From Proteobacteria bacterium UBA7415 (GTDB lineage Bacteria; Pseudomonadota; Gammaproteobacteria; Arenicellales; Arenicellaceae), in contig DKML01000031.1 in NCBI GenBank assembly GCA_002470515.1, positions 186,001-250,000 of the forward strand: a stretch of 64,000 nt of DNA. Direction: 5' to 3'. Below the pieces are notes generated by a model. The model ran no database searches. It was not told the DNA's origin and saw only the letters and a program-made list of their open reading frames with translations. The translations under genes were made by a program, and so were the position numbers. The first letter of the stretch is position 1. Each line of letters opens with the position of its first letter. This document shows, piece by piece, positions 1-64,000 of the stretch.

Positions 1-896
1 GCTTTGTTGGTCGGGTGTTTTCAATATTCTCAGAAGCCGATGGCATTATTATTGATTTGCGTGAATGTGCAGGTGGTGATGCAAATATGGTTACATACCT
101 ATCTAACTTTTTCTTTGATAAACGAACACACCTGCTAACTTCTGAATTTGCTAAAAATGCTAATGGCGTGCGTGTGCAGGCAGATCGGTGGACTGAGCCG
201 AATGAGCTAAGTGTTATTTTTGCTAAAAAACCTTTAAAAATTCTGATATCAGAAAAGTCTTTTTCTGCGGCTGAGTCTTTTGCTTACGGTATGCAGGTAA
301 CTAAACGAGCTCAAATTGTAGGGCAGGCCTCAGGTGGTGGCGGCTACATGAATGATTTTTTTACGTTGCCATCAAATCTAGGCGTGAGTGTCAGTGTTGG
401 ACGCACTTTTGATCCAAGAACCGGTAAAGGTTGGCAAATTGTAGGTGTAGAGCCCGACCTAGTTACCGAGCAAGGTCATGGCTTGTATGCAGCACTAAAA
501 AGCTATACGGAGGCATCTGGAAAACTTGTAGCGCTGAATGCTGAGCAACGCGCGATTTATGATCAAGTGCAAGCCTATGCCAATGCTTGGTACGGAGCAG
601 ATGGTGACACGATGAAAGACTTAATAGCTGCTAATTATCAGCGCTTTGAACCTAAACTTAACATGCCATTAAGTGGTGTTGAGATGATAGAAAAGACACA
701 GGCTGGTGAAGGCGTGCGTGAAAAAAAAATCTACTACAACCGACAAATTCGAGATATTGTCACCTCAGATAATGTAGCCACTGTGACTTTAATCCTAAGA
801 GAGACAAGCCATAAATTAAAACTGGTTAAATCAAATCCCTTATCAAAAAACTGGCTAATAACCTTTGATGAATTGCAATACAAAATGAGAGGTTGA
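1..896 (+). CDS. S41 family peptidase, C-terminal part (5' truncated by window edge)
   Basis: The frame is open from the left edge, so the first GTG at 15 is not the real start. The visible part carries the end of a tail-specific protease (S41) domain. The LREC-AGGD segment near residue 20 resembles the family's DLRxNxGG motif, and FSAAESFAY near residue 90 contains the expected catalytic serine, followed by a glycine-rich GGGG loop. The last 110 residues look like an NTF2/lumazine-binding-like domain of the kind often appended to such exported peptidases. Substrate and location are inferred (probably periplasmic); the signal peptide would lie outside the window. It converges with the FabH-like gene. 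Confidence 0.75.
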   Translation, partial: FVGRVFSIFSEADGIIIDLRECAGGDANMVTYLSNFFFDKRTHLLTSEFAKNANGVRVQADRWTEPNELSVIFAKKPLKILISEKSFSAAESFAYGMQVTKRAQIVGQASGGGGYMNDFFTLPSNLGVSVSVGRTFDPRTGKGWQIVGVEPDLVTEQGHGLYAALKSYTEASGKLVALNAEQRAIYDQVQAYANAWYGADGDTMKDLIAANYQRFEPKLNMPLSGVEMIEKTQAGEGVREKKIYYNRQIRDIVTSDNVATVTLILRETSHKLKLVKSNPLSKNWLITFDELQYKMRG

Positions 897-1222
897 AATA
901 TCTTATAGCGACAGTGTCCCAATTTAGGTCTAGTGCCAACGCACTACCGCTCACCAAAAGCAACATAACGACGCATGCGCTTAAAAATCTAGAGGCTACT
1001 CGAAATGCCAAACGTGTAATTGTTTTCAATGTGTGCTCTACTCAAGCTAGGTAATCAGACTTCCAGTATGTTCTAGATTAGTAAATAAATGTACATTTAT
1101 TCACCAATCGTATTGATTAAAAAACTTTATCGATTTCCCCTCATCGCTTCCTGCTAGGGGGCTTTGACTTTACGCTTAGAACATTAAGCGGTCTCTTTCA
1201 ATTTCAGCATAACCTCTTCAAG
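897..1222. other. Convergent intergenic stretch, 326 bp
   Basis: It lies between two gene ends. It holds an 18-bp perfect palindrome (1084-1101). A short reverse-strand reading frame with a TTG start and a signal-peptide-like beginning overlaps the peptidase end and is judged accidental. No convincing U-tract terminator or RNA gene was seen. Confidence 0.5.
1084..1101. repeat. 18-bp perfect palindrome
   Basis: AATAAATGTACATTTATT reads identically on both strands. It sits 190 bp past the peptidase stop and about 120 bp past the FabH-like stop. It could be a weak bidirectional hairpin or a protein site; its AT-rich stem and lack of a U-tract argue against a strong terminator. Confidence 0.4.
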
Positions 1223-2344
1223 TCACACCTTACGGATAACCAAGCTACCGATCGAATACCCAGCGCCAAAAGAGCAAATGACTCCTAAGTCACCCGTTTT
1301 TAGATCTTGGTGGTTTAGCGAGAAAGCAATGATCGAACCGGCTGATGCTGTGTTGGCGTATTCATCGAGCACGATTGGAGCTTCTTCTAATGTGGCATCA
1401 CGGCCTAACAATCTCTTGGAAATCAATAAGTTCATATTGATATTGGCTTGATGTAACCACCAACGTGTTAGGTCTTGTGCGGTTAGGTCTAACGACTCCA
1501 AGTGATCTGAGATGTGCTGGGCTGCCATCGGGCAGACTTCTTTAAACACTGCGCGACCACTTTGATGAAAAAGCTTATCAGGACCATACGGATCGGCATC
1601 TGTGGCATGCATTATGTAGCCGAAATTTGAGCGTATATTATTTGAATAAACCGTAACGGCTTTGGTGCTCAAAATGTCGTAACTGTGTTTTGAAGTGCAG
1701 TTGTTTTTGTCTTCGACAATTATTGCTGTCGCCACATCGCCAAAAATAAAATGTCCGTCGCGGTCGCGATAGTTCACTTGCGGTGACGTAAGTTCTGGAT
1801 TGATTACGAGTACGGTTTTAGCCGTGCCCGCCTTTACCATTTCGTATGCTCGTTGCAACGCAAAGGTTGCGGCTGAACAGGCAACCAACATATCAAAACC
1901 AAAGCCTTCAATGCCTAACTCTGCTTGAACCTCGATGGCAATGGCGGGATATGAGCGTTCTGTATAGGCGCAACTCACGATCACCACGTCTACGTCGCTA
2001 GCCTCTTTGTTCGCTTCAGTTAGCGCCATACGCGCTGCGTTAACCGCAAACTCAGCTTGGTGAGATAACTCGTCTTCACCGCGCTCAGGAATGATCGGAC
2101 GCATTCTATTAATGTCTAAAACACCGTCCTTACAGTAGATGTAGCGTTGCTTGATGCCTGAAGCTTTTTGGATGAACTCTGCTGAAGACGTCGGTACGGC
2201 GTCTACATCTCCTGCGGCAATTGCATCCGCGTTCTGAGCATTAAATTGTTCAGCATAACCATTGTATGCTCCAACCAACTCTTCGTTAGTCAATACATGG
2301 GGTGGATTCCAGACTGCAGAACCGCTAATAACAACATCAGTCAT
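1223..2344 (-). CDS. Beta-ketoacyl-ACP synthase III family protein (FabH2-like)
   Basis: A 373-residue thiolase-fold condensing enzyme. The FabH catalytic triad is complete: Cys156 in VACSAATFA, His298 in LHQAN and Asn331 in EYANTASAG. It is longer than housekeeping FabH (about 320 aa), with an insertion near residues 35-60, like the Pseudomonas aeruginosa PA3286 (FabH2) type. That type condenses medium-chain acyl-CoA from beta-oxidation with malonyl-ACP. Family membership is seen in the sequence; use of acyl-CoA primers is inferred from the family and from an acyl-CoA ligase gene 2 kb away. It is transcribed alone, 150 bp after the channel gene on the same strand. Confidence 0.8.
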   Translation of the reverse strand: MTDVVISGSAVWNPPHVLTNEELVGAYNGYAEQFNAQNADAIAAGDVDAVPTSSAEFIQKASGIKQRYIYCKDGVLDINRMRPIIPERGEDELSHQAEFAVNAARMALTEANKEASDVDVVIVSCAYTERSYPAIAIEVQAELGIEGFGFDMLVACSAATFALQRAYEMVKAGTAKTVLVINPELTSPQVNYRDRDGHFIFGDVATAIIVEDKNNCTSKHSYDILSTKAVTVYSNNIRSNFGYIMHATDADPYGPDKLFHQSGRAVFKEVCPMAAQHISDHLESLDLTAQDLTRWWLHQANINMNLLISKRLLGRDATLEEAPIVLDEYANTASAGSIIAFSLNHQDLKTGDLGVICSFGAGYSIGSLVIRKV

Positions 2345-2495
2345 AATATTTTTATTCGAGTAAGTATTCTAAAACTAAGTGGTCAAGACGACTTAGCACA
2401 TAAATCATGCTTAAACTTATAGCCTTCGCATGTGCAACGCAAGTCTCGTGATTATAAGCTGATTGACCTGCGTTTAATTCACACAGGAATTGCAC

Positions 2496-4067
2496 CTAGT
2501 AATCGTGAAAGGTATCGCCCGAATCATGCCCATCTTTACCGCGATCAAAAAACCGTACAATCCGATTAGACAAACTGATTGCGCGCTTGTTCAATAAGGT
2601 CTGTTCTTGCTGACGACTCAATTTTATCTGATTAAGTACGTCTTCTTCTTCAGCCTGCCAACGAGTGACTGATTCAGCAATGTTGGTCATTACTTCGGGC
2701 TTCTTCTGAAACACTTCATGTAAAGATTCGCTGCTAATTTCCCACACAGCGGTTTCTGTGCGGGCTCGAATGGTGGTTCTTTGTGGCGACCCTGTTAATA
2801 GTGACATTAAGCCAATAGTCTCGCCCTCGCCTACTTCGGCCATCCAGGTTTCTTTACCGGTCTCATCAACCTCATAAACATCAGCCTCGCCGCTGGCAAT
2901 CAAATACATAGAGGCACGCTTTGAGCCGGCCCGAATTATACGTTCCGGCGGTCCAACGACATGCAGACTGGCGTTGCGAGCAAGATCTGCCATATCGTCT
3001 TGAGTCATACCTTCAAACATCGGCACCTGATCAAACCGTTCGACCAATGCTTGCCAATTGTTGCGTTCTAAGACACTACTCGGCAAATGACGCTCGGCGT
3101 CTTCATCATTAGAGTAGTTGAGGTGTCGCTGCTGCCCGAACCGAATGCCTTCGCGCTCAAAGCGGTACCACAAAGCATTAAAAAATTCGTTACTGGCTAA
3201 CCACCAATCCCAATAGCTCTTGATATAAAAGGCTGCTCGATAACGTACGCCAGTATCATCAAAGTCGTAAAGGCATACATCATTCCATTCATGGTCGAGT
3301 ATATGCGGGCACTCTTCCATTGCCGCTTTAGCTAAATCTAAAACAACCTTTGGCGGGGTATTGTATTCAACCAAAAAGTAATAAAGGCGGCGCGTAACCG
3401 GGTCTGGGCGGTCGAGATTGCGAATCTTACTGGCAGCAACCACCGTGTTGGGAACGACAACACTGTTGTTGTCCATATCTATATACGTGATCGCTCGCCA
3501 TCCAATGTCCTTAACCAGCGCCCATTCGTCGTTAAGCTGAATCAGCTCACCTTTTTCAAACGGTGAACTAAAATTCAATGCTATGCCCGCAAACACTTCT
3601 TCAAGTACCGTACGTGCGGAATAACCTAACACTAATGCTAAAGCACCTGAGGTCGCCGCGATCGCGAATATCGGCTGTTGATACACCATCCTGACCACAA
3701 TCATCAGTGTAATTAGGTACACAATGACGCTGACCAAGTATTGAACTATTAACGGTACCTTAGGATCGCCTTCTGGCGTTAGACGCCGCAAATAGACAAA
3801 GCGCTTGATACAAGTATTAACCACATAAGCAAGAGCCAAGCACATTAACGTTGCTATCGCTTGACTAACACTCGCTTGCGTCACTTCAAGATAGGGACTC
3901 AGCCATTCGAAAACGGTCTTACTCATCGAATATGCAACCGCGCCTAGGGCAAATACGGTTACACCCAGTGGAATCCGTATGCCCCGTTTTCGTTGCAAGC
4001 GCAGTGATATAAGTATGAGCGTAATCAGGCTCAAAACCGCAAAAGCGGTGACTTGGTAGGCGAGCAT
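2496..4067 (-). CDS. MscS-type channel with C-terminal cyclic nucleotide-binding domain
   Basis: The first 170 residues contain about four hydrophobic segments. They are followed by the MscS pore and beta-domain signature (SARTVLEEVFAGIAL, then the FEKGELIQL and VVVPNTVV stretches). From about residue 350 there is a cNMP-binding fold with the MYLIASGEADVYEV and GEGETIGLMSLLTGSPQRTTIRA elements of the phosphate-binding cassette. This layout is that of the bacterial cyclic-nucleotide-gated (bCNG) branch of MscS channels of the inner membrane. The ATG at 4067 has a GGAG 11 nt upstream and is preferred to an in-frame TTG at 4094. The nucleotide ligand cannot be read from the sequence. Confidence 0.85.
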   Translation of the reverse strand: MLAYQVTAFAVLSLITLILISLRLQRKRGIRIPLGVTVFALGAVAYSMSKTVFEWLSPYLEVTQASVSQAIATLMCLALAYVVNTCIKRFVYLRRLTPEGDPKVPLIVQYLVSVIVYLITLMIVVRMVYQQPIFAIAATSGALALVLGYSARTVLEEVFAGIALNFSSPFEKGELIQLNDEWALVKDIGWRAITYIDMDNNSVVVPNTVVAASKIRNLDRPDPVTRRLYYFLVEYNTPPKVVLDLAKAAMEECPHILDHEWNDVCLYDFDDTGVRYRAAFYIKSYWDWWLASNEFFNALWYRFEREGIRFGQQRHLNYSNDEDAERHLPSSVLERNNWQALVERFDQVPMFEGMTQDDMADLARNASLHVVGPPERIIRAGSKRASMYLIASGEADVYEVDETGKETWMAEVGEGETIGLMSLLTGSPQRTTIRARTETAVWEISSESLHEVFQKKPEVMTNIAESVTRWQAEEEDVLNQIKLSRQQEQTLLNKRAISLSNRIVRFFDRGKDGHDSGDTFHDY

Positions 4068-4331
4068 TAGTGAATAAACTCCAGGTTCAGCCAAGAGGTA
4101 CAGAAACCTCTGTTATGCACGTATTTATACTCTTTTTGTAACCAATGAGCTAGCGACGATTCATCAATATGGCTAGCAACCTAAATACATGCGGATATCA
4201 GGTATGACTTACGGTTATGGTCAGTATTAGTCGAGATGTAAACAAACGTATAACGTTGTATTCCACTTACAAACAGAAAATGGCACACTCCGTATCCAAA
4301 TTTTCAACCATTTTGTCTGTGGAGACCACAA

Positions 4332-5993
4332 ATGCAAACTTCTGCCAGCATGATGCCAATGGCTGTTTTGGCCGCTCGAGCAAAAAAGCACCCTAATAAA
4401 GTCTATTTACGCCAACCCTGTAACGAAGAGTATGTAGATACCACCTGGGGAGAAGTGTTCGAACGAGCATCTCGGATCGCTCAGGGCTTGGTTTCTATGG
4501 GGCTTAAGAAAGGCGATAAAGTCTCCATTCTTGCGTCTAACTGCGACGAATGGTTTATCAGTGATTTTGCCATTCAAATAGCTGGAATGGTTTCTGTTCC
4601 AATCTATGCGACTGCGGGCGAAAGCATCATCGAATATGTAATCGATCATTCAGAAGCAAAAGCAATGATCATCGGTAAATTGCCGAAAGTCGCCGATACA
4701 GAAGCGGCGCTTAAAAAGCATAAAGATGTAATCACCATCGGCATGGATTTGTGCGAGATTAAAACTAAGCATACGCTCGCTGATCTAGTGGCTAACAACG
4801 AAATGATTGCCTCTGTTCATGAGCCAGAGCCAGAAGACACGTTCTCTATCGTCTACACATCTGGATCTACTGGTAAGCCTAAAGGCGTAGTACTTACGTA
4901 CACAAACATTTCGTTTCAAGGATCTGCCTGTGCCGACCTGTTGGGGCGAAGCAAAGAAGAGCGCTTAATCTCGTACTTGCCGCTTGCGCACGTGACTGAG
5001 CGTGGCGTTATCGAGTATTCAAGTCTGTACGGCGGAGCTCAAGTAACCTTTAACGAATCACTAGAAACGTTCCTACGCGATTTACGCGAAGCCAAGGTAA
5101 CTAACTTTATTTCTGTACCTCGCCTATGGGTTAAATTCCAAAGCGAAGTATTAAAAGCTATGCCTCAAGAAAAATTAAGCCGTTTAATTAAAATCCCTAT
5201 TCTTGGCGGTATTGTTAAACGCAAAATTCGCTCACAACTAGGGCTGTCGTACTCACGCAGCTGTGGTAGTGGTTCAGCGCCTATCTCACCGCATATTTTA
5301 GAGTGGTACCGCAAATTAGGCATTAAGATTTCTGAAGGTTGGGGAATGACTGAGTTGGCAGGTTTAGCGACTACGCAATTTCCTTTTCGCCGCAGTAAGT
5401 TAGGTACTATTGGTGTTCCGCTTAAAGGCCTAGATGTGAAAATATCTGACCAAGGCGAGCTATTGATTAAAGGCGAAGGCGTATTCAAAGAATATTACAA
5501 AAACCCTGAAGTCACTGCGGAAACGTTCACAGACGACGGTTACATGCGCACTGGCGATAAAGTGGACATGGATAAAGAAGGCTACTTGCGTATTACTGGC
5601 CGAGTAAAAGACTTATTCAAATCGGGCAAAGGTAAATACATTGCGCCAGTCCCGATTGAAGGCAAACTCGCGAGCAATCTTATTTTCGATCAAATGTGCG
5701 TTATGGGTAGCGGCCTACCGGCCGCGGTATGTGTTGCTGTTCTGAATGAAGACGCTGCACAAACTATGAGCCGCGAAGCGATCGAAGCAAGCTTGTCGGC
5801 GACTTTGGATGAAGTGAATGCCAGCATCGAGAAGCATGAAGTCGTAGCAAACATCATCATTGCGAAAGAGCAGTGGACTATTGATAACGGCATGCTAACG
5901 CCAACGCTTAAAATTAAGCGTTCGGAACTAGAAGCTAAGTATAAGGACGTGATTGCTCAACCAGGACTACCTAAGATTTCTTGGGAGAGTTAA
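4332..5993 (+). CDS. AMP-forming acyl-CoA synthetase (long-chain fatty acid-CoA ligase type)
   Basis: A 553-residue ANL-superfamily ligase that activates a carboxylic acid with ATP and CoA. The P-loop signature YTSGSTGKPKG lies near residue 176, the GWGMTEL motif near 336, and the YMRTGD plus ITGRVKDLFK hinge near 400-430. The end (FKSGKGKYIAPVPIEG) matches the long-chain FadD15/eukaryotic-like subgroup rather than FadD. The start ATG follows GGAG by 7 nt. It is monocistronic, with its own strong terminator. The real substrate is unknown; neighbouring fatty-acid functions suggest long-chain fatty acids. Confidence 0.85.
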   Translation: MQTSASMMPMAVLAARAKKHPNKVYLRQPCNEEYVDTTWGEVFERASRIAQGLVSMGLKKGDKVSILASNCDEWFISDFAIQIAGMVSVPIYATAGESIIEYVIDHSEAKAMIIGKLPKVADTEAALKKHKDVITIGMDLCEIKTKHTLADLVANNEMIASVHEPEPEDTFSIVYTSGSTGKPKGVVLTYTNISFQGSACADLLGRSKEERLISYLPLAHVTERGVIEYSSLYGGAQVTFNESLETFLRDLREAKVTNFISVPRLWVKFQSEVLKAMPQEKLSRLIKIPILGGIVKRKIRSQLGLSYSRSCGSGSAPISPHILEWYRKLGIKISEGWGMTELAGLATTQFPFRRSKLGTIGVPLKGLDVKISDQGELLIKGEGVFKEYYKNPEVTAETFTDDGYMRTGDKVDMDKEGYLRITGRVKDLFKSGKGKYIAPVPIEGKLASNLIFDQMCVMGSGLPAAVCVAVLNEDAAQTMSREAIEASLSATLDEVNASIEKHEVVANIIIAKEQWTIDNGMLTPTLKIKRSELEAKYKDVIAQPGLPKISWES

Positions 5994-6032
5994 GCAAGTA
6001 ACGTTAGCGTTATAGAGTCCGTAAGGATCAAG

Positions 6033-6070
6033 CCCGCAACTGACACAATTGTCATTTGCGGGTTTTTTTT
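6033..6070 (+). terminator. Rho-independent terminator of the acyl-CoA ligase gene
   Basis: CCCGCAA (6033-6039) pairs with TTGCGGG (6056-6062). The stem continues inside as TGACA/TGTCA around a CAAT loop, and eight T residues follow. It starts 40 bp past the ligase stop. Confidence 0.93.
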
Positions 6071-6098
6071 GGCTACATTTTGGTGAATATAACTAAGC

Positions 6099-6104
6099 TA
6101 TAAT
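6099..6104 (+). promoter_or_regulatory. Candidate -10 box for the LON-domain gene
   Basis: A perfect TATAAT lies just after the preceding terminator and 40 bp before the ATG at 6145. The best -35 (TTTTGG, 6078-6083) is poor and only 15 bp away, so the call rests on the -10 and its position. Confidence 0.4.
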
Positions 6105-6144
6105 AAAGATCAAAACGTGACACCCAAAACCGCAACCGACCACC

Positions 6145-6804
6145 ATGACACAACGCTCGCCTTTTTTACCTCAGTATTCAGACCTACCTGAGGAGATCGC
6201 TATCTTCCCGCTGCCCAACGCAGTGGTATTGCCGGGTGGATTCTTACCTCTCAATATATTTGAGCCACGCTATATCGCCATGGTGCAAGATGCGATGCGC
6301 AATAACCAGCTCATTGGAATGGTGCAACCTAAGCCCAATTTAGCGTCACCCAATAGTGATGATATTTATTCGATTGGCTGCGCTGGACGGATTTTCAAAT
6401 ATCAGGAGACGTTAGATGGTCGCATTGAGTTGGCCCTAATAGGCGTTAGCCGCTTTGAGATATTAAGCGAGGTAGATGGTGCTAACGGCTATCGAAAAGT
6501 TAAGGTCGCCTGGTCTGGATATAAGTCCGATTTCGACACGCCTGATAGTGTCGACTCTGAACTTGATCAAAAATTTAGAGCGGCACTGCGGCACTACATG
6601 AATGACCAACAACTTAAAACCGATTGGAGTACGCTCGAACAGCTGAGCGTGGGCGACTTATGCAATAGCATTTTGAGTTTTTTACCTCTTACCTCAGATG
6701 ACAAACAACTGCTGCTTGAGACTCAAAGTCTCGCCGACAGAATCAAAGCATTTGCTGCGGTGCTGCTCAACGCCAGAGCGAATAATAAGCCTACGACGCA
6801 CTAA
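6145..6804 (+). CDS. LON peptidase substrate-binding domain protein
   Basis: 219 residues that correspond to the N-terminal domain of Lon protease only. The diagnostic IAIFPLPNAVVLPG, PLNIFEPRYIAMV and GMVQP segments are at residues 17-60, and the helical part follows. There is no AAA ATPase or serine-lysine protease part, so it is not a protease by itself. Proteins of this size are widespread in proteobacteria and their role is unclear; substrate recruitment is only a guess. It stands alone after a terminator and converges with the sarcosine oxidase operon. Confidence 0.85.
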   Translation: MTQRSPFLPQYSDLPEEIAIFPLPNAVVLPGGFLPLNIFEPRYIAMVQDAMRNNQLIGMVQPKPNLASPNSDDIYSIGCAGRIFKYQETLDGRIELALIGVSRFEILSEVDGANGYRKVKVAWSGYKSDFDTPDSVDSELDQKFRAALRHYMNDQQLKTDWSTLEQLSVGDLCNSILSFLPLTSDDKQLLLETQSLADRIKAFAAVLLNARANNKPTTH

Positions 6805-6887
6805 TCCTAGGATTAATATTCTGACGTAAGCTTGAATTTAGTCGTTACTCTTTACCTATTGATGATCTCTATTTGCTGACTGGAAGC

Positions 6888-6915
6888 GATCGTTATCGAT
6901 CATCTGGTAACGATC
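6888..6915. terminator. Weak convergent hairpin between LON gene and soxG
   Basis: GATCGTTA (6888-6895) pairs with TAACGATC (6908-6915) across a 12-nt loop. It is followed on the plus strand by AAATTTT, and it overlaps the soxG stop codon. The U-tract is poor. Confidence 0.35.
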
Positions 6916-7519
6916 AAATTTTATATTCTCGCGCGGCATCTATGAGCCAAGTTCCTATGTAGTCTGCAAAGCTGCGGCGTACAACGACTCTAAAACTTGG
7001 AGCGCCATCGTACTGATACAATGCCGCGCTCGCGTGAGCAAATATGGTTAGCGCACAATCCCCAGTCGCGCATGCTCTTGTGTGAACATCAATCGTAGTT
7101 GCCTTCTTTAGTAAATCACGGCTTTTCTCTCCGCTGATATCAATTACGGTATTGCCACCACTGATGTCCGTCACCAAAGAATGCATTCCTTCGAGTGCAG
7201 AGCGAAGTTGATTGAGTAAGGTATCGTCAGATTCGTTTCCGCACAGCACCAACCATTCGCTTGGGCCGTACCACAAAATGGTCAAAGCGCTTTCAATGAC
7301 CGCTGTATTTGCGGAGGTTGGCAACGCTACACCAAGCACTGACTCAACCGCTTGCATAAAGGCGGTATCGCCTGCATTGCCACGAATGTTTATATGTTTT
7401 AAAAAGGGATCTTCGACTATGCGCAGCACGTCGCTGGATAAACCTATCGACGCAAAATCAATCGCAATCAACGGGCTCTCTGACACCACGTTTGAGTCTC
7501 TATTAGTATTACGCGACAT
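6914..7519 (-). CDS. soxG: Sarcosine oxidase subunit gamma
   Basis: 201 residues of the SoxG family, which has a GcvT/YgfZ-like fold and forms part of the heterotetrameric cytoplasmic enzyme. That enzyme oxidises sarcosine to glycine, giving hydrogen peroxide and, with folate, 5,10-methylene-THF. The ILWYGPSEWLVL and VTDISGGNTVIDISG segments are typical. Its start overlaps the end of soxA by 11 nt, which points to translational coupling. It is the last gene of the soxBDAG operon. Confidence 0.93.
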   Translation of the reverse strand: MSRNTNRDSNVVSESPLIAIDFASIGLSSDVLRIVEDPFLKHINIRGNAGDTAFMQAVESVLGVALPTSANTAVIESALTILWYGPSEWLVLCGNESDDTLLNQLRSALEGMHSLVTDISGGNTVIDISGEKSRDLLKKATTIDVHTRACATGDCALTIFAHASAALYQYDGAPSFRVVVRRSFADYIGTWLIDAAREYKI

Positions 7520-10517
7520 TTTGACGTTCCCCTTTAGGGTCTATAAATACGGTAGAACCGATGACGGCAGGTACTGTTCGTCCATCGTTCATCGACACAT
7601 AGATCGTTTCGCCTTGGCGCTTATGCCCGTTTCTCACCAAAGCCAATGCAATTGATCGATCTAAACACGCACTATGGTAACTAGATGTAACGTGCCCCAA
7701 CATAGTCGCGGGTATCTGTTGAGCTGGCTCATTGAGAATCTGGCCACCCTCTTCCAGAACGATTTTAGGATCAACCGTCAACAATCCTACAAATTGCTTG
7801 CGATCCTCGCGGCGCAATTCTTGTAAGGCAAGCGAGCGCCTACCCAGATAGTCCTTGGTTTTAGACATCGCCCATTGCATACCCAGATCCTCTGGGCTCA
7901 CTGATCCATCAGTATCTTGGCCAACAATGACATAGCCTTTTTCGGCACGCAGCACATGCAGAGTTTCGGTTCCGTAAGCTGTAATGTCATACGGTTGACC
8001 TGCCGCCCAGAGCCTTTCCCAAACATGGCGACCTTGATTAGCGTTTACATTTACTTCGTAAGCGAGTTCACCTGAAAAACTAATGCGGTTTACCCACACA
8101 GGCACTCCGTCAATACTGCCGTGTCGCGACCCCATAAACGGGAAGGCATCTTTATCAAAATCGATACCGTCAACGACACTGCTCACTACTTTGCGACTAT
8201 TAGGGCCCACCACCGCTGCAGTAGACCAATGATCTGTTACCGACGTCATAAAGACTTCGAGCTCTGGCCATTCTGTTTGGAGCCACACCTCTAACCAATT
8301 CATGACTGACGCCGCGCCGCCAGTTGTTGTGTGCATAAAGAAGTGGTCATCGGCTAGACGTACAGTAACGCCGTCGTCCATAACCATGCCGTCTTCGCCC
8401 AACATAAATCCGTAACGCGCCATACCAACAGCCAGTTTCTTCCAGTTATTGGTGTAGATCATTTCAAGAAACTTAGAGGCGTCTTTTCCTTTAATCTCGA
8501 TTTTACCGAGGGTAGACGCATCCATAATGCCAACGCTATTGCGCGTCGCTAAGCACTCTCTATTAACCGCTTCTTGCAGTGTCTCGTTACCTTGAGGGTA
8601 ATACCAGGGCCGGTGCCATTGCCCCACGTTTTCAAACAAAGCACCGTGTTCAGCGTGCCATTGATGAATAGCTGTTTTGCGTACAGGGTCGAACATCGTA
8701 CCGTCAATGTCTGGCCCTGCCACCGCACCAAATGTAACGGGCGTGTAGTTAGGACGAAACGTAGTGGTACCCGTACTTGGAATGTCTTTATCTAGAGCAT
8801 CAGCAAGTATGGCCATGCCAACAATGTTGCCTGTTTTACCTTGATCGGTACCAAAACCCAAAGCGGTGTAGCGTTTTACATGCTCGACAGAGTGAAAACC
8901 CTCGCGCACTGCTAGGTAGATATCTGAAACGCTCACATCGTTCTGAAAATCAACAAACTGTTTCGGACCATCCCACGGCTTGTCCGCGTTATAGGGTACG
9001 CGCCACATTGGCTGTATTGCTTGTTCTTTAATTGAGTCGGCCTTAGGGGCAGCATTTGTAGCTGGATCAAATCCTAAAGTCTTAGCGGCCGCATCGCCCG
9101 CCTGAGCGCCTTCTTGTAAACCTTCTGCTAGGCTGAACGACGCATTGGCTGCACCCACCGAAACCTGCTTTTGCACAACGACATCTGGTTCAAAGCACAC
9201 CTTAGCGTCATTCCATTTAACTTTTCCACCTGACTGAGCCAGTAAATGAATAGCTGGATTCCAGCCTCCAGAAACAGCGATTAAGTCGCATTCGAACAAG
9301 CGACTAGCACCTACCAATGACTTTGAGTCATCACTTAAAGACTGAACGTAGGCACCGGTGACGCTCTTGCCGCCTTTGGACTTAACAACCGTCGATTGAG
9401 TAAGCACTTCGATACCAAGCCCCCTAACTATTTCGGGTAGGTCACCGTTTGTTTCGGAACGAGAATCAACCACGGCACTAACCGTAATGCCCGCTCGATG
9501 CAAGTCGATTGCTGTTTGATACGCACCATCATTGTTGGTAAAGACAACGGCTCTCTTTGCTAACGGAGCGGAGTAACGCACAACGTACGAAGACACCGCT
9601 GACGCCAACATTACGCCAGCACGATCGTTATACCCAAACGGGATGGGACGTTCGTGCGCACCGGTGGCTAAAATTACTTGCTTTGCGCGAATTCTAAAGA
9701 CTTTCTCCCGCGCACCACGTTGCTTAGACTCAGGAAGGTGGTCGGTAAGTCTTTGTACCGCCGTTACGAAGTTACCATCGTGATAACCGAACGCCGTAGT
9801 TCGGCCTAATAGTGTGACGTTCTCAAATGCTTGGAGCTCTAACAGCGCAGAGCGGAGCCATTCACTACTAGCGTTACCCTCTATCTGAACGTTTTGACTC
9901 AAGAGCCGCCCACCCATCTCGGACTGCTCATCAACCAGCAAAACTCGAGCGTCTGCACGAGCTGCATGCAGCGCCGCCACTATTCCCGAAGGGCCTGCGC
10001 CCACAACTAGTACATCGCAGTGCTCATTGGTTTTCTCGTAATGATCGGTATCTTGCTCCTTAGGGGCAACACCTAAACCGGACGCCTTGCGGATAATATG
10101 TTCATAGGTCATCCACAACTTGGCTGGCCACATAAAGGTTTTGTAGTAAAACCCTGCAGGCAACATAAACGAAAACTTGCCAAACAAGGCCAACACATCA
10201 AAGTTAGGATTCGGCCACGCGTTAGTACTCGTGAACTCTAGGCCTTCATAAATCTCGGCCTGAGTACCTCGCACATTCGGAATAGTCTTCGCGCCAGTTT
10301 GAACCTGAAACAAACCATTGGCTTCTTCAACGCCGTCGCCCATAAATCCACGAGCGCGATGGTATTTCCAACTCCGACCGATAACTTTAACACCGTTGGC
10401 CAATAGAGCTGACGCGATGGTATCGCCTTGATAGCCGACATAACCTTTACCATTAAAGCGAAAACTTATCGGTTTGCTGCGATCGATTCGACCTGCTGTA
10501 TCCAGTCTATTCGTCAT
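7509..10517 (-). CDS. soxA: Sarcosine oxidase subunit alpha
   Basis: 1002 residues, the normal length of the heterotetrameric alpha subunit. The order is: an N-terminal ferredoxin-like region (FNGKGYVGYQGDTIASALLANGV), a Rossmann dinucleotide-binding domain starting at VVGAGPSGIVAALHAA (about residue 170), and from about residue 600 a GcvT-like tetrahydrofolate domain. The alpha subunit binds NAD and takes up the methyl-derived formaldehyde onto folate. The ATG shares one base with the soxD stop (TAATG), so translation is coupled. Confidence 0.96.
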   Translation of the reverse strand: MTNRLDTAGRIDRSKPISFRFNGKGYVGYQGDTIASALLANGVKVIGRSWKYHRARGFMGDGVEEANGLFQVQTGAKTIPNVRGTQAEIYEGLEFTSTNAWPNPNFDVLALFGKFSFMLPAGFYYKTFMWPAKLWMTYEHIIRKASGLGVAPKEQDTDHYEKTNEHCDVLVVGAGPSGIVAALHAARADARVLLVDEQSEMGGRLLSQNVQIEGNASSEWLRSALLELQAFENVTLLGRTTAFGYHDGNFVTAVQRLTDHLPESKQRGAREKVFRIRAKQVILATGAHERPIPFGYNDRAGVMLASAVSSYVVRYSAPLAKRAVVFTNNDGAYQTAIDLHRAGITVSAVVDSRSETNGDLPEIVRGLGIEVLTQSTVVKSKGGKSVTGAYVQSLSDDSKSLVGASRLFECDLIAVSGGWNPAIHLLAQSGGKVKWNDAKVCFEPDVVVQKQVSVGAANASFSLAEGLQEGAQAGDAAAKTLGFDPATNAAPKADSIKEQAIQPMWRVPYNADKPWDGPKQFVDFQNDVSVSDIYLAVREGFHSVEHVKRYTALGFGTDQGKTGNIVGMAILADALDKDIPSTGTTTFRPNYTPVTFGAVAGPDIDGTMFDPVRKTAIHQWHAEHGALFENVGQWHRPWYYPQGNETLQEAVNRECLATRNSVGIMDASTLGKIEIKGKDASKFLEMIYTNNWKKLAVGMARYGFMLGEDGMVMDDGVTVRLADDHFFMHTTTGGAASVMNWLEVWLQTEWPELEVFMTSVTDHWSTAAVVGPNSRKVVSSVVDGIDFDKDAFPFMGSRHGSIDGVPVWVNRISFSGELAYEVNVNANQGRHVWERLWAAGQPYDITAYGTETLHVLRAEKGYVIVGQDTDGSVSPEDLGMQWAMSKTKDYLGRRSLALQELRREDRKQFVGLLTVDPKIVLEEGGQILNEPAQQIPATMLGHVTSSYHSACLDRSIALALVRNGHKRQGETIYVSMNDGRTVPAVIGSTVFIDPKGERQNVA

Positions 10518-10822
10518 TATTTTGCCGCTCCCGGTACTGACCTATTTGGCAGGTCGGGAAGTGGGTCACCCACCCGATAGAATGCAGTAAATTCATAGCT
10601 CACCGTATTGCGAATGGCATAAAACCATTGACGACATCCTGCGGCATGAAGCCACATTTCGCGATGGAAGCCTTTAACGTTAGACCGATTAAACAGATAG
10701 TCTGCCCACTCTTCATCGCTCAGGGCGTCGGGCTCTAGCGGGCGCGCAATGTGCGCTTCGCCACCGAACGAAAATTCACTTTCGTCTCTTAAGCCGCAAA
10801 ATGGGCATTGGAGTTGCAACAT
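10517..10822 (-). CDS. soxD: Sarcosine oxidase subunit delta
   Basis: 101 residues. The four zinc ligands known from the family are all present: Cys6 and Cys9 in CPFCG, and His59 and Cys63 in WLHAAGC. This small subunit sits at the alpha/beta interface. It lies 72 bp after soxB and overlaps soxA by one base. Confidence 0.95.
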   Translation of the reverse strand: MLQLQCPFCGLRDESEFSFGGEAHIARPLEPDALSDEEWADYLFNRSNVKGFHREMWLHAAGCRQWFYAIRNTVSYEFTAFYRVGDPLPDLPNRSVPGAAK

Positions 10823-10894
10823 AGTTTTATCTCAAATCTAAACAGTTACGTATCGCCTATCGAAATGGCGAGATTGAATTATTATTCGCAGCGC

Positions 10895-12145
10895 TTAGTG
10901 CGCCACGCCTGCAGCGCCATGCTCATCAATGAGCTTGCCACTAATAAACCGATCTAAAGAGAACGGTGCGTTAAGCTCGTGCGGCTCATCGTGCGCTAAG
11001 GTATGCGCAAAAGCCCAGCCTGATCCTGGCGTTGCTTTAAAGCCACCCGTTCCCCAACCACAGTTAAAATACAAACCTTGTACTGGCGTTTTGCTCAAAA
11101 TTGGGCAAGCATCTGGGCACGTATCAACGATACCGCCCCATTGACGGTTCATCTTGACCCGACTAAAGGTTGGGAACATTTCCAGAATAGCCGCCATTGT
11201 GTGCTCGATAACAGTAAAGCTACCGCGTTGCCCGTAGCCGTTATAACTATCGATACCCGCTCCGATAACTAAGTCGCCTTTATCTGACTGACTAATATAA
11301 CCGTGCACCGCATTTGACATAACCACGGTATCTAAGACTGGCTTTATAGCTTCTGAAACATAGGCCTGAAGGGGATGACTTTCTACAGGCATGCGAATAC
11401 CTGCCATGTCGGCAAGCACACTAGAGTTGCCGGCAACCACTACGCCGACTTTAGGCGCTTGGATGTAACCACGGCTTGTGTCAACGCCAACAACCTTAGC
11501 GCCGTCACGTCGAATACCAGTGACTTCACAATTTTGAATAATATCAACCCCGAGCGCATCTGCTGCGCGGGCATAGCCCCACGCAACAGCGTCATGACGC
11601 GCCGTTCCGGCACGTGCTTGGTACGAAGCACCCAGCACTGGGTAGCGCGCGTCAGGAGAACAGTTGAGCAGAGGGATGGCTTTCTGAACTTGCTCTTTAT
11701 TAAGCAACTCGCTGTCGACTCCGTTCAAACGATTAGCATTAACCCGCCGCTGAATATCTCGCATATCTTGTAGGTTATGCCCGAGACTGTAGACGCCGCG
11801 TTGCGAGAACATGACGTTATAGTTTAGATCTTGGCTCAGTCCTTCCCAGAGCTTTAGTGATTTCTCGTACAAGGCCGCGGCTTCGTCCCACAAGTAGTTG
11901 GAACGAACAATAGTCGTATTGCGCCCAGTATTTCCTCCGCCCAACCAGCCCTTTTCCAGCACAGCGATATTCTTCATCCCGTGCAGTTTGGCTAGATAGT
12001 ATGCGGTTGCTAAGCCGTGTCCGCCGCCACCAATAATAATGGCGTCGTAGGCTTTCTTAGGTTCTGGGCTTCGCCAGTTTGCTTCCCAGTTTTCGTGCTT
12101 GGTTAAAGCATTTCTAGCGAGAGAGAAGATCGAGTATTTTTTCAT
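10895..12145 (-). CDS. soxB: Sarcosine oxidase subunit beta
   Basis: A 416-residue flavoprotein that carries the sarcosine-oxidising site. It has a [15 protein letters not shown]ossmann motif at residues 39-53 and the [20 protein letters not shown] signature. The conserved ARHDAVAWG segment (His184) probably corresponds to the histidine that binds FMN covalently. The C-terminal [12 protein letters not shown] is nearly invariant in SoxB proteins. It is the first gene of soxBDAG and follows sdaA by 134 bp on the same strand, so one transcript may cover the whole set. Confidence 0.96.
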
Positions 12146-12279
12146 AATTTAAAGCTTATGTATTTATACGACACATGCGTGAAGGACGATGGTGCGGAAT
12201 TGATCCACACGTGTTTTGCCGCTGGTCTTTTGACCTTTACACACTCATAAACGCGAATATAGCTCACACGAGTCAAGGA

Positions 12280-13662
12280 TTAGCATTCGGTGATATTTAC
12301 AGCAAGCCCACCTAATGATGTTTCTTTATATTTGGTCTGCATGTCAGCACCTGTGTCGCGCATGGTTCTAATGACTTTATCTAGCGACACAAAATGCTCA
12401 CCAGTGCCCTTACTTGCTAAACGTACTGCGTTGATCGCTTTTATTGATGCCATCGCGTTGCGTTCAATACACGGCACTTGCACTAGCCCGCCAATCGGAT
12501 CACAAGTGAGGCCAAGGTTGTGCTCCATTGCAATCTCGGCGGCGTTGGTTACATGCGCTGGGCTACAACCTGTAACCTCTGCTAATCCCGCTGCAGCCAT
12601 CGAACAGGCTGAACCCACTTCGCCTTGACAGCCAACTTCGGCGCCTGAGATTGATGCATTCATTTTAAATAGCATTCCGATCGCGCCAGCCGTTAGAAAA
12701 AACCGTACTATGCCGTCTTCGTTCGAGTTAGGAACAAAGCGATCATAATAGTGTAAGACCGCTGGGACTATGCCCGCCGCGCCATTCGTCGGTGCTGTAA
12801 CGACACGCCCGCCGCTCGCGTTCTCTTCGTTAACCGCAATCGCGTACACATTGACCCAATCCATGATGCTTAAAGGGTCTTTAAGGCTCGCCTCTGGACG
12901 AGACGCGAGCGCTTGATAAAGTGATGCCGCGCGCCGTTTAACTTGTAAACCACCTGGCAGGATTCCCGTTTGATGGCAGCCGCGGTCTACACATTCACGC
13001 ATTACTTGCCAAATATTGAGTAGACCCTCGCGAATCTCTTCCTCACTACGCCAGACTTTTTCGTTAGCCATCATGAGTGAACTGATGGATAAGTCATGCT
13101 GCTTGCACAAGCGCAGTAGCTCGTCGCCAGAACTAAACGGGTATGGCAACTCAACATGTTCTCCCAGCGAAATCTTGGGCGCAGATGCTTCTTCTTCGGT
13201 GACTACAAAGCCACCACCAATCGAATAAAAAGTGCTTTCACGCAGAACCTTGCCGCTCACATCTAATGCACTGTACGTCATACCATTTGAGTGGTACTCG
13301 AGTGTTTTATCTAAACGCAGAAAGAGATCCGTCTCTTCGCTAAACTTAATGGCGTGAACCCCTAATAAGTTTAAGGAACCTTTGGCACGAATACCGTCGA
13401 TGCGTTCATGCACCTTATCGACATCAACTGTTTCTGCTTGCTCTCCTTCTAGCCCAAGCAACACGGCAGTATCCGTACCATGACCTCGACCCGTGGCGCC
13501 TAGCGAACCGTATAAATCCACTCTAATGCGAGCAACGTCAGTCAAGACTCCTGATGATTCCAGCTCGAGCACGAATGCTTTGGCTGCTCGCATCGGCCCC
13601 ATAGTGTGAGAGCTCGATGGACCTATGCCGATACTGAATAGATCGAAAACGCTAATACTCAT
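12280..13662 (-). CDS. sdaA: L-serine ammonia-lyase, iron-sulfur, single-chain
   Basis: A 460-residue serine dehydratase that converts L-serine to pyruvate and ammonia. Both halves are fused in one chain: the beta domain with [10 protein letters not shown] at residues 14-23, and the alpha domain with [23 protein letters not shown] and [11 protein letters not shown]. These hold the cysteines for the [4Fe-4S] cluster. In Pseudomonas a homologue sits beside soxBDAG and finishes the route betaine to sarcosine to glycine to serine to pyruvate. The same job is inferred here. glyA is not in the window. Confidence 0.95.
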
Positions 13663-13747
13663 AATCTCTTGGTTCCTAAATTTTGATCCAAATTTTTGAT
13701 TTCAGTTTTCAGCCTTACAATTCTTTCTTGGAAGCCTAAAGCAGTGT

Positions 13748-14713
13748 TTATAATTGTAATCGTTGTTGTTGCCGTTCTTCTCTTGGAGTACGACCAAACA
13801 TATCTCGATACGACTTGCTAAAATGCGACGCTGATACAAAGCCGCAAGCGATGGCAACGTCTGATATCGAAATGCTCGTTTGTAATAACAACTGCCGCGC
13901 CTTCTTTAACCTAAGATCTAAATAATATCTGCTTGGCACGCAGCCTAAATATTTTCTAAACAATCGCTCTAACTGTCTTCTAGACACCCCCACCAAACTG
14001 GATAGATCATCCAGGTTGATGAGCTCTTCAAGATTCGATTCCATTAATTCTACGGCCTCAATCAGCTTAGGCTGGTCAGCACCGATCAATAGCTTTAGGG
14101 GCACGCGTTGTCGATCGTATTCACCCCGCATGCGGTCGCACATAAACTGTTCTGAAATCGAAACGGCCAGCTCCTTACCGTGCTCTCGCTTAACCAGTTC
14201 GTACATCATGTCTAGCGGTGCAGTACCGCCTGATACTGTATAGCGATCGCGATCTAGTTCGTAGAGTTCCTCGCTGACAATAATGTTAGGCGAGGTCTCG
14301 CGCAAACTCGCAAGATTTTCCCAATGAATAGTGCAACGATATCCCTCTAGAAGCCCCGCCGTAGCGAGCACTTGAGTACCTGTACAAATACCGCCCAAAA
14401 TAACTTTGGATTTAGCCGCACGCACTAAATGAGTTTTAATCGCTGGCTGCCATTGCTGCATCACTCGCATTCCAGAACAAACAAATAAGACGCGTAGGTC
14501 TTGCATCTCGCTGATGGCGTGATCGGGCAGTAGAGTCACGCCATTACTGGCCGCAACAGCTTGACCGTCCAGTGTATAGCTCGGCCATTCGTACAAGGTT
14601 TCATGGCGCAAACGATTGGCCATACGTAAAACCTCAACCGCCGACGAATACGCAAGCATTGAATAATTAGGTAAGAGTAAAAATCCGTAACGTACGGGCT
14701 TATCTGTGTTCAT
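13748..14713 (-). CDS. gbdR: GlxA/AraC-family regulator, GbdR-like
   Basis: A regulator with an N-terminal DJ-1/PfpI-like sensing domain (nucleophile-elbow Cys110 in GGICTGTQ retained) and a C-terminal AraC-type double helix-turn-helix (about residues 220-320, ending ACGFVSASHFSKSYRDMFG). The stretches CTIHWENLASLRE, RDRYTVSGGTAPLDMM and SRRQLERLFRKYL resemble Pseudomonas GbdR, which senses glycine betaine and dimethylglycine and activates sox and sda genes. The position directly upstream of sdaA-soxBDAG fits. The ATG at 14713 (AGAGG 10 nt upstream) is preferred to the TTG at 14722. SouR-like sarcosine sensing is the alternative. Confidence 0.8.
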   Translation of the reverse strand: MNTDKPVRYGFLLLPNYSMLAYSSAVEVLRMANRLRHETLYEWPSYTLDGQAVAASNGVTLLPDHAISEMQDLRVLFVCSGMRVMQQWQPAIKTHLVRAAKSKVILGGICTGTQVLATAGLLEGYRCTIHWENLASLRETSPNIIVSEELYELDRDRYTVSGGTAPLDMMYELVKREHGKELAVSISEQFMCDRMRGEYDRQRVPLKLLIGADQPKLIEAVELMESNLEELINLDDLSSLVGVSRRQLERLFRKYLGCVPSRYYLDLRLKKARQLLLQTSISISDVAIACGFVSASHFSKSYRDMFGRTPREERQQQRLQL

Positions 14714-15066
14714 TGAAATCAAGCCTCTAAGGTTGAGAGACCGATACTTGCAACTCCACTACCACCTATGAGCTCTGATCAAAAAACGACAAAACATGGT
14801 GTGAACCACAGCTTCGGTCAGCAACTCTAGATGATAACTTCGGGACTTCAAATTCGGGCAATTTATATATTGTTCTGTAAACGACAATTTCGTTGAGCAA
14901 TAATAACCCTAAATATACGAATCTGCCTAAATATCCTTGATAGAAAATGGTTTTTTCAGTTTGAACGCTTTTAAGATAATTGCTGAGATTCTTCCAATAT
15001 TAATTAGTGCTAAACTAAATCTCTTAGCGATATACAAACCATAACCGACAACATATTTATAAACCT
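14714..15066. other. Intergenic stretch between divergent genes, 353 bp
   Basis: It should contain the promoters of the GbdR-like gene (minus) and of the unknown gene at 15067 (plus). The only structured element noticed is AACGA-N5-TCGTT at 14880-14894. No RNA gene or riboswitch was recognised, and no promoter could be fixed with confidence. Confidence 0.4.
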
Positions 15067-15564
15067 ATGAGCTTTCACGAAATCAGTTTGAACCCCGAGC
15101 AGTTTCTAGCGGCCTTTAACGAACAGTTAAACAACCGCTTCTACGCGTTGTCCCGTGCTGAATCCAAAATACTGTACCAGCAACTTATTGACGGCGAGCC
15201 CGAACCGTTTATGCAAATAGATGCTGGTGAAGGCGGCGAGGTAATCTGTGATTTGGTTCTAGATTACTCGGAGCATGTTGGAAAAATGAGCTTTAGCAAG
15301 TTCAGAAAGGGCTTGGCAATGATGATGCTCAACATCAAAAATAGATTAGATGAAAAAAAGAGCCTAAACCCAATGAGTAGTGACACCGGCGAGGTACTGT
15401 TCAATGTTCCTGGCGTACTCCAAGAGACTGATGCGACAAACGTAATTGTATGTAGCTTTGCGCAAGCGGGGCCTGGGCGCGCAACACTCAAACTAATGTA
15501 CTTAAACCCAGAAAGCTATGTTCAGGCTGCCGCTGCAGTGTCTGATCAGATAGCGGCGCAGTAA
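15067..15564 (+). CDS. Conserved-looking protein of unknown function
   Basis: 165 residues that I do not recognise. It is soluble, with no signal peptide or membrane segment, acidic, with a helical beginning (EQFLAAFNEQLNNRFYALSRAE), a GEGGEVICDLVLDY centre, and an alanine-rich end. It ends 23 bp before the dioxygenase gene on the same strand, so the two are probably one operon and may act together. Codon use is like the neighbours, and it is clearly a real gene by length and spacing. Confidence 0.6.
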   Translation: MSFHEISLNPEQFLAAFNEQLNNRFYALSRAESKILYQQLIDGEPEPFMQIDAGEGGEVICDLVLDYSEHVGKMSFSKFRKGLAMMMLNIKNRLDEKKSLNPMSSDTGEVLFNVPGVLQETDATNVIVCSFAQAGPGRATLKLMYLNPESYVQAAAAVSDQIAAQ

Positions 15565-15587
15565 AAGGAATGTTGTAAACTCACACC

Positions 15588-16565
15588 ATGGAGTTAAAAA
15601 AACCATTTGTCAGGCTGCCCTTCCAATTCGACGTGAGTCGGTTACAGGAAGAGCTCTCACAATTTTCAGACCAAGAGTGGATGCCACACCCCTCTGGAAT
15701 AGAGGGCAATCTTGCCGTACCGCTTATTTCTTTACATGGCGAAAACAATAATCACTTTGCTGGGAACATGCAGGCTACTCCACACCTTGAGCGCTGCCCG
15801 TACATACAGCAAGTAATGAGTAGCTTTGGCGAGGTGCTTGCACGTTCAAGACTCATGCGCCTAAATGCCGGAACTGAAGTGCGCGCTCACGTTGATTTCA
15901 ACTACCACTGGTACTCAAGGGTAAGAATTCATATTCCAATTATCACCAATCCCGACGTTACATTTTACTGTGGCGATAGCGAACTGCACATGCAAGCAGG
16001 CGAGTGCTGGATCTTTGATTCTTGGCGTTGGCACAACGTTATTAACCGAGGCGATGAGGATCGAGTGCATCTTGTTGTTGACACAGCGGGCTCCGCTCAG
16101 TTTTGGAACATGGTCGACAAGATGAGTGATTATGATCCGGTGGAGCAATCTGATGAACTTAAGGCGCTAGCACAGCTCATTGCCTTTGATGCCCAAAGGC
16201 AAACTACGCTTAAAACTGAGCAATACAACGTATCTCCAGTAATGTCGCCCGGAGAACTCGAGGCGCTTACAAAAGACCTGATTCGAGATTTCAGCTCGCA
16301 CCCCGACAACCCTGAGGACTTAATTCAGAACTATAAGAGACTGCTGAGAGACCTCGCCAAGGATTGGCGCGCTACATGGTCGCAGCACGGGTATCATTCC
16401 GCAGGTTGGCCAGACTATCGTCAAACTTTGGAAGCTACGGTTCAACAACTTCACCCAAACCCTAGAGCTTTACTCACGCAAAGCAACAATGTTGGTGTTA
16501 ATCCAATCATTATGCAGCGCATTATCAGAGCAGCGTTACACACGGACCAAGTGGACCGGTTTTAA
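15588..16565 (+). CDS. Aspartyl/asparaginyl beta-hydroxylase family dioxygenase
   Basis: 325 residues. Residues 80-170 form the cupin core of an Fe(II)/2-oxoglutarate dioxygenase. They include RLNAGTEVRAHVDFNYHW, which supplies the HxD iron ligands, and WHNVINRGDEDRVHLVVD, which supplies the distal histidine and a likely 2-oxoglutarate-binding arginine. The C-terminal 130 residues are extra and unassigned. The family hydroxylates Asp or Asn side chains in proteins or small molecules; the target here is unknown. It is the second gene of a probable pair with 15067-15564 and is convergent with the TPR-sulfotransferase. Confidence 0.82.
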   Translation: MELKKPFVRLPFQFDVSRLQEELSQFSDQEWMPHPSGIEGNLAVPLISLHGENNNHFAGNMQATPHLERCPYIQQVMSSFGEVLARSRLMRLNAGTEVRAHVDFNYHWYSRVRIHIPIITNPDVTFYCGDSELHMQAGECWIFDSWRWHNVINRGDEDRVHLVVDTAGSAQFWNMVDKMSDYDPVEQSDELKALAQLIAFDAQRQTTLKTEQYNVSPVMSPGELEALTKDLIRDFSSHPDNPEDLIQNYKRLLRDLAKDWRATWSQHGYHSAGWPDYRQTLEATVQQLHPNPRALLTQSNNVGVNPIIMQRIIRAALHTDQVDRF

Positions 16566-16605
16566 CTTAGTCCGGCTACTAGACCCGTCTTTGTTTTAGA
16601 CTAAA

Positions 16606-18591
16606 CTAAATGGGGTAACGTTTTAGTACATCGTCACCCAGAGCGTCAGCTAAAGGGGTTAGTTGTTGCTCGTAATTACGCCACTGCTCAAGAGCTGTGG
16701 TATAGATTGGCTGACGCACTTGCTCGGAACTCGGTGTTCGCACATTACGTTTGGTCTTATAAAACTCGATACAAGACTGTTCGAACTCAAGACCGCAGAA
16801 CTCAAGCATTCGGTGAACTTGTGTATCCAAGTCCGCCACCACGTCTTCATGTTGAACTCGCAATACAGAGCCTGGTAACACACTATCCCAGTGATCCATT
16901 AAGCGAACGTACTCTCGGTAATATTCGCCAATCTGGCGCAACCCATAAGTAAACTCTTGGCCTTCTGCGAATAGCTGCTTAAATCCGCTAAAGCAACAAG
17001 ACATTGGGTGTCGGCGCGCATCAATTATTTTCGCATTAGGCAAAATAAGTTTAATTAGCCCAATGTGTAAAAAGTTGTTGGGCATTTTATCGATGAATAA
17101 CGGTGCGTCTCCTCGGAACACTCGAGTGTCTTCAATATACTGCTCACCAAACGTTTTTAGTAGTTCTGGGTCTATATCTTTCAAGACAGCAGGGTATCGT
17201 GGTTCTTCGCCAGCTTTAGGCACGCTGCGCCCTAGTAAGCGTCGTGACAAACTCATGATGTCAGGCAATTCATGCGTGCCGTCTATCTGCGAATGCGATG
17301 CCAGTATCTGCTCTATTAGAGTTGAACCTGCTCGAGGCAAACCAACCACAAATATGGGATCCGGAGCAATGCACCCTGCCTTAGCATGACGCTCAAAAAG
17401 CTCTGGGGTACAAATTTCAATTTGACGTTGCACGCGCTTACTAATATCTGGCGACGCGCCCCTGGCCCGTTCGGAATTTAATTGATTACCGCGCTCATAA
17501 AATTTGAATGAGCGTTCAAAGTCATTTTTGTCTTCAAATGCTTTACCCAATGCAAAACAAAAATGAACTCGGTCGACGATCGAAGTCGTTTCTCTTTGCT
17601 CATAGTCCAGCATATGAGCAATTTCTTGTTTAGTAAATTTATAGGTTTTCGTGTTAGCAAGGCTCCAAAATGCATCTCCAAAATCAGGAACGTTCTTGTA
17701 TAGGCTTTGATATGCCGTCACCGATTCAGCGAAATTACCCGCCGTTTTATGCGCATGACCCGCCAGTAAATAAGCACTTTTAAGATTAGTTTGGCTTTCG
17801 ATCAAACCGTTAAAACTGTCTAACGCACCTTCGATATCACCTACGCCCATTCGAGCTGAACCCAGCAACGTCTTCGCCTCATCATTATTAGGGTCGGCTT
17901 CGATTAGCTCTTGAGCTATGGCATGAGCCGCTGCAAACTTCTGACGCTTGAGCCGTACACTAGCAAGATCGAACTTGGCACCTAGATGATCTGGTTCGAA
18001 GACTACGGCGCTATCTAACATAAACTCAGCATCATCCAATATCTGCGCTTGCGTCGCTATCTGCGCCAAAATACGCAGACCTTCAACATGCTTTTGATGC
18101 GTTTGCATAAATGCTCTACAGACTTGATCCGCTGTATCCAAGTCTCCTTGGTTCAAACAGCTCCGAGCAGCGACTAATTCTTCGGGGAGTGCCGACAATT
18201 CGTCAACATTGCGCTGAGCAAATTGACTGTTAGCTTCATCGCCTAACATCCGATAGAGCTGCACTAACGGTATCCAGCTCGACAACAACGCCGAGTCGCG
18301 CGCTACCGCTTGCGAATAGCCGAAGGCCGCTTTCTCTGCATTACGCCCTGCTACATGCACATGTCCAAGCTCTTGATAGGCTCGAATGTGTTCAGGGTCC
18401 GCTTGTAATATTTGTTTTAGACAGCTCAATGCTTCTGCGCGACGATCTAAACGGCGCAAGCAAACAGCTCGAACGTACAGTATGGCTACTTGAGTTTGGT
18501 CTTCGCTGGGAAGTGCATCAAGCTCAGCAATTGCTTCGATATGTTTGCCTTCTTGCGCAAGCTGTTGAGCGGATTCAATTGTGTTCGACAT
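16606..18591 (-). CDS. TPR-repeat sulfotransferase family protein
   Basis: 661 residues in two parts. Residues 1-380 are tetratricopeptide repeats (for example AYQELGHVHVAGRNAEKAAFGYSQAVARD near 71-100, and AEALSCLKQILQADPEH). Residues 410-661 are a sulfotransferase domain whose 5'-phosphosulfate loop GLPRAGSTLIEQIL is at 417-430, followed by THELPD. Such fusions resemble protein-tyrosine or polysaccharide sulfotransferases, with the TPR part recruiting the acceptor. No signal peptide is seen, so it acts in the cytoplasm or at the membrane face. The acceptor is unknown. Confidence 0.85.
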   Translation of the reverse strand: MSNTIESAQQLAQEGKHIEAIAELDALPSEDQTQVAILYVRAVCLRRLDRRAEALSCLKQILQADPEHIRAYQELGHVHVAGRNAEKAAFGYSQAVARDSALLSSWIPLVQLYRMLGDEANSQFAQRNVDELSALPEELVAARSCLNQGDLDTADQVCRAFMQTHQKHVEGLRILAQIATQAQILDDAEFMLDSAVVFEPDHLGAKFDLASVRLKRQKFAAAHAIAQELIEADPNNDEAKTLLGSARMGVGDIEGALDSFNGLIESQTNLKSAYLLAGHAHKTAGNFAESVTAYQSLYKNVPDFGDAFWSLANTKTYKFTKQEIAHMLDYEQRETTSIVDRVHFCFALGKAFEDKNDFERSFKFYERGNQLNSERARGASPDISKRVQRQIEICTPELFERHAKAGCIAPDPIFVVGLPRAGSTLIEQILASHSQIDGTHELPDIMSLSRRLLGRSVPKAGEEPRYPAVLKDIDPELLKTFGEQYIEDTRVFRGDAPLFIDKMPNNFLHIGLIKLILPNAKIIDARRHPMSCCFSGFKQLFAEGQEFTYGLRQIGEYYREYVRLMDHWDSVLPGSVLRVQHEDVVADLDTQVHRMLEFCGLEFEQSCIEFYKTKRNVRTPSSEQVRQPIYTTALEQWRNYEQQLTPLADALGDDVLKRYPI

Positions 18592-18714
18592 GCTGAATTA
18601 TGTGGGTAATAGGTCTGGGTTGCTAAAATTAGCACTTAAAATTGAATAATACAGAAATTGGTATTTTTAAAAAAATCTTCAACTACGAACGAATTAGAAA
18701 TTCGTCCTATAAAT

Positions 18715-18744
18715 AAAAAAGGTGGGCAATTGCCCACCTTTTTT
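18715..18744 (-). terminator. Terminator of the TonB-dependent receptor gene (bidirectional)
   Basis: A perfect palindrome: GGTGGGC/GCCCACC stem with an AATT loop, flanked by six A and six T. It lies 49 bp past the receptor stop and would separate it from the downstream TPR-sulfotransferase gene on the same strand. Confidence 0.92.
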
Positions 18745-18792
18745 AAGCTCGTAATCAACTTACGAATATGAAATTAAAATTTCTCGAAATAT

Positions 18793-21522
18793 CTAGAAAT
18801 CGTAGTTCATACGGATACCAACAGTACGTGGACGCGTTACGGCAACCGTAGGAGTGTAATCAAAGGTAGAAACATGCGTCACACCTGATTCATCAAACAG
18901 GTTGTTAACGTAAAGTTCTACACCTAAATTATCCTTATTGAAGCCTGCTGCAACATTCACCAGCGTATAAGACTCTTGAACATATCGACCGTTTTGGAAG
19001 AACTGTCCACCTTGCGCTAAACCAAACGTACCTGGCAAGTTAGTGGCTGTGCGGCTTGCACCGAATGTACCACCTTCATTAGCGATTTGAAGTCCTGAAC
19101 CCTGGCCGTAAATGCGACGAGTTACGTCTTCCGCAAAATAGGCATTACCAACGATTCCTGCTTTGCTGTCGCCAGTATGCGCAAGTGCACCCTGAACATA
19201 AGCATCGGCGCCCATCGACTCCCAGTTGAAGTTATAACGCGCTCGCACGTTAAACGAGAAGTCAGATGTATAAGGCAGTTCGCTTCCAACCGGAACCGCA
19301 ACCCCTTCTAACTGAGCATTCAAACGAGTAATCTCGGAATCAACAAATGACGCGGCGCCAGAAATCGTTAGCTTATCTGTTGCAGCCCATTGGTAATCTA
19401 GATCTATACCTTGAATATCGGCATCACCTACGTTCTCAATAAACACTAAGAATGCGATGTTTGATGGGTCAAAGCGTGCTGACTGTAGATCAGTGATTTC
19501 AGAATTGTAGTACGTGGCATTTAATCGCAACGTACCGTCTAAGAAATCTCCCTTCATACCCACTTCAAAGTTGCTTAACTCATCCGTTGAGGCAATAGCG
19601 GGGACTGCATACCCTTCAAAAACACCAGTTTGGTTACCTGAAGCTACACCCGCATTACGGTTAGCAACTTGAGGGCGGAAGCCTTCGGAGTAAGTCGCAA
19701 AAACCATAAGGTCTGGGTTGACACGATAATCGAAGCTTACCTTCGGAATAGTATCTGATTGATTCGCAACACCATCCGCGCCTAAACCTGTAACTGTTCC
19801 TGACTGCCCTAGGTTAATTAATCTTTGCGTTACGTGGTTATCAAACGAATTGCCATCACAACCAACTGAACCGTCTGGACGAACCGCAGCAACTGCTCCG
19901 TTACCAGAACGAGATGCCGGCAATGTTGATGGATCTACGTTTTTACAACCAAACGATGAGCCGGTTGCACCTTGAAACTGAAAATCAAGGTCGTAGCGGC
20001 GTAAACCAAGACGCATAGACAACGCGTCGGTAATATCGAACTTCAACTCACCAAAGAAAGCAATTTGATCTTCGTTACGTGTAAAGTCATTAACGAAAAT
20101 GGTAGATGCTCCGCGAGCGCCTGGATTGCCAACACCTTGGCGTGGAATATCAGTCGCAATACTGCCACCGCCACCAGGGGTAACGGCTACATCAAAACCT
20201 GCGCCAACGGCACCGAAGTATTGAAAGTGACCGCTTGAGTTAGTTTCCATCTCATCGATAAATATACCTGCGGTATAGCTAAAACGATTTTCAGGATCAC
20301 TTTGAATACGCAACTCATGAGTTGTGCGTTCGTTGGTCGTATTGTCTTGATATTGCTTACGGAAATCATGCAATGTATCTGCACCACCACCGTAGGAAAA
20401 TGGACTGCCTAGATAGTAAGCTTGGTAACCACCGCCAAATGTATAAAGCGTGTAGTCAGTAATATTACTTACTTCGCGATCTAGATAACCACCAGTGTAA
20501 ATGAGGTCAAGCTGACCAACACGACCTTCAACCGTCCATGTCGTGAGGTTAAACTCATCAGTCAATGTGTCCGGTGAATAGATCTGAGACGACGAATCAC
20601 CCAAAACTGGGCTTACAGCAAACGCGCCGTCTGTTTCCAAACGCTGCATTGAGTGCTGTACCAACACATCCCAATCGTCATTAATATTGTGCTTCAGACT
20701 GAGTCGCGCACCGGTATAACTCGCATCGTTAAAGTTCTCTTCAACAAGACTATCGTTACTCGGACGTATCACTTCTGCATCAGGCAAAATTGTGGATGAA
20801 CCCAAAGAAATCTGGTTGCGATTAACTACGTTAATCAACTGACTATCATCAGGATTAAAACTGCCGGGCTTGTTGTCAATCCAACCGCCTTGAGTATTAC
20901 TGTAAACAACAGCACGTACTGCGGTGTTTTCGCTCAAAGGAAGATTCACGTAGGCTTCGCCCGTAGAACTAAGGTCGCCACCGGACGTTGAAGAAAATCC
21001 TGCGCTAACACCGGCTTGTGTTTCGCCTAGAACCGGTTTATTCGTAATCAAGCGCAATGTGCCCGACTGCGAACTCGCACCGAATAATGTGCCTTGAGGA
21101 CCCGCCAATACTTCTACGCGTTCTAAATCAGCGGCGTAGATGTCTAAGTTTCGACCACCAAATGCGACCGGCTGCTCATCAAGATATAAAGCAACTTGTG
21201 GAGCTGAACCTTGAACCGATGAAACAGTCGTACTGGTTTGCTCAGTGGCAGCGCCACGGATATAAATTTCGTTACGGCCTGGACCTGAACCCTGTTGAAC
21301 TACATTAGGTAGAAATTTGATGTATTCGCCGAAAGTCGCAACGCCTAGGTTTTTCATTGCTTGGCCATTTAACGCCTGCACAGAAACCGGTACGTCTTGC
21401 ATGCTCTCAGAACGCTTTGTAGCCGTTACTACGATTGTTTCGAGTGCTGCGTTGGCGTTACCCATCGATAAAGATGCACCCAATGCAAGCGCTATCGCAC
21501 TGCTTAACTTGGATTTATTCAT
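18793..21522 (-). CDS. TonB-dependent outer-membrane receptor
   Basis: 909 residues. The signal peptide ends ...MGNANA near residue 25, followed by a TonB-box-like LETIVVTATKR. The plug domain spans about 40-170 (SVQALNGQAM, IYIRGAA, LERVEVLAGPQGTLFGASSQSGTL), and the rest is a beta-barrel ending in NYDF. The start ATG at 21522 has AGGAG 10 nt upstream, so an in-frame start 54 bp upstream is rejected. This receptor type takes up iron complexes, vitamins or organic nutrients. No neighbouring siderophore or polysaccharide genes point to a substrate, so none is assigned. Confidence 0.93.
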   Translation of the reverse strand: MNKSKLSSAIALALGASLSMGNANAALETIVVTATKRSESMQDVPVSVQALNGQAMKNLGVATFGEYIKFLPNVVQQGSGPGRNEIYIRGAATEQTSTTVSSVQGSAPQVALYLDEQPVAFGGRNLDIYAADLERVEVLAGPQGTLFGASSQSGTLRLITNKPVLGETQAGVSAGFSSTSGGDLSSTGEAYVNLPLSENTAVRAVVYSNTQGGWIDNKPGSFNPDDSQLINVVNRNQISLGSSTILPDAEVIRPSNDSLVEENFNDASYTGARLSLKHNINDDWDVLVQHSMQRLETDGAFAVSPVLGDSSSQIYSPDTLTDEFNLTTWTVEGRVGQLDLIYTGGYLDREVSNITDYTLYTFGGGYQAYYLGSPFSYGGGADTLHDFRKQYQDNTTNERTTHELRIQSDPENRFSYTAGIFIDEMETNSSGHFQYFGAVGAGFDVAVTPGGGGSIATDIPRQGVGNPGARGASTIFVNDFTRNEDQIAFFGELKFDITDALSMRLGLRRYDLDFQFQGATGSSFGCKNVDPSTLPASRSGNGAVAAVRPDGSVGCDGNSFDNHVTQRLINLGQSGTVTGLGADGVANQSDTIPKVSFDYRVNPDLMVFATYSEGFRPQVANRNAGVASGNQTGVFEGYAVPAIASTDELSNFEVGMKGDFLDGTLRLNATYYNSEITDLQSARFDPSNIAFLVFIENVGDADIQGIDLDYQWAATDKLTISGAASFVDSEITRLNAQLEGVAVPVGSELPYTSDFSFNVRARYNFNWESMGADAYVQGALAHTGDSKAGIVGNAYFAEDVTRRIYGQGSGLQIANEGGTFGASRTATNLPGTFGLAQGGQFFQNGRYVQESYTLVNVAAGFNKDNLGVELYVNNLFDESGVTHVSTFDYTPTVAVTRPRTVGIRMNYDF

Positions 21523-21959
21523 TTTTGATAATCTCCTTTTTCTCGTTATAGTTATTATTAGTTTTATTCGTATCACTCTCTTATCCGCGATACCAAAGAT
21601 CTAAAAAAACCTAATAAATAGGAGCCTCTTAGAAATTTGGCGACGGACTTAAAGCGCTTGAGACGTGCCCCTAAAACGATTAAACAGATTTTTGCGTGAC
21701 GATATTTTCAAAGCCTATGGCGAGCCTACGGCAAGCCAACATGGCGCTTAAAATCGGCAAGGAGAAATCTGCTCCAGCTCTAATCAGGATAGATGCTTAA
21801 AAGCGAAACTCAGTCCAACTAATTGCTTTTTGCAAATTTAGTATAAACAATGCATCGCGGTATAACCACCGCAGTTCCCGCAATATACCCGCACAATCGC
21901 TCTTAATTGTTCATTAAGCGACCCTTTCTGGACTTTTGACATTTGTTGGTGAGCAAATA
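21523..21959. other. Intergenic stretch upstream of the TonB receptor, 437 bp
   Basis: It holds the receptor leader (minus strand, strong AGGAG next to the ATG) and the 3' end of the alcohol dehydrogenase unit. Two small hairpins lie in tandem at about 21855-21920: GCGGT-ATAACC-ACCGC, and GCTTAAT/ATTAAGAGC with one bulged base. Neither has a U-tract. No cobalamin, TPP or other riboswitch core was recognised. Confidence 0.4.
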
Positions 21960-23120
21960 TTACTCAATGACCGAGCGGTAGAGTTCGATCATATCTTGCT
22001 GAGTTGGAACTCGTGGATTATTGGCTGGAGAACCAGATTGCTCTGCTTGAGCCGCCATTATAGAAACAACTTCAAGATAATTTTGTCGCGAAATTCCGTA
22101 CTCCAATGGTGTAGGAACCGCCAATTCTGTATTTAATGCGCGCAATTCGTCTAACAGTAAGTCATTTGCTTCATCATCGGTATGCGATTTTTGCGCAACC
22201 CCCATTTGACGCGCACAATCAGCGTACCGCTCTACAGCGGCAGGAATCGAATATTCGGTCACAGCGGGCAATAACATTGCATTAGAAAGCCCGTGCGGCA
22301 CATGAAAGAACGCGCCTATAGGACGACTCATCCCATGCACCAATGCCACGGATGCATTTGAAAACGCCATCCCTGCGAGGGTCGCGCCTAACATTACTGC
22401 TTCGCGCGCCTGTCGATCATTCCCATTGCTATACACTTTACGCAAATTGGGTGCGATCAAACTCATGGCTGCTAACGCTTGTTGATCACTAAATGCGTTA
22501 GCCTTTTTACTGACGTACGCTTCTATCGCGTGGGTTAACGCGTCTATTGCAGTATCAGCGGTGGTTCGGGGCGGTACGGTTAGCGTTAATTCATAGTCTA
22601 CTAAAGCAGCGCGCGGTAAAAATGCGGCGCCCGCGCAAAGCATCTTCTCGTCAGTGGTTTCGTCTGTTATTACGGTAAAGCGCGTTGCCTCGCTGCCAGT
22701 ACCCGCGGTGGTGGGAATTGCAATTACCGGCAAGCCCAACTGATCAACCGAGCGCGGGACTTTATAATCGCGCATTTCGCCACCAAAGTGATGTAACACC
22801 GAGAGAGCCTTGGCAGTATCGATAGGACTCCCCCCTCCTAAAGCGACTAGACAATCGTAGTTTCCTGCCTTGAGCATCTCTAGACTCGGCTGAAGTGAGG
22901 CAACAGTCGGCTCTGGCAACGTTTGGTCGCAGTAGTCACAATCCACACCCGCTTCATCGAGCAGCTTAACGATAGACGCAGCATAACCAAGCTCGACCAT
23001 CATCGGATCTGTAATCATGAGAGGCTTAGAGCAATTTAGATTGGCTAGCACCTCTGCCAATTGGCCGGATGAACCTGCTCCTATGTGCATTATCGAAGGG
23101 AGTTGTATGAGGTATGACAT
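21960..23120 (-). CDS. Iron-containing alcohol dehydrogenase
   Basis: 386 residues of the group III (Fe-type) alcohol dehydrogenases. The NAD-binding GGGSPIDTAKAL motif is near residue 97, PTTAGTGSEAT near 136, and the metal ligands lie in the DALTHAIEAYV and HGMSRPIGAFFHVPHGLSNAMLLP segments. It reduces or oxidises small alcohols and aldehydes; the substrate is not predictable. It follows the ACT-V4R gene by 119 bp on the same strand, so the two could be cotranscribed. Confidence 0.9.
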   Translation of the reverse strand: MSYLIQLPSIMHIGAGSSGQLAEVLANLNCSKPLMITDPMMVELGYAASIVKLLDEAGVDCDYCDQTLPEPTVASLQPSLEMLKAGNYDCLVALGGGSPIDTAKALSVLHHFGGEMRDYKVPRSVDQLGLPVIAIPTTAGTGSEATRFTVITDETTDEKMLCAGAAFLPRAALVDYELTLTVPPRTTADTAIDALTHAIEAYVSKKANAFSDQQALAAMSLIAPNLRKVYSNGNDRQAREAVMLGATLAGMAFSNASVALVHGMSRPIGAFFHVPHGLSNAMLLPAVTEYSIPAAVERYADCARQMGVAQKSHTDDEANDLLLDELRALNTELAVPTPLEYGISRQNYLEVVSIMAAQAEQSGSPANNPRVPTQQDMIELYRSVIE

Positions 23121-23239
23121 GGTATTAGTCCAGCTCGTTTATGAGGGGGGGTTAGTTTAGAGAGAATTATGTGAAAACGGTTTTATCGTACTTTTAAACC
23201 ATTCGGATCAGGGCACCTAACGACACAGCAAACAAATCA

Positions 23240-24028
23240 CTAGTTTTCGTTAAACCGAAACAAACAATAAGGATCACCATCCATACGGCAATTGCTTTCT
23301 TCTACGTGTACGTATTTCATACCTGGGGTGACCTCCATGACGCCCTGAATATATCCATTCAAAAAGCCGCATTTTTCTACTTTCTCTGCTCGACCAAATC
23401 GAAATCCAAAAAGACCTGGCTTTTGTTCTTCTTGGTCCTGGGTGAACACGGAACTCAGCACCTTTAACCCCCCATCCGAGTACTCCACATTAGCAAGGCC
23501 CGTAATATCTGGAATTAATCGTGACGTTGCAAACTCAGCCATCTCGGGCTTTTCTTGGACTGTTTTGAACATGTCTGCTCGCAAGGCTGCTACCTCTACC
23601 CCTAATGCAAACATCAGCTCTGAAGCCTGATCATTTGCTAATGACTCTCTATATTCTATGACCAACTCGATAATGTTGGGAAATGCTTCTGCAATGGCAA
23701 CAGCCCTTGGGTCGGTGAAACCACGCGAACCATACGAGATATCTGCGTCACTGGAAGGTTCAAATGAGTCAACAGAACTGGCTTCGAAATACAATTCTGG
23801 CTCTTCATCCGACAACAACTCTAGCACCCCTGGAATCGCTCGAATAATTCCAGACAGTTCGATCTCAGAAATTTCAGGCCCCTCAACTATCAGATCTATT
23901 TGCCGATGATCAGCAGCCTCGATCATCTTCTGCTGTGCAAGATGTAGGTTAATCCGTCGTAACGCCACAATGATGCGCGCTAGAACTCCAGCTGATTTAT
24001 CACTTTTAATACTTAGTTTAATTTGCAT
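23240..24028 (-). CDS. ACT domain-V4R domain fusion protein, putative ligand sensor
   Basis: 262 residues. Residues 1-75 (IKLSIKSDKSAGVLARIIVALRR... IRAIPGVLELLSDE) have the pattern of an ACT regulatory domain. After an acidic linker and a helical region, the C-terminus has the V4R/vinyl-reductase signature: Cys220 in KCGFLNGYIQG and the pair Cys247/Cys255 in ESNCRMDGDPYCLFRF. V4R domains bind small hydrophobic ligands or metals and often sit beside output domains. No output domain is present here. Function is unknown; sensing an amino-acid-like or redox ligand for the adjacent alcohol dehydrogenase is only a guess. Confidence 0.65.
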   Translation of the reverse strand: MQIKLSIKSDKSAGVLARIIVALRRINLHLAQQKMIEAADHRQIDLIVEGPEISEIELSGIIRAIPGVLELLSDEEPELYFEASSVDSFEPSSDADISYGSRGFTDPRAVAIAEAFPNIIELVIEYRESLANDQASELMFALGVEVAALRADMFKTVQEKPEMAEFATSRLIPDITGLANVEYSDGGLKVLSSVFTQDQEEQKPGLFGFRFGRAEKVEKCGFLNGYIQGVMEVTPGMKYVHVEESNCRMDGDPYCLFRFNEN

Positions 24029-24257
24029 GACAGTGTCAAAAGATAAGCGTTTTTAATCGGCCGATATTTCGGTGTATTCATGAATAGTTGCTCAATCATC
24101 TAGTTACGTCAATTGGAATGCTCTAATTGTAACCAGGCGCCTCACTAGGCAGACATCAATATACATTCAATTGGTTGTCAGTGGCGAGGAAACGCAAAAC
24201 TGAAATCAAATATTTGATCTTCGTGATGATTTTGGACCACGCTCAGACTACTGATAA

Positions 24258-24318
24258 TGCTGCTAACTCAACAGCATTGGTAGCATGTCTAGCCCTCTCT
24301 CTAAGTTAGGGCTTTTTA
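24258..24318 (+). ncRNA. Candidate small RNA ending in an intrinsic terminator
   Basis: Hairpin 1 is ATGCTG (24258-24263) with CAGCAT (24273-24278). Hairpin 2 is AGCCCT (24292-24297) with AGGGCT (24309-24314), followed by a T-rich tail to 24320. The nearest upstream gene runs the other way, so this terminator has no open reading frame to end. A possible promoter is TTTGGA (24232-24237) with GATAAT (24254-24259), 16 bp apart; that -10 would place the start near 24266, inside hairpin 1. A leader attenuator of the GntR gene is the alternative. Confidence 0.35.
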
Positions 24319-24346
24319 TTGAATACGCTACATTTATCATATATAT

Positions 24347-24361
24347 CTACGTAGACGTCTT
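24347..24361. promoter_or_regulatory. Interlocked palindromes upstream of the GntR gene
   Basis: TCTACGTAGA (24347-24356) and AGACGTCT (24354-24361) share three bases, about 105 bp before the ATG. Such symmetry would suit an autoregulatory GntR/FCD operator, but the site has not been matched to a known consensus. Confidence 0.3.
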
Positions 24362-24464
24362 CGAGCTAAAGTAGTAAAAATGGCAAGCATGCTAAGTTTT
24401 CGTTTTCACTCTGCACGACACTGTTCGCACCACACAGATAAACCATTAGGGCTTCGTTTCACAA

Positions 24465-25184
24465 ATGCTTAATGCAAACAACAGGTTCAATTTAACTCAG
24501 CAGGTTGCCGAGACCCTCGGCAAGGCTATTGTTCGTGGCGAGTACAGCAAGGATAAGCCCGTACCGAGCGAAGCAGTGATTTGTACGCAATTAGAAGTGA
24601 GCCGCAGCGCGGCTCGCGAGGCAGTTAAATCGCTTGCTGCCAAGGGGTTAATTTCGTCGCGCGCTCGTCAAGGCATTCGGATATTGCCTGAGAGTCAATG
24701 GAACCTTTTTGATGCGGACGTTTTACGTTGGCTAAGTATTACCAATCCCTCGCTCGAGCTAATTCGAGAATGTGCGGAACTGCGCGTTGCGATGGAACCC
24801 GAAGCAGCCGCCTTAGCTGCAACGAGACAAAACCGAAAAAAACTGGATCTTGTCTGTGCAGCTTTAAACGAAATGCGCTTAGCCGAGACGGGCGCAGCCG
24901 ACCCACTTGAAGCCGATATTAGTTTTCACCTTAGTATCTTGAGCGCGAGTGAAAACCGTTTCTTTATACAGCTGGGTAGAATCATTGATACGACTCTGCG
25001 CGGGTCAATTCGCTTCACTAATCACCGCAGCGGTCTGCCTGCAGCCAGCTACGCGGATCATAAGCTCATCTACGATGCGATAGTTGCTGGCGAGGCCAGC
25101 GAAGCGGCCAACTCATCGAGACAGTTGATGGAAGAAGCACTCGCATTTATTACCTGCGCAATTGACGAACGTGACAACTCATAA
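24465..25184 (+). CDS. GntR-family regulator with FCD domain (FadR subfamily, DgoR-like)
   Basis: 239 residues. The winged helix-turn-helix is at about 10-75 (VPSEAVICTQLEVSRSAAREAVKSLAAKGLI), followed by a helical FCD ligand domain with metal-binding histidines (DISFHLSILSAS and the NHRSGLPAASYADHKLI region). The LFDADVLRWL segment after the DNA-binding part resembles sugar-acid regulators such as DgoR. It converges with the alpha-galactosidase gene 63 bp away, so control of galactoside or sugar-acid use is inferred. Confidence 0.85.
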   Translation: MLNANNRFNLTQQVAETLGKAIVRGEYSKDKPVPSEAVICTQLEVSRSAAREAVKSLAAKGLISSRARQGIRILPESQWNLFDADVLRWLSITNPSLELIRECAELRVAMEPEAAALAATRQNRKKLDLVCAALNEMRLAETGAADPLEADISFHLSILSASENRFFIQLGRIIDTTLRGSIRFTNHRSGLPAASYADHKLIYDAIVAGEASEAANSSRQLMEEALAFITCAIDERDNS

Positions 25185-25247
25185 GCGTCTTATGTCGTCG
25201 CCCGACATATTCAGGACTGATTAAATGAACCTACCTGTCTATCTGGC

Positions 25248-27488
25248 CTACACTTTCTCAAGCATTAGCAAAGCACTGGCAAAGTCACCCTTAGGCATAT
25301 AGTTACTGTAATCTAGACGGCCCTCTTGGTGTTGCATAGCGTCTACAAATGGTAAATCTATACCTCTATTAAGTAACTCGTCTCCGGCAAATTCGGGCTG
25401 GCCTTGCTTCCAAATGGGGGACATCAAACGATATCGAGCGCCCGCCTCTAAACCGACTAAACGCGCCCTACGCAGAGCTTGGTTAGGACCGGACAGTATA
25501 TGAAAACAGCCTACGTAGACTCGGCTTAGATCTGGTGAGTTAAGTTGCCAAACCACTTCGTTTGCTGAATATCTAAGCCTGTGCAATTGGCCGGACACCA
25601 CATCTTGCGCGCTTGCTTTATACAACTGGACATAATGCTTTATCTCTTCATGGTCTTTCTCTAAGTCTGCCTTATTCAACGATAATCCGCGAGCCGCACA
25701 GAAAAAACCAACTTCCGCACGCGTCTTTATAGATACGTTGCGCGCATTCTGATGGCTCGGTACGGGGCCAATATAGGACGCCATCGCACTCTGAGGGTAA
25801 ATATGTGACGCACCGTTGAAAACGCCTAACCTTCCTATCGGCTCAGACATATCGCTTACCCACCCCTGTGCCATAAAACTAAGCATACCTAAGTCGAAGC
25901 GATTTCCGCCCGAAGCGCAGTTCTCAAACAATACCTCAGGATGCTTTTTGATGATTCGGCGGACTAATGTGTAAACACCCAAGATATAGCGGTGCGCAAC
26001 TTCTTGTTGCTGGGCCGAACTCCAAACGGGCGAACCCAACTCTGTCATCGTTCGGTTCATGTCCCATTTAACATAGTCAATCTGCCCACTAGACAGAAAG
26101 TCGTCTATGCGCTCAAATAAGTACTCCACCACTTCTGGGTTAGACAGATCAAGAATGAGCTGTTGGCGCCCTGTAGATAATGTTCGATGCGGAACTTGCA
26201 ATATCCATTGCGGATGCGCTCTGTATAAATCACTTTTGCGGTTTACCATTTCGGGCTCAAACCATAAACCGAATTTTAGACCCAAATCTCTAACGCGTTT
26301 GGCGGCTGACGCCATGCCGTTAGGAAACTTTTCTTCGTCAGAAAACCAGTCACCCAACGAAGACGTGTCGTCGGCTCGGCCTTTAAACCAGCCATCATCC
26401 AGAACCAGCATTTCTACGCCAACATCCTTGGCCTTATGTGCAAGCTCGACTACGGCATCTTCTGACACATCAAAATAGTGCGCCTCCCAAGAATTAAGAT
26501 ACGTTGGTCGAGCAACGCCCTGAAACTGCTTCGGTATAACTTTACTATTAATAAAGCCATGCCATACCGCGCTCATACCATTTAGGCCTTTATCACTAAA
26601 TACTTGTACGACTTCGGGGCACGCAAAACTTGTGTTTGGCTCTAACTGCCAACTAAAATTGAAAGGACTAATGCCCGCATTAATTCGCACACTGTCGAAT
26701 TCACCCCGTTCGACATTAAAGGCGTGAGAGCCACTGTACATCAACGCAAAGCTATAGCTATCGCCGTATGATTCGGTCGTATGTGGGTGGGTAATGATTA
26801 ATGCAGGATTATGCGAATTGCTGCTTGTGCCTTTGTTAGATTCAACAACAAATCGCCCTGACTCAATTGAGTGGCGTATTTGTTCGAACTCGCGAGACCA
26901 AGAACCTTTAAAATGCAGAAGCTCGTAATCATCCACAGGCAGGTCAAAATTAGTGCTTAACGCCTGATCCAAAACAATCGTATTTTGTCCCTCGTTACGC
27001 AACACCACCGAACGTGTGATCGCATCGTGGTCGGCGTAAACTGTGTAGTAAAGCTCTACAACCAACCCATAGACATTGTCTTTAAGTACCACCTTAATCG
27101 TTTCACTACCGCCCGCCGCAGCTTGTGGAAGCTCTCCTAGATCTGGTTTGCCTGTGCTTACTTGGTAAGAATCATAAAGCGGAGAAAAAGTACTGTTGCC
27201 ATCATGATTGCGAGCATGCAGCGTCGGGGAGCGGTTATCTGACCGTCCGAATACCGCAAACTCTTGAGGTGTATCGTCAAGGCAATAATTTAGGTTCGCC
27301 TCAAACTCTAATGTACACGCTCTAAATACCCGCCTAGGTACTACGGAATTTTCTTCTAAACCTGCGATAGCCGCACCAAAGAAAAGATGCTCCAAGATAC
27401 CTTCTGGAGAAACTCTGAAGGCGTAACTGATGCGACCGTTTGACAAGTGAAAATGCAAGTCGTCGCTAACTGAAACCAATTTATTCAT
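25248..27488 (-). CDS. Alpha-galactosidase, glycoside hydrolase family 36
   Basis: 746 residues, full length for bacterial GH36. An N-terminal beta-sandwich (1-310) is followed by the barrel. It has LDDGWF (364-368), the catalytic nucleophile Asp476 in YVKWDMNR, the CASGGNRFD motif near 524, and the acid/base Asp546 in WVSDMSEP. It releases terminal alpha-galactose from melibiose- or raffinose-like sugars. No signal peptide is seen, so it is cytoplasmic and needs an importer that is not obvious here. A fucose- or N-acetylgalactosamine-active GH36 variant cannot be excluded. Confidence 0.93.
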   Translation of the reverse strand: MNKLVSVSDDLHFHLSNGRISYAFRVSPEGILEHLFFGAAIAGLEENSVVPRRVFRACTLEFEANLNYCLDDTPQEFAVFGRSDNRSPTLHARNHDGNSTFSPLYDSYQVSTGKPDLGELPQAAAGGSETIKVVLKDNVYGLVVELYYTVYADHDAITRSVVLRNEGQNTIVLDQALSTNFDLPVDDYELLHFKGSWSREFEQIRHSIESGRFVVESNKGTSSNSHNPALIITHPHTTESYGDSYSFALMYSGSHAFNVERGEFDSVRINAGISPFNFSWQLEPNTSFACPEVVQVFSDKGLNGMSAVWHGFINSKVIPKQFQGVARPTYLNSWEAHYFDVSEDAVVELAHKAKDVGVEMLVLDDGWFKGRADDTSSLGDWFSDEEKFPNGMASAAKRVRDLGLKFGLWFEPEMVNRKSDLYRAHPQWILQVPHRTLSTGRQQLILDLSNPEVVEYLFERIDDFLSSGQIDYVKWDMNRTMTELGSPVWSSAQQQEVAHRYILGVYTLVRRIIKKHPEVLFENCASGGNRFDLGMLSFMAQGWVSDMSEPIGRLGVFNGASHIYPQSAMASYIGPVPSHQNARNVSIKTRAEVGFFCAARGLSLNKADLEKDHEEIKHYVQLYKASAQDVVSGQLHRLRYSANEVVWQLNSPDLSRVYVGCFHILSGPNQALRRARLVGLEAGARYRLMSPIWKQGQPEFAGDELLNRGIDLPFVDAMQHQEGRLDYSNYMPKGDFASALLMLEKV

Positions 27489-27665
27489 AACAGGTTGGAT
27501 TTGATTTAACTAAGTAACCATCAGCGCGATGCTGTTGTCTAAACACGTTACCGCGAAAACATTTGTGTCAGTTTACACTACGCTGTTGGGTGTTAAGTAT
27601 GTTCAAGTTAGTTGACTTCAATTGGTTTTTTTAGACGCACGCTCAAGGCAAGCCAATGCTCGCCG

Positions 27666-28115
27666 CTAAAGTCTAGCCGATGCCAATAGATGCGCGCCTG
27701 CACCCTTATACGCTTCCGCGTCGCCTGGATTATACAGCTGACATTTCTCCAAAGATAAACATCCACAACCGATGCACCCATCTAGCTTTCCGCGCAGTTC
27801 TTCTAGGGCTCGAATTCGATCGTCAATTTCGCGCCCAAACAGTGTTGCTAGTTCCGTCCAGTCTGCTTGCGTTGGCGTACGCTTGTTGGGCAGGCTGCCA
27901 AGCGCAGTCTTTATTTGCACCAGCGTGTAGCCTAAATTTTGTGAAATCAAAATAAAGGCCACTCGCCGAATCGTAGAGCGATGAAACAACCGATGACCAC
28001 TTGGCGCACGCACCGCAGGTATTAAGCCTTCGTCAGCGTAAAAACGCAGGGCGGATACCGTAGCGCCAGTTCTCTTGGCAACGTAACCAATAGTTTTAAG
28101 TGCTTTATCTTCCAT
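27666..28115 (-). CDS. soxR: Redox-sensitive MerR-family regulator SoxR
   Basis: 149 residues from the ATG at 28115; an in-frame start 42 bp upstream would overrun the usual length. A MerR helix-turn-helix lies at 8-75 (TIGYVAKRTGATVSALRFYADEGLI), followed by the dimerisation helix. The [2Fe-2S] motif is complete: Cys114, 117, 119 and 125 in GCIGCGCLSLEKC, then NPGD as in E. coli SoxR. It is oxidised by superoxide or redox-cycling compounds and then activates its target. It is divergent from the VOC gene, with a perfect SoxR box between them. Confidence 0.96.
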   Translation of the reverse strand: MEDKALKTIGYVAKRTGATVSALRFYADEGLIPAVRAPSGHRLFHRSTIRRVAFILISQNLGYTLVQIKTALGSLPNKRTPTQADWTELATLFGREIDDRIRALEELRGKLDGCIGCGCLSLEKCQLYNPGDAEAYKGAGAHLLASARL

Positions 28116-28188
28116 CACCAATATCCGTAAGCAAGAGTTTCCGTAGATAAGTCTCAAGAGGGCTGTTCAAAAAAACTGTATAAACCCC

Positions 28189-28219
28189 TTGATCTCAAGT
28201 TAACTTGAGATATTAGAGT
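28189..28219 (+). promoter_or_regulatory. SoxR-dependent promoter with perfect 20-bp SoxR box
   Basis: The box ATCTCAAGTTAACTTGAGAT (28192-28211) is perfectly symmetric, and its core equals that of the E. coli soxS operator. It sits between -35 TTGATC (28189-28194) and -10 TAGAGT (28214-28219) with a 19-bp spacer. That is the stretched spacing known for MerR/SoxR-activated promoters. It drives the VOC gene starting at 28261. Confidence 0.93.
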
Positions 28220-28260
28220 ACGCCTATGAAATTAACCAATCAAGCTTAGAGAGGATTATT

Positions 28261-28641
28261 ATGAGCAATTTTTTAGAACACACTAACCTTACCGTACGCA
28301 ACCCTGGCGACCTTGCAGACAAGCTCGTTAACATCTTTGACTGGAAAGTACGCTGGAGCGGAGAAGCACTGAATAACGGTCACACCGTACACGTTGGTAG
28401 CGACACATCTTATTTAGCACTCTACACACCTGTGTCACTAGACGACTCTAAGGAGCGAGACGACACACTGCTAAACAATTTGAACCACTTGGGCATTGTG
28501 GTTGACGACCTAGATGCAATCGAAGCGAAGGTTGTGGCAATGGGATACGAACCGTTCGGGCGTAGAGAGTATGAACCGGGTAAGCGTTTCTATTTTCTGG
28601 CTGACGATGACATCGAATTAGAAGTTATTTCGTACGTCTAG
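28261..28641 (+). CDS. VOC (glyoxalase/bleomycin resistance) family protein, SoxR-regulated
   Basis: 126 residues forming one vicinal-oxygen-chelate unit pair: EHTNLTVRNPGDLADKLVNIFDWKVRW at the start, then NHLGIVVDDLD and ELEVISYV with a terminal metal-ligand-type Glu. Members isomerise, thiol-conjugate or bind small electrophiles and antibiotics. The SoxR promoter in front of it indicates induction by redox-active compounds, so detoxification is a fair inference. The exact substrate is unknown. Confidence 0.85.
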   Translation: MSNFLEHTNLTVRNPGDLADKLVNIFDWKVRWSGEALNNGHTVHVGSDTSYLALYTPVSLDDSKERDDTLLNNLNHLGIVVDDLDAIEAKVVAMGYEPFGRREYEPGKRFYFLADDDIELEVISYV

Positions 28642-28694
28642 TCCGGGTACCGACTGGATACCGTCCGGGTTCTGCCCAAGTACTCCAAAATCTA

Positions 28695-28723
28695 AAAAGG
28701 GCTAGTCGTTGACTAGCCCTTTT
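28695..28723. terminator. Bidirectional terminator between VOC and sapC-like genes
   Basis: AAAAGGGCTAGTC (28695-28707) pairs perfectly with GACTAGCCCTTTT (28711-28723) around a GTT loop. The runs of A and T at the two ends serve both converging transcripts. Confidence 0.92.
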
Positions 28724-28751
28724 CGCAGGAGTCAGGGTATGTGCGTTAACC

Positions 28752-29537
28752 TCAATGAGCTACTTGTTGAGAATGGGGCTCTACTTTTACATCCACTATT
28801 TTAATCGTGCCATCCTTTAAGTTGTGACGCTTAGCTAAACTATTGACCTGAAAGACCGAAAACAACATTGCGTAGATCGACACTAAGAAGCCGTTCTCCC
28901 TTAACGCTAATATTGTTTCGTCTGACAACTCGTTGAATTTTTCTTCGTTGATTGTATGCAGACCTTTGAGCGTGTGCTCATTATTGTCGGCAAACCTAAG
29001 CACAACATTAACTTCGCGGATCAACCCTAGCTCATCAAGCTGCTTAGTAAAACGATACGTAAATACTTCGTTTTTAATATCAGCATCCAACTGTGCTGTA
29101 ACACTGCTAAGGTAATCAGTCGCATTGCCGTCTTCATCAAACAATGCATCACCTGACTCTTTGCTAAAGACTGAACTTTCTGGATCAATGCCAACAGAGT
29201 AGCCCTCTTTGCCTTGCCCTGCGACCGTCAAGAACATCGGAAAAGTACGCATTGCGCTAGGCACGTAGACACTGTCCCACTGACCGTCTACTACAAACAA
29301 ATTCACGTTCTGCTCGAAACTGGTGATAGCCGATAACGCCCAAAGTGGACTATCACTATCAGGTTGTTTCGAACGCATAAGAAACACCGGAAAAGCGGAA
29401 AGCGCTTGACCAAGCTCGTTCACTTTTACGCCAATAATATGTTGTTTCGATGCTTGGCTGATTGCAGCACCTGGTACGACCTTAAGGTCACCATGAATAT
29501 TCTGGTTTAGTTCCACTAACTCTCTTTTTTTAGTCAT
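28752..29537 (-). CDS. SapC family protein
   Basis: 261 residues of the SapC (S-layer-associated) family, recognised by SAFPVFLMRS, WALSAITSFEQNVNLFV and YVPSAMRTFPMFL. No signal peptide or membrane helix is visible. In marine gammaproteobacteria and Caulobacter such genes usually lie beside TonB receptors, tryptophan-halogenase-like and Pass1 genes in nutrient-uptake clusters; the function is not established. Here it follows the FAD reductase by 65 bp on the same strand, probably as one operon. Confidence 0.8.
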   Translation of the reverse strand: MTKKRELVELNQNIHGDLKVVPGAAISQASKQHIIGVKVNELGQALSAFPVFLMRSKQPDSDSPLWALSAITSFEQNVNLFVVDGQWDSVYVPSAMRTFPMFLTVAGQGKEGYSVGIDPESSVFSKESGDALFDEDGNATDYLSSVTAQLDADIKNEVFTYRFTKQLDELGLIREVNVVLRFADNNEHTLKGLHTINEEKFNELSDETILALRENGFLVSIYAMLFSVFQVNSLAKRHNLKDGTIKIVDVKVEPHSQQVAH

Positions 29538-29602
29538 GTTGTTTATTAGGATTCCTAACTAGTGTTTTCAAAACGGGTTTTGGTATGGAGGTCACTTTTG
29601 CG

Positions 29603-30841
29603 CTAACTATCAAGCAACGACTTAATGCTGATATCAGTGTTGGCAATATCAGCAGGATCTAGCCTAGCCTTAGCGGCAACCAGCCTTTTGCCAATCATAA
29701 ATTCTGCGGGTGAGTTTATTGCATCTATCGCAATTAAACGTCCTTCATGCAGATAAAAAACCGAGAATTTTCGACTACTTTGATCACCACGCACTATCGT
29801 TTGGTCATAATCCTGCAACAACCCAACAGTTTGTAGCTTTACGTCATACTGATCAGACCAAAACCATGGAACTGAATCGTATTTAACCGGCGCTCCACAG
29901 ATAGAAGCGGCTGCTACCTTAGCCTGCTCAGAAGCATTTGGCACAGACTCCAACCTTATTCTGCGTTCGTACAGGGGGCTTGGATGATTACAGCAATCAC
30001 CAATAGCGTAGATATTCGGTTGACTAGTTTGGGTAAACTCATCGACCAATATTCCATTGTCACATTCAATACCAGCATCTAACGCTAATTCAACATTGGG
30101 CACTACACCGATGCCTACAATCACATTATCAAACTCAATAAAGTTGCCGTCATTCAGCAATGCTCTTGAGCCTTCCGAGTCATGTACCAATTCTTGTAGC
30201 CCGACATCAAGTTGAATGTGAACACCCTCTTCTCTATGCACCCTTTGATAGAACTCGGAAATTACTGGGCTTGTTACTCGTGCCAGGACTCGGTCTTGTG
30301 CTTCTAGCACGGTAACATCTACACCTTGCTTGACCGCCGAAGCCGCGATCTCGAGACCTATATAGCCAGCCCCTACAATCAAAAGCTTTGTTCCCGGTAG
30401 AACGTTAGCGCGAATAACGTCCACATCATGCAACGTACGTAGATAAAACACATTGTCTTCTTCGGCACCCCCAACAGGCAGATGCCTAGCACGTGTGCCC
30501 GTACTCAAGATCAGATGAGAGTAGTTAACTCGCTCATGATCAGCCAACTCAACTTGACGGTTCTCGACATCTAGCGCCAGTGCTCTGACGCCCAGACGAA
30601 AAGTGACGCCCGCTTTGTCATATGATTCTTTCGGACGTATTAATAACTTCTCGGCCGCCACATCGCCCTTAAAATAAGCTTTAGAAAGAGGTGGTCGTTG
30701 ATAAGGTAAATGCAACTCATCACCGATTACTGTAATACCGTGCACCCACCCTTGTTTACGTAGCTGCATTACAGTCTCGGCTGCCGCGTGGCTAGCACCT
30801 ATGATTACAACATCAGCAACTGCATTATTTTTGTCAACCAT
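29603..30841 (-). CDS. FAD-dependent NAD(P)H:ferredoxin/rubredoxin-type reductase
   Basis: About 412 residues of the pyridine nucleotide-disulfide family. The FAD motif VVIIGASHAAAETVMQLRKQG is at the start; its GASHAA has Ser and His where GAGHAG is usual. The NAD motif is LLIVGAGYIGLEIAASAVKQG, and the second FAD motif is NIYAIGDCCNHPSP. A C-terminal reductase domain follows. It resembles BphA4/ThcD-like ferredoxin reductases that pass electrons to ferredoxin for oxygenases. No oxygenase or ferredoxin is adjacent. The ATG at 30841 is chosen since the 21 residues from 30904 fall outside the domain and lack a ribosome-binding site. Confidence 0.85.
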   Translation of the reverse strand: MVDKNNAVADVVIIGASHAAAETVMQLRKQGWVHGITVIGDELHLPYQRPPLSKAYFKGDVAAEKLLIRPKESYDKAGVTFRLGVRALALDVENRQVELADHERVNYSHLILSTGTRARHLPVGGAEEDNVFYLRTLHDVDVIRANVLPGTKLLIVGAGYIGLEIAASAVKQGVDVTVLEAQDRVLARVTSPVISEFYQRVHREEGVHIQLDVGLQELVHDSEGSRALLNDGNFIEFDNVIVGIGVVPNVELALDAGIECDNGILVDEFTQTSQPNIYAIGDCCNHPSPLYERRIRLESVPNASEQAKVAAASICGAPVKYDSVPWFWSDQYDVKLQTVGLLQDYDQTIVRGDQSSRKFSVFYLHEGRLIAIDAINSPAEFMIGKRLVAAKARLDPADIANTDISIKSLLDS

Positions 30842-31070
30842 GGCTGTATGAGCTCTTTCTGTTAATACTGGGTAGGGTGTCCACTCATGTAGTAAATCAC
30901 CCAATTAATGTAGCTAGCTTTGTGTAGCTAATGTTACGTGCCTAATGTTACGTGCCTAATTTTACCAACCTAGTTTAACGTATGTAACAACTTGCGCACT
31001 TCTACGTCTAAACAAACATTCATTGGTATACTCTGTTGCAGTCTAGTCAGCCACCACTAAAATGTAAATC

Positions 31071-32042
31071 GTGACTCTTGTGCAAACACCCTTTTTCGGC
31101 GCTAAAACTGTCTATTTAACGGCCATCACCTTACTTGTTGGTTTCGCTAACGCTACGTACGCGTTAGGCGAAGAAACAAGGCCGCAAGTGATTGCCGATG
31201 TCAATTTTTGCTACACACCAAGTCGGGAAAATACAGCGTACTCTGAGCTACTTAAAACCGAAGTAGATTCCCCAAACAAACTAATTGCCTATGGCGACTC
31301 GCCTCTCCAGTTTGGTGAGCTTTGGCTACCCTACAATAGTACTAACCCACCCCTAGTTATTTTTGTACACGGTGGTTGTTGGCTGAATGCATACGACATA
31401 CAACATTCTCATGCGTTAAGCACAGGCTTACGCCGCTCTGGTTATGCGGTTTGGTCCATAGAGTATCGCCGCACAGGCGATGAAGGCGGCGGATGGCCTG
31501 GCAGCCTAATGGATGTCACGGCGGCAATACACTACGGCTTGAACAACTTAAACAAGCATGTCGACATCAACAACACTGTTGTTATGGGCCATTCTGCAGG
31601 CGGCCATCTCGCGCTGCTTGCCAGTAGCGATAAGCGCATCGTAAATCGGATAAAAGGAGTTATCGGGCTCGCTGCGATCATCGACCCTGCACTTTATAGC
31701 CAAGGCACCAATAGCTGCGAAAGCGCAACAGCCGACTTTATGGGTGGAACAGCGCTAGAAATACCCGACGCTTACAAAGCCGCAACCGTTGTCGCTAGTA
31801 GTTTACCTACTGACAGTAAGCTGCTCATAGGTAGCGCAGACAGAATTGTATCTAAAACTCAGTCTGAGCAGATTAATATCATGGTGGGCGAAGTAGCTCG
31901 AGCAGGTCACTTTGACTTTATTGACCCTCACAGCTGGGCATTTAGTGGAATACTTAGATCATTGGCAAAGATGCTGCCTGTTGCAGACGTAACTATTGAA
32001 AAAGCACTAGAGGCTACTGACAGAAAAGCGCTTGGCAAATAA
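31071..32042 (+). CDS. Exported alpha/beta hydrolase (BD-FAE/esterase-like)
   Basis: 323 residues with a GTG start. The hydrophobic N-terminus with an ATYA cleavage site suggests export to the periplasm. The fold shows an oxyanion segment VHGGCW, the nucleophile elbow GHSAGGH and a late GHFDFI histidine. These resemble the feruloyl-esterase/kynurenine-formamidase-like group of small acyl hydrolases. Its partner genes run the other way, so it is monocistronic. Substrate unknown. Confidence 0.8.
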   Translation: MTLVQTPFFGAKTVYLTAITLLVGFANATYALGEETRPQVIADVNFCYTPSRENTAYSELLKTEVDSPNKLIAYGDSPLQFGELWLPYNSTNPPLVIFVHGGCWLNAYDIQHSHALSTGLRRSGYAVWSIEYRRTGDEGGGWPGSLMDVTAAIHYGLNNLNKHVDINNTVVMGHSAGGHLALLASSDKRIVNRIKGVIGLAAIIDPALYSQGTNSCESATADFMGGTALEIPDAYKAATVVASSLPTDSKLLIGSADRIVSKTQSEQINIMVGEVARAGHFDFIDPHSWAFSGILRSLAKMLPVADVTIEKALEATDRKALGK

Positions 32043-32075
32043 GCACCAGGCAAAAAGAGCTGACACGCTCTCGGT

Positions 32076-32828
32076 CTAACCGAGTAAGCCGTTTAGTCCA
32101 TCGTAACTTAGTTTGATTCCGAGTAAACCAAGCCCGAAGTATGACAACGCGTAGATTCTGTCCTCGTTAATTTTATCCAACAGCCATATCCCTAGCAATA
32201 CACCTATCGGCGCTAGTGGTATCAGCACCAAGGATGTCAGCACGTTGTCTCTAGAAAATTGACCTAAAGCAGCGTACGGAACTAGCTTCACAACATTCAC
32301 TACTGCGAAGAAGAACGCGAAGGTTGCCATCAAACGACGTTTTTCGAGCCGCTGTGGTAATACAAAAATGCTTATAGGTGGTCCGCCGGCATGTATACCA
32401 AAACTGGTGAACCCGGCTAACCCACCCCACCAAGCTCCACGACCAAGAGTTGGCAGCTTGGGCGCTAGGTTTCTATTCAGAAAGTAGTTGGCAACAAACA
32501 TCACCACCATCACACCTAGCAATAAACGAATCGCCGCATCCGAAAAATACTGAAATGTAAAAGTGCCTACTAAAATTCCAAGCATTGCGCCGGGCAAGGT
32601 TAAACGCAGATTAAGCTCGTCCCATTCTTTCCAAAAGCTCTTAACCGCAACAGCATCCATCACCAGCAAAATGGGCAGTAAGATAGCCGCCGCTTGCAGC
32701 GGCGGCACAGCTAAAGACATCAATGGAACGCTGACTAAACCAAACGCCGATCCCATACCACCTTTGGCCATTCCAAAAAAGATTACAGCAGGTATAGCAA
32801 CTACGTAAAAGAAAGGATCAACAATCAC
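32076..32828 (-). CDS. TauE/SafE (TSUP) family membrane exporter
   Basis: 250 residues, nearly all in about eight hydrophobic segments. The repeated family motif appears as GMAKGGMGSAFGLVSVPL near residue 19 and GGLAGFTSFGIHAGGPPISIFVLPQRL near residue 135. Family members export sulfite, sulfoacetate or other organic anions across the inner membrane. A GTG start is used. It lies 83 bp after scoB on the same strand and may be cotranscribed. A link to organosulfur use in this genome is possible but not shown. Confidence 0.85.
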   Translation of the reverse strand: MIVDPFFYVVAIPAVIFFGMAKGGMGSAFGLVSVPLMSLAVPPLQAAAILLPILLVMDAVAVKSFWKEWDELNLRLTLPGAMLGILVGTFTFQYFSDAAIRLLLGVMVVMFVANYFLNRNLAPKLPTLGRGAWWGGLAGFTSFGIHAGGPPISIFVLPQRLEKRRLMATFAFFFAVVNVVKLVPYAALGQFSRDNVLTSLVLIPLAPIGVLLGIWLLDKINEDRIYALSYFGLGLLGIKLSYDGLNGLLG

Positions 32829-32911
32829 TTAATTATTCCAAGGTCGCTTAACAGTCTAGATTTGTGAATTGCGCACGCTGTGCAGCGATGCTTAGCTTTT
32901 TGTTCCCTTGA

Positions 32912-33595
32912 TTACGGACGATTGAAGGTCATTTCTGGAACGTCACCAGGAATGACTAACTCTCCTGCGGTGAGCGCTTTAATTTCATCAACGCTTACAC
33001 CGGGAGCGCGTTCACGCAAAACAAACTTTCCGTCTTCGATATCCATTAAAGCAAGATCGGTAAGGACTCGTTTGATACAACCTTTTCCGGTAAGGGGGAG
33101 CGTACACTCAGACAATAATTTGGATTGTCCATCCTTAGATGCATGGGTCATCGTCACAATAATGTTGTCCGCGCCGGCAACCAAGTCCATTGCACCACCC
33201 ATGCCTTTAATTAGCTTGCCGGGAATCATGTACGACGCTATGTTGCCTTGGCAATCGACTTCAAAGGCACCCAAAACCGTTAGGTCTACGTGACCGCCAC
33301 GGATCATGGCAAACGAATCGGCCGAAGAAAAAAGCGACGCGCCCGTTACCATGGTAACCGTTTGTTTGCCTGCATTAATTAGATCAGGATCGACTTCTTC
33401 ATCCAAAGGAAACGGCCCCATTCCAAGCAAACCATTCTCTGATTGCAGCATCACCTGCATGTCGCTTGGAATGTAGTTGACGGCCAGCGTAGGAATTCCA
33501 ATGCCTAAATTGACGTAATAACCATCTTGGAATTCTTGGGCAACACGTTGTGCGATTTGTTCGCGAGTTAGACCAGTAGTAACGTTAGTAGCCAT
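32912..33595 (-). CDS. scoB: 3-oxoacid CoA-transferase subunit B
   Basis: 227 residues of the class I CoA-transferase beta chain. The catalytic glutamate lies in the SENGLLGMGP motif, preceded by NLGIGIPTLA. It moves CoA from succinyl-CoA to a 3-oxo acid such as acetoacetate. In Pseudomonas the related dhcAB pair is needed for carnitine growth. Here acetoacetate is expected both from carnitine cleavage and from tyrosine breakdown, so this enzyme can serve both. It is 12 bp after subunit A. Confidence 0.93.
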   Translation of the reverse strand: MATNVTTGLTREQIAQRVAQEFQDGYYVNLGIGIPTLAVNYIPSDMQVMLQSENGLLGMGPFPLDEEVDPDLINAGKQTVTMVTGASLFSSADSFAMIRGGHVDLTVLGAFEVDCQGNIASYMIPGKLIKGMGGAMDLVAGADNIIVTMTHASKDGQSKLLSECTLPLTGKGCIKRVLTDLALMDIEDGKFVLRERAPGVSVDEIKALTAGELVIPGDVPEMTFNRP

Positions 33596-33606
33596 GTCAG
33601 ATTCTC

Positions 33607-34308
33607 CTAAGCACTGCGCACTGTGCGCTGTTCAATTCGTTTCTCAAAACTGCCTTTAATAAGACGGTTTACATATATACCCGGTAGATGAATTTCATCT
33701 GGGTCTAACTCGCCTACCTCAACGATCTCTTCCACTTCAACCACGGCAATTTTGCCTGCGGTGATGGCCATAGGATTGAAGTTACGGGCGGTCTTACGGA
33801 ACATCAAATTACCGAAGCGATCTGCTTTCCACGCCTTGGCAATTGAAAAATCGCCCTGTAACGCTTCTTCAAGAATGTAGTGTCGACCATTGAATTCGCG
33901 TTCTTCTTTACCTTCACCAACTGGCGTACCGTATCCAGTAGCGGTATAGAAAGCGGGGATACCCGCGCCGCCGGCTCGCATTTTTTCGGCAAGTGTTCCT
34001 TGTGGCGTTAGCTCAACCTCTAACTCGCCACTCATCATCTGCGATTCAAACAAAGCGTTCTCGCCAACATAAGATGCGATCATCTTTTTGATTTGTTTAT
34101 CTACAAGCAATAAACCTAAACCTGCGCCATCAACCCCCGCATTATTAGATGCAATAGTTAGACCCTTGGTGCCTTTGCGTTTTATTTCCTTGATCAGGTT
34201 TTCGGGTATGCCACAGAGACCGAAGCCGCCGGCGATTACCGTCATATTGTCTTCAAGGCCCGCAAGGGCCTCTTCATAACTGTTCACTACCTTGTCAAAT
34301 CCGGCCAC
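33607..34308 (-). CDS. scoA: 3-oxoacid CoA-transferase subunit A
   Basis: 233 residues with the alpha-chain signature [16 protein letters not shown] and a glycine-rich [25 protein letters not shown] loop. The GTG start has an AGAGG ribosome-binding site. It is the first gene of scoAB, divergent from a LysR-type regulator 108 bp away, which probably controls it. Confidence 0.93.
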
Positions 34309-34370
34309 GATATACCTCTATAAATTTTGGTTTTGGTTATTATTTGCCTAGACTGCAAGAAATCATTATA

Positions 34371-34408
34371 TTAATCAAATTGTATTTTTTAATGAATTGA
34401 TTGATTAA
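34371..34408. promoter_or_regulatory. Inverted repeat in the scoA-lysR divergent region
   Basis: TTAATCAA (34371-34378) is repeated inverted as TTGATTAA (34401-34408) in a very AT-rich spacer, ending 8 bp before the LysR start codon. It is a plausible operator of the LysR-type regulator, but no experimentally known site was matched. Confidence 0.4.
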
Positions 34409-34416
34409 ATCTATTA

Positions 34417-35301
34417 ATGACAGTTCCTATAAATCAGATCATCGCATTCACCACGATTGCCCGTACGCGGAGTTTTGCCGAAGCTGCCGTACAGCTACAT
34501 CTATCTCAGCCAACACTGAGTATCGCAATAAAGAACCTTGAAGAAAACTTAGGGGGAAAGCTGCTGGCTCGCACTACAAGAGCTGTATCTCTGACCCCCG
34601 AAGGTAAAGCCTTTTACCCTGTAGCTCGACGACTACTTGCAGATTGGGAACAATCACTGCAAGACGTACGCAATCATTTTCAATTACGCAGAGGCAAGCT
34701 TGATTTAGCAGCGATGCCGACTTACACGATAAACTTACTGCCTAAAATTCTTGCTGACTTCCACCAACAACACCCAAGCATAAACGTCACGATCCACGAC
34801 GTTATTGCTGAAAATGTTGTAGACATGGTAAGAGAGGGACGGTGTGAACTCGGTGTTACCTTCGAGCCTTCTGACGCGCCCGAACTCATTTTTGAGCCTC
34901 TCTTTATCGACCGCTTTATGGCAATCCTTCCCGCTAATCACAAACTGCTGAGTAAGCAAAGTTTAGAGTGGGTAGATATTCTTGAATATCCCCACATAAG
35001 TTTGCAGCACCCTGCAGGAACTCGTTTACTTATTGACCGGGCTCTTGCAAGTGAGAAACTGGTCCTGAAACCTGATTTCGAATCTCATCAATTGATCAGC
35101 ATCGGCCAGATGGTGAACGCAGGTCTTGGCTTAAGTGTGGTGCCTAGCACTAGTCGGGCACAGATGGAGCAAATGGGCCTGCAGTGCAGACCAATCTCTT
35201 GCCCAGAAATAACTCACCAAGTAGGAATAGTCACACATCGTAAACAAGCACTATCTAGTGCTGCGCAAGGCATGAAGGGGTTTATACAAGGAGCAAGGTA
35301 G
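34417..35301 (+). CDS. LysR-family transcriptional regulator
   Basis: 294 residues with the N-terminal helix-turn-helix at 1-60 (FAEAAVQLHLSQPTLSIAIKNLEENLGGKLLARTTRAVSLTPEG) and a periplasmic-binding-protein-like effector domain from about 90. The divergent position and the inverted repeat suggest that it regulates scoAB. The effector is unknown; acetoacetate or a related acid would make sense. Confidence 0.9.
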   Translation: MTVPINQIIAFTTIARTRSFAEAAVQLHLSQPTLSIAIKNLEENLGGKLLARTTRAVSLTPEGKAFYPVARRLLADWEQSLQDVRNHFQLRRGKLDLAAMPTYTINLLPKILADFHQQHPSINVTIHDVIAENVVDMVREGRCELGVTFEPSDAPELIFEPLFIDRFMAILPANHKLLSKQSLEWVDILEYPHISLQHPAGTRLLIDRALASEKLVLKPDFESHQLISIGQMVNAGLGLSVVPSTSRAQMEQMGLQCRPISCPEITHQVGIVTHRKQALSSAAQGMKGFIQGAR

Positions 35302-35503
35302 CCGAAAACATCACGAATCGGTTCAAAAATATTTCTAGCACAGAGCAACATCTCATTGAGAGTTCGACTTAAATGGGTTCACTAGTAATGAATCCTTATT
35401 GGATTTTTGGCGGTAATTCGTTGACTGCTAGCGTTCGATGCGGCAAATTGAGCAAAGAAACAAACAAAGTTTGCGCTAAAGACTAATTTTGAAATAACGA
35501 TCT

Positions 35504-35914
35504 ATGAGCAACGTTGGCCCTACCAGAAAGCAGTTCGAAAAATTTAAGAACCTTCCCCGTGATACTCCAATCATGATGCTCAACTTGATCAAGTTAAATA
35601 AACGAGCTCGGTACGAAGACGGACGCAAAGCCACTGGGGAGGAAGCCTACGCCACCTATAATGAAGAAAGTTCTCCAATAGTAGCAAGCGTTGGTGGCAC
35701 TATTATTTGGCGCGGCAAACCTGAGTCAGTACTCATTGGTCCCCAAGACGAACGTTGGGACCTTGCATTTATTTCGCACTTTCCAAATTCTAAAGCTTTC
35801 TTGGATATGGTGACGGAACCTGCATATCAAGCAATCGCCTTCCACCGCCAAGCAGCTGTTAAAGACAGCCGTTTAATTCGCATGGGCGAAACTGAAGCTG
35901 GTATAAGTTTCTAG
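35504..35914 (+). CDS. DUF1330 family protein, copy 1
   Basis: 136 residues of the DUF1330 group (dimeric alpha+beta barrel fold), with PIMMLNLIKLNKRARY, GRKATGEEAY, WRGKPE and a conserved FHRQAAVKDSRLIRMGETEAG tail. No enzyme activity is established for the family. It is about 75 percent identical to the next gene (34 differences in 136 positions by hand alignment), so the pair arose by tandem duplication. Confidence 0.8.
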   Translation: MSNVGPTRKQFEKFKNLPRDTPIMMLNLIKLNKRARYEDGRKATGEEAYATYNEESSPIVASVGGTIIWRGKPESVLIGPQDERWDLAFISHFPNSKAFLDMVTEPAYQAIAFHRQAAVKDSRLIRMGETEAGISF

Positions 35915-36073
35915 CAAAGCAAACTCGCGGCTCTTTCCTTACCCTCAGTTCTATATCCCGAGTCCGCTATGCGCGTTTAGTCATTCGCACTCATCTATGC
36001 CAAAATACTTGCGCATTACACGTTTATTCCCCTTCAAGAAACAACACTTAACACCCGATCAGTAAGGATACCT

Positions 36074-36484
36074 ATGAGTAATATCGACCCGACTAGAGAA
36101 CAATTCGAAGCATTTAAAGATTTGCCTCGTGACACCCCAATCATGATGCTCAATCTAATTTCGCTACATGATAAAGCCCACTATGCGGATGGACGAAAAG
36201 CAACAGGCGCTGAAGCCTATGCCGCATATGGTCAAGAAAGCGGTTCGATCTTTGCCGATGTTGGTGGCTCCATTCTCTGGCGTGGCAAACCGGAATGCGT
36301 GTTAATTGGCCCTGCGACCGAACACTGGGATGTTGCGTTTATTGCACACTATCCAAACGCTAAAGCTTTTTTAGCTATGGTGACCAATCCTGACTATCAA
36401 GCGATAGTGTTTCATCGCCAAGCCGCCGTTAAAGACAGCCGATTAATTCGTATGGGCGAAACCGAAGCGGGCGTCAGTTTTTAA
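36074..36484 (+). CDS. DUF1330 family protein, copy 2
   Basis: 136 residues, the same length as copy 1 and colinear with it without gaps. An AAGGA ribosome-binding site precedes the ATG. The C-terminal 20 residues are almost unchanged between copies, while the segment at residues 50-65 differs most. It lies 159 bp after copy 1 and converges with caiD. Function unknown. Confidence 0.8.
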   Translation: MSNIDPTREQFEAFKDLPRDTPIMMLNLISLHDKAHYADGRKATGAEAYAAYGQESGSIFADVGGSILWRGKPECVLIGPATEHWDVAFIAHYPNAKAFLAMVTNPDYQAIVFHRQAAVKDSRLIRMGETEAGVSF

Positions 36485-36529
36485 TTGGCTAATGAGCAAT
36501 CATTGTCCTACCCCAGGACCAAGAATTAA

Positions 36530-37312
36530 CTAGCGACCCTTCCAGACTGGGTCGCGTTTTTCTGCAAAGGCTTTAAAACCTTCATGCATATCCTCGCTGG
36601 AATACAACTTGTCTACCGTTTCTAGCTGGCGTGTCGTCACACGGTTCAGCGCATCTTGGAAATTAGAGTCTTCGGCATCTCGAACCACTTCTTTGATTGC
36701 CGCCATCACAAGAGGTGGGCCTGCTGCAATATGATCAGCAAGCTCACGCGCCTTGGTTAACAACTCATCGGCAGGGTGAATTTGATTCACAAAACCCCAA
36801 CGATGCGCTTCTTGTGCATCTAACCAACGCCCCGTTAATAGCATTTCCATGGCGATATGATACGGAATTCGTTTTGGCAACTTGATAGATGCCGCATCAG
36901 CTACTGTACCCGATCGGATTTCGGGTAAGGCAAACGTCGCGTGTTCGGCCGCCAGAATAATATCTGTAGATAACGCTATCTCTAAACCGCCACCACAGCA
37001 GATACCGTTAATAGCACTGATTACAGGTTTATTTAGACGTGGCAATTCTTGCAAGCCACCAAATCCGCCAACGCCATAATCACCATCTACTTCGTCACCG
37101 TCTGCCGCCGCTTTTAGATCCCAACCCGGACAAAAGAACTTTTCTCCTGCGGCTGTCAATAAGGCAACTCGTAAATCAGGATCGTCGCGGAACGCCGCAA
37201 AGACTTCGCCTAACTCACGACTGGTTTTCAAATCGACTGCATTCGCTTTGGGTCGATCCAAAGTAACTTCGAGCACATTACCGCGACGTTCTGTTTTAAC
37301 TGATGTAGACAT
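36530..37312 (-). CDS. caiD: Crotonobetainyl-CoA hydratase-like enoyl-CoA hydratase
   Basis: 260 residues of the crotonase family. It matches E. coli CaiD in position-specific features: LDRPKANAVD, FFCPGWDLKAAA, catalytic Glu111 (GGGLE) and Glu131 (ALPE), and the C-terminal AFAEKRDPVWKGR. CaiD adds water to crotonobetainyl-CoA to give carnitinyl-CoA. It is the last gene of a five-gene minus-strand operon with cdhC, the carnitine dehydrogenase fusion, an acyl-CoA dehydrogenase and a CoA ligase. That layout fits CoA-dependent conversion of gamma-butyrobetaine to carnitine, as in the Sinorhizobium bco system. Confidence 0.9.
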   Translation of the reverse strand: MSTSVKTERRGNVLEVTLDRPKANAVDLKTSRELGEVFAAFRDDPDLRVALLTAAGEKFFCPGWDLKAAADGDEVDGDYGVGGFGGLQELPRLNKPVISAINGICCGGGLEIALSTDIILAAEHATFALPEIRSGTVADAASIKLPKRIPYHIAMEMLLTGRWLDAQEAHRWGFVNQIHPADELLTKARELADHIAAGPPLVMAAIKEVVRDAEDSNFQDALNRVTTRQLETVDKLYSSEDMHEGFKAFAEKRDPVWKGR

Positions 37313-37345
37313 TCGATATTCCTCTCAATTTCCTAATTAGATTGT

Positions 37346-39466
37346 TCAAACAAACTCAATAAGCGCATCAACCGCAAACACAGCGGTGGGGGTAACCATA
37401 AGCGGGTTAACGTCAAGACTTAGAAGGCCCTCTCCCTGATCAACCACATACGCATCAATGGCCATAATGGCAGCCACCACTAAATCCATATTCGCTGCAG
37501 GCCTGCCTCGGTAACCCTTGAGTAAAGGCGCAAGCTTTAGCTCAGATAATGCTTTGTACACTGCGTTAGCAGTCGTTGGTAATAATAGATGCGTTACATC
37601 TTTGATAAGTTCAGCATAAATTCCACCCGAGCCTAGCGTCAACAGCATCAACCCAGACGCGTCGCGACTGACGCCAACAATTAATTCGGCAATGGGTGAT
37701 TCAATTTGCTGCTCCAGCAGTATCTGAGTCTCCCGCCCTTGATTCAACTCTTGCTGCTGCAGGTCATGTGGACTAAGCGACGCTGCAACTTGCATTAAGT
37801 CCTCAAAGGCAAATTCTAGTTCTGCTTCTGTGCGTAAATTTAACCGTACGCCGCCAATCTCGGTTTTATGCGCGACACCTAAGACTTTGAGCACCCAACT
37901 ATGCTCTTTATTTTTCGTTACTTGCTGGAGTTCAGTCAATGTGGAGACAACGGCACTAAATGGGATCGCCAAACCATAAGACTTTAAGACTTTTTTTGCC
38001 GAAACTTCATCTAATAATTTCGAAGTGGCCGTCGAAACAGACGCAGACAACATGGGTATGACGGAATCAACGAACCCTTTTTGACCCGCTCGAATTGAAG
38101 CATCAATTGCAGCGATCGCCGTTTCCACACCATGCAAAGTAATCACGTCCGCACACCTGAATTTATCGATAACATCTGCTGATAGATTTTCTGGTAGCAG
38201 TCCAATAACCGCAATGGTAGGTCTGATGCCTCGCTCGGCTAACGCTACAGCGCAATTACAGATTGCCTCGATAGCACAGTCATGGCCAGATGGGTCGCAG
38301 CGATCAGCTCTGGGAATATCCAATACAAACACATGCAGGTCAAATGGCGCAGCCACAATTGCTGAAAAACAGTCCGTCATGGTTGGAACATCACCCCAAA
38401 TGTAGGTGTGATAGTCAAGCGGGTTTGCTACCGTTACTCTCAGGCCAAGAATCTTACGTAGCACACTTGTGGTTGCCGGTGAAAAGTCAGGATACTGTAG
38501 CTCACTGCCCTCGGCTAAATCCGACATCAAACCGGCTTCTCCTCCCGAACAGCTCACAGACGCAATCGCAGACCCAGTCAATGGACCCAAGTGATCCAAG
38601 AGCTTTAATGTTTCTAGAAACACACTAATCGTGCTGACTTCAACAATACCCAGGCGAACTAGCAATGCACTTGACGCAGCAGCTCCTCCAGCCATTGATG
38701 CCGTATGGGTAAAAGTTGCCACTTGCGCTTTCTGAGTTTTACCCACCTTTAACACAACAATACTCTTACCCGCCTCGCGGGCTCTGAGCGCCGAATGACA
38801 AAAACGTTCTATATCCCCAAAACCCTCAAGGTATAAACCAATGGCACTTACTCTTGGGTCTGCGACTAGGGCATCAACTAAATCACAGACCTGCGTTTGT
38901 GCCTGATTACCTAGGGTAACTAGGTAGGCTAAATTGAGCCCTCGCTGTTGCATCGTCATGTTAATGGCTACGTTGCTGGACTGCGCCACTATCGCCACCC
39001 CGCCATCAACGGTAACACCGCCATGCTGATCTGGCCAAACGACGGCATTATCGACGTAATTGATAAAGCCATAACAGTTCGGGCCGAGTATCGGCATATC
39101 CCCCGCAGCAGTCACTAACTGCGTTTGAAGTAATTCGCCATCGTCGAGATCACTCTCTCGAAAACCCGAGGCAAAGCAAACCGCTCCGCCAGCACCTGCG
39201 TTGGCAAGTTCACGCACAACAGCAACGCTGGCGCTCCGATTAAGCCCTATAAAACTAGCATCTGGAGCAAACGGAAGTTGCTGTATCGTCTTTACGCACG
39301 CGATACCAGCGAGCGTGTCTCTGTGGGGATGTACCGCGAATATCTGGCCGCTGTAATTGCTCTTAGTTAACTGTTTAGCGACGTTTTCCGCCCAGTCACT
39401 GCCAAACAGGCAGATTGAACGCGGACTCAGTAAGCGTTGTAGCTTAGAGTGCATGCGCTTCAGCAT
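37346..39466 (-). CDS. ADP-forming acyl-CoA synthetase (acetate-CoA ligase family), fused alpha and beta domains
   Basis: 706 residues. A CoA-binding Rossmann domain (about 10-140) and a ligase domain are followed from about 470 by an ATP-grasp domain (KVLGVAHKTEIGGVRLNL, LLTLGSGGIYAELIKDV). His254 in THTASMAGG matches the phospho-histidine of ADP-forming acetyl-CoA synthetases, so it should be catalytic and not a lysine acetyltransferase. By position between acyl-CoA dehydrogenase and caiD it probably loads CoA on gamma-butyrobetaine or carnitine, replacing CaiC. The ATG at 39466 is chosen over a TTG. Confidence 0.85.
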   Translation of the reverse strand: MLKRMHSKLQRLLSPRSICLFGSDWAENVAKQLTKSNYSGQIFAVHPHRDTLAGIACVKTIQQLPFAPDASFIGLNRSASVAVVRELANAGAGGAVCFASGFRESDLDDGELLQTQLVTAAGDMPILGPNCYGFINYVDNAVVWPDQHGGVTVDGGVAIVAQSSNVAINMTMQQRGLNLAYLVTLGNQAQTQVCDLVDALVADPRVSAIGLYLEGFGDIERFCHSALRAREAGKSIVVLKVGKTQKAQVATFTHTASMAGGAAASSALLVRLGIVEVSTISVFLETLKLLDHLGPLTGSAIASVSCSGGEAGLMSDLAEGSELQYPDFSPATTSVLRKILGLRVTVANPLDYHTYIWGDVPTMTDCFSAIVAAPFDLHVFVLDIPRADRCDPSGHDCAIEAICNCAVALAERGIRPTIAVIGLLPENLSADVIDKFRCADVITLHGVETAIAAIDASIRAGQKGFVDSVIPMLSASVSTATSKLLDEVSAKKVLKSYGLAIPFSAVVSTLTELQQVTKNKEHSWVLKVLGVAHKTEIGGVRLNLRTEAELEFAFEDLMQVAASLSPHDLQQQELNQGRETQILLEQQIESPIAELIVGVSRDASGLMLLTLGSGGIYAELIKDVTHLLLPTTANAVYKALSELKLAPLLKGYRGRPAANMDLVVAAIMAIDAYVVDQGEGLLSLDVNPLMVTPTAVFAVDALIEFV

Positions 39467-39486
39467 CAATCAGTAGATCTGCCAAC

Positions 39487-40650
39487 TTAGGCCCCATACG
39501 GCCGCAGTAAGCTACGAGAAATAATGTGTCTCTGGATCTCAGAGGTTCCTTCCCATATTCGTTCAATGCGGGCGTCTCGCCATATTCGCTCAAGCGGTAA
39601 CTCTGACATCAAGCCCATACCACCAAAAATCTGAATGGCTTCGTCTGCGACCATTGCTAACATCTCGGTAGCCTTTAACTTAGCCATCGCCATATCGGCA
39701 TCAGTGCAACGACCCGAGTCGTAATCACTGCCTGCTGACCACACTAATAGCTCGGCCGCTTTTAACTCGGTAGCCATGTCCGCCAACTTAAATGAGACAC
39801 CTTGGAATTTACCAATCTTCTGGCCGAATTGTTCGCGCTCAGCGGCATACTCAACCGCCAATTTAAAGGCTCGATCAGCCCGCCCTAAGCAAGTCGCTGC
39901 CACTTGCAAACGGGTAGCACCTAACCAATCGTTAGCGACTTCGAAGCCCTTGTGTAGCTCACCCAACATGGCCTCTTTAGGGACGCGGCAATCATTAAAC
40001 GATAATGTTGCGTTGGTGTAGCCACGATGAGACACATTGTCATAGCCCGCTGTAATGTCTAGCCCTGGATTGTCGTGGTCGACAAAAAAAGCCGAGATCA
40101 GTTTCTTTTTACCTCTAGGAGTATCTTGTTCGCCTGTCGCCATAAAAGCGATGGTAAAGTCGGCTTCCGCTGCATGGCTAATAAAGTGCTTTGTGCCATT
40201 CAAAATCCAGTCGTCGCCGTCAGCAACCGCCGTTGCTTTCATGCCGCGCAGATCGGAACCTGCACCGGGTTCGGTCATGGCCAAACAATCCGACTTTTCT
40301 CCGCGCACGCAAGGCTCAAGGTATTTCTGGCGTTGCTCTGGTGTTCCAGCACACAGAATATTGGAAGGCCGAGCAACGCAGTTCCAATGCAGTGCATAGT
40401 TGGCACGCCCGAGTTCTTTCTCGTACAACAACCAAGTGAGCGTATCCAATCCGCCACCGCCAAACTCCTCTGGAATATTGGCTGCATACAGCCCTGCCGC
40501 TAAGGCTTTGGCTTTCACTTCGTCTGCAACTTCTTTACGCAATATACCGGTTTTCTCTATTTCCTGTTCGAGCGGATAAAGTTCTTTTTCTACAAATGCT
40601 CTGGTCGTATCCACGATCATTTGCTGTTCTTCGTTTAGCTGAAAATTCAT
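39487..40650 (-). CDS. Acyl-CoA dehydrogenase, probably gamma-butyrobetainyl-CoA dehydrogenase
   Basis: 387 residues of the FAD acyl-CoA dehydrogenase family with the signatures AMTEPGAGSDL (near 137) and RIWEGTSEIQRH, whose Glu367 is the catalytic base. The best-supported role comes from context. It lies 17-21 bp before the CoA ligase gene and in one operon with caiD and carnitine dehydrogenase, so it should oxidise gamma-butyrobetainyl-CoA to crotonobetainyl-CoA. It is not closely like E. coli CaiA. A different short-chain substrate cannot be excluded. Confidence 0.85.
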   Translation of the reverse strand: MNFQLNEEQQMIVDTTRAFVEKELYPLEQEIEKTGILRKEVADEVKAKALAAGLYAANIPEEFGGGGLDTLTWLLYEKELGRANYALHWNCVARPSNILCAGTPEQRQKYLEPCVRGEKSDCLAMTEPGAGSDLRGMKATAVADGDDWILNGTKHFISHAAEADFTIAFMATGEQDTPRGKKKLISAFFVDHDNPGLDITAGYDNVSHRGYTNATLSFNDCRVPKEAMLGELHKGFEVANDWLGATRLQVAATCLGRADRAFKLAVEYAAEREQFGQKIGKFQGVSFKLADMATELKAAELLVWSAGSDYDSGRCTDADMAMAKLKATEMLAMVADEAIQIFGGMGLMSELPLERIWRDARIERIWEGTSEIQRHIISRSLLRPYGA

Positions 40651-40708
40651 AGTTGCTTCAAGTTCCCGTACGTCCTGCAGACCTTAATGTGTTTAGTGAT
40701 AGATAGAG

Positions 40709-42115
40709 CTAACCTAGCGCTTTCTGCTGCTCGGCTACGGCCACCAGCTTTTCCGCTAGGTCAGCGCGTGGCGGACAAGACTTTCGTTGGTTTAAATCAA
40801 CGTGCAACATAAATTGTTCGCCGCTGCACAATAGGCGGCCGTCAGCGTGATTCATCTCATGATAGAGCTGTACTTTCTTGCCTTCGCATAACAGCACTTT
40901 AGTATTGACTGATACTCGGTCACCTGCATGGCACTCCTCGATATAGCGAATGTGTGTATCCACTGTAAAGAAACTAAAGCCAGCTTTTATGTATTCAGCA
41001 TCGGCGCCAACCAGCTGCATAAAGGCATCTGCGGCATCTGAAAATACTTGCCCGTAACGCGCTTCGTTCATGTGGCCGTTATAGTCTGTCCAATCAGCAG
41101 GAATAGTCCGATTAACAGTTGCGATCATTTTGCTAAAATCCGGTTCAGGTCGATTACCAAACAACTTTTGGTCAAAGTCATTAAGTAGCTCACCCGCGCC
41201 CCAATTTTGGGTTTTAAGGCCACGCATCATCGCCACTAAGTTGTCGTCACGAATGCGTTCTAACTCGCGAATACTATGGTGACCTGATTGCGCATCCGAC
41301 TGATCTGCGATCATGGTCACTAGCTCATCAGTCAATTCTGGGACGTCCATCAATTTGGTCCACGGCCACTCCAGGGCCGGACCGAACTGACCTATAAAAT
41401 GCGCCATTCCTGCTTCGCCACCCGCCACTCGATACGTTTCGAATAGACCCATTTGGGCCCAGCGCAGACCAAAGCCGTAGCGGATCGCGTCGTCAATTTC
41501 TTGGGTTGTCGCTATCCCATCCTTGATCAACCACAAGCCTTCTCGCCACACCGCTTCTAAGAAGCGATCTGCAATATGCGCGTCTATTTCCTTTCGCACT
41601 AGTAGCGGAAACATACCCAAGCCATCCAAAATGGCTTTTGCATTTAGACAGGTTGCGTTGTCACCGACTAACTCAACCAGTGGAATTAGGTAAACAGGAT
41701 TAAAGGGGTGAGCAACAATGATTTGTTCTGGCCTAGTTGCTCCGTCATTTAACTCGCTCGGTTTAAAACCAGAAGTAGATGAACTGATAACGGTGGTGTC
41801 CAAACAATTGGCTTGCACTTCAGTTAATACAGTCTGCTTAAGATCTAGGCGCTCAGGCACACACTCTGAAACCCATGCAACATTGTTGACCGCCTCGGCG
41901 AGTGTTTTACAAAATTGTATTTCCCCTTCCTCTGGTAAGGCTTGCTCGTACAAGGCTGGCAAAGAATGGCGAGCGTTGGTCAATACCGCTTCGACTTTAC
42001 GTGCGGCTTCTGGGTCTGGGTCATAGACATTTACATTCCAGCCCATGAGTGCAAAACGCGCAACCCAACCACCGCCAATGACACCGCCACCCAATACTGC
42101 TGCTGTCTGCTTCAT
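40709..42115 (-). CDS. cdhAB: L-carnitine 3-dehydrogenase fused to betainyl-CoA thioesterase
   Basis: 468 residues with two activities. Residues 1-320 are a 3-hydroxyacyl-CoA-dehydrogenase-like NAD enzyme (AVLGGGVIGGGWVARFA, IIVAHPFNPVYLIPLVELVG) that oxidises carnitine to 3-dehydrocarnitine. Residues 335-460 are a hotdog thioesterase (DWTDYNGHMNEARY, FTVDTHIRYIEEC) that frees betaine from betainyl-CoA. In Pseudomonas these are separate CdhA and CdhB; a fused form is known in Sinorhizobium. It starts 16 bp after cdhC. Confidence 0.93.
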   Translation of the reverse strand: MKQTAAVLGGGVIGGGWVARFALMGWNVNVYDPDPEAARKVEAVLTNARHSLPALYEQALPEEGEIQFCKTLAEAVNNVAWVSECVPERLDLKQTVLTEVQANCLDTTVISSSTSGFKPSELNDGATRPEQIIVAHPFNPVYLIPLVELVGDNATCLNAKAILDGLGMFPLLVRKEIDAHIADRFLEAVWREGLWLIKDGIATTQEIDDAIRYGFGLRWAQMGLFETYRVAGGEAGMAHFIGQFGPALEWPWTKLMDVPELTDELVTMIADQSDAQSGHHSIRELERIRDDNLVAMMRGLKTQNWGAGELLNDFDQKLFGNRPEPDFSKMIATVNRTIPADWTDYNGHMNEARYGQVFSDAADAFMQLVGADAEYIKAGFSFFTVDTHIRYIEECHAGDRVSVNTKVLLCEGKKVQLYHEMNHADGRLLCSGEQFMLHVDLNQRKSCPPRADLAEKLVAVAEQQKALG

Positions 42116-42131
42116 AGTATTAACCCTGAGC

Positions 42132-43040
42132 TTACGCTGGATTTCGTTTAGTCAAACCCAACTTTTCTCGCACCTGTTGTGGCGTGAGTAGAGTCGAGCC
42201 CATTGCTTCGATGATGACGCGTGCGCGTGCTACAAGATCTTCATTCTTTGCAAGCACGCCTTTCTCTAACCATAGGTTGTCTTCCAAACCCACTCGCACA
42301 TTGCCACCGGCAAGAACCGCTGCGGCAACGAATGGCATTTGATGCTGCCCGATCGAAAAGGCCGACCAGTTCCAATCTTGTGGGATATTATTAACCATAG
42401 CCATAAACGTATTCATATCGTTAGGCGCGCCCCATGGGATGCCCATGCACAATTGCACCAAAGCCGGTGAATCGATTACTCCGCGCTCAGCCAAATCTTT
42501 GGCATACCAGAGGTGGCCTGTATCAAAGGCTTCGATCTCGGGTTTCACTCCAAGTTCAGTCATCATGCCGCCCATAGCATCCAACATGCCGGGCGTATTT
42601 GTCATCACATAATCAGCTTCGGCAAAGTTCATTGTTCCGCAATCCAAAGTGCATATCTCGGGCAAACACATTGCCACATGCTCCATACGCTCCTCGGCGC
42701 CAACCATGTCAGTACCCTCTATAAAGGGTAGGGGTTTCGACGGAGGTCCAAACACCAAGTCACCACCCATGCCTGCGGTTAGGTTTAGTACAACATCCGT
42801 TGCCGAGTCACGCACTCTCTCGGTGAGCTCTAGATACAACTTAGGGTCGCGCGAAGGTACGCCTGTTTCTGGATCACGCACATGGCAATGCACTACCGCC
42901 GCTCCTGCTTTAGCGGCCGCAATTGCGCTATTAGCAATCTGCTCTGGGGAACGAGGTACATGCGGACTGCGGTCTTGGCTACTGCCAGACCCTGTTACGG
43001 CACAGGTGATGAATACTTCTTTGTTGGCGTTTAAAGGCAT
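42132..43040 (-). CDS. cdhC: 3-dehydrocarnitine:acetyl-CoA C-acetyltransferase (BKACE family)
   Basis: 302 residues of the beta-keto acid cleavage enzyme family, with the zinc-binding HCHVRDPETG (His51, His53) and VVLNLTAGMGGD. It converts 3-dehydrocarnitine and acetyl-CoA to betainyl-CoA and acetoacetate. The ATG at 43040 has GGAG 8 nt upstream and is preferred to one 21 bp earlier. It is the first gene of the carnitine operon and divergent from the CdhR-like regulator; a TGGCA-N19-TGCCA element at 43078-43106 lies between them. Confidence 0.92.
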   Translation of the reverse strand: MPLNANKEVFITCAVTGSGSSQDRSPHVPRSPEQIANSAIAAAKAGAAVVHCHVRDPETGVPSRDPKLYLELTERVRDSATDVVLNLTAGMGGDLVFGPPSKPLPFIEGTDMVGAEERMEHVAMCLPEICTLDCGTMNFAEADYVMTNTPGMLDAMGGMMTELGVKPEIEAFDTGHLWYAKDLAERGVIDSPALVQLCMGIPWGAPNDMNTFMAMVNNIPQDWNWSAFSIGQHQMPFVAAAVLAGGNVRVGLEDNLWLEKGVLAKNEDLVARARVIIEAMGSTLLTPQQVREKLGLTKRNPA

Positions 43041-43135
43041 TACGCTGACTCCATTGATCATTTAATGACTCATATATTGGCAGAATCATCAAAAGCACAA
43101 TTGCCATAAATCGTATAAAAATATACATTATTCGT

Positions 43136-44095
43136 ATGCGCATAAATCAACTTCAATTGGTCACGATTGTGGTCTTACCGCAAAGCTCAATGATGAGCTT
43201 AGCCGCCGTAATTGACCCATTACGTGCGGCCAATCGACTGGCAAGACAGCCCATGTTCGAATGGCGTATTAAGTCGTTTAATGGAGAACCAATCCGCTTA
43301 ACCAGTGGTATTGATATTGCCGTTAGTGGAGAGCTGTCTAAACAAGACTCAGGTGACGCACTGATTGTCGTTGCAGGTTTCGAGCATGATCAATGGGCTG
43401 GCAAGAAACACATGATGACCCTAAGAGAAGCCGCACGGCGCCACAACTTAAACATGGGAGTCGAAGCAGGAACATGGCTACTCGCCAAATCCGGCACAAT
43501 TAGTGATCACCGAGTAACCACCCACTGGGAAGACCTAGAACTCTTAGCATCCAGCTACTCGGGTTTAAACGTGCGGCACGATCGCTACACCATTGATCGA
43601 AACATCTGGACCTGTGGAGGTGCTTCCCCCGCACTGGATATGATGTTGCAATATATTCGAACTTCTACCCACCGGTCACTTGCTTTAGAAGTAGCCAACG
43701 TATTTGTCTATGACGACTCTCACCCTGCAAGCGACACACAAGCGATGAGCGCGACTAGCAGGCTAAAGCATCTTGAGTCTCGTGTGGCGCAAGCCGTTAA
43801 ATTTATGGAAGAAAACTTGGATGACCCCGTTAGTATTCGCTCCCTTAATTCGACGATTGGCGTCTCTTCTAAAACCCTAGAACAACTGTTCAAGTTGCAC
43901 TTAGACTCAACACCCAAGGCGTTCTATTTACGACTGCGCTTACAAGCGGCTCGCCGATTGGTATTAGACAGCCAACTAAAACTCACTGAAATTGCAGTAC
44001 GCAGCGGGTTCAATAGCCAAACACACTTCACACGTAGCTTTAAACGGCATTTTGGAGTCGCTCCAAGAATACTCCGCAGTAACGCGAGGGCGTGA
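43136..44095 (+). CDS. cdhR: GlxA/AraC-family regulator, CdhR-like
   Basis: 319 residues with an N-terminal DJ-1/PfpI-like domain (1-180) and a C-terminal AraC DNA-binding domain (about 215-315: VSIRSLNSTIGVSSKTLEQLFKLHL, then SGFNSQTHFTRSFKRHFG). The elbow cysteine of the amidase fold is replaced by Glu110 in GVEAGTW, so only ligand binding is expected. Pseudomonas CdhR is the carnitine-responsive activator of cdhCAB; the divergent location from cdhC supports the same role here. Confidence 0.82.
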   Translation: MRINQLQLVTIVVLPQSSMMSLAAVIDPLRAANRLARQPMFEWRIKSFNGEPIRLTSGIDIAVSGELSKQDSGDALIVVAGFEHDQWAGKKHMMTLREAARRHNLNMGVEAGTWLLAKSGTISDHRVTTHWEDLELLASSYSGLNVRHDRYTIDRNIWTCGGASPALDMMLQYIRTSTHRSLALEVANVFVYDDSHPASDTQAMSATSRLKHLESRVAQAVKFMEENLDDPVSIRSLNSTIGVSSKTLEQLFKLHLDSTPKAFYLRLRLQAARRLVLDSQLKLTEIAVRSGFNSQTHFTRSFKRHFGVAPRILRSNARA

Positions 44096-44167
44096 CGCTA
44101 GGCGCAAAAGTGATATGCTTTTGGAGTAGGTTAAATATTAACTTCTTGCCGACTATCAATAGCCAAT

Positions 44168-45271
44168 ATGAACATCCAATCTGTTGACCAACACGCACAC
44201 TCATTCATGCTTTCTTGGGAAGACGGCACTCAGCAGGAACTTCCGTTTGTATGGTTGCGAGACAATGACCCTAGCGAATTACACCCAGACACCAAAGAAA
44301 GAACATTTGATCTAGCTTCTGTTCCTCTTGATATACAGCCACGTAGTTATTCTATTGAAGCTAATGCACTCAAGATGCGCTGGCCTGAGCGGAACAACGA
44401 TTCGATCTACACCAGTGAATGGTTAAATGAGCATCGCTTAGGTAGACCTGCCGAAGACCCTGCCAAACTAGAACAACAGAGTTGGTTCCCTAGTGACATG
44501 CAAACCATGTATCGTTTTGACGCCAAAGACAGCGAAAACAAAAAAGGGCTCCTGAAGGTCTTAACTGCGATGAAACGTTATGGTCTAGTCCTTATTGATA
44601 ATCTCCAGGATGACCCGCAGGCTGGAGAACGTTTTGGAGATCTAATCGGGTTTAAGCGCGAGAGTAATTTTGGCGTCATATTTGACGTAATCAGCAAGCC
44701 TGATCCAAACAATCTAGCCTATACATCTATCGCCTTACCTCTCCATACCGATTTACCCAATCAAGAGTTGGTGCCCGGTTTTCAGTTCTTGCATTGTTAT
44801 AAGAACAACACAATAGGTGGAGCATCAGTTTTGGCGGATGGTCTAGCTATTGTTGAGGAATTTAAACGAGATTTTCCTGAACACTTTGCTCTGCTTAGCG
44901 AACTTGATGTGCCGTTTCGGTTTCATGACGAAACCTGCGATATCCGGCGCAAACGACCCATTATCGATATTGATGCCGATGGCAACCTTCGAAATTTTAC
45001 GTTCAATGGCCATATCGCCGACGTTGCGTGCCTGCCTGCAGACAAAATTTATGACTTTTATGCCGCCTACCATACGCTGATGAAACGCATTCGTAGCGAC
45101 GACTACTCGATTCGTTACACGCTGCAGCCTGGCGAAATGGTGATCTTTGATAACCGACGTGTTATGCACGGACGCGACAGCTTTGACCCTACAGCGGGCG
45201 ACCGACACCTACGTGGCTACTATATTGACCACAACGAAGTAGACAGTCGGCTTAGAGTTTTAGCTAGATAA
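44168..45271 (+). CDS. bbox: Gamma-butyrobetaine dioxygenase
   Basis: 367 residues of the TauD/BBOX family, which hydroxylates gamma-butyrobetaine to L-carnitine with Fe(II), 2-oxoglutarate and oxygen. Iron ligands are His193 and Asp195 (HTDLPNQE) and His334 (NRRVMHGRDS), with Arg346/Arg349 nearby for 2-oxoglutarate. PGFQFLHCYKNNTIGGAS and the EVDSRLRVL end match BBOX strongly. The N-terminal DUF971-like domain lacks the zinc-binding cysteines and histidine known from human BBOX1 (the loop reads RDNDPSELHP). It lies 72 bp after cdhR on the same strand. Confidence 0.9.
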   Translation: MNIQSVDQHAHSFMLSWEDGTQQELPFVWLRDNDPSELHPDTKERTFDLASVPLDIQPRSYSIEANALKMRWPERNNDSIYTSEWLNEHRLGRPAEDPAKLEQQSWFPSDMQTMYRFDAKDSENKKGLLKVLTAMKRYGLVLIDNLQDDPQAGERFGDLIGFKRESNFGVIFDVISKPDPNNLAYTSIALPLHTDLPNQELVPGFQFLHCYKNNTIGGASVLADGLAIVEEFKRDFPEHFALLSELDVPFRFHDETCDIRRKRPIIDIDADGNLRNFTFNGHIADVACLPADKIYDFYAAYHTLMKRIRSDDYSIRYTLQPGEMVIFDNRRVMHGRDSFDPTAGDRHLRGYYIDHNEVDSRLRVLAR

Positions 45272-45280
45272 CCTCGCGCC

Positions 45281-45303
45281 GACTCCTTCAACTGAGCGGA
45301 GTC
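45281..45303 (+). terminator. Weak hairpin after the butyrobetaine dioxygenase gene
   Basis: GACTCC (45281-45286) pairs with GGAGTC (45298-45303) and is followed by a pyrimidine-rich TCTCTTCCC. It may only partly stop transcription before the BCCT gene. Confidence 0.4.
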
Positions 45304-45393
45304 TCTCTTCCCAAAAAGGCGGCCAAACCATGATTTCCTAATTCCTGTTAATATGTTGGCTTAATTGCATTCTAATACCAACCAAGGAACAGT

Positions 45394-47001
45394 ATGGATT
45401 TTAAAGACGCCAGTCGCTTAATAGACAAAACCACCTTTTTCTCGTCGCTCTTTCTACTCTTAGGCGTGACCATACCTTTGCTTATCCGGCCAGAAGCAGG
45501 CGGCGTCATCGTTAACCAAATCCGCCGTTTTCTTACTGACGTTTTAGGAACTTGGTATCTTGCGCTTGGTCTTGGCGCATTCATCTTCATGGTTTACATA
45601 GTCTTTAGTGACTTTGGCAAAATTAAGCTGGGCGAGCCTGACGAGAAACCTGAGTTTGGCGACTTCGCTTGGATCTCAATGTTATTTTGCGCCGGAATTG
45701 GCGCGAGCATTGTGTATTGGGGCCCTATCGAATGGGCTTTCTATTATCAGTCACCGCCCTTTATGATCGAACCAGAGTCGGTCGAAGCTATGCGTTGGGC
45801 TTCCACTTACGGCATGTACCATTGGGGGCCCGTCGCTTGGTCAATTTACTTAATTCCTGCTGTGCCGATTGCGTACTTTTATCACGTTAGAAAGAAACAT
45901 GTATTAAAGCTGTCGCGCGCGGTAGCACCTGTTATTGGAACTACTGCCGCTCGCGGATGGCCTGGCAAGATTATTGATGTGCTGTTTATCTTTGGCATGT
46001 TGGGTGGCGGCGCGACCTCATTGGGTCTTGCAGCACCTTTAATTAATGAAGGTCTGTTCCGCCTGTTTGAAGTGCCTAGGGGCATCTGGCCGCAGATCTT
46101 AATTCTATTAGTCTGCACAGCAATCTTTGGAGCCAGCGCATACTCCGGCTTAAAGAAAGGGATTCAACGCTTATCCACTCTCAATGTCGCCATTGCGTTA
46201 GGCTTACTGGTTTATGTATTCCTTGTAGGCCCCACCACCTTCATTACCGAAAGCTCTTTTGAAGCCGTCGGCCGCTTGGCATCAAACTTCATTCAAATGT
46301 CCACATGGCTCGAGCCGTTTGGAGGCATGAACGGTTACGAAGATACAAGCTTCCCCGCTGACTGGACTATTTTTTACTGGGCTTGGTGGCTTGCATTCGC
46401 GCCAACGGTTGGTATTTTCATCGCTCGAATATCTAAGGGCCGTACCATAGCTAATATGGTTGGCGGCTCGTTAGTTTGGGGCTCATTAGGTTGCGCATTG
46501 TTCTTTATGATCTTAGGCAACTTTGGTAGCTTTTTACAATTGTCTGGCCAGCTAGATGTGATATCCATACTCAACAACGATTCTGCAGAAGCCGCTATTT
46601 TCTCCATCCTAAATGAACTGCCATTTGGCTGGATAGTGACGGCTGTATTTACGTTTCTTGCACTGATTTTCTTGGCGACCACGTTTGACTCTATTTCCTA
46701 CATTCTGGCATCTGCTGTTCAAACCCACGTTGATGACGAACCAATGCGCTGGAACCGTTTATTCTGGGCGGCTATGCTCAGCCTAATGCCGGTATCGCTG
46801 ATGTTCTTAGGCGGGTTAAACACGGTACAAACAGCAAGTATCGTTGGAGGCGCACCTCTGTTGATCATCGCAGTGCTGCTGTGCTGGTCTATATTAATTG
46901 TGGCGCGACGAGACCTACACAAACACTCGACATTTGAACCAAGCCAGATCAACATTGACGTCCCTAAAGAAAATATCGATCCCTGGAACAAAGAGGATTA
47001 A
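45394..47001 (+). CDS. BCCT-family betaine/carnitine transporter
   Basis: 535 residues with about 12 membrane segments. Family signatures are the GIGASIVYWGPIEWAFYYQ region of TM3, TYGMYHWGP, the aromatic substrate segment FYWAWWLAFAPTVGIFIARISKGR, and TTFDSISYILAS. These are the quaternary-amine transporters (CaiT, BetP, DddT). Location after the dioxygenase and opposite the carnitine operon supports carnitine or gamma-butyrobetaine as substrate. Whether it is sodium-coupled or an exchanger cannot be settled by eye. The short C-terminus lacks a BetP-like osmosensing tail. Confidence 0.9.
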   Translation: MDFKDASRLIDKTTFFSSLFLLLGVTIPLLIRPEAGGVIVNQIRRFLTDVLGTWYLALGLGAFIFMVYIVFSDFGKIKLGEPDEKPEFGDFAWISMLFCAGIGASIVYWGPIEWAFYYQSPPFMIEPESVEAMRWASTYGMYHWGPVAWSIYLIPAVPIAYFYHVRKKHVLKLSRAVAPVIGTTAARGWPGKIIDVLFIFGMLGGGATSLGLAAPLINEGLFRLFEVPRGIWPQILILLVCTAIFGASAYSGLKKGIQRLSTLNVAIALGLLVYVFLVGPTTFITESSFEAVGRLASNFIQMSTWLEPFGGMNGYEDTSFPADWTIFYWAWWLAFAPTVGIFIARISKGRTIANMVGGSLVWGSLGCALFFMILGNFGSFLQLSGQLDVISILNNDSAEAAIFSILNELPFGWIVTAVFTFLALIFLATTFDSISYILASAVQTHVDDEPMRWNRLFWAAMLSLMPVSLMFLGGLNTVQTASIVGGAPLLIIAVLLCWSILIVARRDLHKHSTFEPSQINIDVPKENIDPWNKED

Positions 47002-47013
47002 CGTTAATCCTCT
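46992..47013. terminator. 22-bp perfect palindrome containing both convergent stop codons
   Basis: The symmetric sequence is centred between 47002 and 47003. It includes the TAA of the BCCT gene (46999-47001) and the TAA of the MarR gene (47006-47004). Both proteins therefore end in Glu-Asp. A short T-run follows at 47019-47022. It probably acts as a shared hairpin terminator. Confidence 0.6.
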
Positions 47014-47510
47014 AGCTCTTTTGATTCAATCGACCCAGATACTTTTTTGATCAATCGATGAAAAGTGTTCCGCTCGCTGTTAGACAGACAAGCGAAAAGT
47101 TCTTGCTCGTACGCTTTCGATAGCGGTACCACTTGGCGGTATATGTCCTGCCCTGTTCGTGATAAACGTAAGCAATGCTTGCGTGCGTCCTGCGCGTCGG
47201 TTTCTCGACGCACTAGGTTTCGAGCGAGCAAGCGTTTAATTGCTCGACTGATCAGAGATTTTTCTACTTGAGTTCGCTGCGAGACAGTGTCGGCTGATAC
47301 GCCTGCCACATCGGGTGACCCGACACCCATGGTTTCACCCAATACAGCCATTATCCGCCACTCTGTTACCGTGAGAGCGAACTTGTCTTGATAGGCTGTC
47401 GCAATAGTAGAACTAACGCGGTTGGATAATATGGATAGCTGGTAGGGTAAAAAGTCTTCCAGCGACAGAATATTATCGATGTGATTTGCTGTTTTTTTCG
47501 GCTCGCGCAT
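47004..47510 (-). CDS. MarR-family regulator of tyrosine catabolism (inferred)
   Basis: 168 residues with a MarR winged helix (TEWRIMAVLGE, then KSLISRAIKRLLARNLVRRETDAQDARKHCLRLSRTGQDIY). An inserted GVGSPDVAGVSADTVSQ segment extends the usual helix 2-3 region. It is divergent from hpd with 104 bp between the ATGs. That gap holds two inverted repeats, so it should repress or control hpd and fahA. The ligand, possibly homogentisate or an upstream keto acid, is unknown. Confidence 0.88.
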   Translation of the reverse strand: MREPKKTANHIDNILSLEDFLPYQLSILSNRVSSTIATAYQDKFALTVTEWRIMAVLGETMGVGSPDVAGVSADTVSQRTQVEKSLISRAIKRLLARNLVRRETDAQDARKHCLRLSRTGQDIYRQVVPLSKAYEQELFACLSNSERNTFHRLIKKVSGSIESKELED

Positions 47511-47519
47511 GATTGCAAT

Positions 47520-47556
47520 TAGTTGCTATTACAACTATTATTGTTGCAGATGCAAC
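47520..47556. promoter_or_regulatory. Two inverted repeats, candidate MarR operator of hpd
   Basis: TAGTTG-N6-CAACTA (47520-47537) and GTTGCA-GA-TGCAAC (47543-47556) share the GTTG/CAAC half-site. They lie just upstream of the MarR start and about 60-95 bp before hpd. Size and symmetry suit a MarR dimer. Confidence 0.65.
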
Positions 47557-47614
47557 TAGTTTACTCGCTAAGACCCCGCTCTGGCGAGCGTTTGACCAAA
47601 TTAATGGAGATAAT

Positions 47615-48694
47615 ATGACTGATTTATTTGAGAACCCGATGGGTTTGTGCGGTTTTGAATTTGTAGAATTTGCTGCTAAGGAACCTGGCATTCTTGAGCC
47701 TGTGTTTGAGATGGCGGGCTTTACGCACGTTGCATCGCATCGCACTAAGCAAGTTGAACTTTATCGCCAAGGGCAGATCAACTTAATCATCAATTACGAG
47801 CCCAACAGCTACGCCTATTACTTTGCCGAAGAGCACGGCCCTTCTGCATGTGGTTTGGCATTTAGAGTTAAAGACTCACGCGCAGCCTATAAGCGAGCGC
47901 TTTCGTTAGGTGCACAACCCATTGACATTCCGGTGGGCCCTATGGAACTCCGCTTACCTGCTATTAAAGGTATCGGTGGCGCACCTCTTTACTTGATTGA
48001 CCGTTATGAAGACGGATCATCAATCTATGACATCGACTTTATCTTCAAAGAAGGCGCAGACTATCGTCCAGAAGGTTGTGGGTTTGAGCTGATCGATCAC
48101 CTTACGCATAACGTCTACCGTGGACGCATGGACTACTGGGCTGACTTTTACGAGACCCTGTTCAACTTTCGCGAAATTCGTTACTTTGATATTAAAGGCG
48201 AGTACACCGGCCTCAAGTCAAAAGCACTCACTGCGCCAGATGGCAAGATTCGGATCCCATTGAACGAAGAAGCCTCAAAAGAAACAGGCCAGATCGAAGA
48301 ATTCTTAATGAAGTACAACGGCGAAGGCATTCAACACATTGCTTTTTCGTGTGACGATTTACTGGGCTGCTACGATCGCTTGAAAGCGCGCGGCATGAAA
48401 TTTATGAGTGCACCGCCAGAAACCTACTATCGCATGCTAGATGATCGCCTCCCTGGTCATGGCGAGCCTATTGAAGAACTGCAAACGCGTGGTATTTTAT
48501 TAGACGGTACTACCGAAAACGATGATCCTCGCCTGTTGCTACAGATCTTTTCTGATACCTTAATCGGCCCAGTGTTCTTTGAATTTATTCAACGTAAAGC
48601 TGATGATGGTTTTGGCGAAGGTAACTTCAAAGCACTGTTTGAATCTATCGAGCGCGACCAAGTTGAACGTGGTGTTATCTCTGGCAAGAAATAG
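47615..48694 (+). CDS. hpd: 4-hydroxyphenylpyruvate dioxygenase
   Basis: 359 residues, the usual bacterial length, made of two VOC halves. Iron ligands are His162 (IDHLTHNV), His241 (IQHIAFSC) and Glu323 (FFEFIQRK), one residue off the Pseudomonas numbering. It turns 4-hydroxyphenylpyruvate into homogentisate. The ATG at 47615 with GGAGA just before it is chosen; the reading frame extends 34 codons upstream only through the operator region. It is the first gene of the tyrosine cluster. Confidence 0.96.
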
Positions 48695-48753
48695 CCTTAG
48701 AATAATCACGCAAACCTAAGTACCACAATCCAAAGACTAATATAGGAAAGGCC

Positions 48754-50070
48754 ATGAGCTACTCTTTAAATTCTACTCACGACCCAAAAGCTCGCTCTTG
48801 GGTGACTAGCGCTAACGAAGAAACGAGTGAGTTTCCGATTCAGAACCTACCGTTTGGCGTATTCCAAACTAAAGGTAAGAGCGATGGCTTTAGAATTGGA
48901 GTAGCTATTGGTGACTCTATTGTGGATATGCCTAAAGCGCTAGCGAGTGGAGCACTCGAAGGATTAAGCAATGACGCAAAACTTGCCTTAGGCGCATCAA
49001 GCCTAAATGCGTTCATGGCGCTAGGCAAGCAAAACTGGAGCCAGGTACGCGCTTCGTTGTTTGCGGCTCTGAGCGAAGATTCAGGTGCCCAGAACGTTCT
49101 TAGCGATTGCTTGGTAACACTTAGCGACGCTGAGTATGCCGTGCCCGCTCAAATCGGCGACTACACTGATTTCTATACGTCGATCCATCACGCAACCAAT
49201 GTCGGCAAGCTGTTTAGACCCGACAACCCGTTGCTGCCTAACTATCAGTGGATCCCAATTGGTTACCACGGCCGAAGCTCATCTATTGAAGTTTCTGGTC
49301 ACAGTTTTCACAGACCAAAAGGACAATTAAAGCCACCAACAGCCGACACGCCAACTCTTGAGCCATGCAAACGTCTGGATTATGAGCTCGAGGTCGGTAT
49401 TTATATTGGCACAGGTAATGAACTCGGGTCGGCCATCGAATTAGACAATGCAGAAGATCACGTATTTGGGCTATGTCTTTTTAACGATTGGTCGGCGCGG
49501 GACATTCAAGCGTGGGAATACCAGCCATTAGGTCCGTTTTTATCTAAGAGCTTTGCGTCTACCGTGTCGCCTTGGATTGTAAGCATGGAAGCACTTGCAC
49601 CGTTCCGCCAAGCTTGGCAGCGAGATGTAGCCGATCCACAGCCACTGGCTTATTTAGACTCTGACTCTATGCGCGAATCTGGCGCCGTGGATATGAAGCT
49701 TGAAATCCTGATTCAAACGACTGCAATGCGCGAACAAGGTGTTGCGGCTGAAAGTGTAGCCAAGAGCAACTTCAATCATTCTTACTGGAACATTGCACAA
49801 ATGGTCGCTCATCACAGCGTTAACGGCTGCAATTTACGTCCTGGTGACTTATTTGGTAGCGGAACATTGTCTGGCCCTTCGGCTGACAGTGTTGGTGCAT
49901 TACTTGAAGCGACTCAGGGCGGCAAGAACCCAATTACTCTAAGCAATGGCGAACAACGTACATTCTTAGAAGACGGCGACACCGTGGTTCTGCGAGGTTA
50001 TTGCGATAACTCAAACGCACGTCGAATTGGTTTTGGCGAAGCACTCGCAAGCATCTTACCTGCGATTTAG
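48754..50070 (+). CDS. fahA: Fumarylacetoacetase
   Basis: 438 residues, full length. An N-terminal SH3-like part (25-130) is followed by the hydrolase core with metal and active-site segments DYTDFYTSIHHATNVG, YELEVGIYIGTGN, LFNDWSARDIQAWEYQPLGPF and GDLFGSGTLSGP. It cleaves fumarylacetoacetate to fumarate and acetoacetate, the last step of tyrosine catabolism. It follows hpd by 59 bp, where many genomes have hmgA. Confidence 0.96.
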   Translation: MSYSLNSTHDPKARSWVTSANEETSEFPIQNLPFGVFQTKGKSDGFRIGVAIGDSIVDMPKALASGALEGLSNDAKLALGASSLNAFMALGKQNWSQVRASLFAALSEDSGAQNVLSDCLVTLSDAEYAVPAQIGDYTDFYTSIHHATNVGKLFRPDNPLLPNYQWIPIGYHGRSSSIEVSGHSFHRPKGQLKPPTADTPTLEPCKRLDYELEVGIYIGTGNELGSAIELDNAEDHVFGLCLFNDWSARDIQAWEYQPLGPFLSKSFASTVSPWIVSMEALAPFRQAWQRDVADPQPLAYLDSDSMRESGAVDMKLEILIQTTAMREQGVAAESVAKSNFNHSYWNIAQMVAHHSVNGCNLRPGDLFGSGTLSGPSADSVGALLEATQGGKNPITLSNGEQRTFLEDGDTVVLRGYCDNSNARRIGFGEALASILPAI

Positions 50071-50111
50071 AACAGTCATTTAGAAGAGTCAGTTAAAACA
50101 AGAGGCCTTAT

Positions 50112-50660
50112 ATGAAAGTTGAACACATCCACCACGTTGCGTACCGTTGCAAAGACGCTAAAGAGACCGTTGAATGGTATGTAAAAAATCTAAACATGGA
50201 TTTCGTACTGGCTATTGCTGAAGACGAGGTGCCCTCGACCAAACAGCCTGATCCCTACATGCACGTATTTTTGGATGCCGGGCAAGAAAACGTATTAGCG
50301 TTCTTCGAATTGCCTACGCAACCGGAAATGGGTCGAGACCCAAACACACCAGAATGGGTGCAACATATTGCCTTTAAAGTAAAAGACCGCGAAACGCTCT
50401 TAGCCTTCAGAGAACAACTTGAAGGAAACGGAGTCGACGTGCTCGGCGTTACGGACCATAGTTTGTTCCACTCAATCTATTTCTTTGATCCAAACGGTCA
50501 CCGTGTTGAATTAGCCTGTCCCGATGCAGAAGAAGAAGCCAAGCTAAAACGGTTGGACGCGGTTAAATGGGAAATGCTGGAAGAATGGTCAAGGACCAAA
50601 AAAGCGCCACGGCACGCCGATTGGATGCACGCCAAAGAATTTGGCAAAGAAGGCGCGTAA
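50112..50660 (+). CDS. VOC family protein in the tyrosine cluster
   Basis: 182 residues. A two-module VOC fold is visible: IHHVAYRCKDAKETVEWYVKNL at the start, VQHIAFKVKDRETLLAFREQL in the middle and FFDPNGHRVELACP with a metal-ligand-type Glu. Potential ligands are His8, a central His and the late Glu. A basic C-terminal helix follows. It sits 41 bp after fahA and 45 bp before maiA, so it is part of the operon. Its reaction is unknown; a glyoxalase-like, isomerase or ring-cleavage role are options. Confidence 0.8.
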   Translation: MKVEHIHHVAYRCKDAKETVEWYVKNLNMDFVLAIAEDEVPSTKQPDPYMHVFLDAGQENVLAFFELPTQPEMGRDPNTPEWVQHIAFKVKDRETLLAFREQLEGNGVDVLGVTDHSLFHSIYFFDPNGHRVELACPDAEEEAKLKRLDAVKWEMLEEWSRTKKAPRHADWMHAKEFGKEGA

Positions 50661-50705
50661 ACACTCATGCTGTGAGCACTAACAAGATCTAAGGAGAAAG
50701 GCCGC

Positions 50706-51350
50706 GTGAAACTATTTACTTATTTTAGAAGCACTGCAGCCTATCGAGTGCGAATAGCCCTTAACCTTAAGGGCTTACCTGCAGAGCTGCTGCCGGTTAA
50801 TCTTGTTGAGAAAAAGCACACAGAAGCGGCCTACACGGATCTTAATCCACAAGGATTAGTGCCAGCGTTAATGCTTGAGAGTGGCGAGGTAATGAATCAG
50901 TCGATGTCCATTCTCGAATACCTTGACGAACAATACCCCCTCCCACCACTACTGCCCACTGGCCCGCTAGAGCGCGCCGAAGTGCGTAGTTTTGCCTATG
51001 AGATTGCCTGCGACATGCACCCTCTTAATAACTTGCGTGTACTCAAATATTTAGAAAATGATTTAGGGGTTGGTGCCCAAGACAAGCAAACATGGTACGA
51101 ACATTGGATAGCGACAGGCTTTACCGCATTGGAGCAACGCCTAGAATTACGCAAGCCTCCACAACAAGGATCATTTTGTTTTGGGAATACAGCGACAATT
51201 GCCGACTGCCTTCTAATACCTCAGGTCTACAACGCATTGCGTTTTAACTGTGACATGCAGCCCTACCCGCTCATTAATGCCATTAACGAGCACTGTTTGA
51301 GCCTTAATGCCTTCGAGGCGGCTCGACCCGAAAACCAAGCCGATGCATAA
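50706..51350 (+). CDS. maiA: Maleylacetoacetate isomerase (zeta-class glutathione transferase)
   Basis: 214 residues with a GTG start preceded by AAGGAGAAAG. The GST fold is typical of the zeta class: YFRSTAAYRVRIALNLKG with the active serines at the start, NPQGLVPAL, and QSMSILEYLDE for glutathione binding. It converts maleylacetoacetate to fumarylacetoacetate using glutathione. It is the last gene of hpd-fahA-VOC-maiA. Confidence 0.94.
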   Translation: MKLFTYFRSTAAYRVRIALNLKGLPAELLPVNLVEKKHTEAAYTDLNPQGLVPALMLESGEVMNQSMSILEYLDEQYPLPPLLPTGPLERAEVRSFAYEIACDMHPLNNLRVLKYLENDLGVGAQDKQTWYEHWIATGFTALEQRLELRKPPQQGSFCFGNTATIADCLLIPQVYNALRFNCDMQPYPLINAINEHCLSLNAFEAARPENQADA

Positions 51351-51462
51351 TGGTTAGGCTTACCGTACGGTGAGCCACTAGTAGCTTCAGCAACACTCTG
51401 AATACGAAAACAGCACCTAAATTGGTTTCTCCACGTTAGAACTAGGTCACACACGACACATT

Positions 51463-51789
51463 ATGCAAAAGTTTGGTCTAAGAACACATAGAACCGCCGT
51501 TTATGGGCTCGCTGAACTTGAAATCAGAAAAGAGCAAGCGAGTGCTCTAGGTAGAGCCGGACGAAAACTACGGTTGTCTTTAGAAGACTTCGCAAAGACT
51601 GTTCCTGAGCAACTAAGTGCAGAACAAAAGCAGGCCTTGCTGCAAAGCATCTCCGACAATGTCTGGCAGTTAGTGCTACAACGTGAATTTTTAGGTTTTA
51701 TAGAAGGGAATCTTGAATGGGTTCAGCAACACTACGCTATTCCTCCACAAGCTATCAGCGCGCTGGGTGGCACGCCTTCGGTCATCTAA
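51463..51789 (+). CDS. Small protein, DUF6665-like
   Basis: 108 residues, helical and soluble. ASALGRAGRKLRLSLEDF near residue 27 and a WQLVLQREFLGF segment near 64 resemble small proteobacterial proteins annotated as DUF6665; the assignment is from memory and tentative. No catalytic motif is seen. It stands alone between maiA and the aspartoacylase-like gene. Confidence 0.6.
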   Translation: MQKFGLRTHRTAVYGLAELEIRKEQASALGRAGRKLRLSLEDFAKTVPEQLSAEQKQALLQSISDNVWQLVLQREFLGFIEGNLEWVQQHYAIPPQAISALGGTPSVI

Positions 51790-51882
51790 TTACTCAATTA
51801 GCCATTTACTAGAAAGCATGTGAAGGTTTGTAACTATCTTCGCATACAATGGCGGATCATTCGAATATTCTAGGGGAACCAA

Positions 51883-53403
51883 GTGGGCGTACTAAAAGTA
51901 ATTCGCATGATTTTTTTGGCGGGCCTTATTGCCGCAGCGCAAATCGCTGTGGGTCAGACTGCTACAGAGACAGTTACAAAAGCTGATATTGAAGTAGATG
52001 TGAGCACAGATGCAATTGTAGACGCAGAACCTATTGTCGGCCCGCTTCCTTCAGACAAGCCAGCGGCAGAAGTAAACACTGCTGCCTCCAAATTCAGTGC
52101 AGCGAAAGAAGTTGCTCCAACATTGGAAGGCTCTTTACCTGCTGAAGGCTCTCCAATAGCTGAGGGCGCTCCAATAGCTGAGGGCGCTCCGCAAACAGTT
52201 GTCAAACCTGTGGAGGTCGTTGACCCTACTTTGCAGCCTACCCTCAAGTTGCTGGGCGCTAAAGTTAAACCGGGCACCTCCGACATTTTAACTTGGGAGA
52301 TGGAGAGTAGCTTTCAAGACGTTTCGGCACCTGTATCAGTCCTCGTGGTCAATGGTAAAAAAGTTGGTCCAACCGTATGTATTACCGCGGCTGTGCATGG
52401 TGACGAGTTGAACGGTATTGAGATCGTTCGCCGAGTCGTTTACGAAACTGACCCAGAGACAATATCCGGCGCTGTCATTGGCGTGCCTATTGTTAACCTG
52501 GAAGGTTTTAAGCGAGCTAACCGCTACCTTCCTGACAGGCGTGATCTTAATCGATATTTTCCAGGACAAGAACGTGGGAGCTACGCATCGCGTATTGCTT
52601 ATTCATTTTTTAACCGTGTGATTAAGCATTGCGACTACCTAGTTGACCTTCATACGGGTTCATTGAGTCGAACCAATCTGCCACAGATTCGTGCCAATTT
52701 GTCAGATCCCAACGTTGCTTCGCTCGCTGAGAAAATGGGTTCTATTGTTGTCTTACAGAGCCGTGGTGGATCAGGCACTTTACGACGAGCTGCTACCGAC
52801 ATTGGGATTCCGGCGGTTACTCTAGAAGCGGGCGGCCCAAACAATCTTCAAAAAGAAGCTGTTGAACAAGGCGTTGTTACTTTAACGAGTACGTTAAATT
52901 CCTTAGGCATTATCAGCAAAGGTCGTTGGAAGCGGAATGCCGAACCCACGTTCTATAGGTCAAAGTGGGTCCGAGCGCGACAAGGTGGAATATTGTTTAG
53001 TAGAGTAGAACTCGGCGATAACGTAAAACAAGGCAGCGTATTGGGCCTACTGAGCAACCCTATTACCAATAAGACTAACGAGATACTCTCACCCCTTGAG
53101 GGTCGCGTCATCGGCATGGCGCTGAATCAGGTTATGTACCCAGGCTTCGCGGCGTACCACATTGGACTGAAATCATCGATGGTCGAAGCTGCGCACCCTG
53201 AGGATGACGAAGCTAACGAAGGCTTATTCTTCGAATTAGATGAGCGTGACGATGGCCTAGGAGACGACAACGAATTCGAAATCGATAACCCTTCAGCTTC
53301 AGAAGGAGAGGTGCTCCAAGATGAAGACTACCCCGCTTCACCACAACAAGAAGACAAGCCTGAAATACGCGAAATGGAACTGCCAACGGCAGGCAATATG
53401 TAA
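51883..53403 (+). CDS. Exported succinylglutamate desuccinylase/aspartoacylase family protein
   Basis: 506 residues with a GTG start after AGGGGAAC. A hydrophobic N-terminus ending near AVGQ (residue 25) suggests export. Then comes a low-complexity linker with three AEG-A/S-P-I repeats (87-103). The M14-like zinc amidohydrolase core has His172 and Glu175 (HGDELNGIE) and His257 (DLHTGS). A lipoyl-like beta region (about 365-420) closes the core. The last 65 residues are strongly acidic. Substrate is unknown; deacylation of an N-acyl amino acid or peptide is the family activity. Confidence 0.82.
   Translation: MGVLKVIRMIFLAGLIAAAQIAVGQTATETVTKADIEVDVSTDAIVDAEPIVGPLPSDKPAAEVNTAASKFSAAKEVAPTLEGSLPAEGSPIAEGAPIAEGAPQTVVKPVEVVDPTLQPTLKLLGAKVKPGTSDILTWEMESSFQDVSAPVSVLVVNGKKVGPTVCITAAVHGDELNGIEIVRRVVYETDPETISGAVIGVPIVNLEGFKRANRYLPDRRDLNRYFPGQERGSYASRIAYSFFNRVIKHCDYLVDLHTGSLSRTNLPQIRANLSDPNVASLAEKMGSIVVLQSRGGSGTLRRAATDIGIPAVTLEAGGPNNLQKEAVEQGVVTLTSTLNSLGIISKGRWKRNAEPTFYRSKWVRARQGGILFSRVELGDNVKQGSVLGLLSNPITNKTNEILSPLEGRVIGMALNQVMYPGFAAYHIGLKSSMVEAAHPEDDEANEGLFFELDERDDGLGDDNEFEIDNPSASEGEVLQDEDYPASPQQEDKPEIREMELPTAGNM
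52151..52186 (+). repeat. Two perfect 18-bp tandem repeats inside the aspartoacylase-like gene
   Basis: CTCCAATAGCTGAGGGCG occurs twice in a row and encodes part of the AEGAPI linker repeat. Such a unit keeps the frame, so copy number could vary between strains. Confidence 0.85.
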
Positions 53404-53430
53404 ATACAATCCATCGATTTCGCAGACATA

Positions 53431-53470
53431 AAAAAGGCCGCTTAACTAATGACAGTTAAGCGGCCTTTTT
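53431..53470. terminator. Bidirectional terminator between the aspartoacylase-like gene and bfr
   Basis: A 17-bp stem (53431-53447 with 53454-53470) including AAAAAGGCCGC/GCGGCCTTTTT encloses a 6-nt loop. It is 27 bp past one stop and 20 bp from the other. Confidence 0.95.
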
Positions 53471-53490
53471 GATTGATACTCAGTTGGTAC

Positions 53491-53955
53491 TTACATCATG
53501 GATTGCAAATAGTTTTGCTCACCTACTTTGTTAAACAATTCGATTTGAGTTTCCAACCAATCATAATGCTCTTCTTCTGAAGCAAGAATATGCGCCATCA
53601 AGTCACGCGTTACAAAGTCGCCAACTTTCTCACAGTGCGCAACAATATCCGCGTACATAGGTATTGCTTCGGTCTCAAGACGTAAATCACATTGCAACAT
53701 CTCAAGCACGTTCTCACCAATATACAACTTGCCCAAGTCTTGTAGATTCGGTAAACCTTCTAGCATAAGAATGCGTTCGATAAGCATGTCGGCATGCTTC
53801 ATTTCGTCAATAGACTCTTCGTACTCTTTTTGATTGAGCTTTTCTAAGCCCCAATTTTTGTACATGCGTGCATGTAAAAAATACTGATTGATTGCTGTTA
53901 ACTCAGCTTTTAGAGCTTCATTAAGTAACTTGAGGACGCCTTCTTTTGCTTTCAT
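53491..53955 (-). CDS. bfr: Bacterioferritin
   Basis: 154 residues from the ATG at 53955, matching E. coli Bfr in length and numbering. The ferroxidase residues Glu18, Glu51 and His54 are present, and Met52 in IDEMKHAD is the heme-binding methionine, so this is the heme-carrying type. [10 protein letters not shown] and [17 protein letters not shown] are diagnostic. It stores iron as ferric mineral in a 24-mer. An iron-box-like inverted repeat lies 102 bp upstream. Confidence 0.96.
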
Positions 53956-54056
53956 TATATATAAAATCTGTAATTGGTTAAGATGACAGCAGTGTACAAC
54001 AAACACACTACTCTTGATGTCAATATTTGAATAAGCTGTTGATTTTATTCAAGTTT

Positions 54057-54075
54057 AATGCGAATGGTTCGCATT
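54057..54075. promoter_or_regulatory. 19-bp inverted repeat upstream of bfr, Fur-box-like
   Basis: AATGCGAA-TGG-TTCGCATT is a perfect 8-bp inverted repeat with a 3-nt centre, the size of a Fur site. The half TGCGAAT shares five of seven bases with the Fur heptamer TGATAAT. It could instead be a 3' hairpin of the upstream M28 peptidase gene, but there is no U-tract on that strand. Confidence 0.35.
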
Positions 54076-54096
54076 ATTTTTCGCACTACGTTTTAG

Positions 54097-55533
54097 CTAT
54101 TCTTGTTCTTTAACTGGAAGTCTAAAATCAGCATCGGCGTCAGCCGCAAGATAAGCCGCAACCACATAGGCCGCTACATTTTGCTTTAGCTCTTCTGGAT
54201 CGATCTTATCTAACGTGTCGTCAGGGGTGTGGTTGTAGTCAAAATAATCCATGCCGTTTTGGTTAAGACGAATTGTTGGTACACCCGCCTCTGCCATATA
54301 TTTAATATCTGGGCCACCGCCGACAACATCACTACCACCTCGTACTATGCCTAACGGTTGAATTATCTTACCGATTTCATCAATGAACGAATTAGCATCA
54401 GGATTAACATTTGAATCCAACTTCCAAATAGTGCGTGCACCAAAATCTGATTCCGTCGCCAAAACGTGATTATTAAGATTGTTGGCGTGCTTCAATGCAT
54501 ACGCTCTGGCACCCAATAACCCAACTTCCTCGGCACCAAACATCACAACACGAATAGTACGTTTTGGCCGCTTAGGTAAATCGGCAATCAACTTAGCCGC
54601 TGCAACGGTAATCGCCACCCCAGCGCCATCATCTAAGGCGCCTGTGCCTAAGTCCCAGCTATCAAGGTGACCGCCAATCAAGACAATTTCTTCAGGCATT
54701 TCACTGCCAATCAAATCTAAAATGACATTGCCGCTGCTCACATCGCCTTTCCATGCAGCCGATGACTCAATAGATACTTTTAAAGGCGTTTCTAAACCAT
54801 GTAGTCGCCGAATGTGATCAGCATCTGGATTAGATACCGCAATCACAGGAATGTTCGCCCACTTGTCTTCAAGATGACTCATCATGCCAGTGTGTGGAAA
54901 ACGATGTGAATCGGACCCAACCGAACGAACCATCAATGCTAGTGCTCCAGCGCGTTCGGCATGCTGCCAACCCACACGACGCTTTTGATTCGCCGATTTA
55001 TATCCAGCACCCGTTTGGCTAGGGACCATTAGATCACCATCAATAAAGGCGACTTTTCCCTTTAAGTCACCCGCTTCTACCGTCTCAATTTCATGAATAT
55101 TGCGAAAGTACGTTATCGGCGCGTTTATAGCACTTTGTGATGCCGCTGAACCACCCAATGCTGTTCCATACAGATCTTGCGAATACGGCGCGGTTAGCGC
55201 GATCTTTAATTCGCCACGCTCCCAGTAAGGCATGGTGAATTCTTCGATCGATACCCGGTCAAAAGCAAGTTCTTTACCCAAGTCCTTGCCCCATTGTCGA
55301 GCGCGTTTTTCGGCCTCTGAGCCGCCTAATCGGGGACCAACTTCAGTAGTCAATGATTCGACAATCTCGTATGCCAATTCGCTTTTCAGCGCTTGTTGCA
55401 TTAATGATTGGGCCGTCTTTGTTTGCGTATCGGTAAAGGGCTCTTCGGCGTAGCTATTAGTAACACCCAGCACCAACAATAGAATAGTTGTCGCACATAA
55501 AGAAACTGATGAGGATAATAAGGAAGGGTTCAT
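54097..55533 (-). CDS. Exported M28 family metallopeptidase (carboxypeptidase Q/aminopeptidase-like)
   Basis: About 478 residues with a signal peptide ending near NSYA. A PA domain insert lies in the first half (residues 130-260), followed by the M28 dizinc core: IGGHLDSWD, GALDDGAG and GAEEVG with the catalytic Glu, a later ESDFGA and a final YFDYNHTPDDT histidine. It hydrolyses peptides in the periplasm or outside. The ATG at 55533 is chosen over the GTG at 55542. Confidence 0.9.
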   Translation of the reverse strand: MNPSLLSSSVSLCATTILLLVLGVTNSYAEEPFTDTQTKTAQSLMQQALKSELAYEIVESLTTEVGPRLGGSEAEKRARQWGKDLGKELAFDRVSIEEFTMPYWERGELKIALTAPYSQDLYGTALGGSAASQSAINAPITYFRNIHEIETVEAGDLKGKVAFIDGDLMVPSQTGAGYKSANQKRRVGWQHAERAGALALMVRSVGSDSHRFPHTGMMSHLEDKWANIPVIAVSNPDADHIRRLHGLETPLKVSIESSAAWKGDVSSGNVILDLIGSEMPEEIVLIGGHLDSWDLGTGALDDGAGVAITVAAAKLIADLPKRPKRTIRVVMFGAEEVGLLGARAYALKHANNLNNHVLATESDFGARTIWKLDSNVNPDANSFIDEIGKIIQPLGIVRGGSDVVGGGPDIKYMAEAGVPTIRLNQNGMDYFDYNHTPDDTLDKIDPEELKQNVAAYVVAAYLAADADADFRLPVKEQE

Positions 55534-55643
55534 AAAACACACTCGTCATACAAGTGGATGATCTGACTCGAAGTCAGGCGGATATTTAGCGGTGCTAACT
55601 ATAACGAATATTTGGACCAGATAGAACGCTAGAGTCTGTCTAG

Positions 55644-56132
55644 TTAGATACCTTTTTTGGTACTACTTGATTCACTAATCTGATCATCAACATACGCCCT
55701 AAACGATGGCACAAATACGTTTCTAATCTGTTTCCATCGTTCAACTATCTTAGGGTTCTGTAACCTCAAAATTAACGGCGCCATAGCCGAAATCATTCTT
55801 TCCTGATTGATTGAACCGCTCTCGTATTGAAAGTAGGCCATATCGCCATGCCGGAACAGTATCCACAAGAGAGAATTCAATTTTTGCGTTTGAGTCGCAT
55901 CTAGGAATTCCTTGGAAGCTAGAATGTCGATCGAAGTCGCTTTGTCGATATCAATAGCATTCATTTCCACAATGCGACTGATCAAGTCTTGATATGCCGA
56001 AACCTGCAACGAGCGCGTATTCTGCTCCATTTGTTGTGTACTGTTACGTATTTCCATACCCACAAAAACAAGGGAAACCACAACAGCCGTCGCAGTGATT
56101 ATTTCTAAAGCTGTAGATAGTCTGGATTGCAT
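55644..56132 (-). CDS. Single-membrane-span protein of unknown function
   Basis: 162 residues. Residues 8-27 (ALEIITATAVVVSLVFVGME) form one membrane helix, followed by a helical soluble part with NTRSLQVSAYQDLISRIVEMN. Proteins with this layout (one N-terminal helix followed by EIRNSTQ-like sequence) are frequent in marine bacteria without a known role. It lies 42 bp after the DmdB-like gene on the same strand. Confidence 0.6.
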   Translation of the reverse strand: MQSRLSTALEIITATAVVVSLVFVGMEIRNSTQQMEQNTRSLQVSAYQDLISRIVEMNAIDIDKATSIDILASKEFLDATQTQKLNSLLWILFRHGDMAYFQYESGSINQERMISAMAPLILRLQNPKIVERWKQIRNVFVPSFRAYVDDQISESSSTKKGI

Positions 56133-56174
56133 AGCTGGCTCACCCTTTGTCGTATAACTCTTTTGTCTCTCAAC

Positions 56175-57809
56175 TCACTTAATACGATCTCGAAGCAGTG
56201 TCTTTTGAATTTTCCCTGTCGCCGTTTTAGGCAAAGGTCCAAACACAACCTTTTTAGGTTTTTTAAATCGCGGCATATTGTCAGCGCAGAACGCGATTAG
56301 TTCATCCTCGCTAATCTCTGACGCTTCGGGTTTTAGTTCGACAAACGCACAGGGCACTTCGCCCCATTTATCGTCTGGCATTGCCACCACCGCCGCTTCG
56401 CCGACAGCATTGTGCTTGTACAAAACGTTTTCTACTTCAACCGACGATATGTTTTCGCCACCAGAAATAATAATGTCTTTAGCCCTGTCTCGTATTTGGA
56501 TATAACCGTCCGGATGAATCACGGCCAGGTCGCCACTCAAGAACCAACCGTTTTTAAAAGCCTTAGCCGTTTCATCATCATTTTTTAAATAACCCTTCAT
56601 CACCGTATTACCACGAATAACGATCTCACCCATTGTTTCGCCATCGTGCGGAACGGGCACGAACGTGTCTGGGTTAACAACTTCAACGGCTTCGGTCATA
56701 GCAAATCGCACTCCTTGACGCGATCGCAATTCAGCTTGACGTTCTTCTGACTCGCTCTCCCATTGGTCTTGTGGTGCGGCTTGCAAAATATGTCCATAGG
56801 TCTCCGTGAGCCCATACACGTGCATTACGTCAAAGCCAAAGCCTTTCATGCTTTGTAAGACTTTCGCCGGTGGTGGCGCGCCAGCCGTCATTACGTCAAT
56901 TGTTTTACTGAACTTTTTTTGATGACTCGCCGGTGCGTTCGCCAGCATGTTTAGAACAATAGGCGCACCACCAAAATGAGTGATGTCGTGCTTCTCTAAG
57001 AGGTCGAAAAATGACTGCGGCTCGAAGTGACGTAAACAAACAACTGTTGCCGCCTTAGCGGTCATTGTCCATGCGTGTCCCCAACCGTTACAGTGGAACA
57101 TTGGCACCGAGTAAAGGTAACGCGGCCTGTTCGGTATATTCCAAGACGCGATCGTTCCCATGCTCATTAAGTATGAGCCGCGATGATGGTAAACCACTCC
57201 TTTTGGTCGCCCAGTGGTACCAGACGTATAGTTGAGCGATAGCGCTTGCCATTCGTCTGCCGGCAACTGCCACGCAAAGTCAGCGTTACCAGAGCTCAAC
57301 AGCTCCTCGTAAGTTGTAATATCTAGCTCAGTAGGAACCGCTGTTTTCTCTTCCTCATTAGCAAACTCATCATCGATGAGTACAATTTTAGGCTGACCTT
57401 TAGCAATCTTTAAGGCATCTATCAGTACCGGTAACAATCCGCGATCACAAACAAACAGCTTAGAGTCGGCGTGGTCAATTATGTACGCAACCGTATCGGC
57501 ATCAAGCCGTGTATTGATGGTATTGAGCACTGCTCCGGCCATAGGCACCGCAAAATGGCACTCGAACATTTCTGGCGTGTTATGCGCAAATACAGACACC
57601 GTATCGTTACGTCCCAAGCCGAGAGCAGCAATACTTGACGCAATCTTTATGCAGCGCTCGCGTGTCTGTGACCAGCTCCAAGATCGGGTGTTGTAAACAA
57701 GTGACGTTTCGTCAGGGTATATGTCCGCCGTACGATGCAGAAACGAGACTGGCGACAAGGGTACATAGTTTGCGCCTTGTTGGTCTAATTGGTCGTAGGC
57801 TAAGGTCAT
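56175..57809 (-). CDS. dmdB: AMP-forming acyl-CoA synthetase, DmdB-like (3-methylmercaptopropionyl-CoA ligase)
   Basis: 544 residues of the ANL superfamily. It has YTSGTTGRPKGVVYHHRG at 194-211, the VYGLTETYGH motif, and the late LPKTATGKIQKTLLR with the catalytic lysine. The YHHRG loop and HCNGWG segment are those of the medium/short-chain group that contains DmdB of DMSP demethylation. Context is the main support: it ends a unit with metY and lies near dmdA. It would load CoA onto 3-methylmercaptopropionate. Other short or medium-chain acids remain possible. Confidence 0.78.
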   Translation of the reverse strand: MTLAYDQLDQQGANYVPLSPVSFLHRTADIYPDETSLVYNTRSWSWSQTRERCIKIASSIAALGLGRNDTVSVFAHNTPEMFECHFAVPMAGAVLNTINTRLDADTVAYIIDHADSKLFVCDRGLLPVLIDALKIAKGQPKIVLIDDEFANEEEKTAVPTELDITTYEELLSSGNADFAWQLPADEWQALSLNYTSGTTGRPKGVVYHHRGSYLMSMGTIASWNIPNRPRYLYSVPMFHCNGWGHAWTMTAKAATVVCLRHFEPQSFFDLLEKHDITHFGGAPIVLNMLANAPASHQKKFSKTIDVMTAGAPPPAKVLQSMKGFGFDVMHVYGLTETYGHILQAAPQDQWESESEERQAELRSRQGVRFAMTEAVEVVNPDTFVPVPHDGETMGEIVIRGNTVMKGYLKNDDETAKAFKNGWFLSGDLAVIHPDGYIQIRDRAKDIIISGGENISSVEVENVLYKHNAVGEAAVVAMPDDKWGEVPCAFVELKPEASEISEDELIAFCADNMPRFKKPKKVVFGPLPKTATGKIQKTLLRDRIK

Positions 57810-57831
57810 AATTAATCCCTATTAAATTTCT

Positions 57832-60147
57832 TTAGTTTTGCGTTGTTATTCCAGTATCCAACATCGAATTAATGCGTTCTTGGGTCGCGTCTGTACTGAC
57901 CAACTTTAAAAAGGCTCGTCGTTCGGCATCATATAAATCTTGCTCGCTCATCTTTGTGCCAGCACTCACATCACCGCCGGTCACTATCCGCGCAAGCTCA
58001 GTTGCCACTACAACATTGTGCGGCGTTAACTTACCCGCAGCGAGGGCTTTTTGTAACCACTCTTGCATAGCCTGAAAAACGTCTCGACCTGGTGCGGCAA
58101 AATCAGCACGTACAAATGCCATTTGATCTTGGGTTGCATCCAACGCCGCTATTGCCGCAGGTAAGAGGCGGTCTCGGTTACTTAAAAATAGGTCGTTTGG
58201 TCGTAGCATAGCTTCTTGGCGCGCCATTAGAGGCGACGCACACGTTTTGCCGTAGCCTAGATTCATAAAGGCTTTCCATGCCGCCTCGCTGATATCGCGA
58301 TCTGCTGCTGGCCCACCCAACTGCTCGACCCAGCGATACAGTGTTTCTTTGCAGCCACCACCAGCTGGGATAACACCAACACCCGACTCCACCAATCCCA
58401 TTACTGAATTTGCGTGGCAAATCACTTGCTTAGAATGCAGTACAACTTCAAATCCTCCACCTAAAGACATGCCGACGGGGGCACAGACAACAGGAAACTC
58501 AGCGCGCGAAAGGCTAAAACAAGTTTGTTGAAAATGATCGAGAAACCCATCTAAGCCATCCATATCATCAGCGTTAAAAAAACCACGAACGGCCTGCAGG
58601 TTCACACCACAAGAAAAGTGCTGTGCATCATTATGTACGACTAAACCGCGCATTCCTTTGTTGCCAACAGTAGCGATCGCATCAGCTAAAATCGCCATAG
58701 AGTCTGCATCTAGCGCGTTGGCCTTACTGTGGAATTCAACAAGAGCCACGCCGTCTAGATCAAACCAACTAGCGCTTTCGGTAGTATTTATAGGCGCTCT
58801 GGTCTGACGCGTTTCGTTAAATCGTTGTACGCCCTCTGGACGCTTGATGCCTTGCCATGTGCCACCGAATTCTCGTACTTGCAGCTCACCTTGTTCAACT
58901 CGATAAAACGTAGAGCCCGCCGCTTCGCGCAAATACGCAGGCACATCACGACCCTCAGCTTCAAGTCGCGCAATAAAATAGTCCACACCGATTTCGTCAA
59001 TTAACGCAAAAGGTCCCTTAACCCAGTTGTAGCCCAGCTTCATCGCATCATCCACGCCCACTGGGTTTGTACCGACTTCTGGGATCAATGATGCTGCGTA
59101 ACGCAGGGTGCGAGACAGAACGCGCCAAGCAAACTGACCGTAAATAGTGTCACTGTCGAGCAGGTGAATAACACCTTCCTTCTCAGCTTTTAAAGCTAGG
59201 TCAAGATCGAGCCGCTCAAACGGTGCGTACTCGCCCGTTTTAAGGTCAATCACCTCGCGGCCATTCTTTCCTTTACGATAGAAGCCTTGCCCTTGCTTAA
59301 TTCCAGTTTGGCCGTTGGCAATCATTGTCACCATCAGAGGCAGCTTGCCAGCCTCGATGTGAAAGTCATCTGTGTCAGGAAGCGTGTTAACTAAGCTTTG
59401 CGCAACGTCCGACATTAAGTCGATGCCTATTAGGTCGTATAAACCAAACACACCTGTTTTAGGTATACCCATGGGACGACCAAAAATGGCATCCGCTTGC
59501 ACTGGGCTTAAGCCCATCTCGTCAGCGGCTTGCAGTGCCGCTTGAATTGCAAAGCAACCTACACGATTACCTAAGAAGCCAGGTGTGTCCAAACAATCGA
59601 TAACGCCCTTACCAAGCTGTTGGTCACAGAAATCACCCAACACCTGCATAACCTCTTCGGACGTATCTTCGCCGCGCACTAGCTCTAACAACGGCATAAA
59701 GCGTACAGGGTTAAAGAAGTGCGTAATAGCGAAGCGTTCGCGAAAGCGCTTGGGCATATCCTCAACTAAGAGTTTGATCGGTATGCTCGACGTATTTGAC
59801 GACACATACGCGTCGTCTCGACACACTGCATCGATACGCTTATAGAGCTCCTTTTTAATATCTAATCGTTCGACCACTGCCTCGGCAATCCAATCGCATT
59901 CAGCCAATTTGTCAAAATCATCGCGTGTATTACCTACTTCAATGTGCTTTTCGAGGTCGGCGCTCATCAAGCCATTTTCGTCTCGCAAGCGTTGCAAGCC
60001 TCGCTCCGAAAGCGCGTTGATATTGCTATCACCATCTTGAGGGAGGTCTAACAGCAGCACATCGATCCCCGCGTTGGCAACCTGCCCAGCAATGCCAGAT
60101 CCCATAGTGCCTGCGCCGATAACGGCGACTTTCTTAATCGTTTTCAT
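57832..60147 (-). CDS. FadN-like 3-hydroxyacyl-CoA dehydrogenase/enoyl-CoA hydratase fusion
   Basis: 771 residues in the order dehydrogenase then hydratase, the reverse of FadB. The NAD site VAVIGAGTMGSGIAG is at 8-20 and catalytic His143 is in THFFNPVRF. The crotonase part from about 460 keeps both catalytic glutamates, Glu567 (GGGFE) and Glu587 (LVES). It could run beta-oxidation of the acyl-CoA made by the neighbouring ligase. A thiolase or acyl-CoA dehydrogenase partner, usual for FadN, is absent. Its hydratase half is a candidate for methylthioacryloyl-CoA hydration in DMSP use. Confidence 0.9.
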   Translation of the reverse strand: MKTIKKVAVIGAGTMGSGIAGQVANAGIDVLLLDLPQDGDSNINALSERGLQRLRDENGLMSADLEKHIEVGNTRDDFDKLAECDWIAEAVVERLDIKKELYKRIDAVCRDDAYVSSNTSSIPIKLLVEDMPKRFRERFAITHFFNPVRFMPLLELVRGEDTSEEVMQVLGDFCDQQLGKGVIDCLDTPGFLGNRVGCFAIQAALQAADEMGLSPVQADAIFGRPMGIPKTGVFGLYDLIGIDLMSDVAQSLVNTLPDTDDFHIEAGKLPLMVTMIANGQTGIKQGQGFYRKGKNGREVIDLKTGEYAPFERLDLDLALKAEKEGVIHLLDSDTIYGQFAWRVLSRTLRYAASLIPEVGTNPVGVDDAMKLGYNWVKGPFALIDEIGVDYFIARLEAEGRDVPAYLREAAGSTFYRVEQGELQVREFGGTWQGIKRPEGVQRFNETRQTRAPINTTESASWFDLDGVALVEFHSKANALDADSMAILADAIATVGNKGMRGLVVHNDAQHFSCGVNLQAVRGFFNADDMDGLDGFLDHFQQTCFSLSRAEFPVVCAPVGMSLGGGFEVVLHSKQVICHANSVMGLVESGVGVIPAGGGCKETLYRWVEQLGGPAADRDISEAAWKAFMNLGYGKTCASPLMARQEAMLRPNDLFLSNRDRLLPAAIAALDATQDQMAFVRADFAAPGRDVFQAMQEWLQKALAAGKLTPHNVVVATELARIVTGGDVSAGTKMSEQDLYDAERRAFLKLVSTDATQERINSMLDTGITTQN

Positions 60148-60198
60148 ACGTCGAATATTTTTTAGTTTGTGTTGATAGAGATTGAAGTTCGTCTATCT

Positions 60199-61002
60199 TT
60201 AAGTGAGTTCTGTAATAAAGCCTCGAAGCGCGTCCAACACTTCGCGGGGTGCTTCGATGTGCAGCATGTGTCCAGCGTTCTCAATCACCACAACCTTGGC
60301 GTTTAAGGTTGTTGCCGCTGCATAACCCGACTTAATCGGCGTCATTTTGTCTTTACCCGCTAAGATCATCGCGGTTGGAATAGTAGGCTCAAGCTGACTA
60401 ACCTTTACGGTTGCGGCTGCTCCTCCCGTATAGGCCGCACAGGCTTCAAGATCTGTAGCGATTGGGTTGAGTCCCATTATCTGCAAGCCTTGCCCTAGAG
60501 GCTGCATGCCAGGTGTTGGGCTGACACCTAAATGAATATTTGGACCAAACCCCCACTGCAACATCATTTTCGCAGCATCAAAAGCTGATTCATAGGCCGT
60601 CTTGATTAAAGCCGGGTTAACGGGTATTGCGGCCGCTGTACCTACTCCCACTAATGAAATCACTCGCTTAGGTGAGTTAGCTGCGAACTCCAGCGCACTC
60701 AAAAACCCTTGTGAGTGACCAACGATATGAGCGGCCGCTACTTTCAAATGATCAAGCATTTGCTCTAGCCAAACTGCCGAATCTTCGATTGATTCAGGGC
60801 ATTTTCCTTCTGACAAACTATGCCCAGGGAAATCAGGAGCCAGCACGTTATAACCATGAAACGCGAACCAGCGCGTTTGCAGCGCCCAAGCGCGATGATC
60901 CATTCCTGTGCCATGCAGAAACACAACGGTAGGCAGTTCGGAATCAAATGGTTTACCACCGGTGCCAACGTAATACGATTTATCTTCTATAGTAATACGC
61001 AT
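60199..61002 (-). CDS. Alpha/beta hydrolase
   Basis: About 267 residues from the ATG at 61002, which has AAAGGAG 8 nt upstream and lies one base after the metY stop; translation is thus coupled to metY. FLHGTGMDHRAW gives the oxyanion region, VGHSQGFLSAL the nucleophile, and NAGHMLHIEAP the catalytic histidine. No signal peptide is seen. It is of the general esterase/haloperoxidase-like type. The tight link to metY suggests a role on a thioester or ester in sulfur metabolism, without proof. Confidence 0.87.
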   Translation of the reverse strand: MRITIEDKSYYVGTGGKPFDSELPTVVFLHGTGMDHRAWALQTRWFAFHGYNVLAPDFPGHSLSEGKCPESIEDSAVWLEQMLDHLKVAAAHIVGHSQGFLSALEFAANSPKRVISLVGVGTAAAIPVNPALIKTAYESAFDAAKMMLQWGFGPNIHLGVSPTPGMQPLGQGLQIMGLNPIATDLEACAAYTGGAAATVKVSQLEPTIPTAMILAGKDKMTPIKSGYAAATTLNAKVVVIENAGHMLHIEAPREVLDALRGFITELT

Positions 61003-61003
61003 T

Positions 61004-62314
61004 CTAGGCTCCTTTACTGGCTTGTTTCGCAGCCGCGCGCAAGCCAAGCTTAAAGTCAGCTCGTAAATCCTTAATATTCTCGAGACCGACTGACACACGA
61101 ATCATGTCGGGACTGATGCCTGCATCGATCATTGCCTGTTCGCTCAGTCTAGAATGAGTAGTACTGCCTGGATGCAAGACCAACGTTCGTGAATCCCCAA
61201 CGTTGGCCAAATTGGAAACAATCTGTAAGGCATCAATAAAGGCTGCGCCCGCCGCTCTGCCGCCTTTTACGCCAAAGGTGAGAATTGAGCCAGCGCCATC
61301 TGGGAACAATTCTCTGGCGATTTTTTGTGATGAATGGTCAGGTAAATCGGGATGATTGACCCAAGCCACATCGTCCTGCTCAAGCAACCATTTGGCCAAT
61401 GCAACCGTGTTGCTTAAGTGACGATCCATACGCAGACTTAACGTCTCTAAACCTTGCAGAATAAGAAAGGCATTATTAGGGCTTAAACACGCGCCAAGGT
61501 CGCGCATCGACTCCGCTCTTATTTTCATAGCTAACGCGTTAGGACCAAACTCATCCCAAAACCGAATTCCGTGAAATGGCTCATAGGGCTCGGTGAGCTG
61601 GTCAAAGCGACCGCTCTTAGACCAATCCAGATTACCGCCATCAATAATAACGCCGCCAATGGCCGTACCATGACCTGCAATCCATTTAGTCATAGAATGC
61701 ACAACAACATTCGCTCCATACTTAAAAGGATCGTGAATTACTGGCGGTGCAAAAGTAGCGTCAACAACTAAGGGAATCAAATACTGACCGCATATTTCCG
61801 AGATCATCGGAAGATCAGAAACGTCTAGACCTGGGTTACCTATCGACTCACAAAACACTAATTTAGTGTTGTCTTGAATCGCGTTTGCTACCGCTTCGGG
61901 ATCATTAATTGAAACAAACGTTGTTTCGATTCCCAAGCGCTTTAAAGTATGACGTAGCAAGGTCGCAGTCGACCCATAAATCTGTGCGGCCGACACAATA
62001 TGATCGCCGGACGAACATAATGTAATAAACGTTGTGAACAAAGCCGACATTCCAGACGCAGTACAGATTGCTCCTGACCCTCCTTGCAGTGCAGCTAAGC
62101 GTTGTTCCAAAACCGCAACGGTAGGATTAGATATTCGGCTGTATATGTGTCCGCCCTGTTCTACGTTAAACAAAGACGATGCCGAATCTACGCTATCAAA
62201 CACATAAGAGGTTGTTTGATAAATAGGCACAGCGCGCGACCCATGCTCTGATTCAGGTGCATAGCCACTGTGTAATGCAATGGTTTCGGGTTGGTAAAAA
62301 GAGGATTTGCTCAT
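61004..62314 (-). CDS. metY: O-acetylhomoserine sulfhydrylase (aminocarboxypropyltransferase)
   Basis: 436 residues, the length typical of MetY. Pyridoxal phosphate should bind Lys210 in VHSMTKWIAGHG, with YSRISNPT and the GSGAICTASGMSA loop at the substrate site. MetY joins O-acetylhomoserine with sulfide to homocysteine or directly with methanethiol to methionine. Being between dmdA and a DmdB-like gene, it can capture methanethiol released from DMSP. It heads a unit with the hydrolase, the FadN-like protein and the ligase. Confidence 0.92.
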   Translation of the reverse strand: MSKSSFYQPETIALHSGYAPESEHGSRAVPIYQTTSYVFDSVDSASSLFNVEQGGHIYSRISNPTVAVLEQRLAALQGGSGAICTASGMSALFTTFITLCSSGDHIVSAAQIYGSTATLLRHTLKRLGIETTFVSINDPEAVANAIQDNTKLVFCESIGNPGLDVSDLPMISEICGQYLIPLVVDATFAPPVIHDPFKYGANVVVHSMTKWIAGHGTAIGGVIIDGGNLDWSKSGRFDQLTEPYEPFHGIRFWDEFGPNALAMKIRAESMRDLGACLSPNNAFLILQGLETLSLRMDRHLSNTVALAKWLLEQDDVAWVNHPDLPDHSSQKIARELFPDGAGSILTFGVKGGRAAGAAFIDALQIVSNLANVGDSRTLVLHPGSTTHSRLSEQAMIDAGISPDMIRVSVGLENIKDLRADFKLGLRAAAKQASKGA

Positions 62315-62523
62315 AACGTTATTGGCTTCATGGGTTTGGGTATTCGGTCCGGCTATTCAATGTCATTATGCACACGCTTTACATAAAAACACTGAATAGC
62401 GTCTACGCTGCAGTTCTGCGCACATCAATAGAGAGGCATTATGTGCATGTTAAAAACTAGGCTTGGTGCGGATGATGCCTTAATACTACATCACCCGGTC
62501 CAAAAACGTCGTTTAGGCGAGAC

Positions 62524-63657
62524 TTAATGTCCCTCTAAAGCCGCCTTGAATAATGACAAAGGATGGATCGAACCATCTTGACCATTGACGGTAATCACAT
62601 CGTTTGCGCGGATATACGACAAATCGAACATCGCGTACATCATGTACTTCTTATAACGGAATGACCATGTTTGAGAGCGAGCCTCACCCACAACAACACC
62701 GTCTACAATCAGGTCGTAGCCTCCCTGAATATTAAAGTTATCTGATACGTCAACGGGCTCATCAAACAGCACACCCATTAATTTCTTAGTTTGCTTACCC
62801 GCTAACTCTCGTAAGGCGGGCAAACTCAAACTATCAACCTGCGCGTCCAAATTTAGATAGCTGTCTAAACCACATTCAAACGGCGTTTCGTGCTCGTTCA
62901 TATCAGAACCATACGATAGAAGACATGCTTCAAGACGCTCTGTACCGTGCGGAGAACCGGGCCCCACATCTAGATCTTCGCCTTTTTCAAACAGCTCATC
63001 CCATAGCGCTTCACCTAATTCACCTTTGTGCAAATAGATCTCAAAACCGCCTTGATGACTCCAGCCTGACCGCGCCACATAGATTTCCTCGCCATTCCAA
63101 GACAACATCTTGCCGTGGAAGAACTTAATACTGCGCACCTCTTCACCAAACACTCTCGCACACAATTCTTCGGCTTTAGGGCCTTGTACCGCGAGCGGCG
63201 ATACATCAGGTTCGAATACGTTTACATCCATACCGTACCCTTGCGCCAACCCTTTAGCAAAAAACTTTATGTCACTGTCGGCCAGACTAATCCACCAACG
63301 GTCTTCAGCCAGCTTAATTACGATTGGGTCATTTAAAATATGGCCTTGCGCATCGCAGATTGGTGCGTACTTGCCTTGCAATAAAGCGGTCTTGCTAAGA
63401 TCTCGGGGAGTCATCAATTGAACCAGTTTAGCCGCATCAGGGCCAACGACTTCAACTTGACGCTCAGCGGCCACATCCCATACCTGTACATGCTCACATA
63501 AGTGCCAGTAGTCTTCTTCTACGGTACGGTACAAGGCAGGCAACAACATATGGTTGTAGACTGAATAGGCCTTAACACCGGCTGCTTCAACTCGGCGGGA
63601 ATAAGGGGTGGCTCGCTGGCGTTTGGTAACGCTCAATAATTTGTTTTGCAGATTCAT
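62524..63657 (-). CDS. dmdA: Dimethylsulfoniopropionate demethylase
   Basis: 377 residues of the GcvT superfamily with the DmdA-type signatures VYNHMLLPALY, EEDYWHLCEHVQVWDVAAERQVEV (about residues 48-71), MTPRDLSK, ILNDPIVIKL and WWISLADSD. Glycine-cleavage T proteins do not have these. The enzyme moves a methyl group from DMSP to tetrahydrofolate, leaving methylmercaptopropionate. A strong GGAGG precedes the ATG. It lies 121 bp after the aldehyde dehydrogenase and 209 bp before metY on the same strand. A close DmdA-like paralogue with another methyl donor is the main alternative. Confidence 0.88.
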   Translation of the reverse strand: MNLQNKLLSVTKRQRATPYSRRVEAAGVKAYSVYNHMLLPALYRTVEEDYWHLCEHVQVWDVAAERQVEVVGPDAAKLVQLMTPRDLSKTALLQGKYAPICDAQGHILNDPIVIKLAEDRWWISLADSDIKFFAKGLAQGYGMDVNVFEPDVSPLAVQGPKAEELCARVFGEEVRSIKFFHGKMLSWNGEEIYVARSGWSHQGGFEIYLHKGELGEALWDELFEKGEDLDVGPGSPHGTERLEACLLSYGSDMNEHETPFECGLDSYLNLDAQVDSLSLPALRELAGKQTKKLMGVLFDEPVDVSDNFNIQGGYDLIVDGVVVGEARSQTWSFRYKKYMMYAMFDLSYIRANDVITVNGQDGSIHPLSLFKAALEGH

Positions 63658-63778
63658 GCATCCTCCATAAGTTTTAACCTAATCTCTACTCGTTAACTGA
63701 ACTCTTATTGGTTCTAGATGCAGTGTTTTGAATTAGGGTTATCGAATTCGTCCATAGACGTTTGTGGTGTGTATTTAG

Positions 63779-64000
63779 CTAAGCTATAGAGAAACCTCCA
63801 AGCTTAGTTTCTAAATATTCTTGCAGGCCTTCTCGTGCACCTTCACGCCCTAAACCGCTTTCGTTCATGCCACCAAATGGGGCGGCCGCACTGGTTGGGT
63901 TAATGTCGTTGATGCCGATAATGCCAAAATTAAGTGCTTCGAACGCACGCATCGCGGTCGATAGGTTTTGTGTATAGACGTACGCTGCTAGTCCGTAATT
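63779..64000 (-). CDS. NAD(P)-dependent aldehyde dehydrogenase, C-terminal end (cut by window edge)
   Basis: Only the last 73 residues are present, ending in [35 protein letters not shown] and [15 protein letters not shown] are the conserved C-terminal elements of aldehyde dehydrogenases, nearest to the succinate-semialdehyde (GabD) group, and YLETK is typical too. Next to dmdA it could oxidise acetaldehyde or another semialdehyde from DMSP breakdown. The catalytic Cys and Glu are outside the window. Confidence 0.85.

Follow-up and report, generated by a model that had tools for sequence, protein, structure and literature searches.

The window, the whole stretch of 64,000 nucleotides analysed here, comes from a marine-type bacterium and carries a run of five minus-strand genes with predicted roles in carnitine metabolism and, divergent from them, a plus-strand arm encoding a regulator, a dioxygenase and a transporter. 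The features are as follows, with the evidence for each in brackets.

36530..37312, minus strand: CaiD-like crotonobetainyl-CoA hydratase, 260 aa (PF00378; NF002936 as nearest model; context)
37346..39469, minus strand: ADP-forming-type acyl-CoA ligase, 707 aa, proposed gamma-butyrobetaine-CoA ligase (PF13380, PF13607, PF13549)
39487..40650, minus strand: short-chain-type acyl-CoA dehydrogenase, 387 aa, proposed gamma-butyrobetainyl-CoA dehydrogenase (PF02771, PF02770, PF00441)
40709..42115, minus strand: fused carnitine 3-dehydrogenase and thioesterase (CdhA-CdhB), 468 aa (NF005716; 3HCDH_N, 3HCDH, 4HBT_2)
42132..43061, minus strand: CdhC, beta-keto acid cleavage enzyme, 309 aa (PF05853, 4.2e-100)
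43136..44095, plus strand: AraC-type regulator with DJ-1/PfpI domain, GbdR/CdhR-like (HTH_18, DJ-1_PfpI)
44168..45271, plus strand: BBOX-like Fe(II)/2-oxoglutarate dioxygenase, 367 aa (TauD, GBBH-like_N; residues; tree)
45394..47001, plus strand: BCCT transporter, 535 aa (PF02028, 4.6e-154)
15588..16565, plus strand: aspartyl/asparaginyl-hydroxylase-like protein (58% to a protein of genome G143; synteny)

The order of transcription on the minus strand is cdhC, cdhAB fusion, acyl-CoA dehydrogenase, CoA ligase and CaiD-like hydratase, and the regulator gene is divergent from cdhC. Gene placement and orientation in an earlier sequence-only reading were borne out, every gene it named being a long open frame on the strand given. 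Two of its names were refined: cdhAB is present as a single fused ORF (3HCDH plus 4HBT_2 thioesterase), and the CoA ligase is of the ATP-grasp/ADP-forming type, not the AMP-forming CaiC type.

The CoA-dependent operon

The gene set of the S. meliloti-type operon (ligase, acyl-CoA dehydrogenase, hydratase, carnitine dehydrogenase-thioesterase and BKACE) is complete in the window. Membership followed the feature list of the L-carnitine/gamma-butyrobetaine pathway of Sinorhizobium meliloti, reportedly described by Bazire in 2019 and cited in PMC12482172, and sequences were compared with an operon on a Rhizobium plasmid (locus L122) that also holds all five genes. As in the window, cdhC, carnitine 3-dehydrogenase, acyl-CoA dehydrogenase, ATP-grasp CoA ligase and hydratase form a single run there, with a regulator (GlxA-family) divergent from the operon. 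The Rhizobium locus differs in that an ABC transporter comes next and no dioxygenase or BCCT gene is annotated within the 20 kb shown; a 42% relative of the window dioxygenase lies on a different plasmid of that strain.

Matches to the Rhizobium operon proteins are at 73% for the hydratase (counterpart annotated as carnitinyl-CoA dehydratase), 68% for CdhC, 61% for the acyl-CoA dehydrogenase and 44.8% for the ligase, in which the phospho-histidine is kept. The CdhAB fusion scores 722.3 bits, above the equivalog cut-off of 592 of NF005716, the model for carnitine 3-dehydrogenase. Scores below the respective cut-offs were obtained for the hydratase against CaiD (323 bits, cut-off 500; best NCBIfam model NF002936) and for the regulator against the GbdR model (222 bits, cut-off 480). 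The names of the hydratase and of the dioxygenase, both under cut-off, are thus putative and rest on nearest model and context.

Named cdhAB loci were fetched with flanks of up to 10 kb; of these 80, the ligase is present in 33 and the acyl-CoA dehydrogenase, ligase and caiD together in 31. Among 109 genomes of the order, cdhAB is found in 77 and the ligase in 74, figures that include distant homologues and so do not count window-type operons. We conclude that the minus-strand set is a conserved, complete and already known gamma-butyrobetaine/carnitine operon with predicted activities. The CoA-dependent arm proposed by the sequence-only reading is thereby well supported through its domains, the Rhizobium operon and the 31 loci, and the route itself was already known.

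The best solved-structure match covering nearly the whole ligase is 7cm9 (DddX; 2.5e-52, residues 18-704). DddX is an ATP-dependent DMSP lyase, for which the available part of PMC8163506 gives His292, Trp391, Glu432 and more than 30% identity as criteria. The phospho-His292 is kept in all 13 aligned ligases, as is Trp391 if a 4-residue gap is allowed; Glu432 is found in 3 of the 13, and Tyr181, Asp208 and Phe435 in none. A DMSP lyase related to DddX was rejected as a reading of the ligase, given 25.8% identity, the rarity of Glu432, in whose place the window ligase has Asp, and the surrounding carnitine genes. As a separate observation, the ungapped HMMER alignment of P0124 places a His opposite DddX Trp391.

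The BBOX-like dioxygenase

Residues and phylogeny of the dioxygenase were examined with 36 of 120 listed homologues, one being dropped as identical to a locus protein; the final alignment has 81 rows, 57 of which were used for the tree. The iron triad and the 2-oxoglutarate arginine are kept (H, D, H and R at human BBOX positions 202, 204, 347 and 360 in the alignment), and N191 and N292 (human positions) are kept in 45/45 window-type rows. An aromatic cage is present as F, F, Y and Y at human 177, 181, 194 and 366, with a spacing of 4-13-10-157. Both residues and spacing equal those of Pseudomonas AK1 BBOX, whose cage is listed as F184, F188, Y201, D211 and Y368 in the available part of PMC4736438; the pairing of AK1 F184/F188 with human 177/181 is suggested by the spacing. 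Of the 45 window-type rows, 22 have exactly this Pseudomonas cage and most of the rest have Tyr at 177, as in human BBOX and TmpA; overall it is found in 41 of the 81 rows, spread over several clades, so the cage does not fix the substrate.

The window dioxygenase thus shares with the human and Pseudomonas AK1 enzymes a sequence family, the iron triad, the Pseudomonas cage residues and both Asn positions. It departs from BBOX in lacking the CxCxxC...H zinc site, in having Leu for Tyr205, in its separate, well-supported clade and in scoring under the cut-off (TIGR02409, 287.7 bits against 414.75). At positions C38, C40, C43 and H82 of human BBOX, which we take to form the zinc site, neither Cys nor His occurs in any of the 45 window-type rows. 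Three zinc-bearing Pseudomonas-type relatives that were scanned likewise fall below the BBOX cut-off (301.5-363.1 bits). Judged by sequence, the dioxygenase is a member of the BBOX superfamily within a clade of its own that is devoid of the zinc site. Its nearest lineage comprises proteins P0002-P0005, at 62-72% identity. The label 'gamma-butyrobetaine dioxygenase' is carried by several database entries that share 53-56% identity with it.

TmpA, a 2-trimethylaminoethylphosphonate hydroxylase, also lacks the zinc cysteines. The TmpA model NF049936 gives 288.3 bits (cut-off 400), below cut-off and about equal to the BBOX score, and PDB matches are nearly equal (TmpA 3.9e-48, human BBOX 2.4e-48). 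The window enzyme has Leu instead of the Asn of TmpA at human position 205, and the two do not group in the tree, where the long branch of TmpA makes its placement unsure; TmpA activity is kept here as a candidate function.

Distribution and linkage of the two arms

In the eight other genomes of the genus that carry it, a relative of the dioxygenase always lies near an aspartyl-hydroxylase-like gene, with a betA relative near it in 6/8 and a BCCT relative adjoining it in 6/8 of the fetched stretches. Some of these loci also contain betB (L107 and L154), gbdR (L107) or a choline-sulfatase-like gene (L149). In the window, the aspartyl-hydroxylase-like block lies 28 kb from the dioxygenase-BCCT pair; the pair is not part of it and, beside cdhC, represents a diverged lineage. 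In all five genus relatives with a fetched cdhC stretch, cdhC has an araC relative divergent from it.

This setting raises the alternative that the dioxygenase acts on another trimethylammonium compound, so that gamma-butyrobetaine would be turned into carnitine through the CoA operon only, with both arms serving a single island that degrades betaines down to glycine betaine. We rate this somewhat short of an even chance. Besides the betA-linked neighbourhood and the zinc-less clade, it is favoured by three of nine dioxygenase carriers in which a search detected neither cdhAB nor cdhC (G143, G370 and G371; 99%, 92% and 81% complete). It also agrees with G382, where the dioxygenase has a second BBOX-like gene nearby that immediately follows cdhAB, and with the 42% relatives in Rhizobium, which are on plasmids other than that of the CoA operon and have no carnitine gene annotated around them. 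Against it stand the cage and the two Asn positions, which match BBOX, and the distribution of cdhAB within the genus, where it occurs in 6/9 carriers and 0/9 non-carriers (18 genomes; Fisher two-sided 0.009, counting genomes as independent, uncorrected for kinship and with some genomes incomplete). For the ligase alone the figures are 4/9 and 0/9 (Fisher 0.08).

Physical linkage is patchy. Of the six genomes holding both dioxygenase and cdhAB, three (G000, G378 and G382) have them on one contig. In G377 the two lie on separate contigs, the dioxygenase being flanked by 35 kb or more of contig on either side, and none of the 80 named cdhAB loci has a window-type dioxygenase within the fetched stretch (up to 10 kb each side). 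These observations, with the diverged lineage of the window pair, would suit a transporter-dioxygenase pair that reached its place next to cdhC by chance and is metabolically unconnected with the operon. We consider this improbable: the linkage recurs in arrangements that differ among the three genomes, and on a Thioclava plasmid the same CoA and cdh genes accompany a BBOX-like gene that is more distantly related. The pair has a history separate from that of the CoA operon. G377 (87% complete) holds cdhAB and gave no match for the ligase or the cdh-linked BBOX-like protein, so carnitine may be reached there through its window-type enzyme.

Among the fetched cdhAB loci, CoA genes occur in 33/80, the cdh-linked BBOX-like gene in 3/80 and both in 0/80; neither is found in 37 loci with at least 5 kb downstream and in 7 more with less. 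Mutual exclusion was considered and rejected: three loci are too few to establish it, and a wider look at the order argues against a strict form. The cdh-linked BBOX-like protein is matched at E 1e-70 or better in 5 of the 109 order genomes, and four of these (G403, G406, G407 and G423; 37-50% identity) also have a ligase match on a different contig, so ligase and BBOX-like protein do co-occur in genomes elsewhere.

Proposed pathway

In the pathway we propose, the ligase would convert gamma-butyrobetaine to gamma-butyrobetainyl-CoA, the acyl-CoA dehydrogenase would oxidize this to crotonobetainyl-CoA, the CaiD-like enzyme would yield carnitinyl-CoA and the thioesterase domain would release free carnitine. 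Carnitine dehydrogenase would then form 3-dehydrocarnitine, to be cleaved by CdhC, after which the thioesterase would release glycine betaine. The plus-strand pair would be a separately inherited cassette in which a trimethylammonium acid taken up by BCCT is hydroxylated by the BBOX-like enzyme at the expense of O2 and 2-oxoglutarate. The most probable single substrate is gamma-butyrobetaine, from which free carnitine would be made with no need for ATP or CoA.

This combination of a known CoA operon with a separately inherited cassette is our best explanation, and we give it an even chance. The gene content, its conservation, the active-site residues and the separate history of the pair are observed; the reactions and the dioxygenase substrate are predicted. 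The dioxygenase arm is favoured because the iron triad, cage and N191/N292 are kept and because cdhAB occurs in the genus only in carriers. Gamma-butyrobetaine as its substrate is weakened by the carriers without cdhAB and cdhC, the second BBOX-like gene of G382, the lost zinc site, a BBOX score no better than that for TmpA and the unspecific cage. For the two routes from gamma-butyrobetaine proposed by the sequence-only reading, the CoA arm therefore holds; the dioxygenase arm holds for family, iron triad and trimethylammonium cage and is in doubt for substrate, its clade residing in a mostly betA-linked block. Two routes are plausible, with about even chances. More tentatively, and on balance unlikely, the zinc-less clade may serve a betaine other than gamma-butyrobetaine in the betA-linked blocks of the genus, the window lineage having taken a diverged copy with its BCCT gene into the carnitine locus. 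One island would then degrade two related betaines, its oxygenase and CoA arms meeting at carnitine or glycine betaine.

A switch between the arms by oxygen or 2-oxoglutarate, also suggested by the sequence-only reading, found no support. Promoter-like sites (13, shuffled mean 14.2) and terminator-like sites (12, shuffled mean 11.6) are at the shuffled mean, without excess, and an Rfam search gave no match at the gathering threshold. In aerobes, acyl-CoA dehydrogenation likewise ends in respiration.

Should both arms use gamma-butyrobetaine, a single bacterium would hold two chemically unlike carnitine entries side by side, one costing ATP and CoA and yielding reduced flavin, the other costing O2 and 2-oxoglutarate, a clean system for asking when each one operates. 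With a different substrate for the dioxygenase, automatic labels such as 'gamma-butyrobetaine dioxygenase' would misname an entire clade of enzymes that degrade betaines.

An Arctic SAR11 island is described in the available part of PMC12421898 as containing carnitine dehydrogenase, BKACE, choline dehydrogenase and two genes named BBOX. That text lists ABC transport, unlike the window, and does not name CoA ligase, acyl-CoA dehydrogenase or CaiD. By description, the island resembles the window in bringing carnitine dehydrogenase and BKACE together with BBOX or BBOX-like genes.

Gene content of the locus and the CoA-dependent arm

The sequence-only reading had placed two routes from gamma-butyrobetaine to carnitine at this locus, and the gene set it named was borne out, all genes being present on the strands it gave:

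43061-36530, minus strand: cdhC, a fused carnitine dehydrogenase-thioesterase gene (cdhAB), acyl-CoA dehydrogenase, ADP-forming-type CoA ligase (37346-39469) and CaiD-like hydratase (the CoA arm)
Plus strand: AraC-type regulator
44168-45271, plus strand: TauD/GBBH-type dioxygenase
45394-47001, plus strand: BCCT transporter

At 722 bits the carnitine dehydrogenase clears its curated cut-off of 592. Both the dioxygenase and the hydratase were under their curated model cut-offs.

The CoA route of that reading stands as an ordinary one; operons of this type are already known. A Rhizobium leguminosarum plasmid locus (L122) likewise carries the five genes in a single run, annotated in turn as 3-keto-5-aminohexanoate cleavage protein (68% identity to window cdhC), carnitine 3-dehydrogenase (48%, cdhAB), acyl-CoA dehydrogenase (61%), acetate-CoA ligase (44.8%) and carnitinyl-CoA dehydratase (73%). 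Among the best 80 cdhAB loci of at least 589 confirmed candidates, drawn from species genomes, a ligase was present in 33, and dehydrogenase, ligase and hydratase together in 31. A pathway of this type was reportedly described in S. meliloti by Bazire in 2019. PMC12482172 cites Bazire 2019 for the protein's double function as dehydrogenase and thioesterase, and in PMC2131755 strain HK4, close to Rhizobium meliloti, converts gamma-butyrobetaine to carnitine by steps like those of fatty acid degradation. Just past the end of the operon, a tandem pair of clearly similar 136-aa proteins is encoded (35504-35914 and 36074-36484); the second, the one scanned, contains DUF1330.

DddX, an ATP-dependent DMSP lyase, was the solved-structure match spanning nearly the whole window ligase, the alignment inspected being that of a relative, P0124. 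With residue roles taken from PMC8163506, the phospho-His292 of DddX was kept in all 13 ligases aligned. The onium-binding Trp391 was also found in 13/13, but only across a four-residue gap, and the ungapped HMMER alignment of P0124 sets His opposite it. Glu432 occurred in three of the 13, and Tyr181, Asp208 and Phe435 in none. The window ligase is best read as distant kin of DddX, possibly able to bind an onium group but lacking the lyase base. If the alignment-dependent Trp at the DddX sulfonium site is truly shared by these 13 gamma-butyrobetaine-type ligases, it would point to a common onium-binding ancestor.

Family and active site of the dioxygenase

The window dioxygenase scored nearly equally against the models for gamma-butyrobetaine hydroxylase (BBOX, 287.7 bits) and 2-trimethylaminoethylphosphonate hydroxylase (TmpA, 288.3 bits), and among solved structures human BBOX and TmpA were about equally near. 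A 57-row tree gathered its 21 window-type rows into a single clade (support 100/99), apart from the zinc-bearing Pseudomonas-type proteins (7 rows), the group to which the cdh-linked BBOX-like proteins belong (9) and the group containing a second homologue from the window's own genome (7); the placement of human BBOX and TmpA is unsure because both lie on long branches. Zinc ligands were absent from all 45 window-type rows (35 database and 10 locus proteins), every one of which keeps Asn191 and Asn292 (human numbering) and has Leu at 205.

The cage of the window enzyme is F, F, Y, Y, and its residues and spacing match those given for Pseudomonas AK1 BBOX in PMC4736438 and PMC6927413. Such a cage would favour a trimethylammonium substrate. 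It is found exactly in 22 of the 45 window-type rows, in two of eight genus relatives (the other six have Tyr at 177) and in 41 of 81 aligned rows; being spread over several clades in this way, it does not single out gamma-butyrobetaine. The same genome encodes a second BBOX-superfamily protein (contig C18, fetched locus L002, 1420-2592). The clade of this protein (7 rows) keeps the zinc site and has His and Ser at two cage positions, so its substrate may differ.

Genomic setting of the dioxygenase-transporter pair

Nine of 18 genus genomes carry a window-type dioxygenase (at least 53% identity). In the fetched stretches of eight relatives, several of them on short contigs, it lay near an aspartyl-hydroxylase-like gene (8/8), an adjoining BCCT gene (6/8) and a betA relative (6/8). 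In one of these genomes, G143, the order is TonB receptor, TPR-sulfotransferase, small sulfotransferase, aspartyl-hydroxylase-like, BCCT, dioxygenase, betA, EamA, betB, 165-aa protein and BCCT, with gbdR further on. The corresponding and neighbouring features of the window are:

6914-14722: part of a glycine-betaine catabolic set, with soxG (118 bits, cut-off 144), soxB (735, cut-off 529) and a GbdR-like regulator (436, cut-off 480)
7509-10517 and 12280-13662: frames resembling, from their translations, sarcosine oxidase alpha and serine ammonia-lyase
13748-21576: gbdR, 165-aa protein, aspartyl-hydroxylase-like, TPR-sulfotransferase and TonB receptor, in relative order and orientation as in G143
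47004-51350: MarR-type regulator, then, judging by translations, putative homogentisate-pathway genes (hydroxyphenylpyruvate dioxygenase-like, fumarylacetoacetase-like, maleylacetoacetate isomerase-like)

In relatives, the block from the 165-aa protein to the TonB receptor (15067-21576) includes BCCT, dioxygenase and betA as well. The window block lacks these three, and no BCCT, dioxygenase, betA or betB lies between the block genes at 13748-21576. The window pair is instead 28 kb from the block, adjoining the cdh operon, and the nearest betA homologue of the genome (54%) is outside the window.

Mean identities of window proteins to genus relatives, against those among the relatives themselves (5 to 9 genomes per gene), were 55.0 against 65.1 for the dioxygenase, 63.3 against 70.9 for BCCT, 59.0 against 60.5 for the aspartyl-hydroxylase-like protein, 82.4 against 84.1 for cdhC, 67.2 against 68.3 for cdhAB and 50.1 against 53.7 for araC. 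In the 57-row tree the window dioxygenase clusters with the homologues P0002-P0005, apart from the eight genus copies. The lower identities of the pair and this grouping argue that dioxygenase and transporter changed together, whether by replacement, movement or divergence.

Association of the dioxygenase with carnitine genes

In favour of an association, cdhAB was found in 6/9 genus genomes with a window-type dioxygenase and 0/9 of the others (Fisher two-sided 0.009, uncorrected for kinship). The two genes share one contig in G000, G378 and G382 and lie on different contigs in G377, while G369 and G375 are too fragmented to tell; neither the ligase nor a cdh-linked BBOX-like protein was found in G377 (87% complete). 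Equal-size longest contigs (39,125 and 18,092) for the protein pairs P0061 with P0124 and P0109 with P0128 hint at further linked cases.

Against it, the carriers G143, G370 and G371 gave no cdhAB match (E 1e-30) or cdhC match (E 1e-20). In G382 the block with the dioxygenase lies next to cdhC-cdhAB, and immediately after cdhAB comes another BBOX-like gene, 60% identical to its counterpart in locus L006, in the place taken by the CoA genes in other genomes. Should carnitine in G382 be the product of that gene, the window-type enzyme may have a different function. But a ligase match together with a relative of this cdh-linked BBOX-like protein is present in four genomes from other parts of the order, and two such enzymes per genome are therefore no oddity. 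The second, dioxygenase-dependent route from gamma-butyrobetaine is plausible, with the chances for and against it about even. No description of both arms at one locus was found in the literature searched, which takes in only a minority of subscription papers, and this silence is weak evidence of novelty.

Oxygenase genes accompany carnitine or CoA genes in other settings. Plasmid p2 of Thioclava sp. GXIMD2076 (L225 with L224) encodes a TauD-type dioxygenase (34.8%), two class II aldolases, an ABC transporter, acyl-CoA dehydrogenase, ligase, carnitinyl-CoA dehydratase, BKACE (a CdhC-type cleavage enzyme) and carnitine 3-dehydrogenase, possibly a longer pathway upstream of gamma-butyrobetaine. 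Genome G362 (L118:6476-11705) has an ADP-forming ligase, a CaiD-like hydratase, an AraC-type gene and a TmpA-like dioxygenase (395 bits, cut-off 400) side by side; the 18 kb of L118 examined gave no match to cdhAB or cdhC. R. leguminosarum BIHB 1148 carries the CoA operon and a 42% dioxygenase relative on separate plasmids, and an Arctic SAR11 island (PMC12421898) combines two BBOX genes with those for carnitine dehydrogenase, BKACE and choline dehydrogenase. Carnitine genes are therefore repeatedly accompanied by an oxygenase, drawn from differing oxygenase clades.
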